Positions 1-64,000 of a DNA stretch of 64,000 nt are shown piece by piece; position 1 is the first letter of the stretch, and every line of letters starts with the position of its first letter. Both the position numbers and the translations under genes were made by a program. The stretch lies in NCBI RefSeq assembly GCF_029023825.1, contig NZ_CP118957.1, positions 1,023,501-1,087,500 of the forward strand. Direction: 5' to 3'. Source of the stretch: Enterococcus saccharolyticus subsp. saccharolyticus (GTDB taxonomy: Bacteria > Bacillota > Bacilli > Lactobacillales > Enterococcaceae). A model generated the notes under the pieces. That model made no database searches and was not told the DNA's origin. It saw only the letters and a program-made list of their open reading frames with translations.

Positions 1-132
1 AGTTCTCATGCGATTGCTTATGCCATGAAATTAGCGAAAGAAATGTCACCAGAAGAAAGTATTTTGATTTGTTTATCTGGACGTGGGGATAAAGATGTGC
101 AACAAATTAAAGAAAGGATGGCACAGGAATGA
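1..132 (+). CDS. trpB: Tryptophan synthase beta chain, C-terminal end (partial)
   Basis: The first 43 codons of the window are open and end in TGA at 130-132. The translated end contains SGRGDKDV, the conserved C-terminal motif of TrpB, which joins indole and serine to make tryptophan with PLP. The rest of the gene lies outside the window. The stop overlaps the trpA start (ATGA at 129-132), so the two subunits are translationally coupled, as usual for a trp operon. Confidence 0.9.
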
Positions 133-893
133 AATCATTGACGCGTGTATTACAACAAAAAAAAGACAATGGCAATAAATTGTTTATCCCGTATATTATG
201 GCTGGAGCAAATGGCTTAGAACGTTTGGCTCATGAAATTGAAATGTTAGCAGAAAGTGGCGCTAGCGCAATTGAATTAGGCGTACCGTTTTCTGACCCAG
301 TAGCAGATGGCCCAGTGATTCAATTAGCTGGCATCCATTCTCGTGAACGGGGAACCACTTTGAAGAAAATTATTGCTTTCTTAAAAGAATTCAATTCACC
401 AATACCTTTAATTTTAATGGGCTATTTTAATTCATTTTTACATTATGGTTTAGAGGGATTAGTAGAAGATTTGAGTTCGACAGATGTCAAAGGTGTAATT
501 ATTCCTGATTTACCTTACGAACATCGTGAAATGTTTTTAGATCCAGCAAAAGAAAGTGATATTGCATTCATTCAATTGGTCACATTAACAAGCTCTGATG
601 AACGAATAGATCAATTAGTCAGTGAAGCAGAAGGGTTTATTTATGCCGTAACAATTAATGGAACAACTGGAATCAATCGTGACTATCAAGACAATTTGTA
701 CCAACATCTCCAAAAAATTACTGAAAAGAGTCCGATTCCAGTTCTAGCGGGATTTGGTGTCTCAAAACCAGAGCATGTGCAAATATTTAATAACTATTGC
801 GATGGTGTTATCATTGGTAGTTGCATCGTACAAAGTCTGGCTCAAAATGGTATAGACGAAACGCAAGAATTAATTGAAACATTGTTTGCTTAA
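129..893 (+). CDS. trpA: Tryptophan synthase alpha chain
   Basis: 254 residues, normal for TrpA, a TIM-barrel that cleaves indole-3-glycerol phosphate to indole and glyceraldehyde-3-phosphate. The two catalytic acids are visible: Glu49 in [12 protein letters not shown] and Asp60 in DPVADGP. The phosphate-binding end of the barrel is seen in GFGVSKPEH and GVIIGSCIV. The ATG lies inside the trpB stop, and a strong terminator follows at once, so trpA is the last gene of the trp operon. Nothing in the sequence suggests loss of function. Confidence 0.97.
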
Positions 894-896
894 GGC

Positions 897-930
897 GCAT
901 TGCGACATTTTTTGTCGCAATGCTTTTTTT
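897..930 (+). terminator. Rho-independent terminator of the trp operon
   Basis: Perfect 10-bp stem GCATTGCGAC (897-906) with GTCGCAATGC (914-923), followed by a run of seven T. It lies 3 nt after the trpA stop. Confidence 0.92.
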
Positions 931-1024
931 AGGATTTATTTACTTAACATTCATTTGTTTTTCATGTACAATGATAAAAACGTCGATATTTTTTAATTTT
1001 TTTTTCATTTTACGGTGTGCATTT

Positions 1025-1039
1025 TGGTAAAGTTTACCA
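1025..1039. promoter_or_regulatory. Palindrome upstream of the ilv promoter (possible operator)
   Basis: TGGTAAA-G-TTTACCA is a perfect inverted repeat with 7-bp arms, 36 nt upstream of the -35 box of the ilv promoter. It is not followed by a T run, so it is unlikely to be a terminator. It resembles a carbon-catabolite (cre) site in outline but lacks the central CG. The binding protein is unknown. Confidence 0.35.
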
Positions 1040-1057
1040 TTTGTGCAGAAAATAAAA

Positions 1058-1072
1058 AAAATTCAGAAAACT
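1058..1072. promoter_or_regulatory. Possible CodY box
   Basis: AAAATTCAGAAAACT matches 12 of 15 positions of the CodY consensus AATTTTCWGAAAATT and ends 2 nt before the -35 box. CodY represses ilv genes in response to branched-chain amino acids in many Firmicutes. AT-rich DNA gives chance matches, so this is tentative. Confidence 0.35.
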
Positions 1073-1074
1073 TA

Positions 1075-1103
1075 TTGACTTTTATTTTGATTAACGTTAT
1101 ATT
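1075..1103 (+). promoter_or_regulatory. Sigma-A promoter of the ilv operon
   Basis: TTGACT (1075-1080), 17-nt spacer, TATATT (1098-1103). Transcription would begin near 1110, about 60 nt before the leader-peptide ORF. Confidence 0.8.
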
Positions 1104-1169
1104 GTAAAAAATCAACAAAATAAACCAGATTTAAAAATAGATTTTTCAACTTGTAAGGAGACGATTCAC

Positions 1170-1211
1170 ATGCACAAAGAAAGACAATACTTATTAGTCA
1201 TTATTAGGTAA
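1170..1211 (+). CDS. ilv leader peptide (13 residues, Leu-Leu-Val-Ile-Ile)
   Basis: ATG at 1170 preceded by AAGGAG (1155-1160) opens a 13-codon ORF reading MHKERQYLLVIIR and ending in TAA. Five consecutive codons (TTA TTA GTC ATT ATT) specify exactly the three branched-chain amino acids. It is followed by alternative hairpins and a terminator and then by ilvD. This is the arrangement of a translation-controlled attenuator: ribosome stalling at these codons when charged Leu, Val or Ile tRNA is scarce would favour read-through. The peptide itself probably has no other role. Confidence 0.85.
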   Translation: MHKERQYLLVIIR

Positions 1212-1327
1212 GTGGACTTAGAACACGGAAAAAACAATCCGGTTGTTTGAGTCCTATTTGTGTTAGTGAATGGGATTCTTACAAGAGAGCATCCCATTCT
1301 ACTTGTTAGAAGGATGCTCTTTTTTTC
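1212..1327 (+). promoter_or_regulatory. ilv transcription attenuator (alternative hairpins and terminator)
   Basis: Three structures are visible. A first hairpin pairs GGACT (1214-1218) with AGTCC (1250-1254) and, inside it, AAACAA (1232-1237) with TTGTTT (1243-1248). An antiterminator pairs GAATGGGAT (1268-1276) with ATCCCATTC (1291-1299). The terminator pairs AGAGCATCC (1286-1294) with GGATGCTCT (1312-1320) before a T run. The antiterminator and terminator share 1291-1294, so they exclude each other. No T-box core (GGTGG-ACC) is present here. Confidence 0.82.
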
Positions 1328-1362
1328 AGAAAAATCTGGCGTAAGGAACTAGGAGTGGAACT

Positions 1363-3045
1363 ATGAGAAGCGATCAAATAAAAAAAGGAATTGATGCTGC
1401 ACCAGCTAGAAGTTTGTTATATGCGACAGGGCAAGTAAAGAATATTCAAGATATGAATAAGCCGTTTATTGCTATCTGTAATTCATATATTGATATTGTC
1501 CCTGGACATGTTCATTTAAGAGAACTAGCTGATGTGGCAAAAGAAGCAATTCGTGAAGCAGGAGGTATTCCGTTTGAATTCAATACAATTGGTGTTGATG
1601 ACGGAATTGCGATGGGTCACATCGGGATGCGCTACTCATTACCAAGTCGTGAATTAATTTGCGACTCTGCAGAAACAGTTATTAACGCTCACTGGTTTGA
1701 CGGAGTTTTTTACATGCCAAACTGTGACAAAATTACACCAGGAATGATTATGGCAGCGATGCGTACTAATGTACCAGCTATTTTCTGTTCAGGTGGCCCA
1801 ATGAAAGCGGGTATTGATCCACGTGGTCATCAAATTACATTGTCAAGTATGTTTGAAGCGGTTGGTGCACATAAAGCAGGAACAATGTCTGCGGAAGAAT
1901 TTAAATTTATGGAAGAAAATGCATGTCCAACATGCGGTTCATGCGCAGGAATGTTTACGGCCAATTCAATGAATTGTTTATTAGAAATTTTAGGATTAGC
2001 TTTACCAGGAAATGGAACGACATTGGCAGTTTCAGAAGATCGTCGTGAGCTTGTTCGTCAAGCTGCGTTTCATTTAATGGATTTAGTTAAAAAACAAATT
2101 AAACCACGTGACATCGTGACGAAAGAAGCGATTGATGATGCCTTTGCCTTAGACATGGCAATGGGAGGTTCAACCAATACGGTTCTTCATACGTTAGCAA
2201 TTGCCAACGAAGGGGAAATTGATTACAACTTAGCCGATGTGAATGACATTGCCAAACGTGTACCGTATCTTTCAAAAATTGCGCCATCGTCTGCTTATTC
2301 GATGCATGATGTTCATGAAGCTGGTGGTGTTTCTGCTATTATTCGTGAACTCTGCGATATAGAAGGCGCTATTCATCCAGACCGTATAACAGTTACTGGT
2401 AAAACGATTCGTGAAAATGTTCAAGATGCAGTCATTCATAATACAGAAGTGATTCACCCGAAAGAAAATCCATATAGTCCAGTTGGTGGTTTATCTATCC
2501 TTTATGGAAATATCGCCCCTGAAGGCAGTGTGATTAAAGTAGGTGGGGTCGATTCAGATATTCATGAATTTAGAGGCGAAGCTATTTGCTTTAGTACACA
2601 TGATGAAGCAGTAGCAGCGATTGATGATGGCACAGTTAGAAAAGGACATGTCGTGGTCATTCGTTACGAAGGGCCAAAAGGTGGTCCAGGGATGCCTGAA
2701 ATGTTGGCACCTACTTCTAGCATTGTTGGTCGTGGTTTGGGTCGGGATGTAGCCTTAATTACGGATGGACGTTTCTCAGGAGCAACGCGAGGCATTGCCG
2801 TGGGACATGTTTCACCAGAAGCCGCAGCAGGCGGTCCATTAAGTTTGGTTAAAGACGGCGATATTATTACTATTGATTTAACAAATCGTACATTGAATGT
2901 GGAAGTATCGGATGAAGAATTAGCGGAACGCGAAAAAACACGTCCGAAGTTTGAATTTAAAGTAAAACATGGTTGGTTAGCACGTTATACAGCATTAGTA
3001 ACATCTGCCCATACTGGGGGAATTATGCGAGTTCCAGAAGACTAG
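1363..3045 (+). CDS. ilvD: Dihydroxy-acid dehydratase
   Basis: 560 residues, full length for IlvD, which dehydrates dihydroxy-isovalerate and dihydroxy-methylvalerate in valine and isoleucine synthesis. Candidate Fe-S cluster cysteines are visible at about Cys39 (AICNSY), Cys121 ([10 protein letters not shown]) and Cys194 ([11 protein letters not shown]). The C-terminal domain has the GRFSGATRG motif. It is the first structural gene after the attenuator, with ilvB starting 11 nt downstream after an AGGAGG site. There is no ilvE or leuABCD in the operon, so the last transamination and leucine-specific steps must be encoded elsewhere or be absent. Confidence 0.97.
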
Positions 3046-3056
3046 GAGGAAATTTA

Positions 3057-4763
3057 ATGAAGAATCAAGAACAAGAAATAGCTCAAAAAATGTCAGGCGC
3101 AAGACTTTTATTAAAATGCTTGCAAAAACATGATGTTGAATTAGTTTTTGGGTATCCTGGTGGTGCGGTTCTTCCATTATATGATGCTTTATACGATGCA
3201 GAAATTCCAAATATCCTAACAAGACATGAACAAGGCGCGGTACACGCGGCAGAAGGATATGCCAAAGCAACTGGCAAACCTGGTGTAGTAATTGTAACAA
3301 GTGGCCCTGGGGCAACAAACGTTGTAACCGGAATTGCCGATGCGATGGGCGACTCAGTTCCCCTAATTGTTATTACAGGGCAAGTTGCGACACCTGGTAT
3401 TGGAAAAGACGCGTTCCAAGAAGCAGATATTTTAGGAATTACACTACCTATCACAAAACACAATTATCAAGTGCGTGATGTAGAAGAATTAGAAAAAACA
3501 ATCGATGAAGCTTTTCATATTGCGACAACAGGTCGTAAAGGTCCCGTGGTGATTGATTTACCAAAAGATATTTCAATTATTGAAGGGACGTATACACAGC
3601 GTACAAAACCCGTAAATTTGGTTAGTTATCAACCAACAACCAATCCTTCACAATTACAATTAACGCGCTTGATGGATCAATTGAAAAAAGCGAAAAAACC
3701 GATTGTGTTGGCAGGAGCAGGTATTACGGCTTCTAAAGCGGCAGACCAATTGAAAGAGTTTGTAGAACGCTACAAACTACCGACAGTCAATACGTTACTT
3801 GGTTTAGGAACACTACCAGCCGATTGTCCATATTTCTTAGGAATGGGCGGCATGCACGGTAGTTACGCAGCGAATATGGCATTAGCTGAATGTGATTTAC
3901 TGATTAACATAGGAAGTCGTTTTGATGACCGTTTAGCGACATGTCCGAGTCAATTTGCAACAGGAGCAGTGATTGCGCATATTGATATCGATCCCGCTGA
4001 AATTGGTAAAATTATCCCAACAGACATTCCAATTGTAGGAGATGCCAAAAACGCGTTAGAAAAACTATTGGCTTTTGAACCATTTGATATCGATAGTCAA
4101 GAATGGCAAGATATTTGCCAAGAGCGTAAACAAAACTACCCATTTAAGTATGACCGTGACAACAAAGATGAAATTAAACCACAACGTGTTATTGAAAAAA
4201 TTGGTGAAATTACAAAAGGACAAGCCTTTGTTTCAACCGATGTTGGGCAACATCAAATGTGGGTTGCACAATATTATCCATTTAATTTCCCAAATCAATT
4301 GATTACAAGTGGTGGACTAGGAACGATGGGCTTTGGAATTCCAGCAGGAATTGGCGCGCAATTTGCGTATCGTGATCGTCCGGTAATTGTTTTTGTTGGG
4401 GATGGTGGTTTCCAAATGACCAACCAAGAATTTGCAATTTTAAACGAAAATGGTTTGAACGTAAAATTTGTTTTAATCAACAATGGTTCATTAGGAATGG
4501 TTCGCCAATGGCAAGAGCGATTCCATAATGAAAGACGTTCTTCTTCTGTCTTTGACGGACAGCCAGATTTTGTTAAATTAGCAGAGGCTTATGGAATTGA
4601 TGCTGTGCGTATCATGAATCCTGCCACTGTCGATAGCGAGTTAGAAGCAGCCTTTGCAAAAGAGGGACCATTGTTAATTGAAGTAATTGTTTCAAATTCG
4701 GAACAAGTTATGCCAATGGTTCCAGCAGGGATTCCTAATGATCAGATGATAGGGGTGGAATAA
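3057..4763 (+). CDS. ilvB: Acetolactate synthase, large (catalytic) subunit
   Basis: 568 residues counted from ATG 3057, which has AGGAGG at 3044-3049. An in-frame start at 2973 would lie inside ilvD without a ribosome site, so the later start is preferred. IlvB condenses pyruvate with pyruvate or 2-oxobutyrate using thiamine diphosphate. The activating Glu is in RHEQGAVHAAEGYA, and the ThDP-binding stretch runs from GDGGFQMT to LINN near the C-terminus. The biosynthetic type (not catabolic AlsS) is indicated by the ilvN regulatory-subunit gene 1 nt downstream. Confidence 0.96.
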   Translation: MKNQEQEIAQKMSGARLLLKCLQKHDVELVFGYPGGAVLPLYDALYDAEIPNILTRHEQGAVHAAEGYAKATGKPGVVIVTSGPGATNVVTGIADAMGDSVPLIVITGQVATPGIGKDAFQEADILGITLPITKHNYQVRDVEELEKTIDEAFHIATTGRKGPVVIDLPKDISIIEGTYTQRTKPVNLVSYQPTTNPSQLQLTRLMDQLKKAKKPIVLAGAGITASKAADQLKEFVERYKLPTVNTLLGLGTLPADCPYFLGMGGMHGSYAANMALAECDLLINIGSRFDDRLATCPSQFATGAVIAHIDIDPAEIGKIIPTDIPIVGDAKNALEKLLAFEPFDIDSQEWQDICQERKQNYPFKYDRDNKDEIKPQRVIEKIGEITKGQAFVSTDVGQHQMWVAQYYPFNFPNQLITSGGLGTMGFGIPAGIGAQFAYRDRPVIVFVGDGGFQMTNQEFAILNENGLNVKFVLINNGSLGMVRQWQERFHNERRSSSVFDGQPDFVKLAEAYGIDAVRIMNPATVDSELEAAFAKEGPLLIEVIVSNSEQVMPMVPAGIPNDQMIGVE

Positions 4764-4764
4764 G

Positions 4765-5238
4765 ATGAGACGAATTATAACGGCAATCGTTTATAACAAA
4801 TCCGGTGTATTGAGTCGAATTACAAGTGTGTTGAACCGTCGACAAGTAAATATTGAAAGTATTTCAGTTGGCGTGGTTGAAGCAGAAATTTCTCGAATGA
4901 CAATTGTCATTAATGTGAATACTTTGTCAGAAGCAGAGCAAGTAACCAAACAATTGAACAAACAAATTGAAGTGGTGAAAGTATCTGATATTACAGATGA
5001 TCCACATATCGAGAGAGAATTAGCTTTAATTCAAGTGAATGCACCAATGAGTATACGATCTGAGATTCAAGCAGTCATTGCACCATTTCGTGCCGATATC
5101 GTTGATGTGGCACAAAAAACTATTATTATTCAAGTGGTTGGTACCCACGATAAGATTGACGCATTTATTGATGTGTTACGTCCGTATGGTATCAAACAAT
5201 TGGCAAGAACCGGTATTACCGGTATAAAAAGAGGTTAA
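4765..5238 (+). CDS. ilvN: Acetolactate synthase, small (regulatory) subunit
   Basis: 157 residues. The N-terminal ACT domain (about residues 3-75, starting RRIITAIVYNKSGVLSRI) binds valine for feedback inhibition and activates the IlvB catalytic subunit. A second C-terminal domain follows, ending RTGITGIKRG as in other IlvN proteins. The ATG is 1 nt after the ilvB stop, so the subunits are made together. A 69-nt AT-rich gap separates it from ilvC, with no obvious terminator. Confidence 0.95.
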   Translation: MRRIITAIVYNKSGVLSRITSVLNRRQVNIESISVGVVEAEISRMTIVINVNTLSEAEQVTKQLNKQIEVVKVSDITDDPHIERELALIQVNAPMSIRSEIQAVIAPFRADIVDVAQKTIIIQVVGTHDKIDAFIDVLRPYGIKQLARTGITGIKRG

Positions 5239-5259
5239 TCGCATTAAATATGCTTTTAA

Positions 5260-6303
<1,044 letters not shown>

Positions 6304-6318
6304 GACATAAGTAGGGGT

Positions 6319-7584
6319 GTGAATAATTTGGGGTTAGTAACAAGAAATGATGTAGACCAAGCGTATCAGCTACTCAAATCAGCTGTTGCTCATACACCAT
6401 TACAATATGATCGATATCTATCAGAGAAATATCAAGCAACAATCCTACTAAAACGAGAAGATCTGCAAAAAGTTCGTTCATTCAAATTGCGAGGCGCTTA
6501 TTATGCGATTAAAAAGCGCTCGCAAAGCGAACTAGCAGCAGGCGTTGTGTGTGCCAGTGCAGGAAACCATGCTCAAGGAGTTGCGTACACTTGTCGAGAG
6601 ATTGGTGTCCAAGCCGTAATCTTTATGCCAAGTACAACGCCACAACAAAAAGTATCACAAGTTTCTTTCTTTGGTGGCAATAATGTCACGATTGAATTAG
6701 TAGGAGATACCTTCGATGCTTCGGCAGCAGCAGCTAAAGCTTTTGCAAAAGAAAAAGGGATGGCGTTTATTGACCCGTTTGATGATCCCGCGATTATCGC
6801 AGGACAAGGAACGTTAGCCGTTGAAATGATGGCTGATGCGTTAGCAGAAAGTTATCAACCTGACTATGTCATTGCAGCTATTGGCGGCGGTGGTTTAATT
6901 AGTGGTGTTAGCACGTATGTAAAAGACGTTAGCCCAGTAACTAAAATTATTGGCGTGGAGCCAAAGGGAGCCCCTTCGATGCAAGAGGCTTTTGACTACG
7001 GCGCACCTATCGCCTTGGAACAACTCGATAAATTCGTAGATGGAGCAGCTGTAAAAGAAGTCGGACAACTTACCTATCAACATGCGAAAGAATATGTTGA
7101 TCAGCTGATGACAGTGGACGAAGGATTAGTTTGTTCTACAATTTTAGAATTGTATAGTAAGCAAGCAATTGTCGCAGAACCTGCAGGAGCGTTAAGTGTC
7201 GCGGCATTAGAAGCGATACAAGACGAAATTAAAGGGAAAACCGTTATTTGTATCATTAGTGGCGGGAATAATGACATTAATCGTATGGCTGAAATTGAAG
7301 AACGTTCATTGATATATCAAGGATTGATGAATTACTTTGTTATCAATTTTCCTCAACGCCCAGGAGCATTGAAAGAATTTGTTAACGATGTATTAGGTCC
7401 AGATGATGATATTACTCGTTTTGAATATACGAAAAAAATCAATCGTGGCTCAGGTCCAGTTGTTTTAGGTGTTTTATCAAAAACACGTGAGGATGTACCA
7501 AGTTTATTTGAGCGAATTGTTGAATTTGATCCAACATACATTGATTTAAGTGAAAACCAATCGTTATTCACCTTATTAGTCTAA
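6319..7584 (+). CDS. ilvA: Threonine deaminase (biosynthetic)
   Basis: 421 residues from GTG 6319. IlvA makes 2-oxobutyrate from threonine for isoleucine. The PLP lysine is in VRSFKLRGAYY near residue 55, and the glycine-rich phosphate loop is AIGGGGLISG. The C-terminus (about 335-421) is a single ACT-like regulatory domain, as in the Bacillus IlvA type. The start is uncertain: TTG at 6328 lies 10 nt after the TAGGGG ribosome site and may be the real one, giving 418 residues. A terminator follows, so this gene closes the ilv operon. Confidence 0.94.
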   Translation: MNNLGLVTRNDVDQAYQLLKSAVAHTPLQYDRYLSEKYQATILLKREDLQKVRSFKLRGAYYAIKKRSQSELAAGVVCASAGNHAQGVAYTCREIGVQAVIFMPSTTPQQKVSQVSFFGGNNVTIELVGDTFDASAAAAKAFAKEKGMAFIDPFDDPAIIAGQGTLAVEMMADALAESYQPDYVIAAIGGGGLISGVSTYVKDVSPVTKIIGVEPKGAPSMQEAFDYGAPIALEQLDKFVDGAAVKEVGQLTYQHAKEYVDQLMTVDEGLVCSTILELYSKQAIVAEPAGALSVAALEAIQDEIKGKTVICIISGGNNDINRMAEIEERSLIYQGLMNYFVINFPQRPGALKEFVNDVLGPDDDITRFEYTKKINRGSGPVVLGVLSKTREDVPSLFERIVEFDPTYIDLSENQSLFTLLV

Positions 7585-7588
7585 TGAA

Positions 7589-7619
7589 AAAGCAAAATCT
7601 TTCGAGATTTTGCTTTTTT
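7589..7619 (+). terminator. Rho-independent terminator of the ilv operon
   Basis: AAAGCAAAATCT (7589-7600), TTCG tetraloop, AGATTTTGCTTT (7605-7616), then T run. Confidence 0.93.
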
Positions 7620-7638
7620 CTGCTCTTTAAAGGAAACA

Positions 7639-7647
7639 TGCTATAAT
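7639..7647 (+). promoter_or_regulatory. Extended -10 promoter element
   Basis: TGCTATAAT (7639-7647), a perfect TATAAT with the extended TGn motif, 26 nt before the next ATG at 7673. No good -35 is visible, which is tolerated with an extended -10. Confidence 0.6.
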
Positions 7648-7672
7648 ATTACATAACAAAGGAGGGAGAAAA

Positions 7673-8713
7673 ATGCAGTTAACTTACCAAAAAACGAAGA
7701 AACAAAGTACAATTGTTTATGGCGAAATTTTATCCGCCAGTATTAAACCAGAAATGTTTCAAAATAAACACATTATTGTCGTAACGAATCAACGGTACTA
7801 CGATCGCTTTTTTGAAAAAATACAACACATTTTTTCTCCCCAACCAATTGATTGGTATGTTTGTAGTAATTTGATCTATGGAAACAACGTTCGGGAATTG
7901 ATGGATATATTAGATTTTTTAGGGCGTTTTCCACCAAATAAAGAATATTTATTTATCGCTTTTGGAAATGAAGGCGTCATTCAATTGACTGGTTTTGTTC
8001 AAAAAACAACAATTTTACCAGGTGACTTTTGGGTGTTACCGACTACGTTACGCGCTTTTGCAGTAGCTATCGTGGAAGATCGTTTCATCTGTAAACAACC
8101 AATGGAAATGTTGCTCATTGAAAAGAATTTACCTGAAAAAATCTTTTTAGATCAAACAATTGTTGCTGGACAGAAAGATGGGAAATTAGTTGATTTACAA
8201 ACGTTCATTCGTATAGGTTTAGTTCATGATTATGCTTTTTTACAAACATTGTTTAAGAACTTTCCGAATAAAAAACAGGTACAAGGAACCTCATTTATGG
8301 CGTTTGTCGAACAACTAACGACTAGCTATCAACTAGCTTCAAAAGAAATTGAAGACTTTGGTAAAATTTTTGAAGAAGCTTTTTATCTAACTACCAATGG
8401 TCATTTCCTATCAGAGAACATGAAACGTTTTCTAGGAGTAATGTTACATTTGTTTTGGAATCTTGAAATAATTGACTCTTCTTTTCGAATTAAGAATTTT
8501 ATGATTTGGTTAAAACATTTAGGGTTTCCAATTCTTTTTCCCGAGCAGATTTCGGTTGCTGAATACTTACAAAATGTGTTACATTTACAAAAAAAGTACC
8601 CACAGTTGGTGGTTTTGGCAGAAATTGGTACAATAGGAAGAGAGCAATCGATGACTGAAAAGCAGTTGATAAAGGTAATGGAACAGTATCAAAAAATGAT
8701 TGCAGAGATTTGA
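7673..8713 (+). CDS. Divergent 3-dehydroquinate synthase-like protein (AroB fold, probably not catalytic)
   Basis: 346 residues, the usual AroB length. Two segments align by eye to AroB. FGNEGVIQLTGF stands where the enzyme has GGGVIGDLAGF, and VLPTTLRAFAVAIV stands where it has PTTLLAQVDASVGGK. The NAD-binding glycines, the Asp of GDLAGF and the Asp/Lys of the second motif are therefore changed. The C-terminal half lacks a clear zinc-binding His pattern. The neighbours are ypiA and ypiB; in Bacillus these lie at the end of the aro gene region, which supports descent from aroB. The present role is unknown. The fold assignment is moderately sure; loss of activity is inference. Confidence 0.6.
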   Translation: MQLTYQKTKKQSTIVYGEILSASIKPEMFQNKHIIVVTNQRYYDRFFEKIQHIFSPQPIDWYVCSNLIYGNNVRELMDILDFLGRFPPNKEYLFIAFGNEGVIQLTGFVQKTTILPGDFWVLPTTLRAFAVAIVEDRFICKQPMEMLLIEKNLPEKIFLDQTIVAGQKDGKLVDLQTFIRIGLVHDYAFLQTLFKNFPNKKQVQGTSFMAFVEQLTTSYQLASKEIEDFGKIFEEAFYLTTNGHFLSENMKRFLGVMLHLFWNLEIIDSSFRIKNFMIWLKHLGFPILFPEQISVAEYLQNVLHLQKKYPQLVVLAEIGTIGREQSMTEKQLIKVMEQYQKMIAEI

Positions 8714-8722
8714 GGGAAGAAA

Positions 8723-9979
8723 ATGACATACAGTGAAAAAATGCTTCAAGCATTACAAAATGAAGATTTGGCTGAAGCGCAATTATCTTTAGAAGAAGCA
8801 TTAAAAAAAGACGATGATGCTATTTTAGCAGAATTAGGCGAAGAATTATTAGCGATTGGCTTTTTAGAAGAGGCGAAAGTTGTTTTTGCAACTTTAAAAG
8901 AACGTCAACCGAAAGAAGACGCGTATTATTTACCGCTTGCTGAAATTGCGATTGAGAATAATGAAATTGAAGAAGCTTTTGATTATTTAGAAGCTATTCC
9001 AACCACAAGTGACGCGTATCCACAAGCGTTATTGATTACAGCAGATTTGTATCAAGTTTTAGGAATTCCAGAAGTAAGTGAAGCAAAATTAAAAGAAGCT
9101 GCTCAGTTACTTCCAGATGAAAATCTGATTCAATTTGCTTTAGCAGAGTTATATTTTTCAATGGATAAGTTTTCTGAAGCAGAAAAAATTTATCGTTCTT
9201 TATTACAAGATGAAGAGTTAGATATTACAGGCGTGTCTATGACTGAAAGAATCGGTTCTTCATTAAGTATGCAAGGAAACTTTGAAGACGCAGTATTGTT
9301 TTTAGAAGAAGCGTTAGAAGAAGAACAAACAGATGATCGTTTATTCCAAACAGCTTTTGTCTATTTACAATTGAAAGAAAATGAGAAAGCTATTTATTAT
9401 TTACAACAATTACGTGCATTGAATCCACAATATCAAGCATTGTATTTATATCTAGCAGAAGCGCTACAAGAAGAAGAATTATTAGAAGAAGCACAAGCAG
9501 TCATTGAGGAAGGGATTCAAGAAAATCCATTTCAAGTTGACTTTTATCATTTTGCTTCTGAAAATAGTTACCGTCTGCATGATGCTAAAAAAGCAGAAGA
9601 ATTCTTGGTGAAAGCTTTAGAAACTGGCGAAAAGACTGATGAAACATTATTGACATTAAGTAATTTGTACTTAAATGAAGAAATGTTTGAAGAAGTCATT
9701 GATGCAGTTGGTCGTATGGAAGAACAAGAAAATCCATATGCTTTATGGAATTTAGCGCATGCTTATAATGAATTAGAAGAATTTGATTCTGCTGCAAAAT
9801 ACTATGAAGAAGCAAATGATGCGTTACATCATGAACCAGAATTCATGAAAGAATATGGTATTTTCTTACGAGAAGAAGGTCGCCTAGAAGAAGCTAGTCA
9901 TCTATTGTCTCATTATTTGGCTCATGAACCAGGTGATTTGGAGGTACAGTCTATTTTAGACGATTTATCAGAAAGATAG
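8723..9979 (+). CDS. TPR-repeat protein, YpiA family
   Basis: 418 residues made of tandem tetratricopeptide helices, rich in Glu, Leu and Ala. Repeats of the AxxxYYxxGxxxxA type are seen from about residue 10 to the end, for example LAEALQEEELLEEAQAVIEEG and LAHAYNELEEFDSAAKYYEEA. No signal peptide, so cytoplasmic. It begins 9 nt after the AroB-like gene and is followed by ypiB after 10 nt, the ypiA-ypiB order of Bacillus. TPR proteins scaffold protein contacts; the partner here is not known. Confidence 0.8.
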   Translation: MTYSEKMLQALQNEDLAEAQLSLEEALKKDDDAILAELGEELLAIGFLEEAKVVFATLKERQPKEDAYYLPLAEIAIENNEIEEAFDYLEAIPTTSDAYPQALLITADLYQVLGIPEVSEAKLKEAAQLLPDENLIQFALAELYFSMDKFSEAEKIYRSLLQDEELDITGVSMTERIGSSLSMQGNFEDAVLFLEEALEEEQTDDRLFQTAFVYLQLKENEKAIYYLQQLRALNPQYQALYLYLAEALQEEELLEEAQAVIEEGIQENPFQVDFYHFASENSYRLHDAKKAEEFLVKALETGEKTDETLLTLSNLYLNEEMFEEVIDAVGRMEEQENPYALWNLAHAYNELEEFDSAAKYYEEANDALHHEPEFMKEYGIFLREEGRLEEASHLLSHYLAHEPGDLEVQSILDDLSER

Positions 9980-9989
9980 GGTGAAAAAA

Positions 9990-10547
9990 ATGACCATCAA
10001 TGTTGCAGATAAAAAACGTTTTTTAAATTGGTTAGTGTCACATGAGTCTTTTTCACGACGAGAAGTTTCTTGGATTTTGAATTATTTAACGAATCACGAG
10101 ACGATATTGAAAAATGTTCATTTTGTTGAAATTGCTGATAAAACGCCTCGCGGAATTTGTGTGCAAACAACGACTATTGAAGGTGAGGCGATGTCCTTAT
10201 TTTTAGAAGGGAAAGTCTTTACTGATAGTGATCAAATTTTCCATGAAATTCGTTTGAATTGGAAAAATCCGTTATACTTAGAATGTCGTTTTAATCGTTC
10301 ATGGGAAAATGAATTCTTTTTGGCTGTTTTAGAAGACAATCCTTATCATCGTTGGAACGAAACCTTAGATGCTGACGTTGTTTCTAAGGTAGAGGAATAT
10401 TTTTTTAAAGAAGATGTAGAGATGAAAATTGCCGATTTATATAGACAAATCGATCAAGCCTTAGAAAATGATAATCACGAATTGTTTCTACAATTATCTG
10501 CCGAGGTTAATCAGCTATTAGAAAAGAAAGCATTAGTGACTGAATAA
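9990..10547 (+). CDS. YpiB / UPF0302 family protein
   Basis: 185 residues from ATG 9990, which lies 6 nt after AGGGTG. A GTG at 9981 is inside that ribosome site and would add only three residues. The protein starts with the RFLNWLVSHESFSRREVSWILNYL-type helical N-terminal domain of the UPF0302 family and ends with a short acidic helix that begins DLYRQIDQALENDNHELFLQ. It is the last gene of a three-gene operon. Its biochemical role is not established. Its terminator has been split by an IS (see 10547-12022). Confidence 0.8.
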   Translation: MTINVADKKRFLNWLVSHESFSRREVSWILNYLTNHETILKNVHFVEIADKTPRGICVQTTTIEGEAMSLFLEGKVFTDSDQIFHEIRLNWKNPLYLECRFNRSWENEFFLAVLEDNPYHRWNETLDADVVSKVEEYFFKEDVEMKIADLYRQIDQALENDNHELFLQLSAEVNQLLEKKALVTE

Positions 10548-10571
10548 AAAAGATCCAAGGACAATTTTTAG

Positions 10572-11996
10572 GGCTCTTTGTCAATAAGGACTGATGAAGA
10601 GGAATTTTATAAATCAGAGTAAGTAGAGAAATCGTCTTACTCTGATTTTTTTGTTATTTTACAATAATCAACTGATTCATCATAAAAATTCTCGTTCTCA
10701 TATTGTCAAAGGATTTAAATCCATAACTCACTCGCTTCAGTGTTTTGATGTGTGTATTTTTAGCTTCTATTTTTCCGTTAGAATAAGGATATACCATGGC
10801 ATTTCGTATGCCTTCTTCATACTTAGTTAGTCCTTGGAGTTTTATATTATGGAAGCATTCATAAGTTTCTTTTAAAGCTGGTGAGTAATTCAATAAACGA
10901 TCGATCATCATAGCTTCTGTTAAATATGGATATTTAGGTGCACGAAAACTTCGCCATGTTTTATATTCTGTATGTTGGATTAAGCTTCTATTTTTTGTGA
11001 GATAACGCCAATTTGCTTTTAATTTAAAGTAGGCTTCTTTATTTTTCGTCACAGCGATTCGCTTCATTTCTTTAACTCTAAAATCCTGAAAGGATTTATT
11101 TAAATGTTTTATGATGTGAAATCGATCGATGACTACTTTCGCATTTGGAAAGACACGTTTCGTTAATTGGTCGTAAGCTGCATTCATATCCGTTACGAGA
11201 TAACGGACATTCATTCGAGAAGGGTTTTCCATAAAATAGTGTGTTAATTTGTTTAATTTCCTCTTTGGTAAAATATCCACGAGTTTTCCCGTTTCCCCAT
11301 CTGCACAAATAAAACTCATTTTATCTTCTAAAGAAGCGTGAGAACGAAATTCATCCACCATTAATACACTAGGCAAACTAGATGTGTTAGGATTTGGAAT
11401 ATAAGTGCGTAATCCTTTCAGGATTCGAATCACTGTGGTGATAGAAACATGACAAAGTTTAGCAATCAACGTAAGTGAGCATTTTTCTTTTAATAAATCG
11501 ATAACTTTGAATTTTACATGATAGCCAATCGAACAACGTTTTTCAACTAAAGAACTTTGGGCAGTCCAGTTACTTGAACATTCTTTACACTTGTATCGCT
11601 GTTTAAATATCTTGATAATTGTTGGAAGATGATTGTATTGATCTAATCGTACACGTACACATTTTTTTCCATTCTTCACAATTGAAAGCTTTCCGAACTG
11701 ATTTTGAGCTGTACATCCACAATTTGGACAGCTCTTTTGATAAGGAGAACAAGTAGCCTCAATGACGATTGTTTGTCTATTTTTGATAGTTTCGTAAGAA
11801 ACATGGATAATTTTTAAAGAAGGGTCTGTAATTCTTAGCATTTTTTTGATATGATTATTCATAAGACATACTCCTTTCTCTTGTTTATTTTGTAGTGATT
11901 TAATCATACAGGAAGTGGGTATGTTTTTTAATACCTAAAATTACAAATGGACTGATGAATTGAATTCAATTCATCAGTCCATTAAATTATAGAGCC
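10572..11996. mobile_element. ISL3-family insertion sequence, complete
   Basis: 1425 bp. The ends begin GGCTCTTTGTCAAT on the left and, read inward, GGCTCTATAATTTAAT on the right; GGACTGATGAA follows in both ends. It contains one transposase gene on the minus strand. The inverted repeats, exact 8-bp duplication and uninterrupted transposase indicate a recent and potentially active insertion. Confidence 0.93.
10654..11862 (-). CDS. ISL3-family transposase
   Basis: 402 residues from ATG 11862, which has GGAG upstream; an in-frame ATG at 11907 lacks a ribosome site. The N-terminal zinc-binding domain has CPNCGC and a later CKEC pair. A helix-turn-helix follows around LIAKLCHVSITTVIRILKGL. The DDE catalytic core is visible as Asp in VDEFRSHA, Asp in VTDMNAAYD, and Glu in NGKIEAKN. 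The gene is intact and is the only gene of the element. Confidence 0.95.
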   Translation of the reverse strand: MNNHIKKMLRITDPSLKIIHVSYETIKNRQTIVIEATCSPYQKSCPNCGCTAQNQFGKLSIVKNGKKCVRVRLDQYNHLPTIIKIFKQRYKCKECSSNWTAQSSLVEKRCSIGYHVKFKVIDLLKEKCSLTLIAKLCHVSITTVIRILKGLRTYIPNPNTSSLPSVLMVDEFRSHASLEDKMSFICADGETGKLVDILPKRKLNKLTHYFMENPSRMNVRYLVTDMNAAYDQLTKRVFPNAKVVIDRFHIIKHLNKSFQDFRVKEMKRIAVTKNKEAYFKLKANWRYLTKNRSLIQHTEYKTWRSFRAPKYPYLTEAMMIDRLLNYSPALKETYECFHNIKLQGLTKYEEGIRNAMVYPYSNGKIEAKNTHIKTLKRVSYGFKSFDNMRTRIFMMNQLIIVK

Positions 11997-12059
11997 ATTT
12001 TTAGTTGTTCTTGGATCTTTTTGTTCTTTTTCATGATAAAATAAAGTAATAAAAAAATA

Positions 12060-13426
12060 CACTAGTGTTGCATTAAAAATTGTACTATTCCATGAAACAA
12101 AAAAATTCTTTATACTAGCACTTGGATGACTTATCCAAGACCAATACAAAGAACCACAATGTGGATAAGTATAAAACAAATTCTGCATTTAATAAATGGT
12201 TTTCTGCCATAAATTTAGAAAATCTTTCTGTTTGTGCTAAACAATTCATTGTCAATTACAATTCATATCGGAAAAAACTCTCTTTTGAAGCGGTTCTGAA
12301 GCTCTTTCTCTACGCCATTAACGAAGAAAAAGAAAGCTTACGTGATTTGAGTACCTCTCTAATCAACGAATCACTTCAGCTAGAAACTGATGTGACAACT
12401 ATCAGTCATACTCAATTATCGCGTGCATTTAATGCCCTTGATTCAAGCGTGTTAGAAGAAATCTTCCAACGGCTTTTAGAAAAAGTCCACTATCAGACAA
12501 GACCAACGAAACGAAACAGTCTGTATCTGATTGATTCCAGTACCTTTTCTCTCAGTTTGAAACGTCATAAGTGGGCGACTTTTCGCCAAACAAAATCAGG
12601 TGTTAAGTTACACTTAAACTACTGTTATATGGACGATACTACGATGTATCCCACTGATTTTACCTTAACGAATGCCCGTGAACATGATGTCAATCAACTG
12701 CCCTTGCTGGTGAATAAACCTGAAGCGACCTACGTTTTTGATCGTGGCTACTTGGATTTTGAAAAGATGGACCAGATGCATTGGGATGGCTACTTCTTCG
12801 TTACACGTATCAAGAAAAACACCACTGTTCGCTTGATTGAAACCTTGGAAAAATCACCCGAAAAAGAAATTCTACGAGATGAATCGGTTCGTTTGGGTTC
12901 TAAAGCGTATGTGACAACGCTGCTTCGTTTGGTCACCGTTCAAGATGACACAGGACGAGTGTTTCAATTTATTACTAATCGAATGGACTGCACGTCAAAA
13001 GAAATAGCGGACATGTATCACGCTCGGTGGCAAATCGAATTGTTTTTCAAACACATCAAACAACACATGACCAGTAAAACCTTCTTTTCTCAAAGTGAAC
13101 AGGGCGTGCAGAATCAATTGATTCTAACGATGATTTCTGCACTGCTCACGTTTCTCATCAAATTGGAAACAAAGACAGTAAAATCGGTGTTTCAGATCAA
13201 ACGATTCTTTCGATATTTACTCTTTCAACCAGTTGAATGTTGGTTAGAAAAGTTAATTCCCACATGAGAAATAAGAAAAATAGCTCGTTACTTTTGGTTT
13301 TCAGTTGAATAACAGCTAAAAAATTCTGGAAAAAGTCATCCTCTGCGTCAGCACAGCTTCTTTTGACCTATTTCCAGAGAAAGTGGTTTTCAGAATATTC
13401 TGAAAGGTTTTTATGCAACACTAGTG
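12060..13426. mobile_element. IS4-family insertion sequence, left copy
   Basis: 1367 bp with terminal inverted repeats starting CACTAGTGTTGCAT at 12060 and its complement ending at 13426. The transposase is on the plus strand. It is nearly identical to the right copy at 16360-17726. Its inner end lies inside the coding sequence of the racemase gene. Confidence 0.9.
12122..13267 (+). CDS. IS4-family DDE transposase (left copy)
   Basis: 381 residues. The start is TTG at 12122, directly after an in-frame TAG, because no ATG is available nearby. The DDE residues are seen as Asp in LIDSSTFSL, Asp in VFDRGYLDF and Glu in YHARWQIELFFKHIK. The last motif fits the Y-2-R-3-E-6-K signature of the IS4 family. 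The protein differs from the right copy in only its second residue (Asp here, Asn there), reflecting one G/A change, so the copies duplicated or were exchanged very recently. Confidence 0.93.
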   Translation: MDDLSKTNTKNHNVDKYKTNSAFNKWFSAINLENLSVCAKQFIVNYNSYRKKLSFEAVLKLFLYAINEEKESLRDLSTSLINESLQLETDVTTISHTQLSRAFNALDSSVLEEIFQRLLEKVHYQTRPTKRNSLYLIDSSTFSLSLKRHKWATFRQTKSGVKLHLNYCYMDDTTMYPTDFTLTNAREHDVNQLPLLVNKPEATYVFDRGYLDFEKMDQMHWDGYFFVTRIKKNTTVRLIETLEKSPEKEILRDESVRLGSKAYVTTLLRLVTVQDDTGRVFQFITNRMDCTSKEIADMYHARWQIELFFKHIKQHMTSKTFFSQSEQGVQNQLILTMISALLTFLIKLETKTVKSVFQIKRFFRYLLFQPVECWLEKLIPT

Positions 13427-14082
13427 ATTATGAACAAATCAATCAATTAGTCAATCAACGATTAGGAGGTTTGCATTCGGCCAAGATTCTTTTAGCTAGT
13501 GTTGATTTTGATGAGATCGAAAAACTGCAATCACAAAATGAATGGGAAAAAAGTGGTCAAATACTTGGAGAAGTTGCTAAGAGTTTGGAAAAAGCAGGAG
13601 CAGAATTTTTTTTAATTTGTACCAATACCATGCATAAGGTCGCAGACCAGGTCCAAGAGGCGGTAACAATCCCTATGCTGCATATCGCAGACGCAACAAT
13701 CAAAGAATTGAATCAAAACAAAATTACCAAAGTGGGATTGTTAGGAACCAAATATACGATGCAGCAAGACTTTTACAAGCAACGAATCCTTGCTTCTAAT
13801 ATTGAGGTACTTGTGCCTGAGTCGGAAGATATAGAGAAGATCAATCAAGTGATTTTCAATGAACTTGTCTTAGGTGAGATTACTCCCGAGTCCAAACAAG
13901 AGTATCAAATCATTATTGAAAAATTGATCGCAGCTGGTGCACAGGGAATCATCCTCGGATGTACAGAAATCGGTTTGTTGATCCAGCAGGATGACGTGAC
14001 GATCCCGATTTTTGACAAGACAGTGATCCACTCAAAAGCAGCAGTGGATTATGCTTTAAATGATTCGGAGCAACTAAACTAG
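13427..14082 (+). pseudogene. Aspartate/glutamate racemase-family gene, 5' end removed by an IS
   Basis: The reading frame runs out of the IS end into a racemase body, starting at YEQINQLVNQRLGGLHSAK. Intact family members carry about 20 further residues, including the glycine-rich GGM start. These are missing and replaced by IS-derived codons (the open frame begins at 13363). Both catalytic cysteine regions remain: ICTNTMHK near the middle and ILGCTEIG near the end. Without its own N-terminus and promoter it is very probably not functional. A second, intact racemase gene lies at 33677. Confidence 0.8.
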
Positions 14083-14224
14083 TGAGCCTGTTTGTAATCG
14101 CTAAACAAAAGAAATGTTAGCAAAATATTTCTTTTATTTACCACTCTTTTCATATTTGTTGTTGACATTGAATTGTTTCTAAGGTAAATTACTTTTTAAG
14201 CAAATAAAATAATTCGTCTGTTGA

Positions 14225-14480
14225 AGAGAAGAGTAGTTTTGTCGATCTTTTTAGAGAGGTTCTGGTTGGTGAAAAGAACTAAGGGAGAGAAGCGAAGATG
14301 GTCTCTGAGGATAATCCATCGATAGGTAGGTGGGTTCGGTCTGGCCGACCGTTAACATGGACACCATTTCTTATAGATGATGAGATGGGTTAAGGAAAGC
14401 TGATGCTTTCAAATAAAGGTGGTACCACGGTTATACGTCCTTTTGTCAACTCGTTGACAAAAGGACTTTTTTTATTTTAT
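14225..14480 (+). promoter_or_regulatory. T-box riboswitch upstream of the MetQ-type gene
   Basis: The T-box core GGTGGTACCACG (14419-14430 region) is followed by a terminator pairing GTCCTTTTGTCAAC (14437-14450) with GTTGACAAAAGGAC (14453-14466) and a T run. Stem I features are visible upstream (AGAGAGG and GGTTGGTGAAAA). An ATG triplet in GAAGATGGTCTC (14291-14302 region) would fit a methionine specifier, but I could not prove the specifier loop by eye. Uncharged tRNA would prevent termination and switch on the transporter gene. Confidence 0.85.
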
Positions 14481-14534
14481 TTGATAAATAATCAAATAGA
14501 CAATACAAATAGGAAAATAAAAGGAGCGATTGAG

Positions 14535-15398
14535 ATGAAAAAGGGTTGGAAAAAAATTATCGGTTTAAGTTTATTAGGTGCAGTGTTTCTAGGTTTGGCA
14601 GCTTGTGGAAATAGCGGTGATACTTCAGAGACAGGAGCTGCTGAAGGTGGCAATGAAGAACCAAAAACGATTGTTGTAGGTGCCGGAGCAACACCGCACG
14701 CAGAAATTTTAGAAGATGTGAAAGGTCGTTTGGCTGAAGAGGGTTACGATTTAGAGATCAAAGTGTTTGACGATTTTGTATTGCCAAATACAGCATTAGC
14801 AGATGGCGATCTAGACATCAATTTGTACCAGCACGAGCCGTTTTTGATCAATTTCAACGAAGAGCATGATACAGATCTGGTTGTTGCAGGCGATACGAAA
14901 TACTATTTCTTGCCTTTAGGTATCTATCCTGGACAAACATCTTCTTTGGATGAACTGGCAGACGGCGCAAAAGTTTCAATTCCGAATGATGCAACTAATG
15001 GGGGCCGTGCCTTACTGTTGTTACAGGATGCAGGATTAATCCAATTAAAAGAGGACGCAGACATTACGGCAACAGTGAGTGATATAGTAGAAAATCCTAA
15101 AAATTTGGAACTTGTTGAACTAGATGCTGCTCAAGTTGTTCGTTCTCTGGATGATGTGGATATTGCTGTCATCAATGCCAACTACGTTTTAGGTTCTGAC
15201 TTGAGTGTCAATGAGGATACATTGCTGACTGAAGCGAAGGATTCACAAGCCGCAGAAACCTATGCTTGTGTAGCAGCTGTTAAAGACGGTGCCCAAGACG
15301 ATGAAGCGATCCAAGCATTTCTTGCAGCTTTAGGATCTGATGAAACAAGAGAATTTATCGAAGAAACCTATCAAGGAGCGGTCATTCCAGTATTTTAA
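14535..15398 (+). CDS. MetQ/NlpA-family substrate-binding lipoprotein
   Basis: 287 residues from ATG 14535, with AAGGAG upstream; the earlier in-frame ATG at 14403 lies inside the T-box terminator. The signal peptide ends in a lipobox LAAC followed by GNSGD, so the protein is a membrane-anchored lipoprotein. The body has the NlpA/MetQ pattern (VVGAGATPHAEIL, DLDINLYQHEPF, IPNDATNGGRAL, AVINANYVL), which binds methionine or its derivatives for a MetNI ABC transporter. No metN or metI gene is next to it, so it must use a transporter encoded elsewhere. It is the only apparently functional cargo gene of the composite transposon. Confidence 0.88.
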   Translation: MKKGWKKIIGLSLLGAVFLGLAACGNSGDTSETGAAEGGNEEPKTIVVGAGATPHAEILEDVKGRLAEEGYDLEIKVFDDFVLPNTALADGDLDINLYQHEPFLINFNEEHDTDLVVAGDTKYYFLPLGIYPGQTSSLDELADGAKVSIPNDATNGGRALLLLQDAGLIQLKEDADITATVSDIVENPKNLELVELDAAQVVRSLDDVDIAVINANYVLGSDLSVNEDTLLTEAKDSQAAETYACVAAVKDGAQDDEAIQAFLAALGSDETREFIEETYQGAVIPVF

Positions 15399-15410
15399 TC
15401 AAGCTCTTGA

Positions 15411-15443
15411 AAAACGCCGAGAAGTTTTCGGCGTTTTTTTTTT
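15411..15443 (+). terminator. Terminator of the MetQ-type gene
   Basis: AAAACGCCGA with TTCGGCGTTTT and a long T run of more than ten. Confidence 0.9.
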
Positions 15444-15453
15444 TTTATGTGTA

Positions 15454-16187
15454 TTGAAAACCCCTGGCTAAGCCGGGGGTTCCAAAGAGCTTCCAGCGAG
15501 GTATTAAAAAAGCCTCCCAAAAATGATAAGATGAAATTGGTTTCCCGACCACCACATCCATCAATTTAGGAGGTGCCTATTATGAAAAAGGCTAATGAAA
15601 GTTTATCACACACGACATGGAAATGTAAGTACCACATTGTTTTTGCACCAAAATATAGACGACAAGTGATTTATGGAAAGTATAAGAAAAGTATAGGTGA
15701 GATCATCCGAACATTATGTGAAAGAAAAGGAGTGGAGATCATCGAAGCAAATGCGTGCAAAGATCATATCCACTTACTCGTAAGTATCCCACCAAAATAT
15801 AGTGTATCAGGTTTTGTAGGCTATTTAAAAGGCAAGAGTAGCTTAATGATTTTTGACAGACATGCGAATTTGAAGTATCGGTATGGGAACCGAAAATTTT
15901 GGTGTAGAGGGTATTACGTGGATACAGTAGGAAGAAATAAGAAGCAGATCGAAGAATACATTCGGAATCAAGTACAAGAAGATTATGTAGCAGATCAGCT
16001 AACATTGTTTGAAGAGTATGATCCGTTTACAGGACAAAAAAACAAGAAGAAGTGAAAGAGATTCTTTAAGGATCAGTGAGTAAAAGTGGTGCAAGTGGGA
16101 AACCGTTCAGGAAGCCTTTTAGGCTATGGCCGGTAAAAGAGGCTTTCAGCCGAAGAACAAACCTCCAGTTCACACTGGAGGTTTTGA
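15454..16187. mobile_element. IS200/IS605-family element (tnpA only)
   Basis: The left end has a subterminal hairpin AACCCC...GGGGGTT (15459-15481) and the right end AACCTCCAG...CTGGAGGTT (16160-16183). These are imperfect palindromes of the type used by HUH transposases, without terminal inverted repeats or target duplication. One tnpA gene lies between. The exact ends are approximate. It lies within the composite transposon cargo, just after the MetQ terminator. Confidence 0.8.
15582..16055 (+). CDS. tnpA: IS200/IS605-family transposase TnpA (HUH Y1)
   Basis: 157 residues from ATG 15582, 8 nt after TAGGAGG; a GTG at 15573 overlaps that site. The single-strand transposase signature is present: the HUH pair in DHIHLLVSIPP and the catalytic Tyr in the C-terminal helix near KKQIEEYIRNQ. 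The length is normal for IS200 TnpA and the gene is intact. No tnpB accompanies it. Confidence 0.93.
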   Translation: MKKANESLSHTTWKCKYHIVFAPKYRRQVIYGKYKKSIGEIIRTLCERKGVEIIEANACKDHIHLLVSIPPKYSVSGFVGYLKGKSSLMIFDRHANLKYRYGNRKFWCRGYYVDTVGRNKKQIEEYIRNQVQEDYVADQLTLFEEYDPFTGQKNKKK

Positions 16188-16359
16188 TTGAGAAAAAATA
16201 GCATGACTACGAATGACCAATCAATGAATAATCGATCATGACCAAAATACCGAAAGTTCAGAACTAGCTATTTTATTTACTTGAGACGATAACAAGAAAA
16301 ATCAGTCAGTTTTCCCAGTAATCAAAAAAATTTTATTTATTGTTATTTATAAATTTTTT
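16188..16359. other. Gene-free stretch between IS200 and the right IS copy
   Basis: AT-rich, no open frame of note. AAAAATAGC near 16195 could pair with GCTATTTT near 16269 but with a 65-nt gap, so no clear terminator. Nothing else recognised. Confidence 0.5.
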
Positions 16360-17726
16360 CACTAGTGTTGCATAAAAACCTTTCAGAATATTCTGAAAAC
16401 CACTTTCTCTGGAAATAGGTCAAAAGAAGCTGTGCTGACGCAGAGGATGACTTTTTCCAGAATTTTTTAGCTGTTATTCAACTGAAAACCAAAAGTAACG
16501 AGCTATTTTTCTTATTTCTCATGTGGGAATTAACTTTTCTAACCAACATTCAACTGGTTGAAAGAGTAAATATCGAAAGAATCGTTTGATCTGAAACACC
16601 GATTTTACTGTCTTTGTTTCCAATTTGATGAGAAACGTGAGCAGTGCAGAAATCATCGTTAGAATCAATTGATTCTGCACGCCCTGTTCACTTTGAGAAA
16701 AGAAGGTTTTACTGGTCATGTGTTGTTTGATGTGTTTGAAAAACAATTCGATTTGCCACCGAGCGTGATACATGTCCGCTATTTCTTTTGACGTGCAGTC
16801 CATTCGATTAGTAATAAATTGAAACACTCGTCCTGTGTCATCTTGAACGGTGACCAAACGAAGCAGCGTTGTCACATACGCTTTAGAACCCAAACGAACC
16901 GATTCATCTCGTAGAATTTCTTTTTCGGGTGATTTTTCCAAGGTTTCAATCAAGCGAACAGTGGTGTTTTTCTTGATACGTGTAACGAAGAAGTAGCCAT
17001 CCCAATGCATCTGGTCCATCTTTTCAAAATCCAAGTAGCCACGATCAAAAACGTAGGTCGCTTCAGGTTTATTCACCAGCAAGGGCAGTTGATTGACATC
17101 ATGTTCACGGGCATTCGTTAAGGTAAAATCAGTGGGATACATCGTAGTATCGTCCATATAACAGTAGTTTAAGTGTAACTTAACACCTGATTTTGTTTGG
17201 CGAAAAGTCGCCCACTTATGACGTTTCAAACTGAGAGAAAAGGTACTGGAATCAATCAGATACAGACTGTTTCGTTTCGTTGGTCTTGTCTGATAGTGGA
17301 CTTTTTCTAAAAGCCGTTGGAAGATTTCTTCTAACACGCTTGAATCAAGGGCATTAAATGCACGCGATAATTGAGTATGACTGATAGTTGTCACATCAGT
17401 TTCTAGCTGAAGTGATTCGTTGATTAGAGAGGTACTCAAATCACGTAAGCTTTCTTTTTCTTCGTTAATGGCGTAGAGAAAGAGCTTCAGAACCGCTTCA
17501 AAAGAGAGTTTTTTCCGATATGAATTGTAATTGACAATGAATTGTTTAGCACAAACAGAAAGATTTTCTAAATTTATGGCAGAAAACCATTTATTAAATG
17601 CAGAATTTGTTTTATACTTATCCACATTGTGGTTCTTTGTATTGGTCTTGGATAAGTCATTCAAGTGCTAGTATAAAGAATTTTTTTGTTTCATGGAATA
17701 GTACAATTTTTAATGCAACACTAGTG
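16360..17726. mobile_element. IS4-family insertion sequence, right copy (inverted)
   Basis: 1367 bp, same ends as the left copy, with the transposase on the minus strand. Its outer end lies 21 nt before the conserved inverted repeat of the CRISPR leader. Confidence 0.9.
16519..17664 (-). CDS. IS4-family DDE transposase (right copy)
   Basis: 381 residues, identical to the left-copy transposase except residue 2 (Asn for Asp). TTG start at 17664. The same DDE motifs and Y-R-E-K signature are present. Both genes are intact, so either could drive movement of the composite unit. Confidence 0.93.
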   Translation of the reverse strand: MNDLSKTNTKNHNVDKYKTNSAFNKWFSAINLENLSVCAKQFIVNYNSYRKKLSFEAVLKLFLYAINEEKESLRDLSTSLINESLQLETDVTTISHTQLSRAFNALDSSVLEEIFQRLLEKVHYQTRPTKRNSLYLIDSSTFSLSLKRHKWATFRQTKSGVKLHLNYCYMDDTTMYPTDFTLTNAREHDVNQLPLLVNKPEATYVFDRGYLDFEKMDQMHWDGYFFVTRIKKNTTVRLIETLEKSPEKEILRDESVRLGSKAYVTTLLRLVTVQDDTGRVFQFITNRMDCTSKEIADMYHARWQIELFFKHIKQHMTSKTFFSQSEQGVQNQLILTMISALLTFLIKLETKTVKSVFQIKRFFRYLLFQPVECWLEKLIPT

Positions 17727-17735
17727 AAAAAAATA

Positions 17736-17916
17736 ATAAGATAATGTGTGCGAATCCTAAGCTCCCATAAATTTCCTAGGAGATTCGCACCACTAAAATA
17801 TCATTAAATGATAAAATAAATACATTTATATTCTATTTTACCAAAAAATACATATAATTGGGCGATACTCATCAGAAAATGTATCCTCTTCAAACCATTT
17901 CCCCCCATAAATCGCC
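17736..17916 (+). promoter_or_regulatory. CRISPR leader, type I-C-like
   Basis: An AT-rich stretch immediately upstream of the first repeat. It contains the inverted repeat GTGCGAATC (17748-17756) and GATTCGCAC (17782-17790) around a CCTAAGCTCCCATAAA-like centre. From memory, I-C systems of streptococci and relatives carry a very similar GTGCGAA...TTCGCAC block between cas2 and the array. Here the place expected for cas2 is occupied by the transposon end. Confidence 0.65.
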
Positions 17917-18310
17917 GTTGCAGTCTTCATGCCTGCATGGATTGAAATCGTTTTTGCGCTGACTACTAGTGTATGCACCTCTTTGTTGCAGTCTTCATGC
18001 CTGCATGGATTGAAATGATCTTAGAATCATTACTACCTAAATTGTCAGAAGTTGCAGTCTTCATGCCTGCATGGATTGAAATCACAAGCTTGCTTTGACG
18101 TTTTATCCGATGTAAAGTTGCAGTCTTCATGCCTGCATGGATTGAAATTTCGAAAGCATCAGCTACATTTAAATCCAGTTTTTGTTGCAGTCTTCATGCC
18201 TGCATGGATTGAAATTATAATAGACGTAAGAATGAACACACTACAAAATGTTGCAGTCTTCATGACTGCATGGATTGAAATAAACTATGTGCACCCCACG
18301 CTTTGCAGTC
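17917..18310 (+). CRISPR. CRISPR array, six 32-bp repeats, type I-C-like, no cas genes
   Basis: Repeats at 17917, 17985, 18051, 18117, 18184 and 18250 (32 bp each), starting GTTGCAGTCTTCATGCC and ending GCATGGATTGAAAT. Spacers are 36, 34, 34, 35 and 34 bp and all different. Repeats 1-5 are identical; repeat 6 has one change (ATGACTG). A seventh, degenerate repeat (from 18302, TTTGCAGTC then diverging) follows a sixth spacer cut to 20 bp. The ATTGAAAT end and 32-bp length match the I-C repeat family. The leader is on the left, so new spacers would enter there. No cas gene is found in the window. Confidence 0.93.
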
Positions 18311-18349
18311 CTCCACCAGCATAAACGGTAGTTTGAAAATCAATAATAA

Positions 18350-18505
18350 GACTTATTTAGGGTCATTCAAAAATTGCAATATAAAAATGTAAATGATTTT
18401 AATGAACTATGTGTATCCTATATAAATAGTTCACAGAATTTGAAGGATGAGTTAGAGTATAACAATATAAATTGTTTTATCGCTTTTGTTTATATGCTAA
18501 AATAA
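18350..18505 (+). other. Unassigned 51-codon open frame in the array gap
   Basis: The frame is open from 18350 to TAA at 18505 and reads DLFRVIQKLQYKN, then NDFNELCVSYINSS and ends FIAFVYMLK. It has no ATG, GTG or ribosome site at the front. It may be the tail of a lost gene. I do not recognise it. The surrounding 18311-18625 region is very AT-rich and otherwise featureless. Confidence 0.2.
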
Positions 18506-18625
18506 TAATTATATTCTATACAATGAGTTGGATTAAAATAACGAGTTTGAAAAGATTCTACTAGGTGTATGTTACAAATTTTATAAGGTGTGAACAGAAA
18601 TATAGAATTAAATATTCCTGTTGTC

Positions 18626-18707
18626 GTTACAGTCTTCATTACTTCATGGGTTGAAATAGCTACAGGCGTTTCGCTTGATTGTTTAGCATCAAGTTGCAGT
18701 CTTCATG
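18626..18707 (+). CRISPR. Relic CRISPR unit (degenerate repeat, 35-bp spacer, partial repeat)
   Basis: 18626-18657 is a 32-bp sequence that keeps both repeat ends (GTTACAGTCTTCAT and GGGTTGAAAT) with several internal changes. After exactly 35 bp, the normal spacer length, GTTGCAGTCTTCATG starts again at 18693 and breaks off after 15 bp. This is an old end of the array separated from the live part by about 315 bp. Confidence 0.75.
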
Positions 18708-18862
18708 ATTGATATGATGAACTATGTAAATGCGATGTCTTATGTTTGTATTAAATTTTCATTGCTAAAATATGTAATCTGCACATGAAAAATACGATAG
18801 GTATTTTTGTCAGACTCAGTGAGTAATCTGAAAACGGCATTAAATTAGTAGTAGCATATTTT

Positions 18863-18890
18863 AAACTCCTTATGATGTAACAAGGAGTTT
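18863..18890. terminator. Possible terminator before the M50 gene
   Basis: AAACTCCTT (18863-18871) and AAGGAGTTT (18882-18890) form a 9-bp stem; only a short T/A-rich tail follows. It may end transcription from the CRISPR region. Confidence 0.45.
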
Positions 18891-18929
18891 ATTTGTATAG
18901 AGAAAAATAGTTAAAATAGGAGGAACATT

Positions 18930-20006
18930 ATGAAAAAAATTCTCTCCACACTTGCATCACTTATCTTCGGAGGAACAATTGGTTTGTTTTTTGTTTGGTA
19001 TACGATTATCTATCAGCAATGGGGAATATTTCAGTATTTAGTATTGATGTTTGCGGTTTGCTTCTTTTTTGTCATTCATCTTGTTATTCATGAGGTAGGA
19101 CATTTAGTTTTTGGAAAGTTATCGGGTTATCAATTTAGTAGCATTCGTTTTTTTTCTATGGCGTTAACTAAAAACAAAGACGGAAGATTTTATTTTCATC
19201 GTTTTAACGTTCCAGGAACTTTAGGGCAATGTTTGATGATTCCGCCAAAACAAGAAAAATTTGTGTTTAAATTATATTTATTGGGTGGAGGATTAGGCAA
19301 TTTATCAATGAGTCTGCTAGCTTTGCTTATTTTGGGTATTCATAATTCGTATGCTTTATTTTTTTGCTTAGTTGGTGTTTTTATGGCAGTAACAAATTTA
19401 ATTCCTACAAGTTTTAATGATGGTATGAGTTATCGCTTAGCAAATTCTAGCAAAGAGCAAAGGGATTTATTATATCTTCAATTGCAAGTGAATTATCTGA
19501 CTTCTTTAGGATATGCATATGATGAATTACCTGAAGATTACTTTCAACCTATTGCTAGTAATCCGAAGCATACATATTTTAATGATTGGCAGACATTTTT
19601 AATTGCTGGACGTTATTTAATTTATGGTAAATGGGAAGAATATCGTCAGTCTTTGGAATGCATTTGGCAAAATCAGGAGGAACTTATTTTACCTTATCGA
19701 CTGGAATTGAAGAAAGAATTGCTTTTTGCATTATGCTTAACTAATCCAGATGATGAACGAATCACTGCTTTATGGAATGATAAGCAACTAAAACAAACGT
19801 TGAGACAACCATCTATCAGTCATCAACGATTGAAAGCTGTGTATACAAAATATGTTCTGAAAGATGATTATGCTGTGCAGGCGATGATGAAAGAAATTAA
19901 GCAAAAAAAATGGACGGCATTAAATCAAGGAGACCTTCAATCAGAATTGAAAGTCATTCATCAGCTTGAACAACATTTTTTGGTAGAAAAAGAGGCGAAA
20001 GAATGA
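18930..20006 (+). CDS. M50-family membrane metalloprotease (site-2 protease-like)
   Basis: 358 residues. The N-terminal part is membrane-embedded: two hydrophobic helices (about 7-27 and 34-55), the second running into the zinc motif HEVGH (His54, Glu55, His58). Another hydrophobic segment (about 112-160) leads to NLIPTSFNDG, which supplies the third zinc-ligand-type Asp of M50 proteases. The C-terminal 190 residues are soluble and helical. It overlaps the next gene by 4 bp (ATGA). Substrate unknown. GGAGG precedes the ATG. Confidence 0.75.
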   Translation: MKKILSTLASLIFGGTIGLFFVWYTIIYQQWGIFQYLVLMFAVCFFFVIHLVIHEVGHLVFGKLSGYQFSSIRFFSMALTKNKDGRFYFHRFNVPGTLGQCLMIPPKQEKFVFKLYLLGGGLGNLSMSLLALLILGIHNSYALFFCLVGVFMAVTNLIPTSFNDGMSYRLANSSKEQRDLLYLQLQVNYLTSLGYAYDELPEDYFQPIASNPKHTYFNDWQTFLIAGRYLIYGKWEEYRQSLECIWQNQEELILPYRLELKKELLFALCLTNPDDERITALWNDKQLKQTLRQPSISHQRLKAVYTKYVLKDDYAVQAMMKEIKQKKWTALNQGDLQSELKVIHQLEQHFLVEKEAKE

Positions 20007-21169
20007 AAGCATGTGGCATCATTGTTGAATACAATCCTTTTCATAATGGACATAATTACCATGCAAAAAAGGCTAGAGAACTATCAAAAGCTGATGTTGT
20101 TGTTGCCGTAATGAGTGGTAATTTTTTACAACGTGGAGAGCCGGCGATTATTGATAAGTGGATGCGTGCCAATGAAGCCTTACAAAATGGCGTGGATTTG
20201 GTAGTGGAATTGCCCATTCAATGGTCGTTGCAGTCAGCTGATTATTTTGCGCGTGGAGGTATTTTACTGTTGCAAGCATTAAAATGTGAAAGTTATTGCT
20301 TTGGTACAGATGTAGCTAGTGAATTTGATTATCAAGCATTTGGGAAATTTGTAAAGGAAAATCAGAAAACCATTAATCAAACTTTTCAGCAGTTAAGCAA
20401 CCCAACAATGTCCTATGCACAAACGATGACGGAAGTTTATCGAGAGCTTTATCCGCAATTATTATTAACAGGAGAGCAACCGAATCATGTTTTAGGATTA
20501 ACTTATGCTCAAGAAAATGCACAGTATACGAATCCAATGACAAGTATTCCTTTACCCAGAGTTGGAGCAAGCTATCATTCAAAAGAAATTCACAATGAAA
20601 TTGCAAGTGCTACAGCAATTCGTAAAGCGATAATTGAGGGCCTGTTGGTTGAACAAGTGGTCCCACAACAAACAACGAGTGATTTGCAGGCGTATCAAAT
20701 CACTTGGAATAATTATTGGGAATTTCTTAAATATCGGATTATAATCAGTTCGGTTGATGAGCTAAGAGAGATTTATCAAATGGTTGAAGGATTGGAATAC
20801 CGTTTGAAATCGTTAATTTATGAAGCAAACTCTTTTGAGGAATTTGTTCAAGCAGTAAAAACGAAGCGTTATACTCAAACGCGAATCCAACGTTTATTAT
20901 GTTATGTTTTGCTAAATATTAAAACGAGCGATATTAAAGAAGCATGGGAAAGTAACTATTTACATGTGTTAGGTTTCACTGAAAATGGGCAACGTTATCT
21001 AAAAGAGAAAAAAGCGGTGATAGACTACCCAGTGCTTTCTAAAATTGGAAAAAAAGAAGAGCAAGCATACAAATTAACCGTTCGTAGTGATAAAGTGTAT
21101 CAAATGGGGAATCCGCTTATTTTAGAACAAAATTTTGGGAAATTTCCAATTCGTAGCAATCCTTTGTAA
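20003..21169 (+). CDS. tmcAL: tRNA(Met) cytidine acetate ligase TmcAL (YlbM)
   Basis: 388 residues. TmcAL activates acetate with ATP and forms N4-acetylcytidine at the wobble base of elongator tRNA-Met. The nucleotidyltransferase motif is at the very start: GIIVEYNPFHNGHNYH with the HxxH pair at His14 and His17. MSGNFLQRGEPAIIDKW follows, typical of the family, and SATAIRKAI (the SxTxIR-type motif) is further on. The length fits the family. It is translationally coupled to the M50 gene. Confidence 0.92.
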   Translation: MKACGIIVEYNPFHNGHNYHAKKARELSKADVVVAVMSGNFLQRGEPAIIDKWMRANEALQNGVDLVVELPIQWSLQSADYFARGGILLLQALKCESYCFGTDVASEFDYQAFGKFVKENQKTINQTFQQLSNPTMSYAQTMTEVYRELYPQLLLTGEQPNHVLGLTYAQENAQYTNPMTSIPLPRVGASYHSKEIHNEIASATAIRKAIIEGLLVEQVVPQQTTSDLQAYQITWNNYWEFLKYRIIISSVDELREIYQMVEGLEYRLKSLIYEANSFEEFVQAVKTKRYTQTRIQRLLCYVLLNIKTSDIKEAWESNYLHVLGFTENGQRYLKEKKAVIDYPVLSKIGKKEEQAYKLTVRSDKVYQMGNPLILEQNFGKFPIRSNPL

Positions 21170-21177
21170 GAAAATAC

Positions 21178-21206
21178 TTCACAGAATCGTTTCTGCCAAG
21201 TATAAT
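21178..21206 (+). promoter_or_regulatory. Promoter of yebC
   Basis: TTCACA (21178-21183), 17-nt spacer, TATAAT (21201-21206), 62 nt before the yebC ATG. Confidence 0.75.
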
Positions 21207-21267
21207 GATAAAGGACAATTTCATCGGATAAAAGATGAAATGAAAAAATAGAAAGCGAAGTGAGATT

Positions 21268-21987
21268 ATGGGTCGTAAATGGGCAAATATCGTAGCTAAG
21301 AAAACTGCGAAAGATGCAAACAACAGTAAAGTTTACGCTAAATTTGGGATTGAGATTTATGCAGCAGCGAAATCAGGTGATCCTGATCCTCACTCAAACC
21401 AAAAATTAAAATTTGTTATCGATCGTGCAAAAACATATAATGTACCAAAACACATTATTGATCGTGCTATTGAAAAAGCAAAAGGTTCAGGTGATGAGCA
21501 ATTCTCTGAATTACGTTATGAAGGGTTTGGACCAAATGGCTCTATGGTTATCGTGGATACATTAACCAATAACGTAAATCGTACAGCTGCGGATGTACGT
21601 GCTGCTTTTGGTAAAAATGGCGGAAACATGGGTGTATCTGGTGCTGTTTCATATATGTTTGATAACACAGCATTATTTGGTTTTGAAGGTACTGACGCCG
21701 ATGAAATCTTAGAATATTTGATGGATAAAGACATTGATGTTCGTGATGTGGAAGAAGAAGAAGGACAAATCATGGTACATGGTGAACCAGAAGATTTCCA
21801 TGCTATTCAAGAAGCATTAAAAGAAAAAGGAATCACAGAATTTAATGTTGCGGAAATGGAAATGGTTCCTCAAAATGAAGTAACATTAACTGGCGAAGAC
21901 TTAGAAAAATTTGAAAAAATGATTGATGTATTGGATGATTTAGAAGATGTTCAAAAAATCTTCCATAACGTGGATCTAGGCGAATAA
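21268..21987 (+). CDS. YebC/PmpR-family protein
   Basis: 239 residues, the normal family length. It begins [20 protein letters not shown], the YebC start in which the basic N-terminus is followed by a three-domain fold, and has [17 protein letters not shown]. Members act as transcription regulators; recent work on some homologues ties them to translation of difficult peptide stretches. Monocistronic, with its own promoter and a shared two-way terminator. Confidence 0.93.
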
Positions 21988-21990
21988 TAA

Positions 21991-22028
21991 AAAGAAGTTG
22001 TGGAAGGTTTTTCTTCCACAACTTTTTT
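21991..22028. terminator. Bidirectional terminator between yebC and the 22027 gene
   Basis: AAGTTGTGGAAG (21995-22006) with CTTCCACAACTT (22013-22024), A-rich on the left and T-rich on the right, serving both strands. Confidence 0.9.
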
Positions 22029-22356
22029 AATCTAAGTCTTGTTTGGCTTTACGCGCTTCTTGGGCATAATATTCTTTGACGGATAAACCATGAGGTAAAA
22101 TCGTCACGTCAGGATAGCCCGTTAAACTTTTTTCTTTGTTTAAGGTCACTGCTTCTACAAATTTTTCTGGTTGATGGATACGGACAGATTCCACCCATTT
22201 AAAACTATCAATAGGAATTTTGGGTTCATGTTTGATGTATCGCTTTGGTGTACTACGCGTGTGTTCTTCCGCATTTTTGGTCATTGTTTCATTTTCAACT
22301 TGTTTTGGAACTGGTGATTGAGAAGGGATAGATGGCACATGATTTGATATTTTCAC
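22027..22356 (-). CDS. Hypothetical protein, 109 residues
   Basis: GTG start at 22356 with AAAGGAG about 11 nt upstream. The gene ends inside the shared terminator, which supports it as real. The N-terminal half is Pro-, Lys- and Thr-rich and probably disordered (SIPSQSPVPKQVEN). The C-terminal half looks folded: SFKWVESVRIHQPEKFVEAV, then LPHGLSVKEYYAQEARKAKQ. No signal peptide or membrane helix. I do not recognise the family. Confidence 0.6.
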   Translation of the reverse strand: MKISNHVPSIPSQSPVPKQVENETMTKNAEEHTRSTPKRYIKHEPKIPIDSFKWVESVRIHQPEKFVEAVTLNKEKSLTGYPDVTILPHGLSVKEYYAQEARKAKQDLD

Positions 22357-22455
22357 ATTAACTCACACTCCTTTTATCGTTACTACTCTTATCGGTTGCT
22401 TTTTTAAGAAGTTTAGATGAAATAGGCGAGAAATGCATTTCTTTTGCTGGTTTGT

Positions 22456-22461
22456 TATAAT
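22456..22461 (+). promoter_or_regulatory. -10 promoter element of the small basic gene
   Basis: TATAAT at 22456-22461 with an extended TG at 22453-22454, 20 nt before the ATG at 22482. Confidence 0.5.
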
Positions 22462-22481
22462 AAGGAAGAGGACGTGATTAG

Positions 22482-22655
22482 ATGCCAAATCGTTACACAA
22501 AAAACTGGATGGAAGCTTCTAAAAATTTACGGACAGGCAAGAAAAAAGAAAGCCCATTTGGTAAAAAGAAGATGACTGCTAAAGAGAAACAAGCTCAAAA
22601 TCGTCGTCGAGGATTTTTAATGGGGGTAATTCGTGAATTGATGAAAAATAAGTAG
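22482..22655 (+). CDS. Small basic protein, 57 residues
   Basis: ATG 22482 follows GGAAGAGG about 10-17 nt upstream and an extended -10 promoter; TAG at 22653. The protein begins MPNRYTKNWMEASKN and is full of Lys and Arg (GKKKESPFGKKKMTAKEK, QNRRRGFLMG), with no acidic stretch, signal peptide or cysteine. Its charge suggests binding to nucleic acid or the ribosome, but that is inference. I do not recognise it. Confidence 0.6.
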   Translation: MPNRYTKNWMEASKNLRTGKKKESPFGKKKMTAKEKQAQNRRRGFLMGVIRELMKNK

Positions 22656-22782
22656 TTATTGAGGATGAGGTGTAAAAACCTTGTCCTTTTTCAAGTGAAT
22701 TTCGAAAATAGAGTAGTTCGATGTTCGCATTATATGGTATGATAAGGAAAATGTGTTCTATTTTGTAACAGGGGGATGAGCA

Positions 22783-23424
22783 GTGGAGGAGAAAATTTTG
22801 TTACAACCCTTTGATCGGATTTTAAGCGGCTATGATCGTTTATCTGAAGTTGCTGTCTCAATTGAAGATTGTGGAAAGCTTTATCGCAAGTATCAAGCAC
22901 TAGGGGTTCAAGAATATCGGGTATGGAGTTATCAAGGAGCAAGTTATCTCAATCATTATTTGCATTGTTCTGTTGATCGTGTGCCTGCGCTGATTTACAA
23001 AAATAAATATTTGATTCCATTAATTTTTCGTGCTTCTAGAGAGTCAGAAGCACTATTTGATGCGCCGTATCGCATGAATGGTTTCTTTTGTTTATTGGAC
23101 TGGATGGTTGAACACCGGCCAAAGCAAGCTTTAATTGATTATGACAAAGATAAAGAAAAAGAAGTTCTTTATTGGGTGGTTGATAGTGCGTATATTGCTT
23201 TTCGTCTTTATGAAATCATGGAGGGCGCTGGTTTTCCGTTGAGTCATTTCCGTTCAGTTGATGAATTTGAAAAGTGGAATCGAATTTATAGCTTAATTAA
23301 TAGTGGGAGAATTGGTCGCCATAGTCGGTCATTTGATGAAAGCAATGCGGAACAACTGTCAGAATTACAAATGATTTTAAACATAGTAAAATTAAAATAT
23401 CCGAAAACAACGCTATTTGTTTAA
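22783..23424 (+). CDS. Hypothetical protein, 213 residues
   Basis: Two start options fit: GTG 22783 after GGGGGA, or TTG 22798 seven nt after GGAGGA. The protein is soluble, mixed alpha/beta, rich in Tyr and Arg, with no membrane segment or motif I can name. Features include VQEYRVWSYQGASYLNHYL and DYDKDKEKEVLYWVVDSAYI. It stands alone between a -10-like TATGAT (22739-22744) and a terminator. Function unknown. Confidence 0.65.
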   Translation: MEEKILLQPFDRILSGYDRLSEVAVSIEDCGKLYRKYQALGVQEYRVWSYQGASYLNHYLHCSVDRVPALIYKNKYLIPLIFRASRESEALFDAPYRMNGFFCLLDWMVEHRPKQALIDYDKDKEKEVLYWVVDSAYIAFRLYEIMEGAGFPLSHFRSVDEFEKWNRIYSLINSGRIGRHSRSFDESNAEQLSELQMILNIVKLKYPKTTLFV

Positions 23425-23462
23425 AGAAAAAAGCTGATTATGTTCAGCTTTTTTCTTTGTTT
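23424..23462 (+). terminator. Terminator after the 22783 gene
   Basis: AGAAAAAAGCTGA, a short loop, TCAGCTTTTTTCT and a T-rich tail. Confidence 0.85.
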
Positions 23463-23483
23463 TGTTAAAAGGGAGAGGGGAAA

Positions 23484-25052
23484 ATGAAAGAGTCAGATGA
23501 GCCGATTTATTTGTTGAAAAAAGGGAAGAAAGGCTTATTGCAATTAATCTTTAGTCGTCTAGGGATTGTTCTTGTCTTTTTACTTTTACAAGTTGTTATG
23601 CTAGTAGCATTTTTTCATTATGTATCAACCAATTATGTGCATGTTTTTTATGGTGGCGCAATTGTCGTGACCATTTTTGGGTACATGTTTTTGTTAAATA
23701 GTGCCAGTGATAGTAGCGTCAAACTTACATGGATGGTCTTATTTACAGTATTACCTATTATTGGTATCTTTTTTTATTTTTATATGAAGTTAGAGCTAGG
23801 GCATCGCTTAGAAAAGCGGCGCTTGATTCGTTTGAAAAATGAAAGCAATACGCTCATTCAAACAGATGCAGCTGTGAAAGTGAAAATTCAAACAGAAAAA
23901 GATTTATTAGGAATTGCTACTTTTTTATCAGGAACAGGATCGTATCCCGTTTATGAAAATGCAGAATTAAACTATTTTCCGACCGGAGAAGCAAAGTTTG
24001 CTGACTTATTGGAAGAATTGAAAAAAGCTGAGTCTTTTATTTTTCTAGAATATTTTATTGTAGGTGAAGGAAAAATGTGGGGACGTATTTTAGATATTCT
24101 CATTGAAAAAGCAGCAGCGGGTGTCGAAATTCGTTTTTTATATGATGGATTTAATGAATTTTCATTGTTGCCACACAGTTACCCTAAAAAACTAGCGAAA
24201 TTAGGAATCAAATGTAAAGTGTTTGCACCGATTTATCCCTTTGTCTCGACGGTATATAATTTCAGAGATCATCGGAAAATTTGTGTGATTGATGGGAAAG
24301 TAGCGTACACAGGTGGCGTGAATTTAGCGGATGAATATATCAATGAAGTAGAACGTTTTGGGTATTGGAAAGATACGGCCATTAAAGTGAAGGGGCAAGC
24401 CGTAGATAGTTTCACGTTGATGTTTTTACAAATGTGGGCAATGGATGATGGTGTGTTAGACTTTGAACACTGGCTACAACGACCGCAACCAGCCATTCAA
24501 AAGCCAGGGTACATTATTCCGTATGGCGATGCGCCGTTAGATGATGATCGTGTAGGAGAATTTATTTATTTTGATATTTTAAATAAAGCAACCGAATACG
24601 TGCATATTATGACGCCTTATTTGATTTTGGACGGTGAAATGGAAACAGCCTTACGCTTAGCAGCGAAACGTGGCGTTGAAGTGATTATTATTTTGCCGCA
24701 CATTCCAGATAAAAAATATGCCTTCGCTTTAGCTAAAAGTCATTATAAGAGTCTGCTGCAAGCAGGCGTGAAAATCTATGAATTTACACCAGGATTCATT
24801 CATGCCAAAGTTTTTGTCAGTGATGACAAAAAAGCAACTGTGGGAACTGTTAATTTAGATTATCGTAGTTTTTACCATCATTTTGAATGTGGGTTGTATA
24901 TGGAAGGTGTCGAGACCTTGGCAACCATTGAGAAAGATTTCCAAGATACTTTGGCACAATCACAAGAAGTGACAATGCAAGATGCATTAAAAGAAAAAAC
25001 AACAACTAAAATTTTGGGGTGGATGCTAAAAGTGTTTGCGCCCTTAATGTAA
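23484..25052 (+). CDS. cls: Cardiolipin synthase
   Basis: 522 residues. Two N-terminal membrane helices (about 17-42 and 50-70) and a third (about 80-100) precede two phospholipase D domains. The first HKD motif starts at His263 (HRKICVIDGKVAYTGG) and the second near His439 (HAKVFVSDDKKATVGT). The enzyme joins two phosphatidylglycerol molecules into cardiolipin and glycerol at the membrane. GGGAGAGGGG precedes the ATG. Single-gene unit with a two-way terminator. Confidence 0.95.
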   Translation: MKESDEPIYLLKKGKKGLLQLIFSRLGIVLVFLLLQVVMLVAFFHYVSTNYVHVFYGGAIVVTIFGYMFLLNSASDSSVKLTWMVLFTVLPIIGIFFYFYMKLELGHRLEKRRLIRLKNESNTLIQTDAAVKVKIQTEKDLLGIATFLSGTGSYPVYENAELNYFPTGEAKFADLLEELKKAESFIFLEYFIVGEGKMWGRILDILIEKAAAGVEIRFLYDGFNEFSLLPHSYPKKLAKLGIKCKVFAPIYPFVSTVYNFRDHRKICVIDGKVAYTGGVNLADEYINEVERFGYWKDTAIKVKGQAVDSFTLMFLQMWAMDDGVLDFEHWLQRPQPAIQKPGYIIPYGDAPLDDDRVGEFIYFDILNKATEYVHIMTPYLILDGEMETALRLAAKRGVEVIIILPHIPDKKYAFALAKSHYKSLLQAGVKIYEFTPGFIHAKVFVSDDKKATVGTVNLDYRSFYHHFECGLYMEGVETLATIEKDFQDTLAQSQEVTMQDALKEKTTTKILGWMLKVFAPLM

Positions 25053-25089
25053 AAAACGCAAGTTCATAGTGAGAACTTGCGCTTTTTTT
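25053..25089. terminator. Bidirectional terminator between cls and helD
   Basis: AAACGCAAGTTC and GAACTTGCGCTTT with A run on the left and T run on the right. Confidence 0.92.
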
Positions 25090-27359
25090 TACATTTGTTG
25101 ATACGTCGTTGCATCAGCACCAGCAACTAATGGGCTTTCTGCACCAATTGTTACGAGTGATAATTCATGCATGGCACGTGTTGCAATCGTATATAGAACC
25201 AATTGATCTTGTGCGGTTTCAAAATTTGCACCGATATTCCAAGCAAAGACACGATCAAATTCCAATCCTTTGGCTAAAAAGGCCGGAATAATCATGATTG
25301 GACGTTTCATGAAATCTTCTTCTGAAACAATCAATTGGACTTTAGTTTGCATTTCTTCCGATAATTCGGCATACAATGCTTCACAGTCGGCTGTTGTTTT
25401 CCCAATAATAGCTGTACGCCAGCGTCGATTTTTTTCGTCATCTTGCAGCTCATTAACCAACCAATCCAGACTTTCGCAGAGCGTTTCTTTTTGAACCAGA
25501 CGTGGTAAAGGCCCTTTGCGTGCTGTGGTTTTTACTTGGTCTTCTTGTGACAAGAATTGATTCGCAAATTGTGTGATTTCTTCGGTTGAACGATAACTAG
25601 TTGTTAACTGGTAACGAGTGACTTCTTGTTCAGGGAATAAGGTGTCTAGAGAATGAACAATTGTTTCATTTCCAAAGACTTTTTGATTCAAATCCCCACA
25701 TAAAGTCATACCAGCACGCGGATATAACTCACGTAGCAAAGCAACTTGTGCAGGTGGAAAGTCTTGCATTTCATCAATGAAGATAAAGCGTGCTTTTTGT
25801 TCAACATGCACAGGATATAAACGGCGTAGTAATAAGACAAATAACAACGCATCTTCTTGTGTGAGTTCTCTGTTTTTCAAATGCTGACGTGTTTGGTTAC
25901 TGGCCATTGCCCAATCTGCACCAGAAATTCCCGCTTTGGCTAACAATGCTGGTTGAATTTGTTTTAAAAAGTGTAAGTATTGCTTTGGAAAATTGATAAA
26001 TTGGAAACGTTGCACGCCACGAGTTAAGGCACGGAATTTTTTACGTACAAGTTGACGTCGTACTTTATTAAACAGTTGGCGTTCTTTTTCCTCTGAATCT
26101 TCTAAATTAGGGTCATTGTCAAAAATTTCTTGGACTTTTTCACGTGTTGCTTCCTTTACCCATGCTTTTTTCGCTTCGTCTTTTTCGAGCCCACCAATTT
26201 TTTTCAACACTTTGGTTTGTAATAACTGTGTTCGTTGGTAAAGTGGTAGTTGTTCATTGGTTTGTTGGTACCAGTGACGGAGTTGTTCTTTAGTGATGTA
26301 CGTTTCACCTTTGATTTTTAAGTCACGGAACAATGGACCAAACGGTGTGATTCCTTCTACATAACGCGAAATTTGTTGAACTAACGTTAAGCCATTTTTG
26401 AGTTTTTCGACACGATCATTCGCACCAGTTAAAAATTGTGCTTCCTGTTGTTCTTCTTGGACAATTTCATAATTAGGTAATAGATTTTGTAAGAAAGAAC
26501 GGAATGTTCGAGTAGGTATTTCACTTTCACCTAGAGATGGCAAAACCATGGCGATATAGTCTGAAAAGAGATGGTTGGGTGAAAACAATAAGACTTGTTG
26601 ATCATCTAACCATTTACGATTTCGATAGAGCACAAAAGCAATGCGTTGCAGTAAAGCAGAAGTCTTTCCACTACCTGCGATTCCTTCAATTAGCATGACT
26701 TTACTCGTTGTGTCACGAATAATTTGGTTTTGGGCTTTTTGAATCGTTGAAACAATATTTTTCATTTGTGAAGAAGACGCTTCATCTAAAATCTCTAATA
26801 AAAATTCATCATTGATGACTTCGGAAGTATCAACCATGGAAAGTAGTTGACCATCTTGAATTTTAAATTGACGTTTTAATAGCAAGTCAACTTCAAATTG
26901 GTCAGTATCTGTTTGATAAAATGTTGTTCCCAGTTCTCCTTCGTAATAAAGATTTGCAATCGGTGCGCGCCAGTCAATGACAATTGTATTTTCTTTGTTG
27001 TCGCGTAAAGACGCAATTCCTAAATACAAGGTTTCTTTAGGTTCATTGCCTTCAGTGAAATCAATCCGTGCAAAATAAGGACTGTTGGTCATTGTTGCTA
27101 ACGTTTTGAGTCGTTTTTCTTGTGACTCTGCTGTTTTGTAGCGAAGCATCAATTCTTGTTCATGTTGTTGATACTCTAATACTGATTCATAGAACGCTTC
27201 TTCTGAACCAATGTTAATTTTTTTATCGGAAATTTCTTTTAACTGTGAATTTAAAGAATCTTCTAACGTTGCTTGTTGTTTTTTGATCATTTCTTGCTCA
27301 TTGTGAATCACTTGGACTGTGGATTCGACATGTTGTTGTTCTAGTAAACGTTCGTTCAT
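25089..27359 (-). CDS. helD: RNA polymerase recycling motor HelD (UvrD-like ATPase)
   Basis: 756 residues. HelD pushes into RNA polymerase with a long N-terminal coiled-coil arm and, using ATP, frees stalled polymerase from nucleic acid. The N-terminal 90 residues are the predicted coiled coil (QEMIKKQQATLEDSLN). The Walker A motif is IEGIAGSGKTSALLQ near residue 228; Walker B is FIFIDEMQDFPPAQ; the UvrD-type motif LTTSYRSTEEI follows. The C-terminal domain has KGLEFDRVFAWN. Separate promoter, GGAGG ribosome site. Confidence 0.93.
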   Translation of the reverse strand: MNERLLEQQHVESTVQVIHNEQEMIKKQQATLEDSLNSQLKEISDKKINIGSEEAFYESVLEYQQHEQELMLRYKTAESQEKRLKTLATMTNSPYFARIDFTEGNEPKETLYLGIASLRDNKENTIVIDWRAPIANLYYEGELGTTFYQTDTDQFEVDLLLKRQFKIQDGQLLSMVDTSEVINDEFLLEILDEASSSQMKNIVSTIQKAQNQIIRDTTSKVMLIEGIAGSGKTSALLQRIAFVLYRNRKWLDDQQVLLFSPNHLFSDYIAMVLPSLGESEIPTRTFRSFLQNLLPNYEIVQEEQQEAQFLTGANDRVEKLKNGLTLVQQISRYVEGITPFGPLFRDLKIKGETYITKEQLRHWYQQTNEQLPLYQRTQLLQTKVLKKIGGLEKDEAKKAWVKEATREKVQEIFDNDPNLEDSEEKERQLFNKVRRQLVRKKFRALTRGVQRFQFINFPKQYLHFLKQIQPALLAKAGISGADWAMASNQTRQHLKNRELTQEDALLFVLLLRRLYPVHVEQKARFIFIDEMQDFPPAQVALLRELYPRAGMTLCGDLNQKVFGNETIVHSLDTLFPEQEVTRYQLTTSYRSTEEITQFANQFLSQEDQVKTTARKGPLPRLVQKETLCESLDWLVNELQDDEKNRRWRTAIIGKTTADCEALYAELSEEMQTKVQLIVSEEDFMKRPIMIIPAFLAKGLEFDRVFAWNIGANFETAQDQLVLYTIATRAMHELSLVTIGAESPLVAGADATTYQQM

Positions 27360-27459
27360 GCAGACAACCTCCTAAAAAATATAGCCATAAAATTATAGCA
27401 CATAACGGCCACTAATGGGGTGGAAACATGATAAAATGAGAAGAAAAGGAGAGGGTTGT

Positions 27460-28302
27460 TTGAGAAGTGAAGAAGAAATGAGGACATTGATTTTAGCTGT
27501 CGCTCAAGAGATAGGGGCTAAAGCAGTGGCGCTGAGTGGTTCACGGGTGAATCCTTGTGTACCGAAAGATGATTTTCAGGATTACGATATTGTTTATGTG
27601 GTAGAAAATAAAACAGAATTACTGGAAAATCGCGCGTGGTTAAAACGCTTTGGAGAGATTTTAGTGAGTCAAAGGCCGGAGGAAATGACCTTGTTTCCAT
27701 CAACGTTAGGTGAACGTTTTACATTTTTGATGTTGTTTAAAGATGGCAATCGGATTGATTTAACGCTCTGTCCACTATCATTTGTCGAACAATGGAGAGT
27801 AGAAGAACCACTTTTTCAAGTGCTAGCTGATCCAGAAAATATCTTGCAACCCGCACCACAATTAACAGATGAAATCTATCGGACTCAAGTGCCGAGTGAA
27901 GCAATGTTTCAAGATTGTTGCAATGAGTTTTGGTGGGTCACCACCTATGTTGTCAAAGGTTTAGTTCGGCACGAACAGACGTATACTGTCGATCACCTGT
28001 ATGGTATTTGCCACCAAGAGCTTTTGCGACTGCTTAGTTGGCAAGTCGTTCGACAACAAGGTCCCGTGAACGTCGGGAAAAACTACAAATATTTATTTAC
28101 GTATTTAGATGCCGCGTATAAACAAAAATTTCAATCCTTACTTGATTTTTCCAGTGAATCGAACATTGCGCAATCGCTTTTAGCTACGCAACGCTTTTTC
28201 CATGAAGAAGCACAATTATATGCCACACAAACTAAGGTTAGTTATGACAAAGTAACCGCCGAAAATGTGATAGCTTATACCCAAAAATGGATGAACTCTT
28301 GA
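27460..28302 (+). CDS. ANT(6)-like nucleotidyltransferase (AadK family)
   Basis: 280 residues from TTG 27460, which has AAAGGAGAGG about 6 nt upstream; in-frame ATGs at 27415 and 27436 lie before that ribosome site. The nucleotidyltransferase motif GSRVNP...DFQDYDIVYVV matches aminoglycoside 6-adenylyltransferases, with Asp residues for metal. NRIDLTLCPL supplies the third carboxylate. The C-terminal helical domain has CNEFWWVTTYVVKGLVR, also typical. Chromosomal AadK-type proteins can give low streptomycin resistance, but the substrate here is not shown. No mobile element is adjacent. Confidence 0.85.
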   Translation: MRSEEEMRTLILAVAQEIGAKAVALSGSRVNPCVPKDDFQDYDIVYVVENKTELLENRAWLKRFGEILVSQRPEEMTLFPSTLGERFTFLMLFKDGNRIDLTLCPLSFVEQWRVEEPLFQVLADPENILQPAPQLTDEIYRTQVPSEAMFQDCCNEFWWVTTYVVKGLVRHEQTYTVDHLYGICHQELLRLLSWQVVRQQGPVNVGKNYKYLFTYLDAAYKQKFQSLLDFSSESNIAQSLLATQRFFHEEAQLYATQTKVSYDKVTAENVIAYTQKWMNS

Positions 28303-28327
28303 AATTTTTTTCAAGAGTTTCTTTTTG
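28294..28327 (+). terminator. Terminator after the nucleotidyltransferase gene
   Basis: AACTCTTGAAA with TTTCAAGAGTT, followed by TCTTTTT. Confidence 0.85.
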
Positions 28328-28379
28328 CTTGATAGGTTTTCGATAATTGGTTCGTATAATAAGTAAAAGAGGTGATGAT

Positions 28380-28913
28380 GTGGACAAAGACAAACAAATC
28401 ATTCATTTGATGGCAGCGCAAGATTTTTCTGGATTGGAATTCTTAATTGATGAATATAGCTCAAATTTGTATAAAACGGTATATAGTATTTTATCCTATC
28501 CAGAAGAACGAGCTTATGTGGAAGATGGTATGAATGAGATTTTATATGAAATTTGGCAAAAAATCACACGTTACGATGAAACGAAAAGTAGCTTTCAAAC
28601 TTGGATGCTAATGATTGCAAGGAATCGTTCAATTGATTGGAAACGAAAATTAGTTCGGGAGCGTACGGTAACAGATGAAAATGTCACGATACCAACAGAT
28701 AGCGAATTATTGGAAAAAGAAAATTTTTTAGCATTGGTTGACCATTTGTCTGACATCGATCAAGAAATTTTTTTATATTATTATTTTTATCAATTTTCAG
28801 CGAAAGAAATTGCCGAAATGCTGGCGGTGAGTGTAGAAATCATTTTTAATCGATTATCTCGTGGAAGAAAGACATTACGAGAATTGGAGGAGAAAAAAGA
28901 TGGCAAACTTTAA
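28380..28913 (+). CDS. ECF-type RNA polymerase sigma factor
   Basis: 177 residues from GTG 28380 after AGAGGTGAT; the track ATG-like start further up (28347) has no ribosome site. Region 2 is seen around FLIDEYSSNLYKTVYSIL and SFQTWMLMIARNRSIDWKR; region 4 is a helix-turn-helix ending AEMLAVSVEIIFNRLSRGRK. Both domains are complete. The next gene starts inside its end (ATG 28900) and is broken by two stops. In such pairs the second gene is often the regulated or regulatory partner. Confidence 0.88.
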   Translation: MDKDKQIIHLMAAQDFSGLEFLIDEYSSNLYKTVYSILSYPEERAYVEDGMNEILYEIWQKITRYDETKSSFQTWMLMIARNRSIDWKRKLVRERTVTDENVTIPTDSELLEKENFLALVDHLSDIDQEIFLYYYFYQFSAKEIAEMLAVSVEIIFNRLSRGRKTLRELEEKKDGKL

Positions 28914-29637
28914 ACAAACGGTAAATACGGTTACGTCACAGTTGAATGGGGAATTAACACATGCACAAAAAGCAACACTTTTTGCGCAGTCAAAACGGTA
29001 TATTCTAGTTCAATAATTACTTGCTAGTATCGAAAAATATTTAACAACAGATGAAGAAATTAAAGGTGTTTTACCATTAGCTAACTTGGAAAATACAGCG
29101 GTATCTACAACAGGTGTCTTAGGATTTTCTGCTGCGACCACTCCAGAAGCGAAAAATTATTTGAAACATTTCCATGATACGCGTGGCAATCGTTTGTTAT
29201 TATTTACGAATACACGGATTATTTTCTTGTTTTCTTTAGAATTTTTTGAAAGTCAAACCTTCTTCAGTTATCCATACACGTCAATTAAAGCAATAACGAT
29301 GAAAGCAAACTAAGAAGCAATTGGAGGTGTCGGCAATTGGACATTATTGGATTTTCAATCAGGTAATCATATTTTTACGGAAACACTCTCAGATCAAGAT
29401 GCTCAAAAATTTCAAGAAATAAAAGAACAAATTCCTGATTTGCGAAAAATTCCAATCAAAGAAAAAGTAGTGCGTAGAAACTATTTTGATTCTTTCGTGA
29501 ACAATCTTTCATTTGGGGTGAAAATAGGCTATGCCGGAAATTTGTTATGGATACTTTGGTTTTTCTTTCTCCTATTCGGTATTTTTTTTTTAGGATGGGG
29601 ACCATTGAAAGGGTTGTATGACTTAATTCCGAGGTAA
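28900..29637 (+). pseudogene. Partner gene of the sigma factor, broken by two in-frame TAA codons
   Basis: ATG 28900 has GGAGGAGAAAA before it and overlaps the sigma-factor end by 14 bp. The frame continues unchanged to 29637 but is cut by TAA at 29014-29016 and TAA at 29311-29313. Read through, it gives about 245 residues: a soluble part with KYLTTDEEIKGVLPLANLEN and NTRIIFLFSLEF, resembling bacterial PH-type domains, then one C-terminal membrane helix around LLWILWFFFLLFGIFFLGWG. Both stops are point changes, not frameshifts. Family assignment is tentative. Confidence 0.75.
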
Positions 29638-29673
29638 ATGTCTATGTTATACTAGATAAAAGGAAGTGGTTAG

Positions 29674-30198
29674 ATGTTAATTTTAAAACAACCAACGATG
29701 GCTTACGCGACACAAATTGAACAATATAGACAAGAATTTATCGCTAACAACGACTCCATTGATGGTAGCTCTTTTTTAGAACAGATGCCTTCCATTGAAC
29801 AATGGTTAAAACTATTAGCGTTGTTTCGTTCGGAAGAGACAGTTCCAGCAGATTATGCTCCTGCGGAAACCTGGTTAGTCATTCGGCAAGAAGATGATTG
29901 TCTAGTGGGAATGAGCAATTTACGCTTTGAATTAAACAATGCGTATTTGCAACAGTTCGGTGGGCATATTGGCTACTCTGTCAGACCCAGTGAGCGAAAA
30001 AAAGGTTATGGAAAAATGATTTTGCACCAAACCCTCCAACAAGCCAAATTACAAGAAATTACCAAGGTACTCGTAACTTGTAATGATAATAATATTGGTT
30101 CGGCAAAAATTATTGAAGAAAATCAAGGAATATTGGAGAAAAAAGTGGTGGATACCTCAGATCAACTAGTAGTCAGACGCTATTGGATTACGCTATAA
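29674..30198 (+). CDS. GNAT-family N-acetyltransferase
   Basis: 174 residues. The acetyl-CoA binding motif is visible as GHIGYSVRPSERKKGYGKMI, followed by the NDNNIGSAKIIEENQG segment common to this subgroup. The substrate cannot be told from sequence. GGAAGTGG lies before the ATG. Single gene, terminator directly after. Confidence 0.85.
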   Translation: MLILKQPTMAYATQIEQYRQEFIANNDSIDGSSFLEQMPSIEQWLKLLALFRSEETVPADYAPAETWLVIRQEDDCLVGMSNLRFELNNAYLQQFGGHIGYSVRPSERKKGYGKMILHQTLQQAKLQEITKVLVTCNDNNIGSAKIIEENQGILEKKVVDTSDQLVVRRYWITL

Positions 30199-30226
30199 AA
30201 AGACAATTTCGATTGTCTTTTTTTTA
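30197..30226 (+). terminator. Terminator after the GNAT gene
   Basis: AAAAGACAAT-TTCG-ATTGTCTTTT with T run. Confidence 0.9.
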
Positions 30227-30411
30227 TTTATGTGATCGTTTCTACGACATATTCATGAAATTTTCATTTTTTATTTAAAAAAAACCAAATTTTTTGTATA
30301 CTCCTAGACTATATTGATTAGGTATTCTATACTATACTAGACTATTATTGTGGTCAAAGAGGGAAATTGATTATGAGATAGATAATTAAATATTTAGATA
30401 GGTGGATTTAT

Positions 30412-32271
30412 ATGTGCGGAATCGTTGGTTTTGTGACGAGCAAATACTCAATAGAAGAAAAAAAAGAACAAATTAACCAAATGATGGATCGAATTATCCA
30501 TCGTGGACCAGACAGTTCTGGTGAATTTGTAGACAAACACGTAGCGCTGGGTTTTAGACGTTTAAGTATCATTGATTTAAAAAGTGGCGATCAACCTATT
30601 TTTAATGAAGACCGAACAAAAGCGATTATTTTTAACGGGGAAATCTATAACTTCCAAGAATTAAGAAAAGAATTAGAAGCAAAAGGACATATTTTTACAA
30701 CAAAAGCAGATACTGAAGTAATTTTACATGGATATGAAGAATATGGGACAGATATCGTTAAAAAATTACGTGGGATGTTTGCTTTTGCCATTTGGGACCG
30801 TGAAAAACAAGAATTATTTGGTGCAAGAGATCATTTTGGAATCAAACCGTATTACTACTATCAAGGAAATGATACATTTATGTTTGGTTCTGAAATTAAG
30901 AGTTTCTTAGATCATCCTGATTTTGTGAAAGAAGTCAATCCAAGAGCTTTAAAACCTTACATGACTTTCCAATATTCAGCAATTGACGAAACATTCTTTA
31001 AAAATGTGTATCGTATTCCAGAAGGTCATTATTTCTTTGTACGTAATGGCGAATTAGAAATGACACAATACTGGGATGCGCAATTCTCAGAAGAAGACAT
31101 GTCATTAGAGCAAGCGATTGACTTAATTGATGAAGCTGTACAAGAATCTGTTGCGGCACATTCAATCAGTGATGTAAAATTGGGTACATTCTTATCAAGT
31201 GGGGTCGATTCAAGTTTTGTGACGTCTGTAAGTAAACCAAATTACACATTCTCTATTGGTTTTGGCGATAAAAGTTACAATGAATCGCATGAAGCGAAAA
31301 AATTAACAGAACGTTTAGGTCTACGTAATTTTTCAAAATTGGTAACTAGTGAAGAAGCTTTTGAGGCTTTCCCAAATATTCAATATCATTTGGATGAACC
31401 AGCATCAAATCCTTCATGTGTTCCATTGTACTTTTTAGCAAAACTAGCACGTGAACAAGTTACAGTCGTTCTTTCAGGAGAAGGCGCGGATGAATTGTTT
31501 GCAGGTTATACGGATTATGGTTTTGCGACAAAAGCCAAATCAGTACGTGTCTTTGCTGAAAAATTGAAACAATTACCAAAAAAATCACGCTATCGTTTAG
31601 CGCGTACCATTAAAAAGATGCCGAACTTCAAAGGGAGTTTACATTTATACAAATCTTTAGCACCCGCAGAAGAATTCTTTATCGGACAAGCATTTGTGTT
31701 TGAAGAAACAGAAGCAGATGTCTATTTACAACCTAAATTCCGTAAGAGCGAAACTGTCCGTGAAATTGCGCAAAGACAATATGATAAAGTGCCAGATTTA
31801 CCAGAAGTGAAGAAAATGCAATATTTAGATATTCATCAATGGATGCCAAAAGATATTTTGCTAAAAGCAGATAAAATGACAATGGCACATTCACTAGAAG
31901 CGCGTACGCCGTTATTAGATATTCGTATGATGGAATTAGCAGAACGTATTCCAGTGAAATATCTATTAAATGCTGAAAATACGAAATATGCGTTTAGAAA
32001 AGCGGCAAACCGCCATTTACCAGATGAGTGGGCTGACCGTGAAAAACTAGGTTTCCCTGTACCAATTAAAGATTGGTTACATGAAGAAAAATTCTATAAA
32101 GAAGTGCGTGGCGTATTTGAAGCAGACTTTGTTCCTGAATTTTTTGATCAAGAAAAAATTCTTGATATGTTAGATAAAAATTATACGCAGGAAATTGATG
32201 CACGTCGTAAAATTTGGACAATTTATTCTTTCTTAGTCTGGTACAAAGTGTATTTTATCGACGAAAAATAA
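30412..32271 (+). CDS. Asparagine synthase, glutamine-hydrolysing (candidate D-Asp amidotransferase of the cross-bridge)
   Basis: 619 residues. The glutaminase domain begins MCGIVGF, so Cys2 is the nucleophile after Met removal; RGPDSSGE and the following FRRLSIIDL complete it. The ATP-pyrophosphatase domain has the SSGVDSSFV loop near residue 264. The family makes asparagine from aspartate. Because the next genes are a D-aspartate-ligase-like ATP-grasp and an aspartate racemase, the likely role is amidation of the D-Asp side chain, as described for AsnH of Lactococcus lactis. Free asparagine synthesis is the alternative. Confidence 0.85.
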   Translation: MCGIVGFVTSKYSIEEKKEQINQMMDRIIHRGPDSSGEFVDKHVALGFRRLSIIDLKSGDQPIFNEDRTKAIIFNGEIYNFQELRKELEAKGHIFTTKADTEVILHGYEEYGTDIVKKLRGMFAFAIWDREKQELFGARDHFGIKPYYYYQGNDTFMFGSEIKSFLDHPDFVKEVNPRALKPYMTFQYSAIDETFFKNVYRIPEGHYFFVRNGELEMTQYWDAQFSEEDMSLEQAIDLIDEAVQESVAAHSISDVKLGTFLSSGVDSSFVTSVSKPNYTFSIGFGDKSYNESHEAKKLTERLGLRNFSKLVTSEEAFEAFPNIQYHLDEPASNPSCVPLYFLAKLAREQVTVVLSGEGADELFAGYTDYGFATKAKSVRVFAEKLKQLPKKSRYRLARTIKKMPNFKGSLHLYKSLAPAEEFFIGQAFVFEETEADVYLQPKFRKSETVREIAQRQYDKVPDLPEVKKMQYLDIHQWMPKDILLKADKMTMAHSLEARTPLLDIRMMELAERIPVKYLLNAENTKYAFRKAANRHLPDEWADREKLGFPVPIKDWLHEEKFYKEVRGVFEADFVPEFFDQEKILDMLDKNYTQEIDARRKIWTIYSFLVWYKVYFIDEK

Positions 32272-32407
32272 GAAAGAGATTGCCTTGTATTTCTTGATTT
32301 GTGTTACACTGATGAAGATATTATGCTGATTGTAAATACAATCGACGAAATCACAGCGATAAACAACATGAATCAGCTTGGGAAATTTTAAAGTATCTAA
32401 TTCAAGA

Positions 32408-33676
32408 ATGAATGAACGAAAGAATGTGATTTTAACAGTGAACGAAAAGATTAAGGAACAATTTCAACCTATTTTATTAGGTAGCGATATCAATGTTTAT
32501 GGGATGGCGCGTTCCTTCTATGAAGAGTATGGAATTGTCTCAGAGGCCCATAGTGCTGCTTTCCTTTCTGCAACAAAGTACAGTAAAATCGTAAACGTAC
32601 ATGCGCACCAAGGTTTCAGTGAACCAGAAGGATTTATTAAAACAATGCGAGAATTAATGAAGCAATATGCCAACGATTCACGTAAGTTGTTATTAGTTCC
32701 TTGTGGGGATGTCTACACAGAGTTAGTAACTCATTATAAAGATGAATTATCACAACGTTTTATTTGTCCAACAGTAGACGCGAAAACGCAAGAAGTGTTA
32801 TCAAATAAAGTTTCTTTTTATGAAACGTGTGAAAAATATGATTTACCATATCCTAAAACATTAATTATTACAAAAGAACTTTTCCACGAAACGCCATCAG
32901 TGGAATTACCTTTTGAATTTCCAGTGGCGTTAAAACCAGCTAACAGTGTTGAATATTTAGATGTTGATTTTGAAGGACGTAAAAAAGCTTTTATTATTGG
33001 CGATCAAAAAGAGCTTGATGACGTACTTGCGAAAATTTATCACGCAGGCTATACATCTGAAATGATTTGCCAAGACTTTATTCCTGGTGACGATTCTCGG
33101 ATGCGTGTGTTAAATGCTTATGTTGACCAACAGCATAATGTACGTATGATGTGTTTAGGACATCCTTTATTGGAAGATCCTACACCACAATCAGTTGGGA
33201 ACTATGTAGCGATTATGCCAGATTACAATGAAGAAATCTGCAAAAAAATCAAATCTTTCTTAGAAGAAATTAAGTATTCTGGTTTTGCAAATTTTGATAT
33301 GAAATATGACGAGCGTGATGGCGAATATAAATTATTTGAAATTAATTTACGTCAAGGTCGTAGTAGTTTCTTTGTTACACTGGGTGGCTATAATTTAGCG
33401 AAGTATTTAGTAGAAGATTATATTCTAGAAACGCCATTTACTGAAACAGTTTACGGTAAAGGCGACAAGTTATGGATTGGTGTGCCAAAACGTATCTTGA
33501 AAAAATACATTACTGACGGTCCAGATAAAGACGAAGCAATGAACTATTTAAAAAATAAACAATATGGTTCAACCATTTTTTATAAAGAAGACATGAGTAT
33601 CAAGCGTTACTTACTTGTACAACATATATTCTACTCGTATTATGGACGATACAAAGAATACTTTAGAAAGAAATAG
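32408..33676 (+). CDS. ATP-grasp ligase, likely D-aspartate ligase of the peptidoglycan cross-bridge
   Basis: 422 residues from ATG 32408; the start is uncertain because no clear ribosome site precedes it (TTG 32378 and GTG 32426 are in frame). PILLGSDINVYGMARSFYEEYG near the N-terminus matches, as I recall it, the start of Asl of Enterococcus faecium, which adds D-Asp to the lysine of the stem peptide. ATP-grasp features include FPVALKPANSVEY and FEINLRQGRSSFF. The gene is followed directly by a racemase that would supply D-Asp, the same pairing as in E. faecium. Confidence 0.82.
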   Translation: MNERKNVILTVNEKIKEQFQPILLGSDINVYGMARSFYEEYGIVSEAHSAAFLSATKYSKIVNVHAHQGFSEPEGFIKTMRELMKQYANDSRKLLLVPCGDVYTELVTHYKDELSQRFICPTVDAKTQEVLSNKVSFYETCEKYDLPYPKTLIITKELFHETPSVELPFEFPVALKPANSVEYLDVDFEGRKKAFIIGDQKELDDVLAKIYHAGYTSEMICQDFIPGDDSRMRVLNAYVDQQHNVRMMCLGHPLLEDPTPQSVGNYVAIMPDYNEEICKKIKSFLEEIKYSGFANFDMKYDERDGEYKLFEINLRQGRSSFFVTLGGYNLAKYLVEDYILETPFTETVYGKGDKLWIGVPKRILKKYITDGPDKDEAMNYLKNKQYGSTIFYKEDMSIKRYLLVQHIFYSYYGRYKEYFRKK

Positions 33677-34411
33677 ATGTGTATGAAAAACTTTTTTGCA
33701 ATTTTAGGTGGGATGGGGACATTAGCAACTGAAAGCTTTGTCCACGTGCTGAATGAGCGTACGCCCAATCATTCAGATCAAGATTATTTGAACTATGTAT
33801 TGATTAATCATGCAACAGTCCCTGATCGAACAGCTTTTATTTTAGGGAAATCTGAAAAGAGTCCAGTTGCTGCTTTAAAAGAAGATATTCGTCAATATTC
33901 GACTTTAGAGCCACGTTTTTTTGTGTTGACTTGTAATACAGCGCATCATTTTTATGATGAGTTGGTAGAGACCACAACGACGCCATTATTGCATATGCCA
34001 CGTCTAGCTGTTCAAGCGGTATTAAAGAAATTTGCTGATTTAGAGCGTCCAATTCGTGTGGGTGTCTTGGCAACAGAAGGAACAATTCAATCAAAAGTCT
34101 ACGAAAATGAATTGAATTCATATACGAACATTGAGACCATTATTCCTAATCAAGAAATCCAACAACAAGTGACTCACTTGATTTATCGTGATATTAAAGA
34201 GCGTAACTTTTTAAATCAAGAATTGTATTTTTCTATTTTAGATCAAATGATTCGTGAGCAACAATGTGATGTCGTCTTGTTAGGATGTACAGAGCTTTCT
34301 TTAATGCAAGAGTCTACAAAAAATGCTGCTTATTCAGTGATTGATGCCCAATCTGAATTAGTAGATGAAACCATTCGTTTAGCTTTAGAATATCGTCAAG
34401 CAGATAGTTAA
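33677..34411 (+). CDS. Aspartate racemase family protein
   Basis: 244 residues (242 if ATG 33683 is used). It starts FFAILGGMGTLATESF, the intact glycine-rich start that the copy at 13427 lacks. The two catalytic cysteines are in LTCNTAHHF and LLGCTELSL. It would convert L-Asp to D-Asp for the ligase encoded immediately upstream (ATG follows the ligase TAG without a gap), so the genes are probably co-transcribed. Glutamate racemization is less likely given the neighbours. Confidence 0.88.
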   Translation: MCMKNFFAILGGMGTLATESFVHVLNERTPNHSDQDYLNYVLINHATVPDRTAFILGKSEKSPVAALKEDIRQYSTLEPRFFVLTCNTAHHFYDELVETTTTPLLHMPRLAVQAVLKKFADLERPIRVGVLATEGTIQSKVYENELNSYTNIETIIPNQEIQQQVTHLIYRDIKERNFLNQELYFSILDQMIREQQCDVVLLGCTELSLMQESTKNAAYSVIDAQSELVDETIRLALEYRQADS

Positions 34412-34430
34412 TCAACTGTCTGCTTTTTTT
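34398..34430 (+). terminator. Terminator of the cross-bridge cluster
   Basis: AAGCAGATAGTT-AATC-AACTGTCTGCTT (one G-U pair) followed by a T run. Confidence 0.88.
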
Positions 34431-34526
34431 ATATTTAATTGTGAAAAAAGTACTAAAATGTATTGCCTTTTATATCAATGCCATTTATATTTTATTAGTG
34501 AATAAATAAACAAAAGGAGTAGGGAT

Positions 34527-36362
34527 ATGAAAAAGATAATAAAAATTGTTGGGATTGTTTTTGTTTATATTGTGATTTTTGTATCAATGTCTGCTTGTGG
34601 TAATAATCAAGCGGTAGAAGAACAAGGCACATACCAAGCAGGAACATTTGAAGGGCGTGGCGAAGGGAAAAATGGACCGATTGTCGTGGAAGTTACTTTT
34701 AGTCCAGAGAAAATTGAAAAAATTGAAGTTGTCGAACATCATGAAACAGAAGGATTGAGTGATAAATCTATTCAAGAAATTCCTGAGTCTGTGGTGGCCT
34801 ATCAATCATTGGGAGTAGATACGGTCAGTGGTGCTTCGTTAACCAATGATGCGGTATTAACAGCTATTAGTGAAGCCATTGAAAAAGCTGGTGGTGATGT
34901 CGATGCTTTGAAAGCAGTTGTTGTGGAAAAAGAGCAATCAGATGAAGTCATTGAATTGACTTCCGATGTGGCGATTGTTGGAGGAGGTGCAGCCGGAATG
35001 TCTGCTGCCTTGCGTGCTGACGAATTGGGATTAAAAACGGTGTTATTTGAAAAAATGAGTTACTTAGGTGGTGCTATTTCCATTAGTGGCGGTAATCAAG
35101 TAGTTATGGGGTCAAAACTTCAAGAACAAGCAGGTGTCAAAGATGATAGCGTGACGAGTATGGTTGCTGATTTTATGAAAAATGGAGATGAAAAAAATGT
35201 TCCTGAATTATTGACACTCTATGCAGAAAACGTTGGTGAAACGACTGATTGGTTGCATGAATATGTGGGCATTCAATATGATACTGATTTACACAAATTG
35301 GCAGAATATAGTCATGATCGTGAGTTAGCTTATACGGATGGTGGACCAGGATTTGCAAAAACAGCCCGTGAGAAAATTGCGGAAACCAAAATAGAGGTGC
35401 ATTTAGATACTCAAGTGAAGCAATTAACTGTTGATGATAAAGGAGTCATTACTGGTTTTGAGGCGCAAGCAATTGATGGAACGACGTATCATGTACAAGC
35501 TAAAGCGGTCATCATGGCGTCTGGTGGTTATGGCAATAACAAAGAATTATTGTCTGATAATTTGAAGAATGTTTTGTATTATGGGCCTGAATCATCTACG
35601 GGTGACGGAATTATTTTAACGGAAAAAGAAGAAATTGATGCAGCAACTCGTTTAATGGAATATGGAAAAACCTATCCTAATGGTGTAGAAATTTCAGAAG
35701 GGAAAGCGAAATCAACGATTGCTGGTAATATTGTTGTATTTAAACAAAATGCTATTTTAGTCAATGCACAAGGAAAACGTGTTGTTAATGAACGTGCAAG
35801 TAACCGTGAGATTCTAGAAGTTGAGTTAGCTCAACCAGAACAAATGCTGTATTTATTAATGGATCAAGAAGCGTTTGATTTATTTAAACCGGCTGTTGCG
35901 GAATCAGGCATCAGTGAAAGCGATATTGATAAATGGTTAGCCAACAATGGTTCTACAACGCCGTATTTCTTTTATGGAGAGACACTTGAGTCACTTGCAG
36001 AAGTTGCGGGCATTGAACCAGCTGTTCTAACAGAAACAATTGCTACGTATAATGGTTATGTCACAGCCAAAGAAGATCAAGAATTCCAACGGCCTGTTGA
36101 ATTTATGCCAAAAAAAATAGGTGACGGACCATATTATTTGATTGAACAAAAACCACGTTTTGCAACAACAATGGGTGGTTTGGTTGCAAATGACCAGTTA
36201 CAGGTACTAAATAAACAAGGAAAAGTGATTCCCGGATTATATGCTGCTGGTGAAATTGTCGGTGGTGTGATGGGCGATGATTCACCATCTGGAGCAAATA
36301 ATGCTTGGGCATTGACTTCAGGGAAATTAGCGTCTGAATCTTTATCAGAAGAAATTAAATAA
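34527..36362 (+). CDS. Extracytoplasmic flavin-linked fumarate-reductase-type lipoprotein
   Basis: 611 residues. The signal peptide ends in the lipobox SMSAC (Cys24). An FMN-binding domain (about 38-115) contains SGAS at 101-104; in this family the hydroxyl residue of this motif is covalently flavinylated by ApbE. The FAD domain starts VAIVGGGAAGMSAALRADE at about residue 149 and closes with IPGLYAAGEIVGG and SPSGANNAWA. This is the architecture of extracellular fumarate or urocanate reductases linked to flavin-based electron transfer (as in Listeria). The true acceptor is unknown. No apbE or ndh2-type gene is nearby. RBS AAAGGAG. Confidence 0.87.
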   Translation: MKKIIKIVGIVFVYIVIFVSMSACGNNQAVEEQGTYQAGTFEGRGEGKNGPIVVEVTFSPEKIEKIEVVEHHETEGLSDKSIQEIPESVVAYQSLGVDTVSGASLTNDAVLTAISEAIEKAGGDVDALKAVVVEKEQSDEVIELTSDVAIVGGGAAGMSAALRADELGLKTVLFEKMSYLGGAISISGGNQVVMGSKLQEQAGVKDDSVTSMVADFMKNGDEKNVPELLTLYAENVGETTDWLHEYVGIQYDTDLHKLAEYSHDRELAYTDGGPGFAKTAREKIAETKIEVHLDTQVKQLTVDDKGVITGFEAQAIDGTTYHVQAKAVIMASGGYGNNKELLSDNLKNVLYYGPESSTGDGIILTEKEEIDAATRLMEYGKTYPNGVEISEGKAKSTIAGNIVVFKQNAILVNAQGKRVVNERASNREILEVELAQPEQMLYLLMDQEAFDLFKPAVAESGISESDIDKWLANNGSTTPYFFYGETLESLAEVAGIEPAVLTETIATYNGYVTAKEDQEFQRPVEFMPKKIGDGPYYLIEQKPRFATTMGGLVANDQLQVLNKQGKVIPGLYAAGEIVGGVMGDDSPSGANNAWALTSGKLASESLSEEIK

Positions 36363-36479
36363 ACAAAACAACGCATCAGAATGCGGTCATAAATATGGCA
36401 AGAAATCACTCGAGATAAGAAAGAGAATGGACGTGTCCTAGGGGATAGTTTGGTCAATAAGAGACACCGCTGTGAGTAA

Positions 36480-36544
36480 AGAAATACGCTCGCAAGTATG
36501 CTCTATTCCCAAGAATCTCGTGACTTCAGCCATGAGAGGTTCAA
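36480..36544 (+). other. Possible right-end relic of an IS200/IS605 (tnpB-type) element
   Basis: The stretch ends in CCCAAGAA, a hairpin TCTCGTG-ACTTCAGC-CATGAGA (36516-36537), then GGTTCAA. Right ends of tnpB-carrying IS605 elements typically show this CAAGAA-hairpin-GGTTCAA layout, which is also the 3' end of the omega RNA. No tnpB reading frame survives; 36363-36480 shows nothing else I can name. Confidence 0.4.
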
Positions 36545-36554
36545 GGGAAACTTA

Positions 36555-36907
36555 ATGCTGAAACGAGCATATGACGTAGTAAACGTAACTGATGGCAAAC
36601 GAATTCTAGTGGATAGAATTTGGCCGAGAGGGGTAAAGAAACGCTACAATTGGATTTGTGGGCGAAGCAACTTGCACCGACTAAAGCGTTACGTTAGGCA
36701 TTTAATCACGAGCCTGAAAAATTTTCGTGGTTTACAGAACAATATCAAAAAGAATTGCAGCAAAATCCTGCTACGCCAGAATTTGTGTTCACTGTTAAGC
36801 AGTGGTTAGAAACAGCAAATGTTACCTTGGTTTATAGTGCAAAAGATCCCTTATTTAATCAAGCACAAGTCTTGCAGAAATTCTTACAAGAACAGCTTAA
36901 AACGTAG
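36555..36907 (+). pseudogene. DUF488-family gene with a frameshift and a stop
   Basis: It opens MLKRAYDVVNVTDGKRILVD, then RIWPRGVK, the DUF488 start. A one-base loss in an A run near 36635 shifts the frame; the body continues as QLDLWAKQLAPTKALR, then an in-frame TAG at 36695-36697, then AFNHEPEKFSWF and on to TLVYSAKDPLFNQAQ. The rebuilt protein would be about 117 residues, the normal size. Two independent lesions indicate real decay. Confidence 0.85.
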
Positions 36908-36942
36908 TATAATGAATGTACGTTTATGAAGGAGGAATTAGT

Positions 36943-37119
36943 ATGCCATTTGTCCATATTGAATTGTTAGAAGGAAGAACACCTGAACAACTTGAAGCAA
37001 TGATGAAAGAAGTAACTGATGCTGTGCATAAAACTAGCGGAGCACCGAAAGAAAATATTCATGTAATTATTAATGAAATGAAAAAAGGTACTTACGGAAA
37101 CAACGGCGCTTGGAAATAA
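36943..37119 (+). CDS. 4-oxalocrotonate tautomerase family protein
   Basis: 58 residues. The start is ATG 36943 after GGAGG; an earlier in-frame ATG at 36916 lies before that site and would hide the catalytic residue. After Met removal the protein begins with Pro1 ([15 protein letters not shown]), the general base of the tautomerase superfamily. The C-terminal part [21 protein letters not shown] fits the hexameric 4-OT group. The substrate is unknown. TATAAT at 36908-36913 may be its promoter. Confidence 0.9.
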
Positions 37120-37164
37120 TTTTGTTTCTTACTTGCAATTTTCTGTAAGAAGTGGTTAAATAAG

Positions 37165-37410
37165 ACCATAATTGATTGATGAGAAAGACAACTGCACTTG
37201 AGAGTCTTCAACAAGAGAGGAAAAGCTAGGCTGAAACTTTTCTAGAAGAAAACCAAGGAATGACCACTTTCGAAACCTTTGTTGAAACAAAGGCGGTCGT
37301 CCCGTTATCACGTTTGAGGAACACATATATTTATTGTGTTCAAAATTAGGTGGAACCACGAGAGTATTCGTCCTAGTATCGCATAGCGATGCTAGGACTT
37401 TTTTTGTTGC
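37165..37410 (+). promoter_or_regulatory. T-box riboswitch of thrS
   Basis: Core AAATTAGGTGGAACCACG (37343-37360) precedes a terminator TCCTAGTATCGC-ATA-GCGATGCTAGGA (37371-37397) with T run. Upstream, GGAATGACCACTTTCG carries an ACC triplet followed by A, which suits a threonine specifier. Uncharged tRNA-Thr would allow read-through into the synthetase gene. Confidence 0.93.
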
Positions 37411-37490
37411 AAGTCATCTTTTAAAGATGAAACAGGAACTTGTAATGTGGTTGGATTTCTTATCAATTAGTAATTGAAGGAGGAAATAGC

Positions 37491-39428
37491 ATGTTAAAAA
37501 TCACTTTTCCAGATGGCGCTGTCAAAGAATTTGAATCTGGAATTACAACAAAAGAAATTGCTGAAAGTATTTCTAAAAGTTTAGCTAAAAAAGCATTAGC
37601 AGGAAAATTCAACGGAGAATTAATTGACTTAGATCGTGCCATTGAAGAAGACGGGGCAATCGAAATCGTTACACCTGATCATGAAGAAGCTTTAGCTTTA
37701 TTGCGTCATTCAACTGCACATTTAATGGCAAATGCGATGCGTCGTTTGTACCCAAGTATCCATTTTGGTGTTGGTCCAGCCATTGATTCTGGTTTCTATT
37801 ACGACACTGATAATGGTGAGCAACCAGTAACAGCAGAAGATTTACCAGCAATTGAAGCAGAAATGATGAAAATTGTAAAAGAAAACAATCCAATTACTCG
37901 CCGTGTACTAACAAAAGAAGAAGCACTAGAATTGTTTGCGGGCGATCCTTATAAAGAAGAATTGATCAATGAATTACCAGCAGATGAAGTTATTACTGCG
38001 TATGAACAAGGGGATTTTGTCGATTTATGTCGTGGCCCGCACGTACCATCAACTGGTCGCATTCAAATCTTTAAATTACTTTCAGTTGCTGGGGCATACT
38101 GGCGTGGCAATTCCGATAACCACATGATGCAACGTGTGTACGGAACAGCTTTCTTTGATAAAAAAGACTTGAAAGAATTTATCCGTATGCGTGAAGAAGC
38201 CAAAGAACGTGACCATCGTAAATTAGGAAAAGAATTGGACTTATTTATGTTATCACCTGAAGTTGGTTCTGGTTTACCATTCTGGTTACCAAAAGGTGCT
38301 ACGATCCGTCGCACAATTGAACGTTATATTACTGATAAAGAGATTAGCTTAGGTTATCAACATGTCTACACACCAGTTATGGCGAATGTAGAATTCTACA
38401 AACGTTCAGGACATTGGGATCATTACCATGAAGATATGTTCCCACCAATGGATATGGGTGATGGTGAAATGTTAGTCTTACGCCCAATGAACTGCCCACA
38501 TCATATGATGGTTTATAAAAATGATATTCATTCTTATCGTGAGTTACCAATTCGTATTGCTGAATTAGGAATGATGCATCGTTATGAAAAATCTGGTGCA
38601 TTATCAGGTTTACAACGTGTACGTGAAATGACCTTGAATGATGGACATACATTTGTTCGTCCAGATCAAATTAAAGATGAATTCAAGCGTACATTGGATT
38701 TGATGACTTCGGTTTATGCAGATTTCAATTTAACTGATTATCGTTTCCGTTTAAGTTATCGTGATCCAAAAAATACTGAAAAATACTTTGACGATGATGA
38801 TATGTGGAACCACGCACAAGCAGTGTTGAAAGAAGCAATGGATGAATTAGAATTAGATTACTTTGAAGCAGAAGGTGAAGCGGCCTTTTACGGACCTAAA
38901 CTTGATGTGCAAGTAAAAACTGCGTTAGGAATGGAAGAAACATTATCAACAATTCAATTAGACTTTTTATTACCAGAACGTTTTGATTTAACATACGTGG
39001 GTGAAGATGGTGAAAATACACATCGCCCAGTAGTTATTCACCGTGGTATTGTATCAACAATGGAACGTTTCGTTGCATATTTAACAGAAATGTACAAAGG
39101 CGCTTTCCCAACTTGGTTAGCACCAATTCAAGCAACAATTATTCCTGTATCTGTTGAAGCACACAGTGATTATGCGTATGAAGTGAAAGAAATGTTACAA
39201 ACAAAAGGAATCCGTGTTGAAGTCGATGATCGTAATGAAAAAATGGGGTACAAGATTCGTGCCTCACAAACACAAAAAATTCCTTACCAAATCGTTGTCG
39301 GTGACCAAGAAATGAACGATGGCACTGTCAATATCCGTCGCTACGGTAGCAAAGAAACAGCTGTTCAACTATTACCAGAATTTGTTGAAGCAATTGTTGC
39401 TGATGTGAATAATTTTAGTCGTCAATAA
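37491..39428 (+). CDS. thrS: Threonyl-tRNA synthetase
   Basis: 645 residues, complete. Domain order: TGS domain (1-60), editing domain with [11 protein letters not shown], class II catalytic core (motif 2 around [10 protein letters not shown] and [11 protein letters not shown]; motif 3 around [11 protein letters not shown]), and the anticodon-binding domain at the end. It charges tRNA-Thr and edits Ser-tRNA-Thr. GGAGG precedes the ATG. Control by the T-box directly upstream. Confidence 0.98.
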
Positions 39429-39437
39429 AAGAAAAAG

Positions 39438-39472
39438 GGAGAAAAGCACATTTGCTTTTCTCCTTATTTTTT
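39438..39472. terminator. Bidirectional terminator after thrS
   Basis: GGAGAAAAGCA (39438-39448) with TGCTTTTCTCC (39453-39463); T-rich tail on the right, A-rich on the left. Confidence 0.85.
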
Positions 39473-40042
39473 ATGTGTGGCTAAATAAGTGGTCAATGTC
39501 ACATCAATTGTCGATAATAAGTCAGTCATTTTTTCTTTAGGATAAGCAAAATCTGTTTCTGCCCATTGACGAATCACCGCAAAGCAACCTTATAAATGAT
39601 ATTGCGCTAAATAATTTAATTCTTCGGATACATCCGTCGTATTTAAAGCGATGCACCAACTTTTTAAGCAGGTATTTTTAAAAAGTAAAGTTAAACGGTC
39701 AAAAAAGCTATGTGTGACATGATTGCTAAACAACATTTTACAAAAATGTTTGTTTTCAGCAATGTAGTCAAATAAGATTTGGTAATAGATGGTAAAGTCC
39801 AATGAAAAATTCGTTTCGATTAATTCAGTTAATTCTGAAATCACCATATTTTCCATTTCTTCATATAAATCGTAAATATCTGCATAATGTGCATAAAAAG
39901 TGGAGCGATGCACATCGGCTTTGTTGGTTAACTCTTTGATGGTGATATGATGTACTCCTTTTTCACTAACTAATGTCGCAAGGCTATCTTGTAAAAGTTT
40001 TTTCGATTTTCTTACGCGACGATCATTTTGAGTAGCTGACAT
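39464..40042 (-). pseudogene. TetR-family regulator gene with a premature TAA
   Basis: The frame begins MSATQNDRRVRKSKKLLQDS with a TetR helix-turn-helix (ITIKELTNKADVHRSTFYAHY) and continues to a TAA at 39590-39592 after 150 residues. Reading on in the same frame gives GCFAVIRQWAETDFAYPKEK and a natural end at 39464, for a total of 192 residues, the usual TetR length. A single nonsense change therefore removes the last effector-domain helices. DNA binding may persist; ligand response and dimerisation are doubtful. Confidence 0.8.
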
Positions 40043-40059
40043 AAATTTTTCTCCTTAAT

Positions 40060-40097
40060 CCGACAATAGACGTCTCGAATGTCGGCTAACCGACATT
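40060..40097. promoter_or_regulatory. Probable TetR operator
   Basis: AATGTCGG-CTAA-CCGACATT (40078-40097) is a perfect 8-bp inverted repeat, and CCGACA at 40060-40065 repeats half of it in the complementary sense. It lies 36 nt before the regulator ATG and upstream of the divergent hydrolase, the classic position for TetR autoregulation. Confidence 0.65.
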
Positions 40098-40125
40098 TCA
40101 TCGTTGTATTGACCATTGTAGGTAA

Positions 40126-41091
40126 TTATACGGTCATATTACAATAGAGAAAGGTGATTTTTATCGAGTAGATTATGCAGCGGATTATAAGCTAGATGAG
40201 GTTTTAGCACATGGAGTACGCGATGTGCGAGAATTAGAATCACTAGTGTCAGAACAAATTTTCTTTGGTTATCCTATTAAAACCAATGAAAATTTGTTCG
40301 GTTGTAGCGCCTTTGCTGTGGAAATACCTGATGGGAAACAACTTGTCGGACGTAATTTTGATTACGCAAAAGCAGGATCGTTACTGATTTATACGGCTCC
40401 TAAAAAAGGGCTATCGTGCGTATTCAATGGTGAATTTAGCACATTTAGGTGTTTCAAAAGAAGAAGGAACGATGCCAGAAACACTGATCGGGAAATTCTC
40501 CATTTTAGCAGTACCTTATGGAAGCGTTGATGGTGTAAATGAAAAAGGATTACGTGTTTCTGTACTAGAGTTACAAACGGAACCAACGAACCAAGAGACG
40601 GGAAAACAGCTATTATCACTACCGTTGCTGTACGAATGTTACTGGATAAAGCAGCTACTACTAAAGAAGCGATTGCTTTATTAGAAAAATACGACATGCA
40701 TTCTTCGTCTGGAGTGGCCTATCACTTTTTTATCACCGATGTTTCAGGAGAAATCGTCATTGTCGACTGGGCTAATCAACAAATGAATGTGGTAGATACG
40801 AAAATGGCAACCAATTTCCAACTATCTCAAGGAAAAGATTATCAAGTAGGCATCGGTCATGATCGTTACGATAGTCTAAAAGCCACACTCCAAGAAAAAA
40901 ATGGGGTTATGTCAGAAGAAGATGCCATGAATTTGTTAGAAAAAGTAAAAATCGAATGGAATGGCACTTGGGCGACAGAATGGTCAGTTGTCTATAATCT
41001 CGATGATTTTTCTGTCGCGATTAGTAATGATATGAATTACGAAAAGGTTCATCATTTTCCAAAAACAGAAGCGAAAACGAACGGACAATAA
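40126..41091 (+). pseudogene. Linear-amide C-N hydrolase (choloylglycine hydrolase-like) gene, degraded
   Basis: Pieces in three frames rebuild one protein: GDFYRVDYAADYKLDEVLAH, NLFGCSAFAVEIPDGKQLVG with RNFDY, SMVNLAHLGVSKEEG, MLLDKAATTKEAIALLEKYD, ending near VVYNLDDFSVAISNDMNYEK. The family nucleophile Cys (in FGCSAF) and RNFDYAK are present. Lesions: a one-base gain in AAAAAAGGG near 40405, a one-base loss in GGGAAAA near 40605, and no start codon after the in-frame TAA at 40123. A hydrophobic FIVVLTIVG in another frame just upstream may be the lost N-terminal anchor. Confidence 0.75.
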
Positions 41092-41188
41092 TGAAATAAA
41101 ACTAATTTTATTTAAAAATTTGCTTATTTTCTTACCAATTTGTTTGTTTCATTGTATACTAAATTGAAACGAATAAAGGAGAGAAGTT

Positions 41189-41626
41189 ATGCAAAACAAC
41201 CGTCTTCTTGGACGCGAGCGTTCAGTCTTATTAGTCTTAGTTCTAATTTTTATCACGTGTGGTATTTATTTCTTTGTCTGGATGTATCAAACAACGAAAG
41301 AATTGACAGAATATACGGAAGATTATCGTTTGAATCCAGCTTTAGCGTTAGTTTTTACATTTTTAACATGTGGTTTTTATACGCTGTATTGGTGGTATCG
41401 TATCAATGATTTGATGATGACAGCACAACATGAAACAGGGTATCAAGTGATAGCAGACAATAAATGGTTATTCATTTTATTTACCATTTTTGGGATTAGT
41501 TTTATCAACGTGGCGATTTTACAATCCGATTTAAACCGACTATGGGAGCGCGCCGCCTTAGCTGAAGAACCAGAAATTGCTGAAGCACCATTTAAAACGG
41601 ATGATGACGAATGGACCGATTATTAA
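41189..41626 (+). CDS. DUF4234-type membrane protein
   Basis: 145 residues. Helices at about 11-31, 46-66 and 90-108; the first two helices have the repeated TCGIYFFVWMY and TCGFYTLYWWY pattern typical of DUF4234 proteins. The C-terminal tail is acidic. GGAGAG precedes the ATG. It overlaps the next gene by 16 bp, so the two are probably made together. Function unknown. Confidence 0.75.
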   Translation: MQNNRLLGRERSVLLVLVLIFITCGIYFFVWMYQTTKELTEYTEDYRLNPALALVFTFLTCGFYTLYWWYRINDLMMTAQHETGYQVIADNKWLFILFTIFGISFINVAILQSDLNRLWERAALAEEPEIAEAPFKTDDDEWTDY

Positions 41627-41952
41627 TCTGTCCCTTTAAATGGATCACAGGGCTACCTTGTCCGGGATGTGGCATGACACGTGCTTGTCTTCATTTTCTA
41701 TCAGGAAATATAGAAGAAGCATTTTATTATCACCCATTATTTTGGTTAGTGCCGATTGTTTTTGGTGTGGTCCTTTTTCAAAAGTATCCTTTGGTAGCTA
41801 AAATCTATCGTTTACCGTTCTTTTGGCGGAGTGCATTGTTTTTAATTATTGGTGTGTACGTCTATCGAATGGCTGCATTTTTCCCAACACAAGTACCGAT
41901 GGATTTTGACACGCGGGCATGGCTTCCAAGACTTTTTGCGTTATGGTGGTAG
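41611..41952 (+). CDS. DUF2752 membrane protein
   Basis: 113 residues. It contains CPFKWITGLPCPGCGMTRAC, the DUF2752 signature (CPxCGxTRA), and three likely membrane helices. The ATG lies inside the preceding DUF4234 gene. Role unknown; the paired cysteines could bind a metal, which is inference. Confidence 0.85.
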   Translation: MDRLLICPFKWITGLPCPGCGMTRACLHFLSGNIEEAFYYHPLFWLVPIVFGVVLFQKYPLVAKIYRLPFFWRSALFLIIGVYVYRMAAFFPTQVPMDFDTRAWLPRLFALWW

Positions 41953-41974
41953 GAAACACGCTGACGCGCGAAGC

Positions 41975-42003
41975 TTGAATTTATGCCAAAGTTATGTTAT
42001 ATT
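41975..42003 (+). promoter_or_regulatory. Promoter of the rimP-nusA-infB operon
   Basis: TTGAAT (41975-41980), 17-nt spacer, TATATT (41998-42003), with an extended TG at 41995-41996. Confidence 0.8.
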
Positions 42004-42027
42004 CATAAATGTAATGATAGTAGAGGT

Positions 42028-42059
42028 GAGTGAGGGCGAGTTTTTCCCTCACTCTTTTT
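42028..42059 (+). terminator. Terminator-like hairpin in the rimP leader (possible attenuator)
   Basis: GAGTGAGGG (42028-42036) with CCCTCACTC (42046-42054), then TTTTT. It lies between the promoter and rimP, so it must be read through or regulated for the operon to be expressed. Confidence 0.7.
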
Positions 42060-42107
42060 ATGGAATGAACTAAGTTTCATTCATTGAGATAAAGGAGGCG
42101 ATAAATT

Positions 42108-42581
42108 TTGAGTACTGTGGTGGAAACTGTAACCGAGTTAGTAACCCCTATTTTAGAGGAACAAAATTTTGAGTTAGTAGAAGTAGAATTTTTGAAAGAA
42201 GGCAAGAATTGGTTTCTTCGTGTCTTTATTGATAAAGAAGGTGGCATTGATATTGAAGAATGTGCCTTTGTCAGTGAGCATTTAAGTGAAAAACTAGATA
42301 GCATTGATCCGGATCCGATTCCTCAAGCATACTTTTTAGAAGTCTCTTCTCCAGGAGCAGAACGCCCGTTGAAGAAAGAAGCAGATTATCAAAGAGCATT
42401 GGGTGAATATATTCATGTATCTCTTTATCAACCACTAGATGGAGAAAAGCAATATGAAGGATTTTTACAATCTTATGATGATGCGGAACTTGTTCTAAAA
42501 ATTAGAATTAAAACAAGAGAAAAAGAAATTACTGTTGATCGCAAAAATATTGCGAAAGCTCGTCTAGCTATTCAATTTTAA
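42108..42581 (+). CDS. rimP: Ribosome maturation factor RimP
   Basis: 157 residues, TTG start after AAAGGAGGCG. RimP helps mature the 30S subunit. The N-terminal domain shows [20 protein letters not shown] and the SSPGAERPL motif; the C-terminal SH3-like domain ends [13 protein letters not shown]. First gene of the translation cluster. Confidence 0.95.
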
Positions 42582-42601
42582 ACACGGAGGAATCAAAGAC
42601 A

Positions 42602-43744
42602 ATGAGTAAAGAAATGTTGAACGCATTAGATGCTTTAGAAGCTGAAAAAGGAGTTTCTAAAGAGATCGTTATTGAAGCATTAGAAGCAGCATTAATTTCT
42701 GCTTACAAACGTCATTACGGACAATCACAAAATGTAGAAGTGGAATTCGACCAGAAAAAAGGCAACATCCACGTCTATGCGGTCAAAGAAGTTTCTGAAG
42801 AAGTTATGGACTCTCAATTAGAAGTCTCTTTAAAAGAAGCCATCACAATCAACCCTGCTTACGAAATCGGTGACAGAATCCGTTTTGAAGTTACACCAAA
42901 AGACTTCGGACGTATTGCCGCACAAACAGCAAAACAAGTTATTTTACAACGTGTACGTGAAGCGGAACGTAACATTATTTATAATGAATTCAGCGCATAT
43001 GAAAAAGACATTATGCAAGGAATCGTTGAACGTCAAGACAACCGTTACATTTATGTGAACCTTGGCAAAATCGAAGCTGTTTTATCAAAACAAGATCAAA
43101 TGGTCAACGAATTTTATCAACCACATGATCGCATTAAAGTGTATGTTTCACGTGTTGAAAATACATCAAAAGGTCCACAAGTCTTTGTAAGTCGTAGTCA
43201 TCCAGATTTATTACGTCGTTTATTTGAACAAGAAGTGCCAGAAGTGTATGATGGTATTGTAGAGATTGTTAGCATTGCTCGTGAAGCAGGCGACCGTTCA
43301 AAAATTGCGGTTCGTTCACATGATGCAAACATTGATCCAGTTGGAACCTGTGTTGGACCAAAAGGACAACGTGTTCAAGCGCTTGTTAATGAGTTAAAAG
43401 GCGAAAATATGGATATCGTGGAATGGAATGAAGACCCGGCAGTCTTTATTGCAAATGCATTAAACCCAGCAGAAGTTAGCGATGTTATTTTTGATGCAAC
43501 AAATCCAAAAGCATGTACGGTAGTTGTACCAGACTATCAATTATCATTAGCGATTGGTAAACGCGGACAAAATGCTCGTTTAGCTGCAAAATTGACTGGT
43601 TATAAAATTGATATTAAATCAGAATCAGACATGAAAGATTTCTACGCACAACTAGATAACGATGGAATTGTGGAAGAAATTGATGCAACTATTGATGAAG
43701 CGGAAACTATTTTAAATGATGAAGCAACATCAGTAGACGAATAA
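42602..43744 (+). CDS. nusA: Transcription termination/antitermination factor NusA
   Basis: 380 residues, the short Gram-positive form without C-terminal acidic repeats. N-terminal RNA-polymerase-binding domain (1-130), S1 domain (about 135-200, GIVERQDNRYIYVNLGK), then two KH domains (IDPVGTCVGPKGQRVQ and LAIGKRGQNARLAAKLTG). It tunes pausing and termination. 20 nt after rimP. Confidence 0.96.
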   Translation: MSKEMLNALDALEAEKGVSKEIVIEALEAALISAYKRHYGQSQNVEVEFDQKKGNIHVYAVKEVSEEVMDSQLEVSLKEAITINPAYEIGDRIRFEVTPKDFGRIAAQTAKQVILQRVREAERNIIYNEFSAYEKDIMQGIVERQDNRYIYVNLGKIEAVLSKQDQMVNEFYQPHDRIKVYVSRVENTSKGPQVFVSRSHPDLLRRLFEQEVPEVYDGIVEIVSIAREAGDRSKIAVRSHDANIDPVGTCVGPKGQRVQALVNELKGENMDIVEWNEDPAVFIANALNPAEVSDVIFDATNPKACTVVVPDYQLSLAIGKRGQNARLAAKLTGYKIDIKSESDMKDFYAQLDNDGIVEEIDATIDEAETILNDEATSVDE

Positions 43745-43761
43745 TATCTGGAGGGATTCTA

Positions 43762-44058
43762 ATGAAAAAAAGAAAAATTCCTTTGAGAAAATCAGTTGTA
43801 TCGGGTGAGATGTTTCCCAAAAAAGATTTGTTACGAATTGCCCGCTCAAAAGAAGGCGAAGTTTCAATTGATCCAACAGGTAAAAAACCGGGTCGTGGTG
43901 CATATATTGCCATCGAACCAAGTGAAGCACAACTTGCATGGGATAAACGCATTTTAGACCGTGTATTAGAAGCAAAACTAACGGATGAATTTTACCAAGA
44001 ATTATTAGAGTATGTCACACATCAAAAAGCGCGTCGAGAGTTGTTTGGCAATGAATAA
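43762..44058 (+). CDS. YlxR family RNA-binding protein
   Basis: 98 residues. It has the YlxR pattern RKSVVSGEMFPKKDLLRIAR and KKPGRGAYI. The fold binds RNA; the exact role in the nusA-infB operon is unclear. GGAGGG ribosome site. Overlaps the next gene. Confidence 0.92.
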   Translation: MKKRKIPLRKSVVSGEMFPKKDLLRIARSKEGEVSIDPTGKKPGRGAYIAIEPSEAQLAWDKRILDRVLEAKLTDEFYQELLEYVTHQKARRELFGNE

Positions 44059-44353
44059 ACAAAAAGCGCTCAATATGTTAGGACTAGCAATGCGTGCTGG
44101 TAAACTGGTAACCGGTGAAGAAATGACGATTAAAGATGTTAAATCGCAAAAAGCGAAACTCGTTTTAATCGCTCATGACGCTGGTAAGAATACACAGAAG
44201 AAAGTAAAGGACAAAAGTTCTTTTTATCAAGTTCCTTGTCTTGACCATTTCGACTCAAATGAACTGAGCCAAGCCATCGGTAAAGACCGAATGGTGGTTG
44301 GCATTCTGGATAGTGGATTTGCCAAGAGAATTGAGGAATTAATATTAGGTTAG
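44051..44353 (+). CDS. YlxQ, L7Ae-family ribosomal protein-like
   Basis: 100 residues from ATG 44051, overlapping the ylxR stop by 8 bp; an in-frame start at 44012 lies inside ylxR. It begins MNKQKALNMLGLAMRAGKLV with the L7Ae-type RNA-binding fold (KAKLVLIAHDAGKNTQKK). L7Ae members bind kink-turn RNA. Directly precedes infB, as in other Firmicutes. Confidence 0.92.
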   Translation: MNKQKALNMLGLAMRAGKLVTGEEMTIKDVKSQKAKLVLIAHDAGKNTQKKVKDKSSFYQVPCLDHFDSNELSQAIGKDRMVVGILDSGFAKRIEELILG

Positions 44354-44365
44354 GAAGGTGATTGC

Positions 44366-46765
44366 ATGGGGAATAAAAGAGTATACGAACTTGCAAAAGA
44401 AATTAACAAATCAAGTAAAGAGATTGTCGATAAAGCACAATCACTAGGCTTTGACGTGAAAAATCACATGGGAGTAATCTCAGATAGTGAGGAGAAAAAA
44501 TTGCGTCAAACATTAGGCGGAGGTGCAGCGCGATCAAATAAACCAGCATCCCAAAAACCAGGAAACCAACAAAATAACGCACAAGGCGAGAAGAAATTCC
44601 AATCGCAAAGAAATAATCCTAACTTCCAAAACCGTCAAAATCAAAGTGGGAATCAAAATCAAAACCGTTCAAACAATCAAGGACAACGCGGTCAAAACAA
44701 TCAAAATCGTCCAAATCAAGGACAACAAAATAATCAAAATCGTCCAAATCAAAATCAAGGACAAGCAACAAGTCAAAACCGTCCAGCACAAGGGCAAAGC
44801 AATAATCAAAACCAAAACCGCTCAAACACTGGTCAAGGTCAAAACAACAACCAAAATCGTAACCGTAACAACAATTTCAATAATCGTAACAATTTTGGTG
44901 GGAATCAAAACCGTAACAAATTTAACAAAAAAGGCAAAAAAGGGAAACAACATCCACAATCGAATAAACCTGCTGTACCAGCACGTAAGTTCCGTGAATT
45001 ACCAGAAGTATTAGAATATACAGACGGTATGAACGTAGCGGATATCGCGAAAAAAATCTATCGTGAACCAGCTGAAATCATCAAAAAACTCTTTATGATG
45101 GGTGTGATGGTTAACCAAAACCAACCATTAGATAAAGAAACAATTGAGTTATTAGCGACAGATTATGGAATTGATCCACAAGAAAAAGTTCAAGTGGATA
45201 TTGCAGATATTGATAAATTCTTTGAACCAGAAGAGTTGAAAGAAGAAAATCTAGTTTCTCGTCCACCAGTTGTAACAATCATGGGACACGTTGACCATGG
45301 GAAAACAACCTTGCTTGATACTTTACGTCATTCACGTGTAAGTGTGACAAGTGGGGAAGCGGGCGGTATCACGCAACATATCGGGGCTTACCAAATCGAT
45401 ATCGATGGTAAACCAATTACTTTCTTGGATACTCCAGGACATGCGGCGTTTACAAGTATGCGTGCGCGTGGTGCAAGTATCACCGATATTACAATTTTAG
45501 TAGTAGCAGCGGATGATGGTGTTATGCCTCAAACAATTGAAGCGATTAACCATGCGAAAGCAGCGAAAGTGCCAATTATTGTAGCGGTCAATAAAATTGA
45601 TAAACCAGCAGCAAATCCTCAACATGTGATGCAAGAATTAAGTGAATATGAATTAATTCCTGAATCATGGGGTGGCGATACTATTTTTGTTGAAATTTCA
45701 GCGAAATTTGGACAAAACATTGAAGAATTGCTAGAAATGATTTTATTAGTTGCTGAAGTGGAAGATTTGAAAGCAGATCCGACACAAAATGCAATTGGTA
45801 CAGTGATTGAAGCTCGTTTAGATAAAGGCAAAGGCCCAGTAGCGACATTATTAGTACAACAAGGAACACTACATGTTGGTGATCCAATCGTAGTTGGTAA
45901 TACGTATGGTCGTGTGCGTGTGATGACGAATGACTTAGGTCGTCGTGATAAAACCGCTGGCCCAGCGACTCCAGTTGAAATTACAGGATTAAATGATGTA
46001 CCTCAAGCAGGTGACCGTTTTGTTGTCTTTGAAGATGAGAAAACAGCTCGTGCAGCCGGTGAAGAACGTGCGAAACGTGCATTAGTGGAACAACGTGCAT
46101 CAAGTTCTCGTGTCACATTAGACAATTTATTTGAAAGCCTAAAAGAAGGCGAATTAAAAGACGTTAATGTTATTATTAAAGCTGATGTTCAAGGTTCTGC
46201 CGAAGCTTTAGCTGCTTCATTGAAGAAAATTGATGTGGAAGGCGTTCGTGTAAATATCGTCCATTCAGCAGTAGGTGCGGTGAATGAAAGTGATGTCACT
46301 TTAGCTGCAGCAAGTAATGCGATTATCATTGGATTTAATGTACGTCCAACACCACAAGCGAAACAACAAGCTGATGCGGAATCTGTAGACATTCGCTTAC
46401 ACCGTATTATTTACAAAGCAATTGAAGAAATTGAAACAGCGATGAAAGGAATGCTTGATCCTGAATTTGAAGAAAAAATTACAGGTCAAATGGTTGTTCG
46501 TGAAACGTATAAAGTTTCTAAAATTGGTACAATTGCTGGTTGTTACGTAACAGAAGGCTTTATCCGTCGTGATAGTGGCGTTCGTGTTATCCGTGATAAT
46601 ATCGTTATCTATGAAGGTGAATTAGCTAGCTTGAAACGCTTCAAAGATGACGCAAAAGAAGTGAAATTAGGCTTTGAATGTGGTGCGATGATTGATAAAT
46701 TCAACGACATCAAAGTAGATGACGTAATCGAAGGATTCGTTATGGAAGAAATCAAAGCAAAATAA
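44366..46765 (+). CDS. infB: Translation initiation factor IF-2
   Basis: 799 residues. The N-terminal IF2N domain ([20 protein letters not shown]) is followed by a long low-complexity linker (about 60-195) made almost only of Asn, Gln, Arg and Pro. A second IF2N domain and the GTPase follow: G1 [10 protein letters not shown]3 DTPGHAAF, G4 NKID. The C-terminal domains bind initiator tRNA. Other open frames across the linker are artefacts of its repeats. Confidence 0.97.
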
Positions 46766-46792
46766 TTACGTTAGAAAATAGGAGGTCTTCAC

Positions 46793-47140
46793 ATGGCCAA
46801 TTATCGTGATCGTAGAGTTGCGCAAGAGATTTTGAAAGAAGTCAATCAAATCTTGCGAAGAAAAGTTCGTGATCCTCGTGTCCAAGATGTGACTATTACA
46901 GATGTACATGTGACCGGAGATTTACAACAAGCAACCGTGTATTACAGCATTTTATCTGATTTAGCTTCAGATAAACAAAAAGCGCAACGTGGGTTAGAAA
47001 AAGCTACTGGTTTAATTCGTCGTGAATTAGGTCATGAATTATCGCTTTATAAAACCCCTGAATTAATCTTTGAATTAGATGAATCTGTCGTATATGGCAA
47101 CAAAATCGATGAAATGATTCGTAATTTAAACAAAGACTAA
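46793..47140 (+). CDS. rbfA: Ribosome-binding factor A
   Basis: 115 residues, a KH-type protein ([20 protein letters not shown]) that binds late 30S precursors. AGGAGG ribosome site. Last gene before a strong terminator, so it closes the rimP-rbfA operon. Confidence 0.95.
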
Positions 47141-47145
47141 ACGAG

Positions 47146-47182
47146 ACGGAGACGAGACGACAGTGTTTCGTCTCCGTTTTTT
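47146..47182 (+). terminator. Terminator of the rimP-rbfA operon
   Basis: ACGGAGACGA (47146-47155) with TCGTCTCCGT (47168-47177), then T run. Confidence 0.92.
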
Positions 47183-47221
47183 GTTTTCGGAAATTCCATC
47201 ATGCGCAAGAGAAGGCCAATA

Positions 47222-47230
47222 TGTTATAAT
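47222..47230 (+). promoter_or_regulatory. Extended -10 promoter element of truB
   Basis: TGTTATAAT (47222-47230), 33 nt before the truB ATG; consensus TATAAT with TGn. Confidence 0.6.
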
Positions 47231-47263
47231 AATTGAGGTCAAAAAATAAATTGAGGTGTATCC

Positions 47264-48184
47264 ATGAACGGCATTTTACCACTATGGAAAGAACGCGGCA
47301 TGACGAGTCATGACTGTGTATTCAAATTAAGAAAAATCTTACATACTAAAAAAGTAGGGCATGGCGGAACGTTAGATCCAGATGTTGATGGTGTGCTACC
47401 AATTTGTATTGGAAAAGGAACGAAAGTCATTGAATTTCTTAGTGAATCAGGAAAAGTCTATGAAGGAGAAATTACTTTAGGGTTTAGTACGACCACAGAA
47501 GATGTTTCGGGTGAAATTGTGGAACAGCAAGCAATTAATACTCCTTTTTCTACTGAACAAATTGATCAAGCAATGCAACAATTGACGGGAGAAATTACGC
47601 AAATTCCACCGATGTACTCAGCTGTCAAAGTGAATGGGAAACGATTGTATGAGTATGCACGAAACGGTGAGACTGTAGAACGTCCACAGCGTAAAGCACA
47701 AATTGATGTGTTTGAACGAATGACAGAACCCATCTGGAATAACGAAACGAAAACACAATCGTGGCGTTTTCGTGTGGTTTGTGGCAAAGGTACTTACGTC
47801 CGCACGTTAGCAGTCGATACTGGCAAAACATTAGGTGTGCCAGCACATATGTCGGATTTAACTCGCACCGCTAGTGGCGGTTTTACCAAAGAGCAAGCAG
47901 TAACTTTGGCGCAAGTCGCAGAAGCAATGGAAAAGAATGAACTGGGACAAATTTTATTGCCAATTGAATTTGGAGTAAAAGATTTTCCACGCGTTGATAT
48001 TACTGAAGTTTTATGGAAAAAGGTCAAAAATGGGATGCGTTTGCCTTATGAAGAATTTGGTTTCACGCAAATGCCTACCACAGCTTTTGCTGTCTTTTAC
48101 CAAGAAAAAGTCGTTTGTTTATATCAACCACATGAACGACAAAAAGGGATTGTCAAACCTTTAAAAGTATTACAAACAGAGTGA
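47264..48184 (+). CDS. truB: tRNA pseudouridine-55 synthase
   Basis: 306 residues. The catalytic Asp38 is in HGGTLDPDVDGVLPI. TruB also has the KVGHGG start and GKGTYVRTLAVD segment. It makes the TPsiC-loop pseudouridine in all tRNAs. The stop overlaps the region upstream of ribF, the usual truB-ribF pair. Confidence 0.95.
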   Translation: MNGILPLWKERGMTSHDCVFKLRKILHTKKVGHGGTLDPDVDGVLPICIGKGTKVIEFLSESGKVYEGEITLGFSTTTEDVSGEIVEQQAINTPFSTEQIDQAMQQLTGEITQIPPMYSAVKVNGKRLYEYARNGETVERPQRKAQIDVFERMTEPIWNNETKTQSWRFRVVCGKGTYVRTLAVDTGKTLGVPAHMSDLTRTASGGFTKEQAVTLAQVAEAMEKNELGQILLPIEFGVKDFPRVDITEVLWKKVKNGMRLPYEEFGFTQMPTTAFAVFYQEKVVCLYQPHERQKGIVKPLKVLQTE

Positions 48185-48198
48185 GGAGAAAAAATAGA

Positions 48199-49134
48199 AT
48201 GAAAGTAATTGAAATTCGTCATCCTTATGAAAAAACAATGATTCCAACAGATGACGTTGTCTTAGTGATGGGCTTTTTTGATGGTGTGCACCGTGGGCAT
48301 CAAAAAGTGATTCAAGAGGGAAAAAAGATTGCTGATGAAAAAGGATTGAAATTAGCAGTTATGACCTTTAATCAACATCCATCCATTGTGTTCCAAAAAG
48401 TCCAACCTGAATTAATGCGTTACTTAACAAGTTTAGAACAAAAGAAACAGTTGATGGAAGAACAAGGTGTTGATTATTTATATATCGTGGAATTTACATC
48501 GGCTTTTGCAAGTTTGAAACCACAAGATTTTGTTGATCAGTATATGGTTGAATTAAATGCAGCTTATGTTGTGGCGGGCTTTGATTACACCTATGGACCC
48601 AAAGATGTAGCAAATATGGCTTGTTTAGCAGAGTATGCTAAAGGACGTTTTGATATTTTAACAGTTCCTAAAGAAAGTTTAGAAGAACGTAAAATTAGTT
48701 CAACGCGTATTCGCGAAGATTTAGATGCTGGTCGTATGGAAGAAGTGACGGAATTGTTAGGGTATATCTATGAAATCGATGGGACTGTTGTTCATGGTGA
48801 TGCTCGTGGACGTACGCTAGGTTTTCCAACTGCCAATATCAAAACAAAGAGTACCACTCGTTTACCCAAAGAGGGTGTGTATGTCACAGAAATAAAAGTT
48901 GGCGATAAATGGTACCCATCGATGGGATCAATTGGTCATAACGATACCTTTGAAAAAGGACGTCAATTGACAGTCGAAGTCTATATTTTGGATTTCAAAG
49001 AAGATATTTATGGTGAGCATGTTAGTGTACGCTGGAATCATTTTTTACGTGATCAAGTAGCCTTCGATGGTGCCGAAAGTTTGATTAAACAATTGCGCCA
49101 GGATGAATGTGATACACGTGACTATTTTGAATGA
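48199..49134 (+). CDS. ribF: Riboflavin kinase / FAD synthetase
   Basis: 311 residues from ATG 48199, 10 nt after GAGGAG; the upstream in-frame GTG 48181 overlaps truB and has no better ribosome site. The N-terminal FAD synthetase domain has MGFFDGVHRGHQKVI (HxGH), VMTFNQHP and SSTRIREDL; the C-terminal kinase domain has TLGFPTANI and the metal-binding GVYV. It makes FMN and FAD. Confidence 0.96.
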   Translation: MKVIEIRHPYEKTMIPTDDVVLVMGFFDGVHRGHQKVIQEGKKIADEKGLKLAVMTFNQHPSIVFQKVQPELMRYLTSLEQKKQLMEEQGVDYLYIVEFTSAFASLKPQDFVDQYMVELNAAYVVAGFDYTYGPKDVANMACLAEYAKGRFDILTVPKESLEERKISSTRIREDLDAGRMEEVTELLGYIYEIDGTVVHGDARGRTLGFPTANIKTKSTTRLPKEGVYVTEIKVGDKWYPSMGSIGHNDTFEKGRQLTVEVYILDFKEDIYGEHVSVRWNHFLRDQVAFDGAESLIKQLRQDECDTRDYFE

Positions 49135-49143
49135 AAATAAAAA

Positions 49144-49181
49144 AACAGGGTTGATTCGGCGAATCAATCCTGTTTTTTTTA
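49144..49181 (+). terminator. Terminator after ribF
   Basis: AACAGG(G)TTGATTCG-GCGAATCAATCCTGTT with a run of eight T. Confidence 0.9.
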
Positions 49182-49391
49182 TCTTTTTTGTTTATTTCTT
49201 AAACTCAGTCCCCAGGTAAATTGACAAAGAAAAATAAATAGAAAGAAAATAAAAAGCAAAATGAAAGAAATCATTTGGAGTTCTACTGTCTGAATCGTGC
49301 CAGCAGCTTCCGATTTGCGAAAAAGAGTATACCCAACTGTTACAACAAATAAAATAGACCATTCTGAATATAGGACATTAATTGAACAATT
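49179..49391 (-). pseudogene. 3' remnant of a small membrane-protein gene
   Basis: Minus-strand frame open from a TGA at 49392-49394 down to TAA at 49179-49181, without a usable start. It reads EWSILFVVTVGYTLFRKSE, then LQMISFILLFIFFLFIFLCQ, then FTWGLSLRNKQKR. Two hydrophobic helices and a basic tail suggest the C-terminal half of a small integral membrane protein of unknown family. The front is missing and the adjoining sequence belongs to the UvrA-like relic. Confidence 0.55.
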
Positions 49392-49407
49392 TCATCATTT
49401 GCACTAA

Positions 49408-51584
49408 GCTAAACATCAATTGACAGTGGTGACGGGCGTTTCGGGTTCAGGAAAATCATCGCTAGTATTTGATACATTAGCTGCTGAATCGCGTCGAGAA
49501 TTAAATGATACATTTCCTAGTTTCTTACAACATTTCTTACCTAAATATGGTCGTCCTTCAGTGGGAAAAATAGAAAATTTACCAGTAGCGATTGTGATTG
49601 AACAGAAAAAATTATCTCCCAATTCACGTTCAACTGTGGGCACTTATACAGAAATCTATACTTTTTTACGTTTATTATTTTCACGAGTAGGTGAGCCTTT
49701 TGTAGGTTATTCTGATACATTTTCATTTAATCATCCAGATGGAAAGTGTCCAACGTGTGATGGCTTAGGGTATGTCACGACAATCGATATTCATCAATTA
49801 GTTGACTTTGATAAATCTTTAAATGCAGACCCGATTCATTTTCCAACATTTGGCAAAGACGCATGGCGCTGGAAACGCTATGCGTACAGCGGATTGTTTG
49901 ACTTGGATAAGAAAATCAACGACTATTCTCCCGAAGGATTAGCCCTTTTTTTACATGCCCCCAACAAAAATTGAAAAACGCTCCTGAAAAATGGCCTAAA
50001 ACAGCTTTATATGAAGGGATTATTCCTCGCATGGAACGTAGTATTCTGCATTCTGATGAAGGAAAGCGACATCAAAAACAACTTGATCGTTTTGTGACTG
50101 TTCAAACGTGCCACGATTGTCAGGGAAGTCGCGTAAATGAAAAAGTACGTAGTTGTAAAATTAATGAAAAAAGTATTGCTGATTTAGTAGAATTATCTTT
50201 AGATGAGTTGCAAGCATTCATAGCTACCGTTGATGCCCCGTTGGCAATTGATTTAAAACCAGAATTAACTAATCAGCTGCAAGCGCTCATTGACATTGGG
50301 TTAAGCTATTTAACGTTGAATCGTTCAACTAGTAGTCTATCTGGTGGGGAAGCACAGCGGATTCGTATTTCTAAATATATTAATAATGCGTTAAATGATG
50401 TTCTTTATATCTTAGATGAACCTAGTGCCGGACTATATTCGAAAGACATTGAACGGATTAACCGAGCATTGCAACGATTAAAAGCTAAAGGAAATACGGT
50501 TGTGTTAGTCGAACACCATCCACAATTGATTCAAACGGCTGATTATATCATTGATATTGGACCAGCGGCTGGTGAACAGGGGGGACAAGTTCAATTTGCG
50601 GGACCGTATCATGAATTTCTAAAGCAACCTACAATAACTAGCCAAGAATTGCAAAAAATGATCCCTGTAAATGACACGCCACGTCACCCCCAAGGATGGT
50701 TAGCGGTTGAACATGCGAATTTACACAATTTAAAGGATGTTTCAACAAAAATCCCATTAGGCGTTATGACCGTTTTATATGGTGTTGCAGGTTCGGGAAA
50801 ATCTTCTTTTGGCGAAGTGATTCGCCAAACTGCTTTAGAAAATAAGCAAGAAGTTATTGCTATCTCTCAAAAAAGTATTGGCATTAATTTACGTTCTACA
50901 CCATTAACGTATTTAGATATTTTTAGCGATATTCGTCAGCTATTTGCTAAAGAAAATCAGGTGAGTACGACTTTATTTAGCTATAATTCCAAAGGTGCTT
51001 GTCCGCATTGTAAGGGAAAAGGGGTAATCGTTTCTGATATGGCGTTTATGGATGATATTGTGACAGAGTGTGAAATTTGTCATGGCACACGGTATCGTCC
51101 AGAAGTGTTGGCGTATATGTATCAAGGAAAAACGATCGTCGATATTTTAGATATGACGGTTAACGAAAGTAGCCAATTTTTTGCTGGTGAAACGTTTGTG
51201 AAATAATTAACGATGTTAGTTGAAGTTGGTTTAGGCTATTTACGTTTAAACCAGTCGTTAACCACACTTTCTGGTGGTGAGCTTCAACGCTTGAAATTAG
51301 CGAATCAACTGCATAAAAAAGGTGCTTTCTATTTATTAGATGAACCAACCGATGGACTGCATTTAAAAGACATTGAACAATTATTAGAGTTATTCAATCG
51401 TTTAGTTAATCAAGGGAATACATTAGTATTACTTGAACATCATATGAGTGTCATTAAACGTGCCGATTGGTTGATTGAAATTGGGCCAGAAGGTGGCAGT
51501 CATGGGGAACAAGTCATGTTTACGGGTACACCACAACAATTACTGGCTTCAGATGATCAAATTACGAAACCGTATATGTCCTAA
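49408..51584 (+). pseudogene. UvrA-like ABC ATPase (second UvrA-type paralogue), degraded
   Basis: The frame starts at KHQLTVVTGVSGSGKSSLVF, so about 25 N-terminal residues are absent behind a TAA at 49405-49407. A frameshift by one base in a C run near 49965 moves the frame (APNKN in one frame, QQKLKNAPEKW in the other), and TAA at 51204-51206 interrupts the part before LVEVGLGYLRLNQSLTTLSG. Otherwise both ATPase halves, the CxxC zinc pairs (CPTCDG, CPHCKG) and two SGGE signatures are recognisable. The full size, about 725 residues, suits the short UvrA paralogues, not the repair UvrA of about 940. Confidence 0.85.
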
Positions 51585-51627
51585 AAAAGAGAGACGCTCA
51601 TTCATTCGAATGGACGTCTCTCTTTTT
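51584..51627. terminator. Bidirectional terminator
   Basis: AAAAAGAGAGACG with CGTCTCTCTTTTT, between the UvrA-like relic and the CAP-domain gene. Confidence 0.9.
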
Positions 51628-52657
51628 ATTTATAAAATAATTCTGTAAAATAAGGTTGATTTTCTTCATTGAAGGAAACACCAATTCCCAGATTTTCAAA
51701 CCCATTATTTAAAATATTCTTGCGATGCCCTTCTGAATTTAGTAATCCTTGATGTGCAAAAATACTACTTGCTTGTCCATAAGCTAAATTTTCACCTGCT
51801 AATGTATAGGAAATCTGATCATCATTCATCCGATCGAAAGGTGATTTTCCTTGTAAATTAATATGGTCAAAATAATTATTATCTGCCATATCTTTACTAT
51901 GCTTGCGTCCGGTTGCTTGTGCTGCCGAGGACCAATTTAAAACAGACAACCCACGTTTGACACGAGAAGCATTAGTTAAATCAAACAATTGTGTCTCAAA
52001 ACCTGTTTGCAAATCAGTTGATTGAGTTGCGTAAAGATAATTTTTGTTTAATTCTAATTGCTCTTCGATAATTTGTACGGCAGTAACTTGTTCACCTTCG
52101 TGTAAATCGTAAAAGAAGGTGATGTAGTTATTATCTACAAGATAAACATCATATTCGCCTTCACTATTAATGAGATAATTGTAGAGACCTTTACGAATGG
52201 CACTTTCTGGTTCGCCCAGTAATTCGCGAATGGTTTGTTTGTCTGTCCCCACATGAATATCAAGGGTTGAAGAAAGTAATTCTTGGTTGGTAAATAAGCC
52301 ACGAACAGTATTATCTTGGTCATAAGCAACCATTAAAAAATTTTGATAGTTTTGATGGTAAGTTGCCCATTGTGTGCCATATTCATTTTGTGTTTGGCTT
52401 TGTGCTGTTCCATACATTGCTTCAACGTCTTGCTTCGTCGCACCAATTTCAACATTTCCAACTGAAAAGGTTTGTGATTCTGGCTGTGATAAATCTAAAG
52501 GAGGAGGTGTTGATTCCTCATTAGTGATTAATTGAGAGAAAGATTGTTGGACAAGCTGTGTTCCTTCTGTCAATAAATCCAACCAAAAAGCACGTGTGAA
52601 AAATAATAAAGCGAGGAGACAGAGAAAATAAAAAATCCGTTTTAAGATAAAAAGCAC
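51626..52657 (-). CDS. Membrane-anchored CAP/SCP-domain protein (YlbC-like)
   Basis: 343 residues. One N-terminal hydrophobic helix (about 5-24) anchors it outside the cell. A CAP-associated domain (about 60-200, VEIGATKQDVEAMYGTAQSQ and DIHVGTDKQTIRELLGEP) is followed by a CAP domain (about 220-343) with LTNASRVKRGLSVLNWS, HSKDMADNNYFDH and GHRKNILNNGFENLGIG. The GTG start lies within the AGGAGGTG ribosome-site sequence itself; an ATC codon 8 nt after that site is the alternative. The function of this group is poorly known. Confidence 0.85.
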   Translation of the reverse strand: MLFILKRIFYFLCLLALLFFTRAFWLDLLTEGTQLVQQSFSQLITNEESTPPPLDLSQPESQTFSVGNVEIGATKQDVEAMYGTAQSQTQNEYGTQWATYHQNYQNFLMVAYDQDNTVRGLFTNQELLSSTLDIHVGTDKQTIRELLGEPESAIRKGLYNYLINSEGEYDVYLVDNNYITFFYDLHEGEQVTAVQIIEEQLELNKNYLYATQSTDLQTGFETQLFDLTNASRVKRGLSVLNWSSAAQATGRKHSKDMADNNYFDHINLQGKSPFDRMNDDQISYTLAGENLAYGQASSIFAHQGLLNSEGHRKNILNNGFENLGIGVSFNEENQPYFTELFYK

Positions 52658-52761
52658 CTCCTAATAAGTATACTATACTGGATAATTCGCAATTTAGAGT
52701 AGGTAGAAAGCTGAAAAATGCTTTTTTTAGTTTTTCTTAATTCTTTTTAGTAAGTAGAAAG

Positions 52762-52789
52762 AAAAAAGAGACTATGGATAAGTCTCTTT
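52762..52789 (-). terminator. Terminator of the HAD gene
   Basis: On the minus strand AAAGAGACT and AGTCTCTTT flank ATGGATA-type loop bases, followed by a T run (A62-A67 on the plus strand). Confidence 0.75.
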
Positions 52790-52817
52790 AACAGTAAAAT
52801 AGTTTCAATTTTATTAT

Positions 52818-53591
52818 TTACAATTTTTCAATAATCGGTAAAATTTCCGCTAATCTAGCTACTTCGTGGGTTGGTTGCACAGTCTCGGGCGTTTGTTGGT
52901 GATGGTTAATCCAAATATTGGGGATTCCTGTCCGATTCGCCCCTAAAATATCAGTCATTAAATTATCGCCAACCATAATGGCTTCTTGTGGTACGACCGC
53001 TGCTGTGGTTAGTGCAAATTCAAAAATTTGCAAATCGGGTTTACCCACACCAACCTCACCTGAAATAATAATATGCGTAAAATAAGGAGCAATCTCAGGT
53101 GTTAAAGTTAATTTCGTCCGTTGTAGTGAAGGTGAACCATTGGTGATTAATACTAATTGATACTTGTCTTTTAATTGATCTAACACCGCAAAAGTTTCTG
53201 AATAGACAAATGGATGTTTTTTACGTTCAACGACAAATTGTTGCGCAAGTTGTTTACCTAACACCTTATCGTCAATACCACATGCTTTTAAACCATTCGT
53301 CCAAGCATCGACTTGATACTTGTTGATTAATTGATGCATTTGTTGGAATTCTACACCTGAATCATCAAACGTGCCCCAAAGTCCTTCAAAAGGATTGATT
53401 CCAATCATTTGTGTGAATGGATAAGTTGGATAGCTTTGGTATAATTTTGTTGCTTCTTGTCTAACGGCCTCTTCAAATCTTTCTGGATCAAGTGATGCAA
53501 CAGTTTTACAAGTTTCTTGAAAGGCCGTTTTAATACTTTTTTTATCCCATAATAAGGTATCATCTAAATCAAAAAAAATAGTTTTAATCAT
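52818..53591 (-). CDS. HAD-family hydrolase, YjjG-like nucleotidase
   Basis: 257 residues from ATG 53591, preceded by AAAGGGGAAAAC; a longer in-frame start at 53615 lies before that site. HAD motifs: FFDLDDTLLW (Asp8, Asp10), LITNGSPSLQ, GVGKPD and VGDNLMTDILGA. The helical cap after motif I and the close match to the noncanonical nucleotidase group suggest a 5'-nucleotidase, but the substrate is not certain. Confidence 0.85.
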   Translation of the reverse strand: MIKTIFFDLDDTLLWDKKSIKTAFQETCKTVASLDPERFEEAVRQEATKLYQSYPTYPFTQMIGINPFEGLWGTFDDSGVEFQQMHQLINKYQVDAWTNGLKACGIDDKVLGKQLAQQFVVERKKHPFVYSETFAVLDQLKDKYQLVLITNGSPSLQRTKLTLTPEIAPYFTHIIISGEVGVGKPDLQIFEFALTTAAVVPQEAIMVGDNLMTDILGANRTGIPNIWINHHQQTPETVQPTHEVARLAEILPIIEKL

Positions 53592-53659
53592 CTGTTTTCC
53601 CCTTTGTAGAGCCATAATTAGCTACATTCTAACAAAGATTAAATGAAAAAGGAATAACT

Positions 53660-54823
53660 TTATTTCGGTAGTAAGAATTTTTCGAAAACTTCATTCCCAA
53701 TAAACAGTCCTTGTTGTGTGAGCCGAATTCGATCATCTTCGACAACTAACCAATTGTTCTCGATTAATTCTGGTAAAATGTTTCCATAAACATCCATGAA
53801 TGAACGATTAAATTTTCTAGCAAAGTGTTGTTGTGAAATTCCTGATCGTTTACGGAGTCCTAAAAACATTTCTTCTTCAATTTGATTGTCAATCGTTAAT
53901 GGTTCTGTTTCAACAATCGGCAAGTTGTTTTCACGTAATGGCCGTAGATAATGTTGAATCGGTCCAAAATTTTTATAGCGCTCATTTTTTAAATACCCAC
54001 TGGCGCCTGCACCAAATCCGTAATAATTTTCATTGTTCCAATAGACCAGATTGTGTTGGGATTCTTTCCCTGGAATAGCGAAGTTACTAACTTCGTATTG
54101 GTAATGTCCAGCTTTTTCCATAGCTTCAATGGCTTCTTCAAACATTTTACTCTCAACTTCTTGCGAGGGTAATTCTAATCGACCTTGACGCACCCAGTTC
54201 ATAAATTGTGTTTTATTTTCTAAAATCAACGAGTACATTGAATAATGAGGTAAACCTAATTCAATGGCTCGATGTAAAGTATCGCGAAAATCTTCGAGTG
54301 TTTGTCCAGGTAGCGCATAAATTAAATCAATACTCACATTATCAAATTGATTTTTTTCAAGTACACGAATGGTTTCATAGACATCTTCAGCGGTATGTTT
54401 ACGACCGATTTTTTTTAATAAGCGATTATTGAAGGTTTGTACGCCCATCGATAAGCGATTCACCCCATGATGTTTCATTACGTGCAATTTTTCTTCTGTT
54501 AAATCACCAGGATTGGCTTCAACTGTAAACTCTTTGGTGGTATTAGTAGGGAGTAAACGATGAATTCCTGTGAATAGAACATCTAATTGGGCAGCGGATA
54601 AAGAAGTAGGCGTACCTCCACCAATATAAATAGTTTCAGAACAATCGGTGGGATGAAGTTGTAGCGTTAATTCAATTTCTTTTAGCAAAGATTGAATGTA
54701 TTCATCCACAGGTTGCCCTTCTAAAAAAACTTTATTGAAATCGCAGTAATAGCAGATGTGTTCGCAAAAGGGGATGTGAATATAAGCCGATGTATTTGTC
54801 ACTCGGGGTGTTTCTTCAAACAT
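53660..54823 (-). CDS. hemW: Radical SAM heme chaperone HemW
   Basis: 387 residues from ATG 54823, after GGAGGAAAC; the longer in-frame start at 54886 is upstream of this site. The radical-SAM motif is CEHICYYC (Cys20, Cys24, Cys27), preceded by AYIHIPF. YIGGGTPTSLSAAQL and VEANPGDLT are typical of this family, which handles heme insertion and not coproporphyrinogen oxidation. In enterococci it commonly precedes the hrcA operon, in the opposite orientation here. Confidence 0.92.
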   Translation of the reverse strand: MFEETPRVTNTSAYIHIPFCEHICYYCDFNKVFLEGQPVDEYIQSLLKEIELTLQLHPTDCSETIYIGGGTPTSLSAAQLDVLFTGIHRLLPTNTTKEFTVEANPGDLTEEKLHVMKHHGVNRLSMGVQTFNNRLLKKIGRKHTAEDVYETIRVLEKNQFDNVSIDLIYALPGQTLEDFRDTLHRAIELGLPHYSMYSLILENKTQFMNWVRQGRLELPSQEVESKMFEEAIEAMEKAGHYQYEVSNFAIPGKESQHNLVYWNNENYYGFGAGASGYLKNERYKNFGPIQHYLRPLRENNLPIVETEPLTIDNQIEEEMFLGLRKRSGISQQHFARKFNRSFMDVYGNILPELIENNWLVVEDDRIRLTQQGLFIGNEVFEKFLLPK

Positions 54824-54937
54824 AAATGTGTTTCCTCCATTATCACAATTTCTGTGATCCATTGTATTCGACAAATAGTGTACCATACTTTATTAACTAG
54901 ACGATATATAGAAGACTTTTTTGGTGTAAAAAAGAAA

Positions 54938-54964
54938 TTAGCACTCTGATGGATAGAGTGCTAA
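54938..54964. promoter_or_regulatory. CIRCE operator 1
   Basis: TTAGCACTC-N9-GAGTGCTAA, a perfect CIRCE element for HrcA, upstream of the -35 box. Confidence 0.97.
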
Positions 54965-54981
54965 AATTTGAGTGTTTCTTC

Positions 54982-55009
54982 TTGACTTCTATTTTAAATA
55001 TGATATATT
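54982..55009 (+). promoter_or_regulatory. Promoter of hrcA-grpE-dnaK
   Basis: TTGACT (54982-54987), 16-nt spacer, TATATT (55004-55009), located between the two CIRCE elements. Confidence 0.8.
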
Positions 55010-55020
55010 TATACATGTAG

Positions 55021-55047
55021 TTAGCACTTAGAAGATAAGAGTGCTAA
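55021..55047. promoter_or_regulatory. CIRCE operator 2
   Basis: TTAGCACTT-N9-GAGTGCTAA, one mismatch from consensus, between promoter and hrcA. Confidence 0.95.
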
Positions 55048-55063
55048 TTAAGAGGTGATAAAT

Positions 55064-56104
55064 TTGTTAACAGAAAGACAAGAAAATATCTTGCGTCTGA
55101 TCATCCAAAATTATACAAATTTAGGCCAGCCAGTTGGCTCGAAAAAATTAATGGAGGATGGCATCGAAGCAAGTTCAGCGACGATTCGTAATGAGATGAA
55201 GACGCTTGAAGATTATGGACTGCTTGCAAAAACACATTCTTCTTCAGGTCGAGTTCCTTCAATGACTGGTTATCGGTATTATGTCGATCACCTATTGACA
55301 CCTTCGAAAGTAGATAGCGGAGAAGTTGCACTGATTCGTCAGTCTTTTGGGAAAGAATTTCATGAGATTAATGAAATTATTCAACAGTCTGCGAATATTT
55401 TATCTACCTTGACAAGTTATACTGCATTGTCACTTGGACCAGATGTAAAGGATCGAAGACTCACTGGTTTTCGAATTGTTCCTTTAAACAATCGCCAAAT
55501 CATTGCAATTATTGTCACAGATAAAGGAAATGTGGAAAGTCAAATCTTTTCAATTCCTAAAAATTTAAGTAGTGAAGACCTTGAAAAAATGGTTCGTATT
55601 ATCAATGATAAATTAATCGGGCAACCGCTCATGAATGTTTATCATAGGTTACGAACTGAAATTCCGATGATTCTGCATAAATATTTTCAAACGACTGATG
55701 GCGTGTTAGATTTATTTGATGGCATGCTAAATCATATTTTTGAAGAGAAGGTTTTTGTCGGTGGACGAATGAATTTATTGAATTTCGAACACAGTCAAGA
55801 TGTGGAACAATTTAAGTCGATGTATTCTTTTATGAAAAACTCAGAAAACTTAAATCAGTTATTAGCTCCACGTGATGGTGCCATACAAATTCGTATTGGG
55901 ACAGAACTTGGCGATAACCTATTGAATAATATGAGTATGATTCAGGCAAGTTATGATATTGAAGGACACGGAAAAGGAACCATTGCTTTATTAGGGCCTA
56001 CTAGCATGCCTTATTCAAAAATGTTTGGTTTAATCGATGTATTTCGCCAAGAATTAGCTTTAACCTTAGCCAATTATTATCGATCATTAGATTCTGATAA
56101 TTAG
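55064..56104 (+). CDS. hrcA: Heat-inducible transcription repressor HrcA
   Basis: 346 residues from TTG 55064, 6 nt after AAGAGGTG; it then starts MLTERQENILRLII, as in Bacillus HrcA. GTG 55055 overlaps the ribosome site. N-terminal winged helix (QPVGSKKLMEDGIEASSATI) binds CIRCE; the rest is the GAF-like dimer domain. It represses its own operon, with GroEL acting as the usual co-factor. Confidence 0.95.
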   Translation: MLTERQENILRLIIQNYTNLGQPVGSKKLMEDGIEASSATIRNEMKTLEDYGLLAKTHSSSGRVPSMTGYRYYVDHLLTPSKVDSGEVALIRQSFGKEFHEINEIIQQSANILSTLTSYTALSLGPDVKDRRLTGFRIVPLNNRQIIAIIVTDKGNVESQIFSIPKNLSSEDLEKMVRIINDKLIGQPLMNVYHRLRTEIPMILHKYFQTTDGVLDLFDGMLNHIFEEKVFVGGRMNLLNFEHSQDVEQFKSMYSFMKNSENLNQLLAPRDGAIQIRIGTELGDNLLNNMSMIQASYDIEGHGKGTIALLGPTSMPYSKMFGLIDVFRQELALTLANYYRSLDSDN

Positions 56105-56150
56105 CTAGTTAATCAATAGCATGATTTCAAATAGAAGGGAAGTTAGTCCA

Positions 56151-56696
56151 TTGTCAGAAAAAGAAAAAGTTTCTGAAGAAGTAACGGAAACAAATGAAGT
56201 AGAAGAATCGACAGTAGACGAATCTACAGAAGAAACAGAAGTTGTTTCTGAAGTCGATGAACTGAAAAAACAACTAGAAGAAACTGAAGACAAATTCTTA
56301 CGTGCACGCGCTGAAATCGCAAATATTACAAATCGTAATCGCAATGAAAGAGAATTGTTGCAAAAATATCGTTCGCAAGATTTAGGTAAAAAATTATTAC
56401 CGGTGATTGATAATCTAGAGCGTGCGATGAATAGTGAAGTAACTGATGAACAAAGCGTCAGTTTGAAAAAAGGTGTGGAAATGGTGTTAGAAAGTTTACG
56501 CCAAGCATTAAAAGAAGAAGGAATCGAAGAAATTCCAGCGACAGGTGTTGCTTTTGATCCAAATCTACATCAAGCTGTACAGACTGTACCTGCATCGGAT
56601 GATTGTCCAGCAGATACGATTGTTGAAGTCTTACAAAAAGGCTATAAATTACATGATCGTGTGTTGCGTGCAAGTATGGTTGTTGTGGCACAATAA
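56151..56696 (+). CDS. grpE: Nucleotide exchange factor GrpE
   Basis: 181 residues from TTG 56151, about 10 nt after GAAGGGA; ATG 56121 has no ribosome site. The N-terminal 45 residues are acidic and disordered ([20 protein letters not shown]), followed by the long dimer helix ([20 protein letters not shown]) and the beta domain ending [20 protein letters not shown]. It releases ADP from DnaK. Confidence 0.95.
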
Positions 56697-56722
56697 TAAA
56701 ATTGATAATTTGATTGAAATGA

Positions 56723-58570
<1,848 letters not shown>

Positions 58571-58584
58571 GCTCGTTACTTGTG

Positions 58585-58616
58585 AAAAAGCCAAAGTCAT
58601 CCGCTTTGGCTTTTTC
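58585..58616 (+). terminator. Terminator between dnaK and dnaJ
   Basis: AAAAAGCCAAAG with CTTTGGCTTTTT. dnaJ is therefore at least partly expressed on its own; TATGATAAAAT near 58690-58700 is a possible -10 region. Confidence 0.9.
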
Positions 58617-58739
58617 TTCTGGATTGAAGAGATGAAAAGAAACATTTTTTCAACGGATTTTTTCAAAAGGATGTTCCTTCTTTCGGTTTTATGATAAAAT
58701 ACGAAAGACTGTTAAAAGCAAGAAAACGGAGGGAAGCCA

Positions 58740-59900
58740 ATGGCAACAAAACGTGATTATTACGAAGTCTTAGGTTTACAAAAAGGGGCTTCGGACGACG
58801 AAATCAAAAAAGCGTATCGTAAGCTTTCCAAAAAATATCATCCAGACATTAATAAAGAAGCTGATGCTGAAACGAAATTTAAAGAAGTTTCAGAAGCATA
58901 TGAAATTTTAAGTGACCCACAAAAACGTGCAGCATATGATCAATATGGACATGCTGGTACAGATCCAAACTATGGTGGTGGCGCTGGTGGTTTCGGTGGT
59001 TTTAATGGCGGCTTCTCAAGTGCTGGTGGATTTGGCGGCTTTGAAGATATCTTTGAATCATTCTTTGGTGGAGGCGGACGTACAGTAAATCCAAACGCCC
59101 CACGTCAAGGAGAAGATTTACAATATTCCATTAACCTAACATTTGAAGAAGCAATCTTCGGTGTAGAAAAAAATATTCAATACAAACGTGATGAAACATG
59201 TCATACGTGTAGCGGAAATGGTGCGAAACCAGGTACACAGCCAGAAACATGTCATAAATGTCATGGTTCAGGTACGATTAATGTCGAACGTCAAACACCA
59301 CTTGGTCGTGTCATGAGTCGTCAAACATGTGATGTTTGTCATGGAACCGGAAAAGAAATTAAAGACGTTTGTGAGACTTGTCATGGAACTGGTCATGAAA
59401 AGAAAACACACAGTGTGAAAGTAAATGTTCCTGCTGGTGTTGAAAACGGCCAACAAATGCGTTTAGCTGGTCAAGGTGAAGCTGGTACTAATGGCGGACC
59501 TTACGGCGATTTATATGTGATTTTCTATGTAGAAGAAAGTGATATCTTTGATCGTGATGGCGCAGAAATTTATTATGAATTACCATTAAACTTTGTCCAA
59601 GCTGCTTTAGGAGATGAAGTAAACGTACCAACCGTTCACGGAGAAGTAAAACTAAAAATTCCTGCAGGTACCCAGACAGGAACAAAATTCCGTCTACGCG
59701 GTAAAGGTGCACCTCGTTTGCGTGGCAATGGCAATGGTGACCAACAAGTAACAGTGAAATTAATTACGCCGAGAAACTTGAATGAAAGTCAAAAAGAGGC
59801 ATTACGTAAATTCGCTGAAGTTAGTGGACACCAAACAATTGAACAACAACCAGAAGGCTTTTTCGATAAAATGAAAGATGCCTTTGGTAAGAAAAAATAA
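58740..59900 (+). CDS. dnaJ: Co-chaperone DnaJ (Hsp40)
   Basis: 386 residues. J domain with the HPD motif (KYHPDINKE), a Gly/Phe-rich linker (about 78-105), four CxxCxGxG zinc repeats ([32 protein letters not shown]) and the C-terminal substrate domain. It stimulates DnaK ATPase. Good ribosome site GGAGGG. Confidence 0.97.
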
Positions 59901-59902
59901 TT

Positions 59903-59942
59903 AAAAAGCACTAGTCATGTAAAAGTGATTAGTGCTTTTTTA
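59903..59942 (+). terminator. Terminator after dnaJ
   Basis: AAAAAGCACTA (59903-59913) with TAGTGCTTTTT (59930-59940). Confidence 0.9.
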
Positions 59943-59979
59943 ATGCATCTTTTTTATAAAAATAGATTGTTTTCTAGTC

Positions 59980-60597
59980 ATGTTTTCCATGCCAGAAAGT
60001 AATATTTCGATTCCAGAGAAAGTTTATGAACGTTACTTTACAAATGATTCATCCAGTTCAACATTAGTCGTGACTTTAGAAAATGAGGCAACACCTGCGA
60101 CAGTAACCACGGATGTAATTAAACGATTAGAAGAAAAAGGAACAATGGAAGATTTCGGTGAATATGTGGTCTTTGATACCGCCTTGTTAACAGATGGGAT
60201 TAGTCAAATTTTAGGAACGATTACGTTATTCATTTCCTGTGTTGCAGGTATTTCGCTCTTAATTGCGGGAGTAGGGGTGATGAGTATGATGTATATTTCT
60301 GTTTCTGAACGAACCAAAGAAATTGGCATCCGTCGTGCATTAGGTGCTACTCGCAATTGGATTCGTTTACAATTTCTTTTAGAGGGTGTGACGCTGACTT
60401 TAGTTGGCGGCATTATTGGCTATATTATCGGCATTGCATGTGCTTATTTGATTGGTTCTCTAATCGATGTTTCTGTATCAATTGATTTCTTTACCATTGC
60501 GTTAGCAGTAGGTGTTTCTAGTGGAATAGGCATTATCTTTTCAGTCATACCTGCTTCAGAAGCGGCGAAAAAAGATTTAATTGAAATATTACGATGA
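59980..60597 (+). pseudogene. C-terminal fragment of a MacB/FtsX-type ABC permease
   Basis: 205 codons. Three hydrophobic segments and the conserved GVMSMMYISVSERTKEIGIR, then RALGATRNWIRLQFLLEG, mark the MacB-type permease C-terminus, ending PASEAAKKDLIEILR. The N-terminal membrane helix and first half of the periplasm-type domain are missing, no ribosome site precedes ATG 59980, and the dnaJ terminator lies just upstream. No ATPase gene is next to it. Likely a deletion remnant. Confidence 0.75.
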
Positions 60598-60640
60598 AAA
60601 AAGACGTCACATTCGTTTAAAGATGTGACGTCTTTTTTAT
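60597..60640. terminator. Bidirectional terminator between the permease relic and glnQ
   Basis: AAAAAGACGTCACAT with ATGTGACGTCTTTTT. Confidence 0.92.
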
Positions 60641-61377
60641 TAGATATTTAATACTTTGTCTAAGAAATCTTGGGTACGTTCATGTTGTGGGTTGTTGAAG
60701 ACTTGTTCTGGTGTACCGTCTTCTAAGAAGTTACCGCCATCAATAAACATGACACGATTTGCCACTTCTTTCGCAAAGCCCATTTCATGCGTAACGATAA
60801 CCATCGTCATCCCTTGTTTCGCTAGTTTTTTCATAACGTTTAATACATCACCAACCATTTCTGGATCAAGTGCTGAAGTTGGTTCGTCAAACAACATGAT
60901 ATCTGGGTTCATCGCTAAGGCACGAGCAATTGCGACACGTTGTTTTTGTCCCCCAGATAAATTATCGGGATACATATTTTTCTTATCCGCTAAGCCAACT
61001 GTTTCAAGTAGTTTAGTGGCTTGTTCTTCGGCTTCTTTTTTTGGAGAACCTTTTAAGTCCATCGGTGCTAACATAATATTTTCTAGCACGGAAAGATGAG
61101 GGAACAAGTTAAAGTGCTGGAATACCATACCGATATGCTGACGCACTTGGTTAATATTAGTTGTTTTATCCATTAAATGTGCACCATCAATGATGATATC
61201 GCCGCTTGTAGGCTCTTCTAAGCGGTTTAAACAACGTAAGAATGTAGATTTACCAGAACCAGAAGGACCGATGATACAAACGACGTCACCCTCTTTAATT
61301 GAAGTGCTGACATTATTTAAAACAGTATTATCTCCATATTTTTTTACGAGATTTTCAACAAGAATTTTTTCTTTCAT
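60640..61377 (-). CDS. glnQ: Amino-acid ABC transporter ATP-binding protein (GlnQ type)
   Basis: 245 residues. Walker [15 protein letters not shown]-loop [11 protein letters not shown], signature [12 protein letters not shown], Walker [15 protein letters not shown] and His in VTHEMGF. It is the polar-amino-acid type. It starts 1 nt after the glnP stop, so they form a single operon that assembles into GlnPQ. Confidence 0.95.
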
Positions 61378-61378
61378 C

Positions 61379-63535
61379 TTAGTTCACCTTCTTTTCTAAC
61401 ACTTTAGCAAGTTTAGTTAAAGCCGTAATCACAATCAAGTACATGATTGCAATGATTAAGTAAACATACGTACTTTGCATTGTTCTTGCCACGATAATTT
61501 TACCAGTTTGGAGTAATTCAACCACACCGATAACAGAAATAATTGTTGTATCTTTTAATGAAATAACAAATTGGTTAACGAAAGATGGAATCATAATACG
61601 AATAGCTTGTGGTAAAATGATTTTTTGCATTGTACGAGTATAAGAAAGACCTAAGCTTCGAGAAGCTTCCATTTGTCCTTTTGGTACGGCGTTAATCCCA
61701 CCACGGACAATTTCTGCAATATACGCACTTGCATTTAAGGTTAACGTAATGACCCCAGCTGCGAAGTCGGGAATTGTTACACCAATCGCATCAGATAAAC
61801 CAAAGAAGATAAAGAATGCCAATACCATCATTGGAATACCACGAATCACATCGACATAGATTGAAGCAAAGATACGTAAACCTTTGATAGGTGCGACACT
61901 GAATAATCCAAAGATAATCCCCACAACTAAAGCTAATGCAAAGGAAATTAATGCTAAACCAATTGTTTTACCAAGTCCTGTTAGTAAGACTTTATAATTG
62001 TTTTTGATTAATCCCATAAAGGTTGATTCATTGACACTACTTTCAGCTTTTTTACCATCTTGAATGTAGCGAGAAACAATTTCATCATATTCCCCAGTAC
62101 GTTTCATTTCAGCTAAAGCTTCGTTAAACATTTCTAGTAATTCAGGATTTTGGCCTTTTTTAACGGCAAACCCGTACTCGCCACCTGTTTCACGTTCGAT
62201 TGGTGTTTCTAGTTCTTGACCTTGTGCAATCGCATAACCAATGACTGGATAATCATCCATTAAGGCATCAATTGCTCCTACACGAACAGCATCATATAAT
62301 TGATCGGCTGCATCATAATACTTAATTTTATAACCATAGTTGTCTTTATTTTTTTCTAAGAAGTCAGCACTCTCTGTCCCAACTTTAGCACCAACTGTTT
62401 TACTATCTAAATCTTCATAAGAAGCGATGCCTGTTGTTCCAGTTTTCACTGCTAGTTGAATTCCACTTTCAAAGTAAGGCTCTGAAAAATCAAATGATTC
62501 TTTTCGTTGATCGGTGATTGACATTCCTGCAATCATACCTTCTGCTTGATTGCCTTCAACGGCTTGAACAGCACCAGAGAAACCAATGTGATTAAATTTA
62601 ATAGTAAATCCTTGTAATTCAGCGGCACGGTTTAGTAAATCAACGTCAATCCCAATGTATTGATTGTTTTCATCTTGAAACTCAAATGGCGCAAAGGCAG
62701 AGTCACTGGCAATGACATAGACATCTTTTTTCGGTTCAATTTTTTTCATCTCACCAGAGGCAGCTTTTTCTTCCGAACCAGATGTGATATATTTTGCGAC
62801 AATTTTATCGTATTCGCCAGATTCTTTCATTTTCTTTAGTCCAGCATTGAATTTGTCCAATAATTCTTTGTTTTCACCTTTTTTAACAGCGAAACCATAG
62901 GAATTACCAGCTTGAGGTTCACCAATTAATTTTAATTGTTCCCCTTGATTGATGGCATAACCTAAAACGGGATAGTCATCAAAAATTGCAACGGCTGTTC
63001 CATTTTTAACAGCACCATATAAACCAGTTGCATCATCGTAATTTTTGATATCAAAATCATATTTTTCTTTGTTGTCTTCTAAGAAAGTTGCACTTTCTGT
63101 CCCAACTTTAGCACCAACTGTTTTTCCTTTTAAATCATCCAAGGAAGTGATGTCTTTGTTGTCAGCTTTTACAGCCATTTGAATCCCACTATCAAAATAT
63201 GGATCTGAAAAATCAAAGCTTTTTTTACGCTCATCTGTAATACTCATCCCAGCAATCATTGCATCAAGTTGATTTGATTGTACTCCTTGTACAGATGAAT
63301 CGAACCCAAGAGGGCGCAAATCAACGTCAAAATCTTGATCGTCAGCGATAGCGTGCAATAAATCGATGTCAATCCCAACGTATTGATTTTTTTCGTTTTG
63401 AAATTCAAAAGGTGCAAATGTGACATCTGTCCCTATTTTATACGTTTTTTCTGCAGCAAATGTAGTTGTGCTTGCAAAAAAGAATAACGTCATAACAAAC
63501 GAAAATAATGAAATGAATAGAGTTTTTCTTTTCAT
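61379..63535 (-). CDS. glnP: Fused double substrate-binding/permease protein GlnP
   Basis: 718 residues. A signal peptide is followed by two tandem periplasmic-type binding domains (about 30-250 and 272-490; both contain [12 protein letters not shown]-like or [11 protein letters not shown] starts and GMSITD), then a permease domain (about 505-718) with the EAA-type loop [19 protein letters not shown]. This is the architecture of Lactococcus GlnP, which imports glutamine, glutamate and asparagine. Two different binding domains give two affinities. Confidence 0.94.
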
Positions 63536-63571
63536 ATTAAATAATTCCTCCTAAGTGTCAGATATTACAAA

Positions 63572-63601
63572 ATTATATATCAAAGCTTTTATACTAGGCA
63601 A
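63572..63601 (-). promoter_or_regulatory. Promoter of glnPQ
   Basis: On the minus strand TTGCCT (63601-63596), 18-nt spacer, TATAAT (63577-63572). Confidence 0.7.
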
Positions 63602-63654
63602 GAAAATAGCCGAAATTTGCGAAAAAATATCTTTGTTTCTGACATTAAGTGTGA

Positions 63655-63670
63655 GAAATATCAATATTTC
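63655..63670. promoter_or_regulatory. Palindrome between glnP and uvrB
   Basis: GAAATAT-CA-ATATTTC, 7-bp perfect arms, about 55 bp upstream of the glnPQ -35. Possible operator; binding protein unknown. Confidence 0.3.
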
Positions 63671-63703
63671 ATGGTTTTATTGGGGAAAAGTTATAAAAAA
63701 TAG

Positions 63704-63717
63704 CGAAAGTATGTTCG
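63704..63717. promoter_or_regulatory. LexA (SOS) box of uvrB
   Basis: CGAAAGTATGTTCG matches the Gram-positive consensus CGAAC-N4-GTTCG with one mismatch in the left arm. It is followed by TAAAAT (63724-63729), a likely -10, so LexA would cover the promoter. Confidence 0.7.
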
Positions 63718-63788
63718 CTGTGTTAAAATAATAAAAGTAGATGGTGTTTGTTTTAAGACGCTTAAAGAAGAAAGAAGGCATGCAATTT

Positions 63789-64000
63789 ATGATTGAAAGA
63801 GATACTACTCATCATTTTGAATTAGTCTCCAACTATCAACCTGCAGGAGATCAGCCAGAAGCGATTAGAGAATTGACGGAAGGCGTGCAAGCAAACAAAA
63901 AAGCACAAATTTTACTAGGTGCGACCGGTACAGGTAAAACGTACACAATTTCAAATGTTATCAAAAATGTAAATAAACCAACGTTGATTATTGCGCATAA
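63789..64000 (+). CDS. uvrB: Excinuclease ABC subunit B, N-terminal part (partial)
   Basis: The first 70 codons are present and run off the window end. The protein begins [20 protein letters not shown] and shows Walker A as [13 protein letters not shown], both diagnostic for UvrB, the damage-verification helicase of nucleotide excision repair. ATG 63780, three codons earlier, is also in frame. An SOS box lies upstream, so expression should rise on DNA damage. Confidence 0.95.

Follow-up and report, generated by a model that had tools for sequence, protein, structure and literature searches.

The locus considered here raises the question of whether a CRISPR array that abuts a transposon end, with no cas genes beside it, is what remains of a once complete system or an array that stood alone. 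The window, a 64,000-nt stretch of the Enterococcus saccharolyticus subsp. saccharolyticus genome (one contig of 2.62 Mb), contains such an array to the right of a ypiB-like gene, with two insertions between them. Our analysis indicates that this is very probably a type I-C array that always stood alone, assembled and used in trans, rather than a remnant.

The array and the insertions on its left flank

The features of the locus, in window coordinates, are as follows.

9996-10547, plus strand: ypiB-like gene, left neighbour of the array in both species compared
10572-11996, minus strand: ISL3-family element with a transposase ORF and an 8-bp target duplication, ATTTTTAG
12060-17726: composite element of 5.7 kb with inverted IS4-type copies at its ends and a 9-bp target duplication, AAAAAAATA
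17748-17790, plus strand: 43-nt imperfect inverted repeat opening the leader, where homology with other I-C leaders starts
17748-17916, plus strand: leader, delimited by leader alignment, with TATAATTGGGCGAT at 17853 and ATAAATCGCC adjoining the first repeat
17917-18281, plus strand: six I-C repeats, five with C16 and the last with A16
18149-18183, plus strand: spacer 4, with a protospacer in a prophage replication gene and a TTC PAM
18303-18711, plus strand: decayed trailer, with truncated repeats near 18303 and 18693, a degenerate repeat with five changes (18626-18657) and an old spacer (18658-18692)

The repeat, GTTGCAGTCTTCATGCCTGCATGGATTGAAAT, is 32 nt long and occurs in five identical copies (at 17917, 17985, 18051, 18117 and 18184), followed at 18250 by a sixth that differs from them at position 16 only. 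Its length of about 32 nt, its hairpin and its ATTGAAAT end, together with spacers of 34-36 nt, form the pattern of a type I-C unit, and the leader is homologous to leaders that adjoin I-C cas2, starting at the inverted repeat at 17748. Repeats and leader are intact, and a promoter scan of the leader returned no sigma-70 consensus pair. The exact repeat had zero matches in the 84,980 named genomes searched. To the right come an M50-peptidase-like gene (18930-20006) and, beyond it, a TmcAL-like gene. The preliminary description had recognized an apparent leader and five identical repeats, and had called the array orphan and type I-C-like; the repeat pattern, the leader homology and the lack of any I-C cas genes in the readable genome (about 97%) all agree with this, and we add to it the leader start at the 17748 inverted repeat, the sixth, one-change repeat and the decayed trailer extending to about 18711.

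The side of the array on which cas genes would be expected is occupied by a transposon end, as had been described, and the IS4-type copies and the 9-bp duplication abutting the leader bear this out. The two copies (12060-13426 and 16360-17726) lie in opposite orientation, are identical at 1366 of 1367 bases, and enclose a racemase-like ORF, a T-box, a metQ-like gene and an IS200-type transposase; the leader starts 12 nt beyond the AAAAAAATA duplication. The ISL3 element is inserted in the loop of the ypiB terminator. When both insertions are removed, 91 nt separate the ypiB stop from the leader, which then starts about 50 nt after the terminator, close to the 60 bp or so given previously.

Because cas genes normally lie upstream of a I-C leader, on the side now occupied by insertion sequences, a complete I-C locus could once have stood between ypiB and the leader and had its cas genes deleted before or during the insertions. 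The insertions themselves argue against this, as both are clean, with target duplications and the 91-nt flank remaining, and therefore neither deleted cas genes. In addition, tblastn searches with I-C Cas proteins found no relic beside this array or the second array described below, and matched only I-B homologues.

Two minor observations concern the composite element. The racemase-like ORF begins inside the left IS4-type copy, and the T-box leader and metQ-like lipoprotein gene at 14212-15398 possibly represent mobile methionine-uptake cargo.

The corresponding site in Enterococcus sp. CU12B

A comparison with one sister species, Enterococcus sp. CU12B, bears directly on the history of the site. 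Positions 7-9585 of its sequence L051 correspond to positions 1039-10537 of the window at 81% DNA identity, with genes collinear up to ypiB, and the leader from L051 9736 onward corresponds to the window from 17748 onward. The order in CU12B is ypiB, 140 nt, leader and 11 repeats, with no IS and no cas genes; in this one sister species the same chromosomal site is thus likewise occupied by a cas-less array. Since the orthologous array carries neither insertions nor cas genes, we conclude that the array already stood alone when the insertions arrived. The preliminary description had placed a loss of the cas genes before or during these insertions, a claim that the CU12B array contradicts; the comparison with relatives that it proposed revealed the very arrangement, a site without neighbouring cas genes, that it had itself set against loss.

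On the right of the CU12B array lies a secG-est-rnr block, which in the E. saccharolyticus genome is found at 1808289-1811316 on the minus strand. The displacement of this block places a rearrangement breakpoint at the array trailer. The insertions and this right-side chromosomal breakpoint would have come independently, and probably removed no cas genes.

The I-C operon of CU12B is located elsewhere, directly after der-hup, in the order cas3-cas5-cas8c-cas7-cas4-cas1-cas2. All of its genes score over curated cut-offs, Cas3, Cas4 and Cas2 by general models. The der-hup locus can be matched between the species on both sides, with 83% identity on the left (der-hup) and 73% on the right (a MazG-like gene and cca), and the site of the CU12B operon is the exact site at which the E. 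saccharolyticus genome carries a type I-B operon. The CU12B operon serves at least five arrays, among which the cas-less ones are the array after ypiB, a variant-repeat and a standard-repeat array flanking rpoN, and one that is cut by a contig end. With the ortholog cas-less at the site, the insertions clean, relics absent beside the arrays and the CU12B operon at another locus, deletion of a local operon is an unlikely account of the window array. A transposon end beside a CRISPR leader, although naturally read as a sign of local cas loss, need not mean this.

One CU12B array (L052 5228-6160) combines a I-C leader with a diverged 34-nt repeat, GTTATGCTCTTGTAGGGAGCATATGGATTGAAAT, where the other arrays of this species use the 32-nt repeat.

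Cas genes of the genome and probable use of the array in trans

Outside the window, the repeat was found at one other locus of the E. saccharolyticus genome (1567198-1567362, minus strand; L010 17198-17362), with 0 matches to a reversed control pattern. This second array has three A16 repeats, the same leader and no cas genes. Its leader is damaged, lacking the TATAATTGGGCGAT stretch and most of the sequence as far as ATCGCC through a deletion running from TATAAT to ATCGCC. The array is wedged in between nagA and a gene for an ABC transporter.

A search for I-C cas genes and further arrays, as the preliminary description had advised, yielded this one additional locus, and neither csd1 nor I-C Cas7 (PF05107) had a match in the readable part of the genome (about 97%). 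The remainder includes two stretches that read as N, 1568001-1640000 (about 72 kb) and 1215001-1217500 (2.5 kb), in which I-C cas genes could lie; the check for masking covered about 0.4 Mb, and other short N gaps are possible. Only about 0.6 kb separates the second array from the start of the larger stretch, and I-C cas genes within this stretch could serve both arrays in trans, in which case the window array, whose repeats and leader are intact, would still be active. Against this, the ancestral operon site now carries the I-B system, the leader of the second array is damaged, and the N stretch makes up less than 3% of the genome, so we assign this reading only a small probability.

The only Cas1 found in the readable genome belongs to the type I-B operon, whose location is as follows.

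L014 11258-19307 and L015 (genome about 896-913 kb): type I-B system and very long array, at the der-hup locus

The operon follows der-hup in the order cas6-cas8b-cas7-cas5-cas3-cas4-cas1-cas2, and its proteins (Cas6, Cas8b1, Cas7/Cst2, Cas5b, Cas3, Cas4, Cas1b and Cas2) score above curated cut-offs. The presence of a complete I-B operon could suggest that its machinery processes and uses the window array as well. The repeat of the I-B array, GTCTTAATTTAAAATAATGAAATGTAAAT, differs from the I-C repeat and is unrelated to it in both sequence and structure, as it folds to 0 kcal/mol while I-C repeats form a hairpin, and the pre-crRNA of I-C systems is cut by Cas5d and not by Cas6. Use of the window array by the I-B machinery is therefore highly improbable. 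The long I-B array is itself interrupted by an IS256-like transposase gene.

Evidence that the window array was a stand-alone array extended in trans comes from its repeats. The addition of a new spacer copies the leader-proximal repeat. Position 16 is C in the five leader-proximal repeats but A in the last repeat and in those of the second array, so at least four spacers postdate the change; as the site has no cas genes beside it, they were acquired in trans. The G-C pair of the repeat stem here is C-G in CU12B, which preserves the stem. The stem of the C16 repeat is predicted to be weaker (-5.9 versus -11 kcal/mol), perhaps an early hint that constraint has relaxed.

A phage replication gene of one enterococcus matches spacer 4 at 29 of 35 positions (E 5e-5 for that genome), and its ortholog in a second does so at 27 of 35. 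The target matches phage primase/helicase families and its neighbour encodes a phage single-strand DNA binding protein. Both protospacers, which are those of this one spacer, are preceded by TTC, reported as the PAM of a I-C system (PMC8406640). Searches of the spacers against phages and plasmids gave no match, nor did the seeds of seven spacers against IMG/VR.

These observations suggest a common ancestor with one I-C operon elsewhere, probably at der-hup as in CU12B, that would have added spacers to several dispersed arrays with leaders and processed these arrays. This operon appears to have been replaced by the I-B operon in the E. saccharolyticus lineage, an exchange whose direction we infer. 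As the I-B Cas6 and repeat differ, the window array would now be dormant, and a return of I-C cas genes could make it functional again. The earlier suggestion that the array depends on Cas proteins encoded elsewhere or is inert is thus supported.

Dispersed I-C arrays and the leader inverted repeat

The nearest precedent is the orphan CRISPR2 of E. faecalis, a type II-A array at a fixed locus without cas genes that is functional when a matching Cas9 is supplied and can regain activity in strains lacking cas genes (PMC5491264). Both are fixed-locus arrays without cas genes that use, or in the case of the window array would have used, Cas proteins encoded elsewhere. They differ in that the window array is of type I-C and is one of several dispersed arrays, in a genome whose resident type is now another; judged from its sequence, it appears to be a type I-C counterpart of CRISPR2. 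Type I-C systems have been described in E. cecorum (PMC4393107) and in an Enterococcus survey (PMC10165109), and arrays without cas genes are reported in the genus. Those systems share the subtype and operon order, whereas the window array has no adjacent cas genes and its repeat is absent from the I-C repeats listed in PMC10165109. Arrays lying far from a Cas locus with which they share a repeat are generally known (PMC12814883; PMC5294841). In PMC12814883, too, there are several arrays for each Cas locus, and arrays far from it acquire spacers, but here the matching Cas locus is no longer found in the readable 97% or so of the genome. The window array is thus a new I-C example of a known arrangement, not a new kind of system.

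A survey of 105 Enterococcaceae genomes, using as its pattern the leader inverted repeat joined to the first repeat (0 matches to the reversed control), detected 75 leader-array units in 27 genomes, mostly with two to five per genome. Leader-bearing distal I-C arrays are therefore common in this family. The csd1 gene was present in 22 of the 105, 20 of which have units (two or more in 17 of these 20). Units without csd1 occur in seven genomes (the E. saccharolyticus genome, G069, G072, G076, G083, G089 and G091), a count in which draft assemblies may miss some csd1 genes. Type I-C memory in Enterococcaceae is thus commonly spread over several distal arrays, which persist after loss of the Cas operon and would be available again once gene transfer restored one.

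The distal copies also show where the functional leader starts, and so single out a conserved element. Homology between distal and cas-adjacent leaders starts at the 43-nt inverted repeat; in CU12B this element overlaps the stop codon of cas2. It marks I-C leaders across Bacilli, standing upstream of I-C arrays in 37 of 399 genomes drawn from the class (control 0), a few of the listed matches being repeat-internal or due to chance. Its form is GTGCGAA..., a conserved middle and ...TTCGCAC. The CA at positions 19-20 is invariant, although these bases were free in the search pattern; the outer arms are nearly invariant, but five bases of each arm were prescribed by that pattern. Pairs 6-38 and 9-35 vary with some excess pairing and the inner pairs do not, and because this covariation is weak we do not claim an RNA hairpin over a DNA site. 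Rfam contains no family for the inverted repeat. A role as terminator of the cas operon was rejected, as cas-less arrays retain it. We tentatively raise the possibility that it is a functional element of type I-C systems not characterised before, for example a spacer-integration anchor through which a single operon could supply many distant arrays. A distal array is also present in Enterococcus alcedinis, near ilvA.
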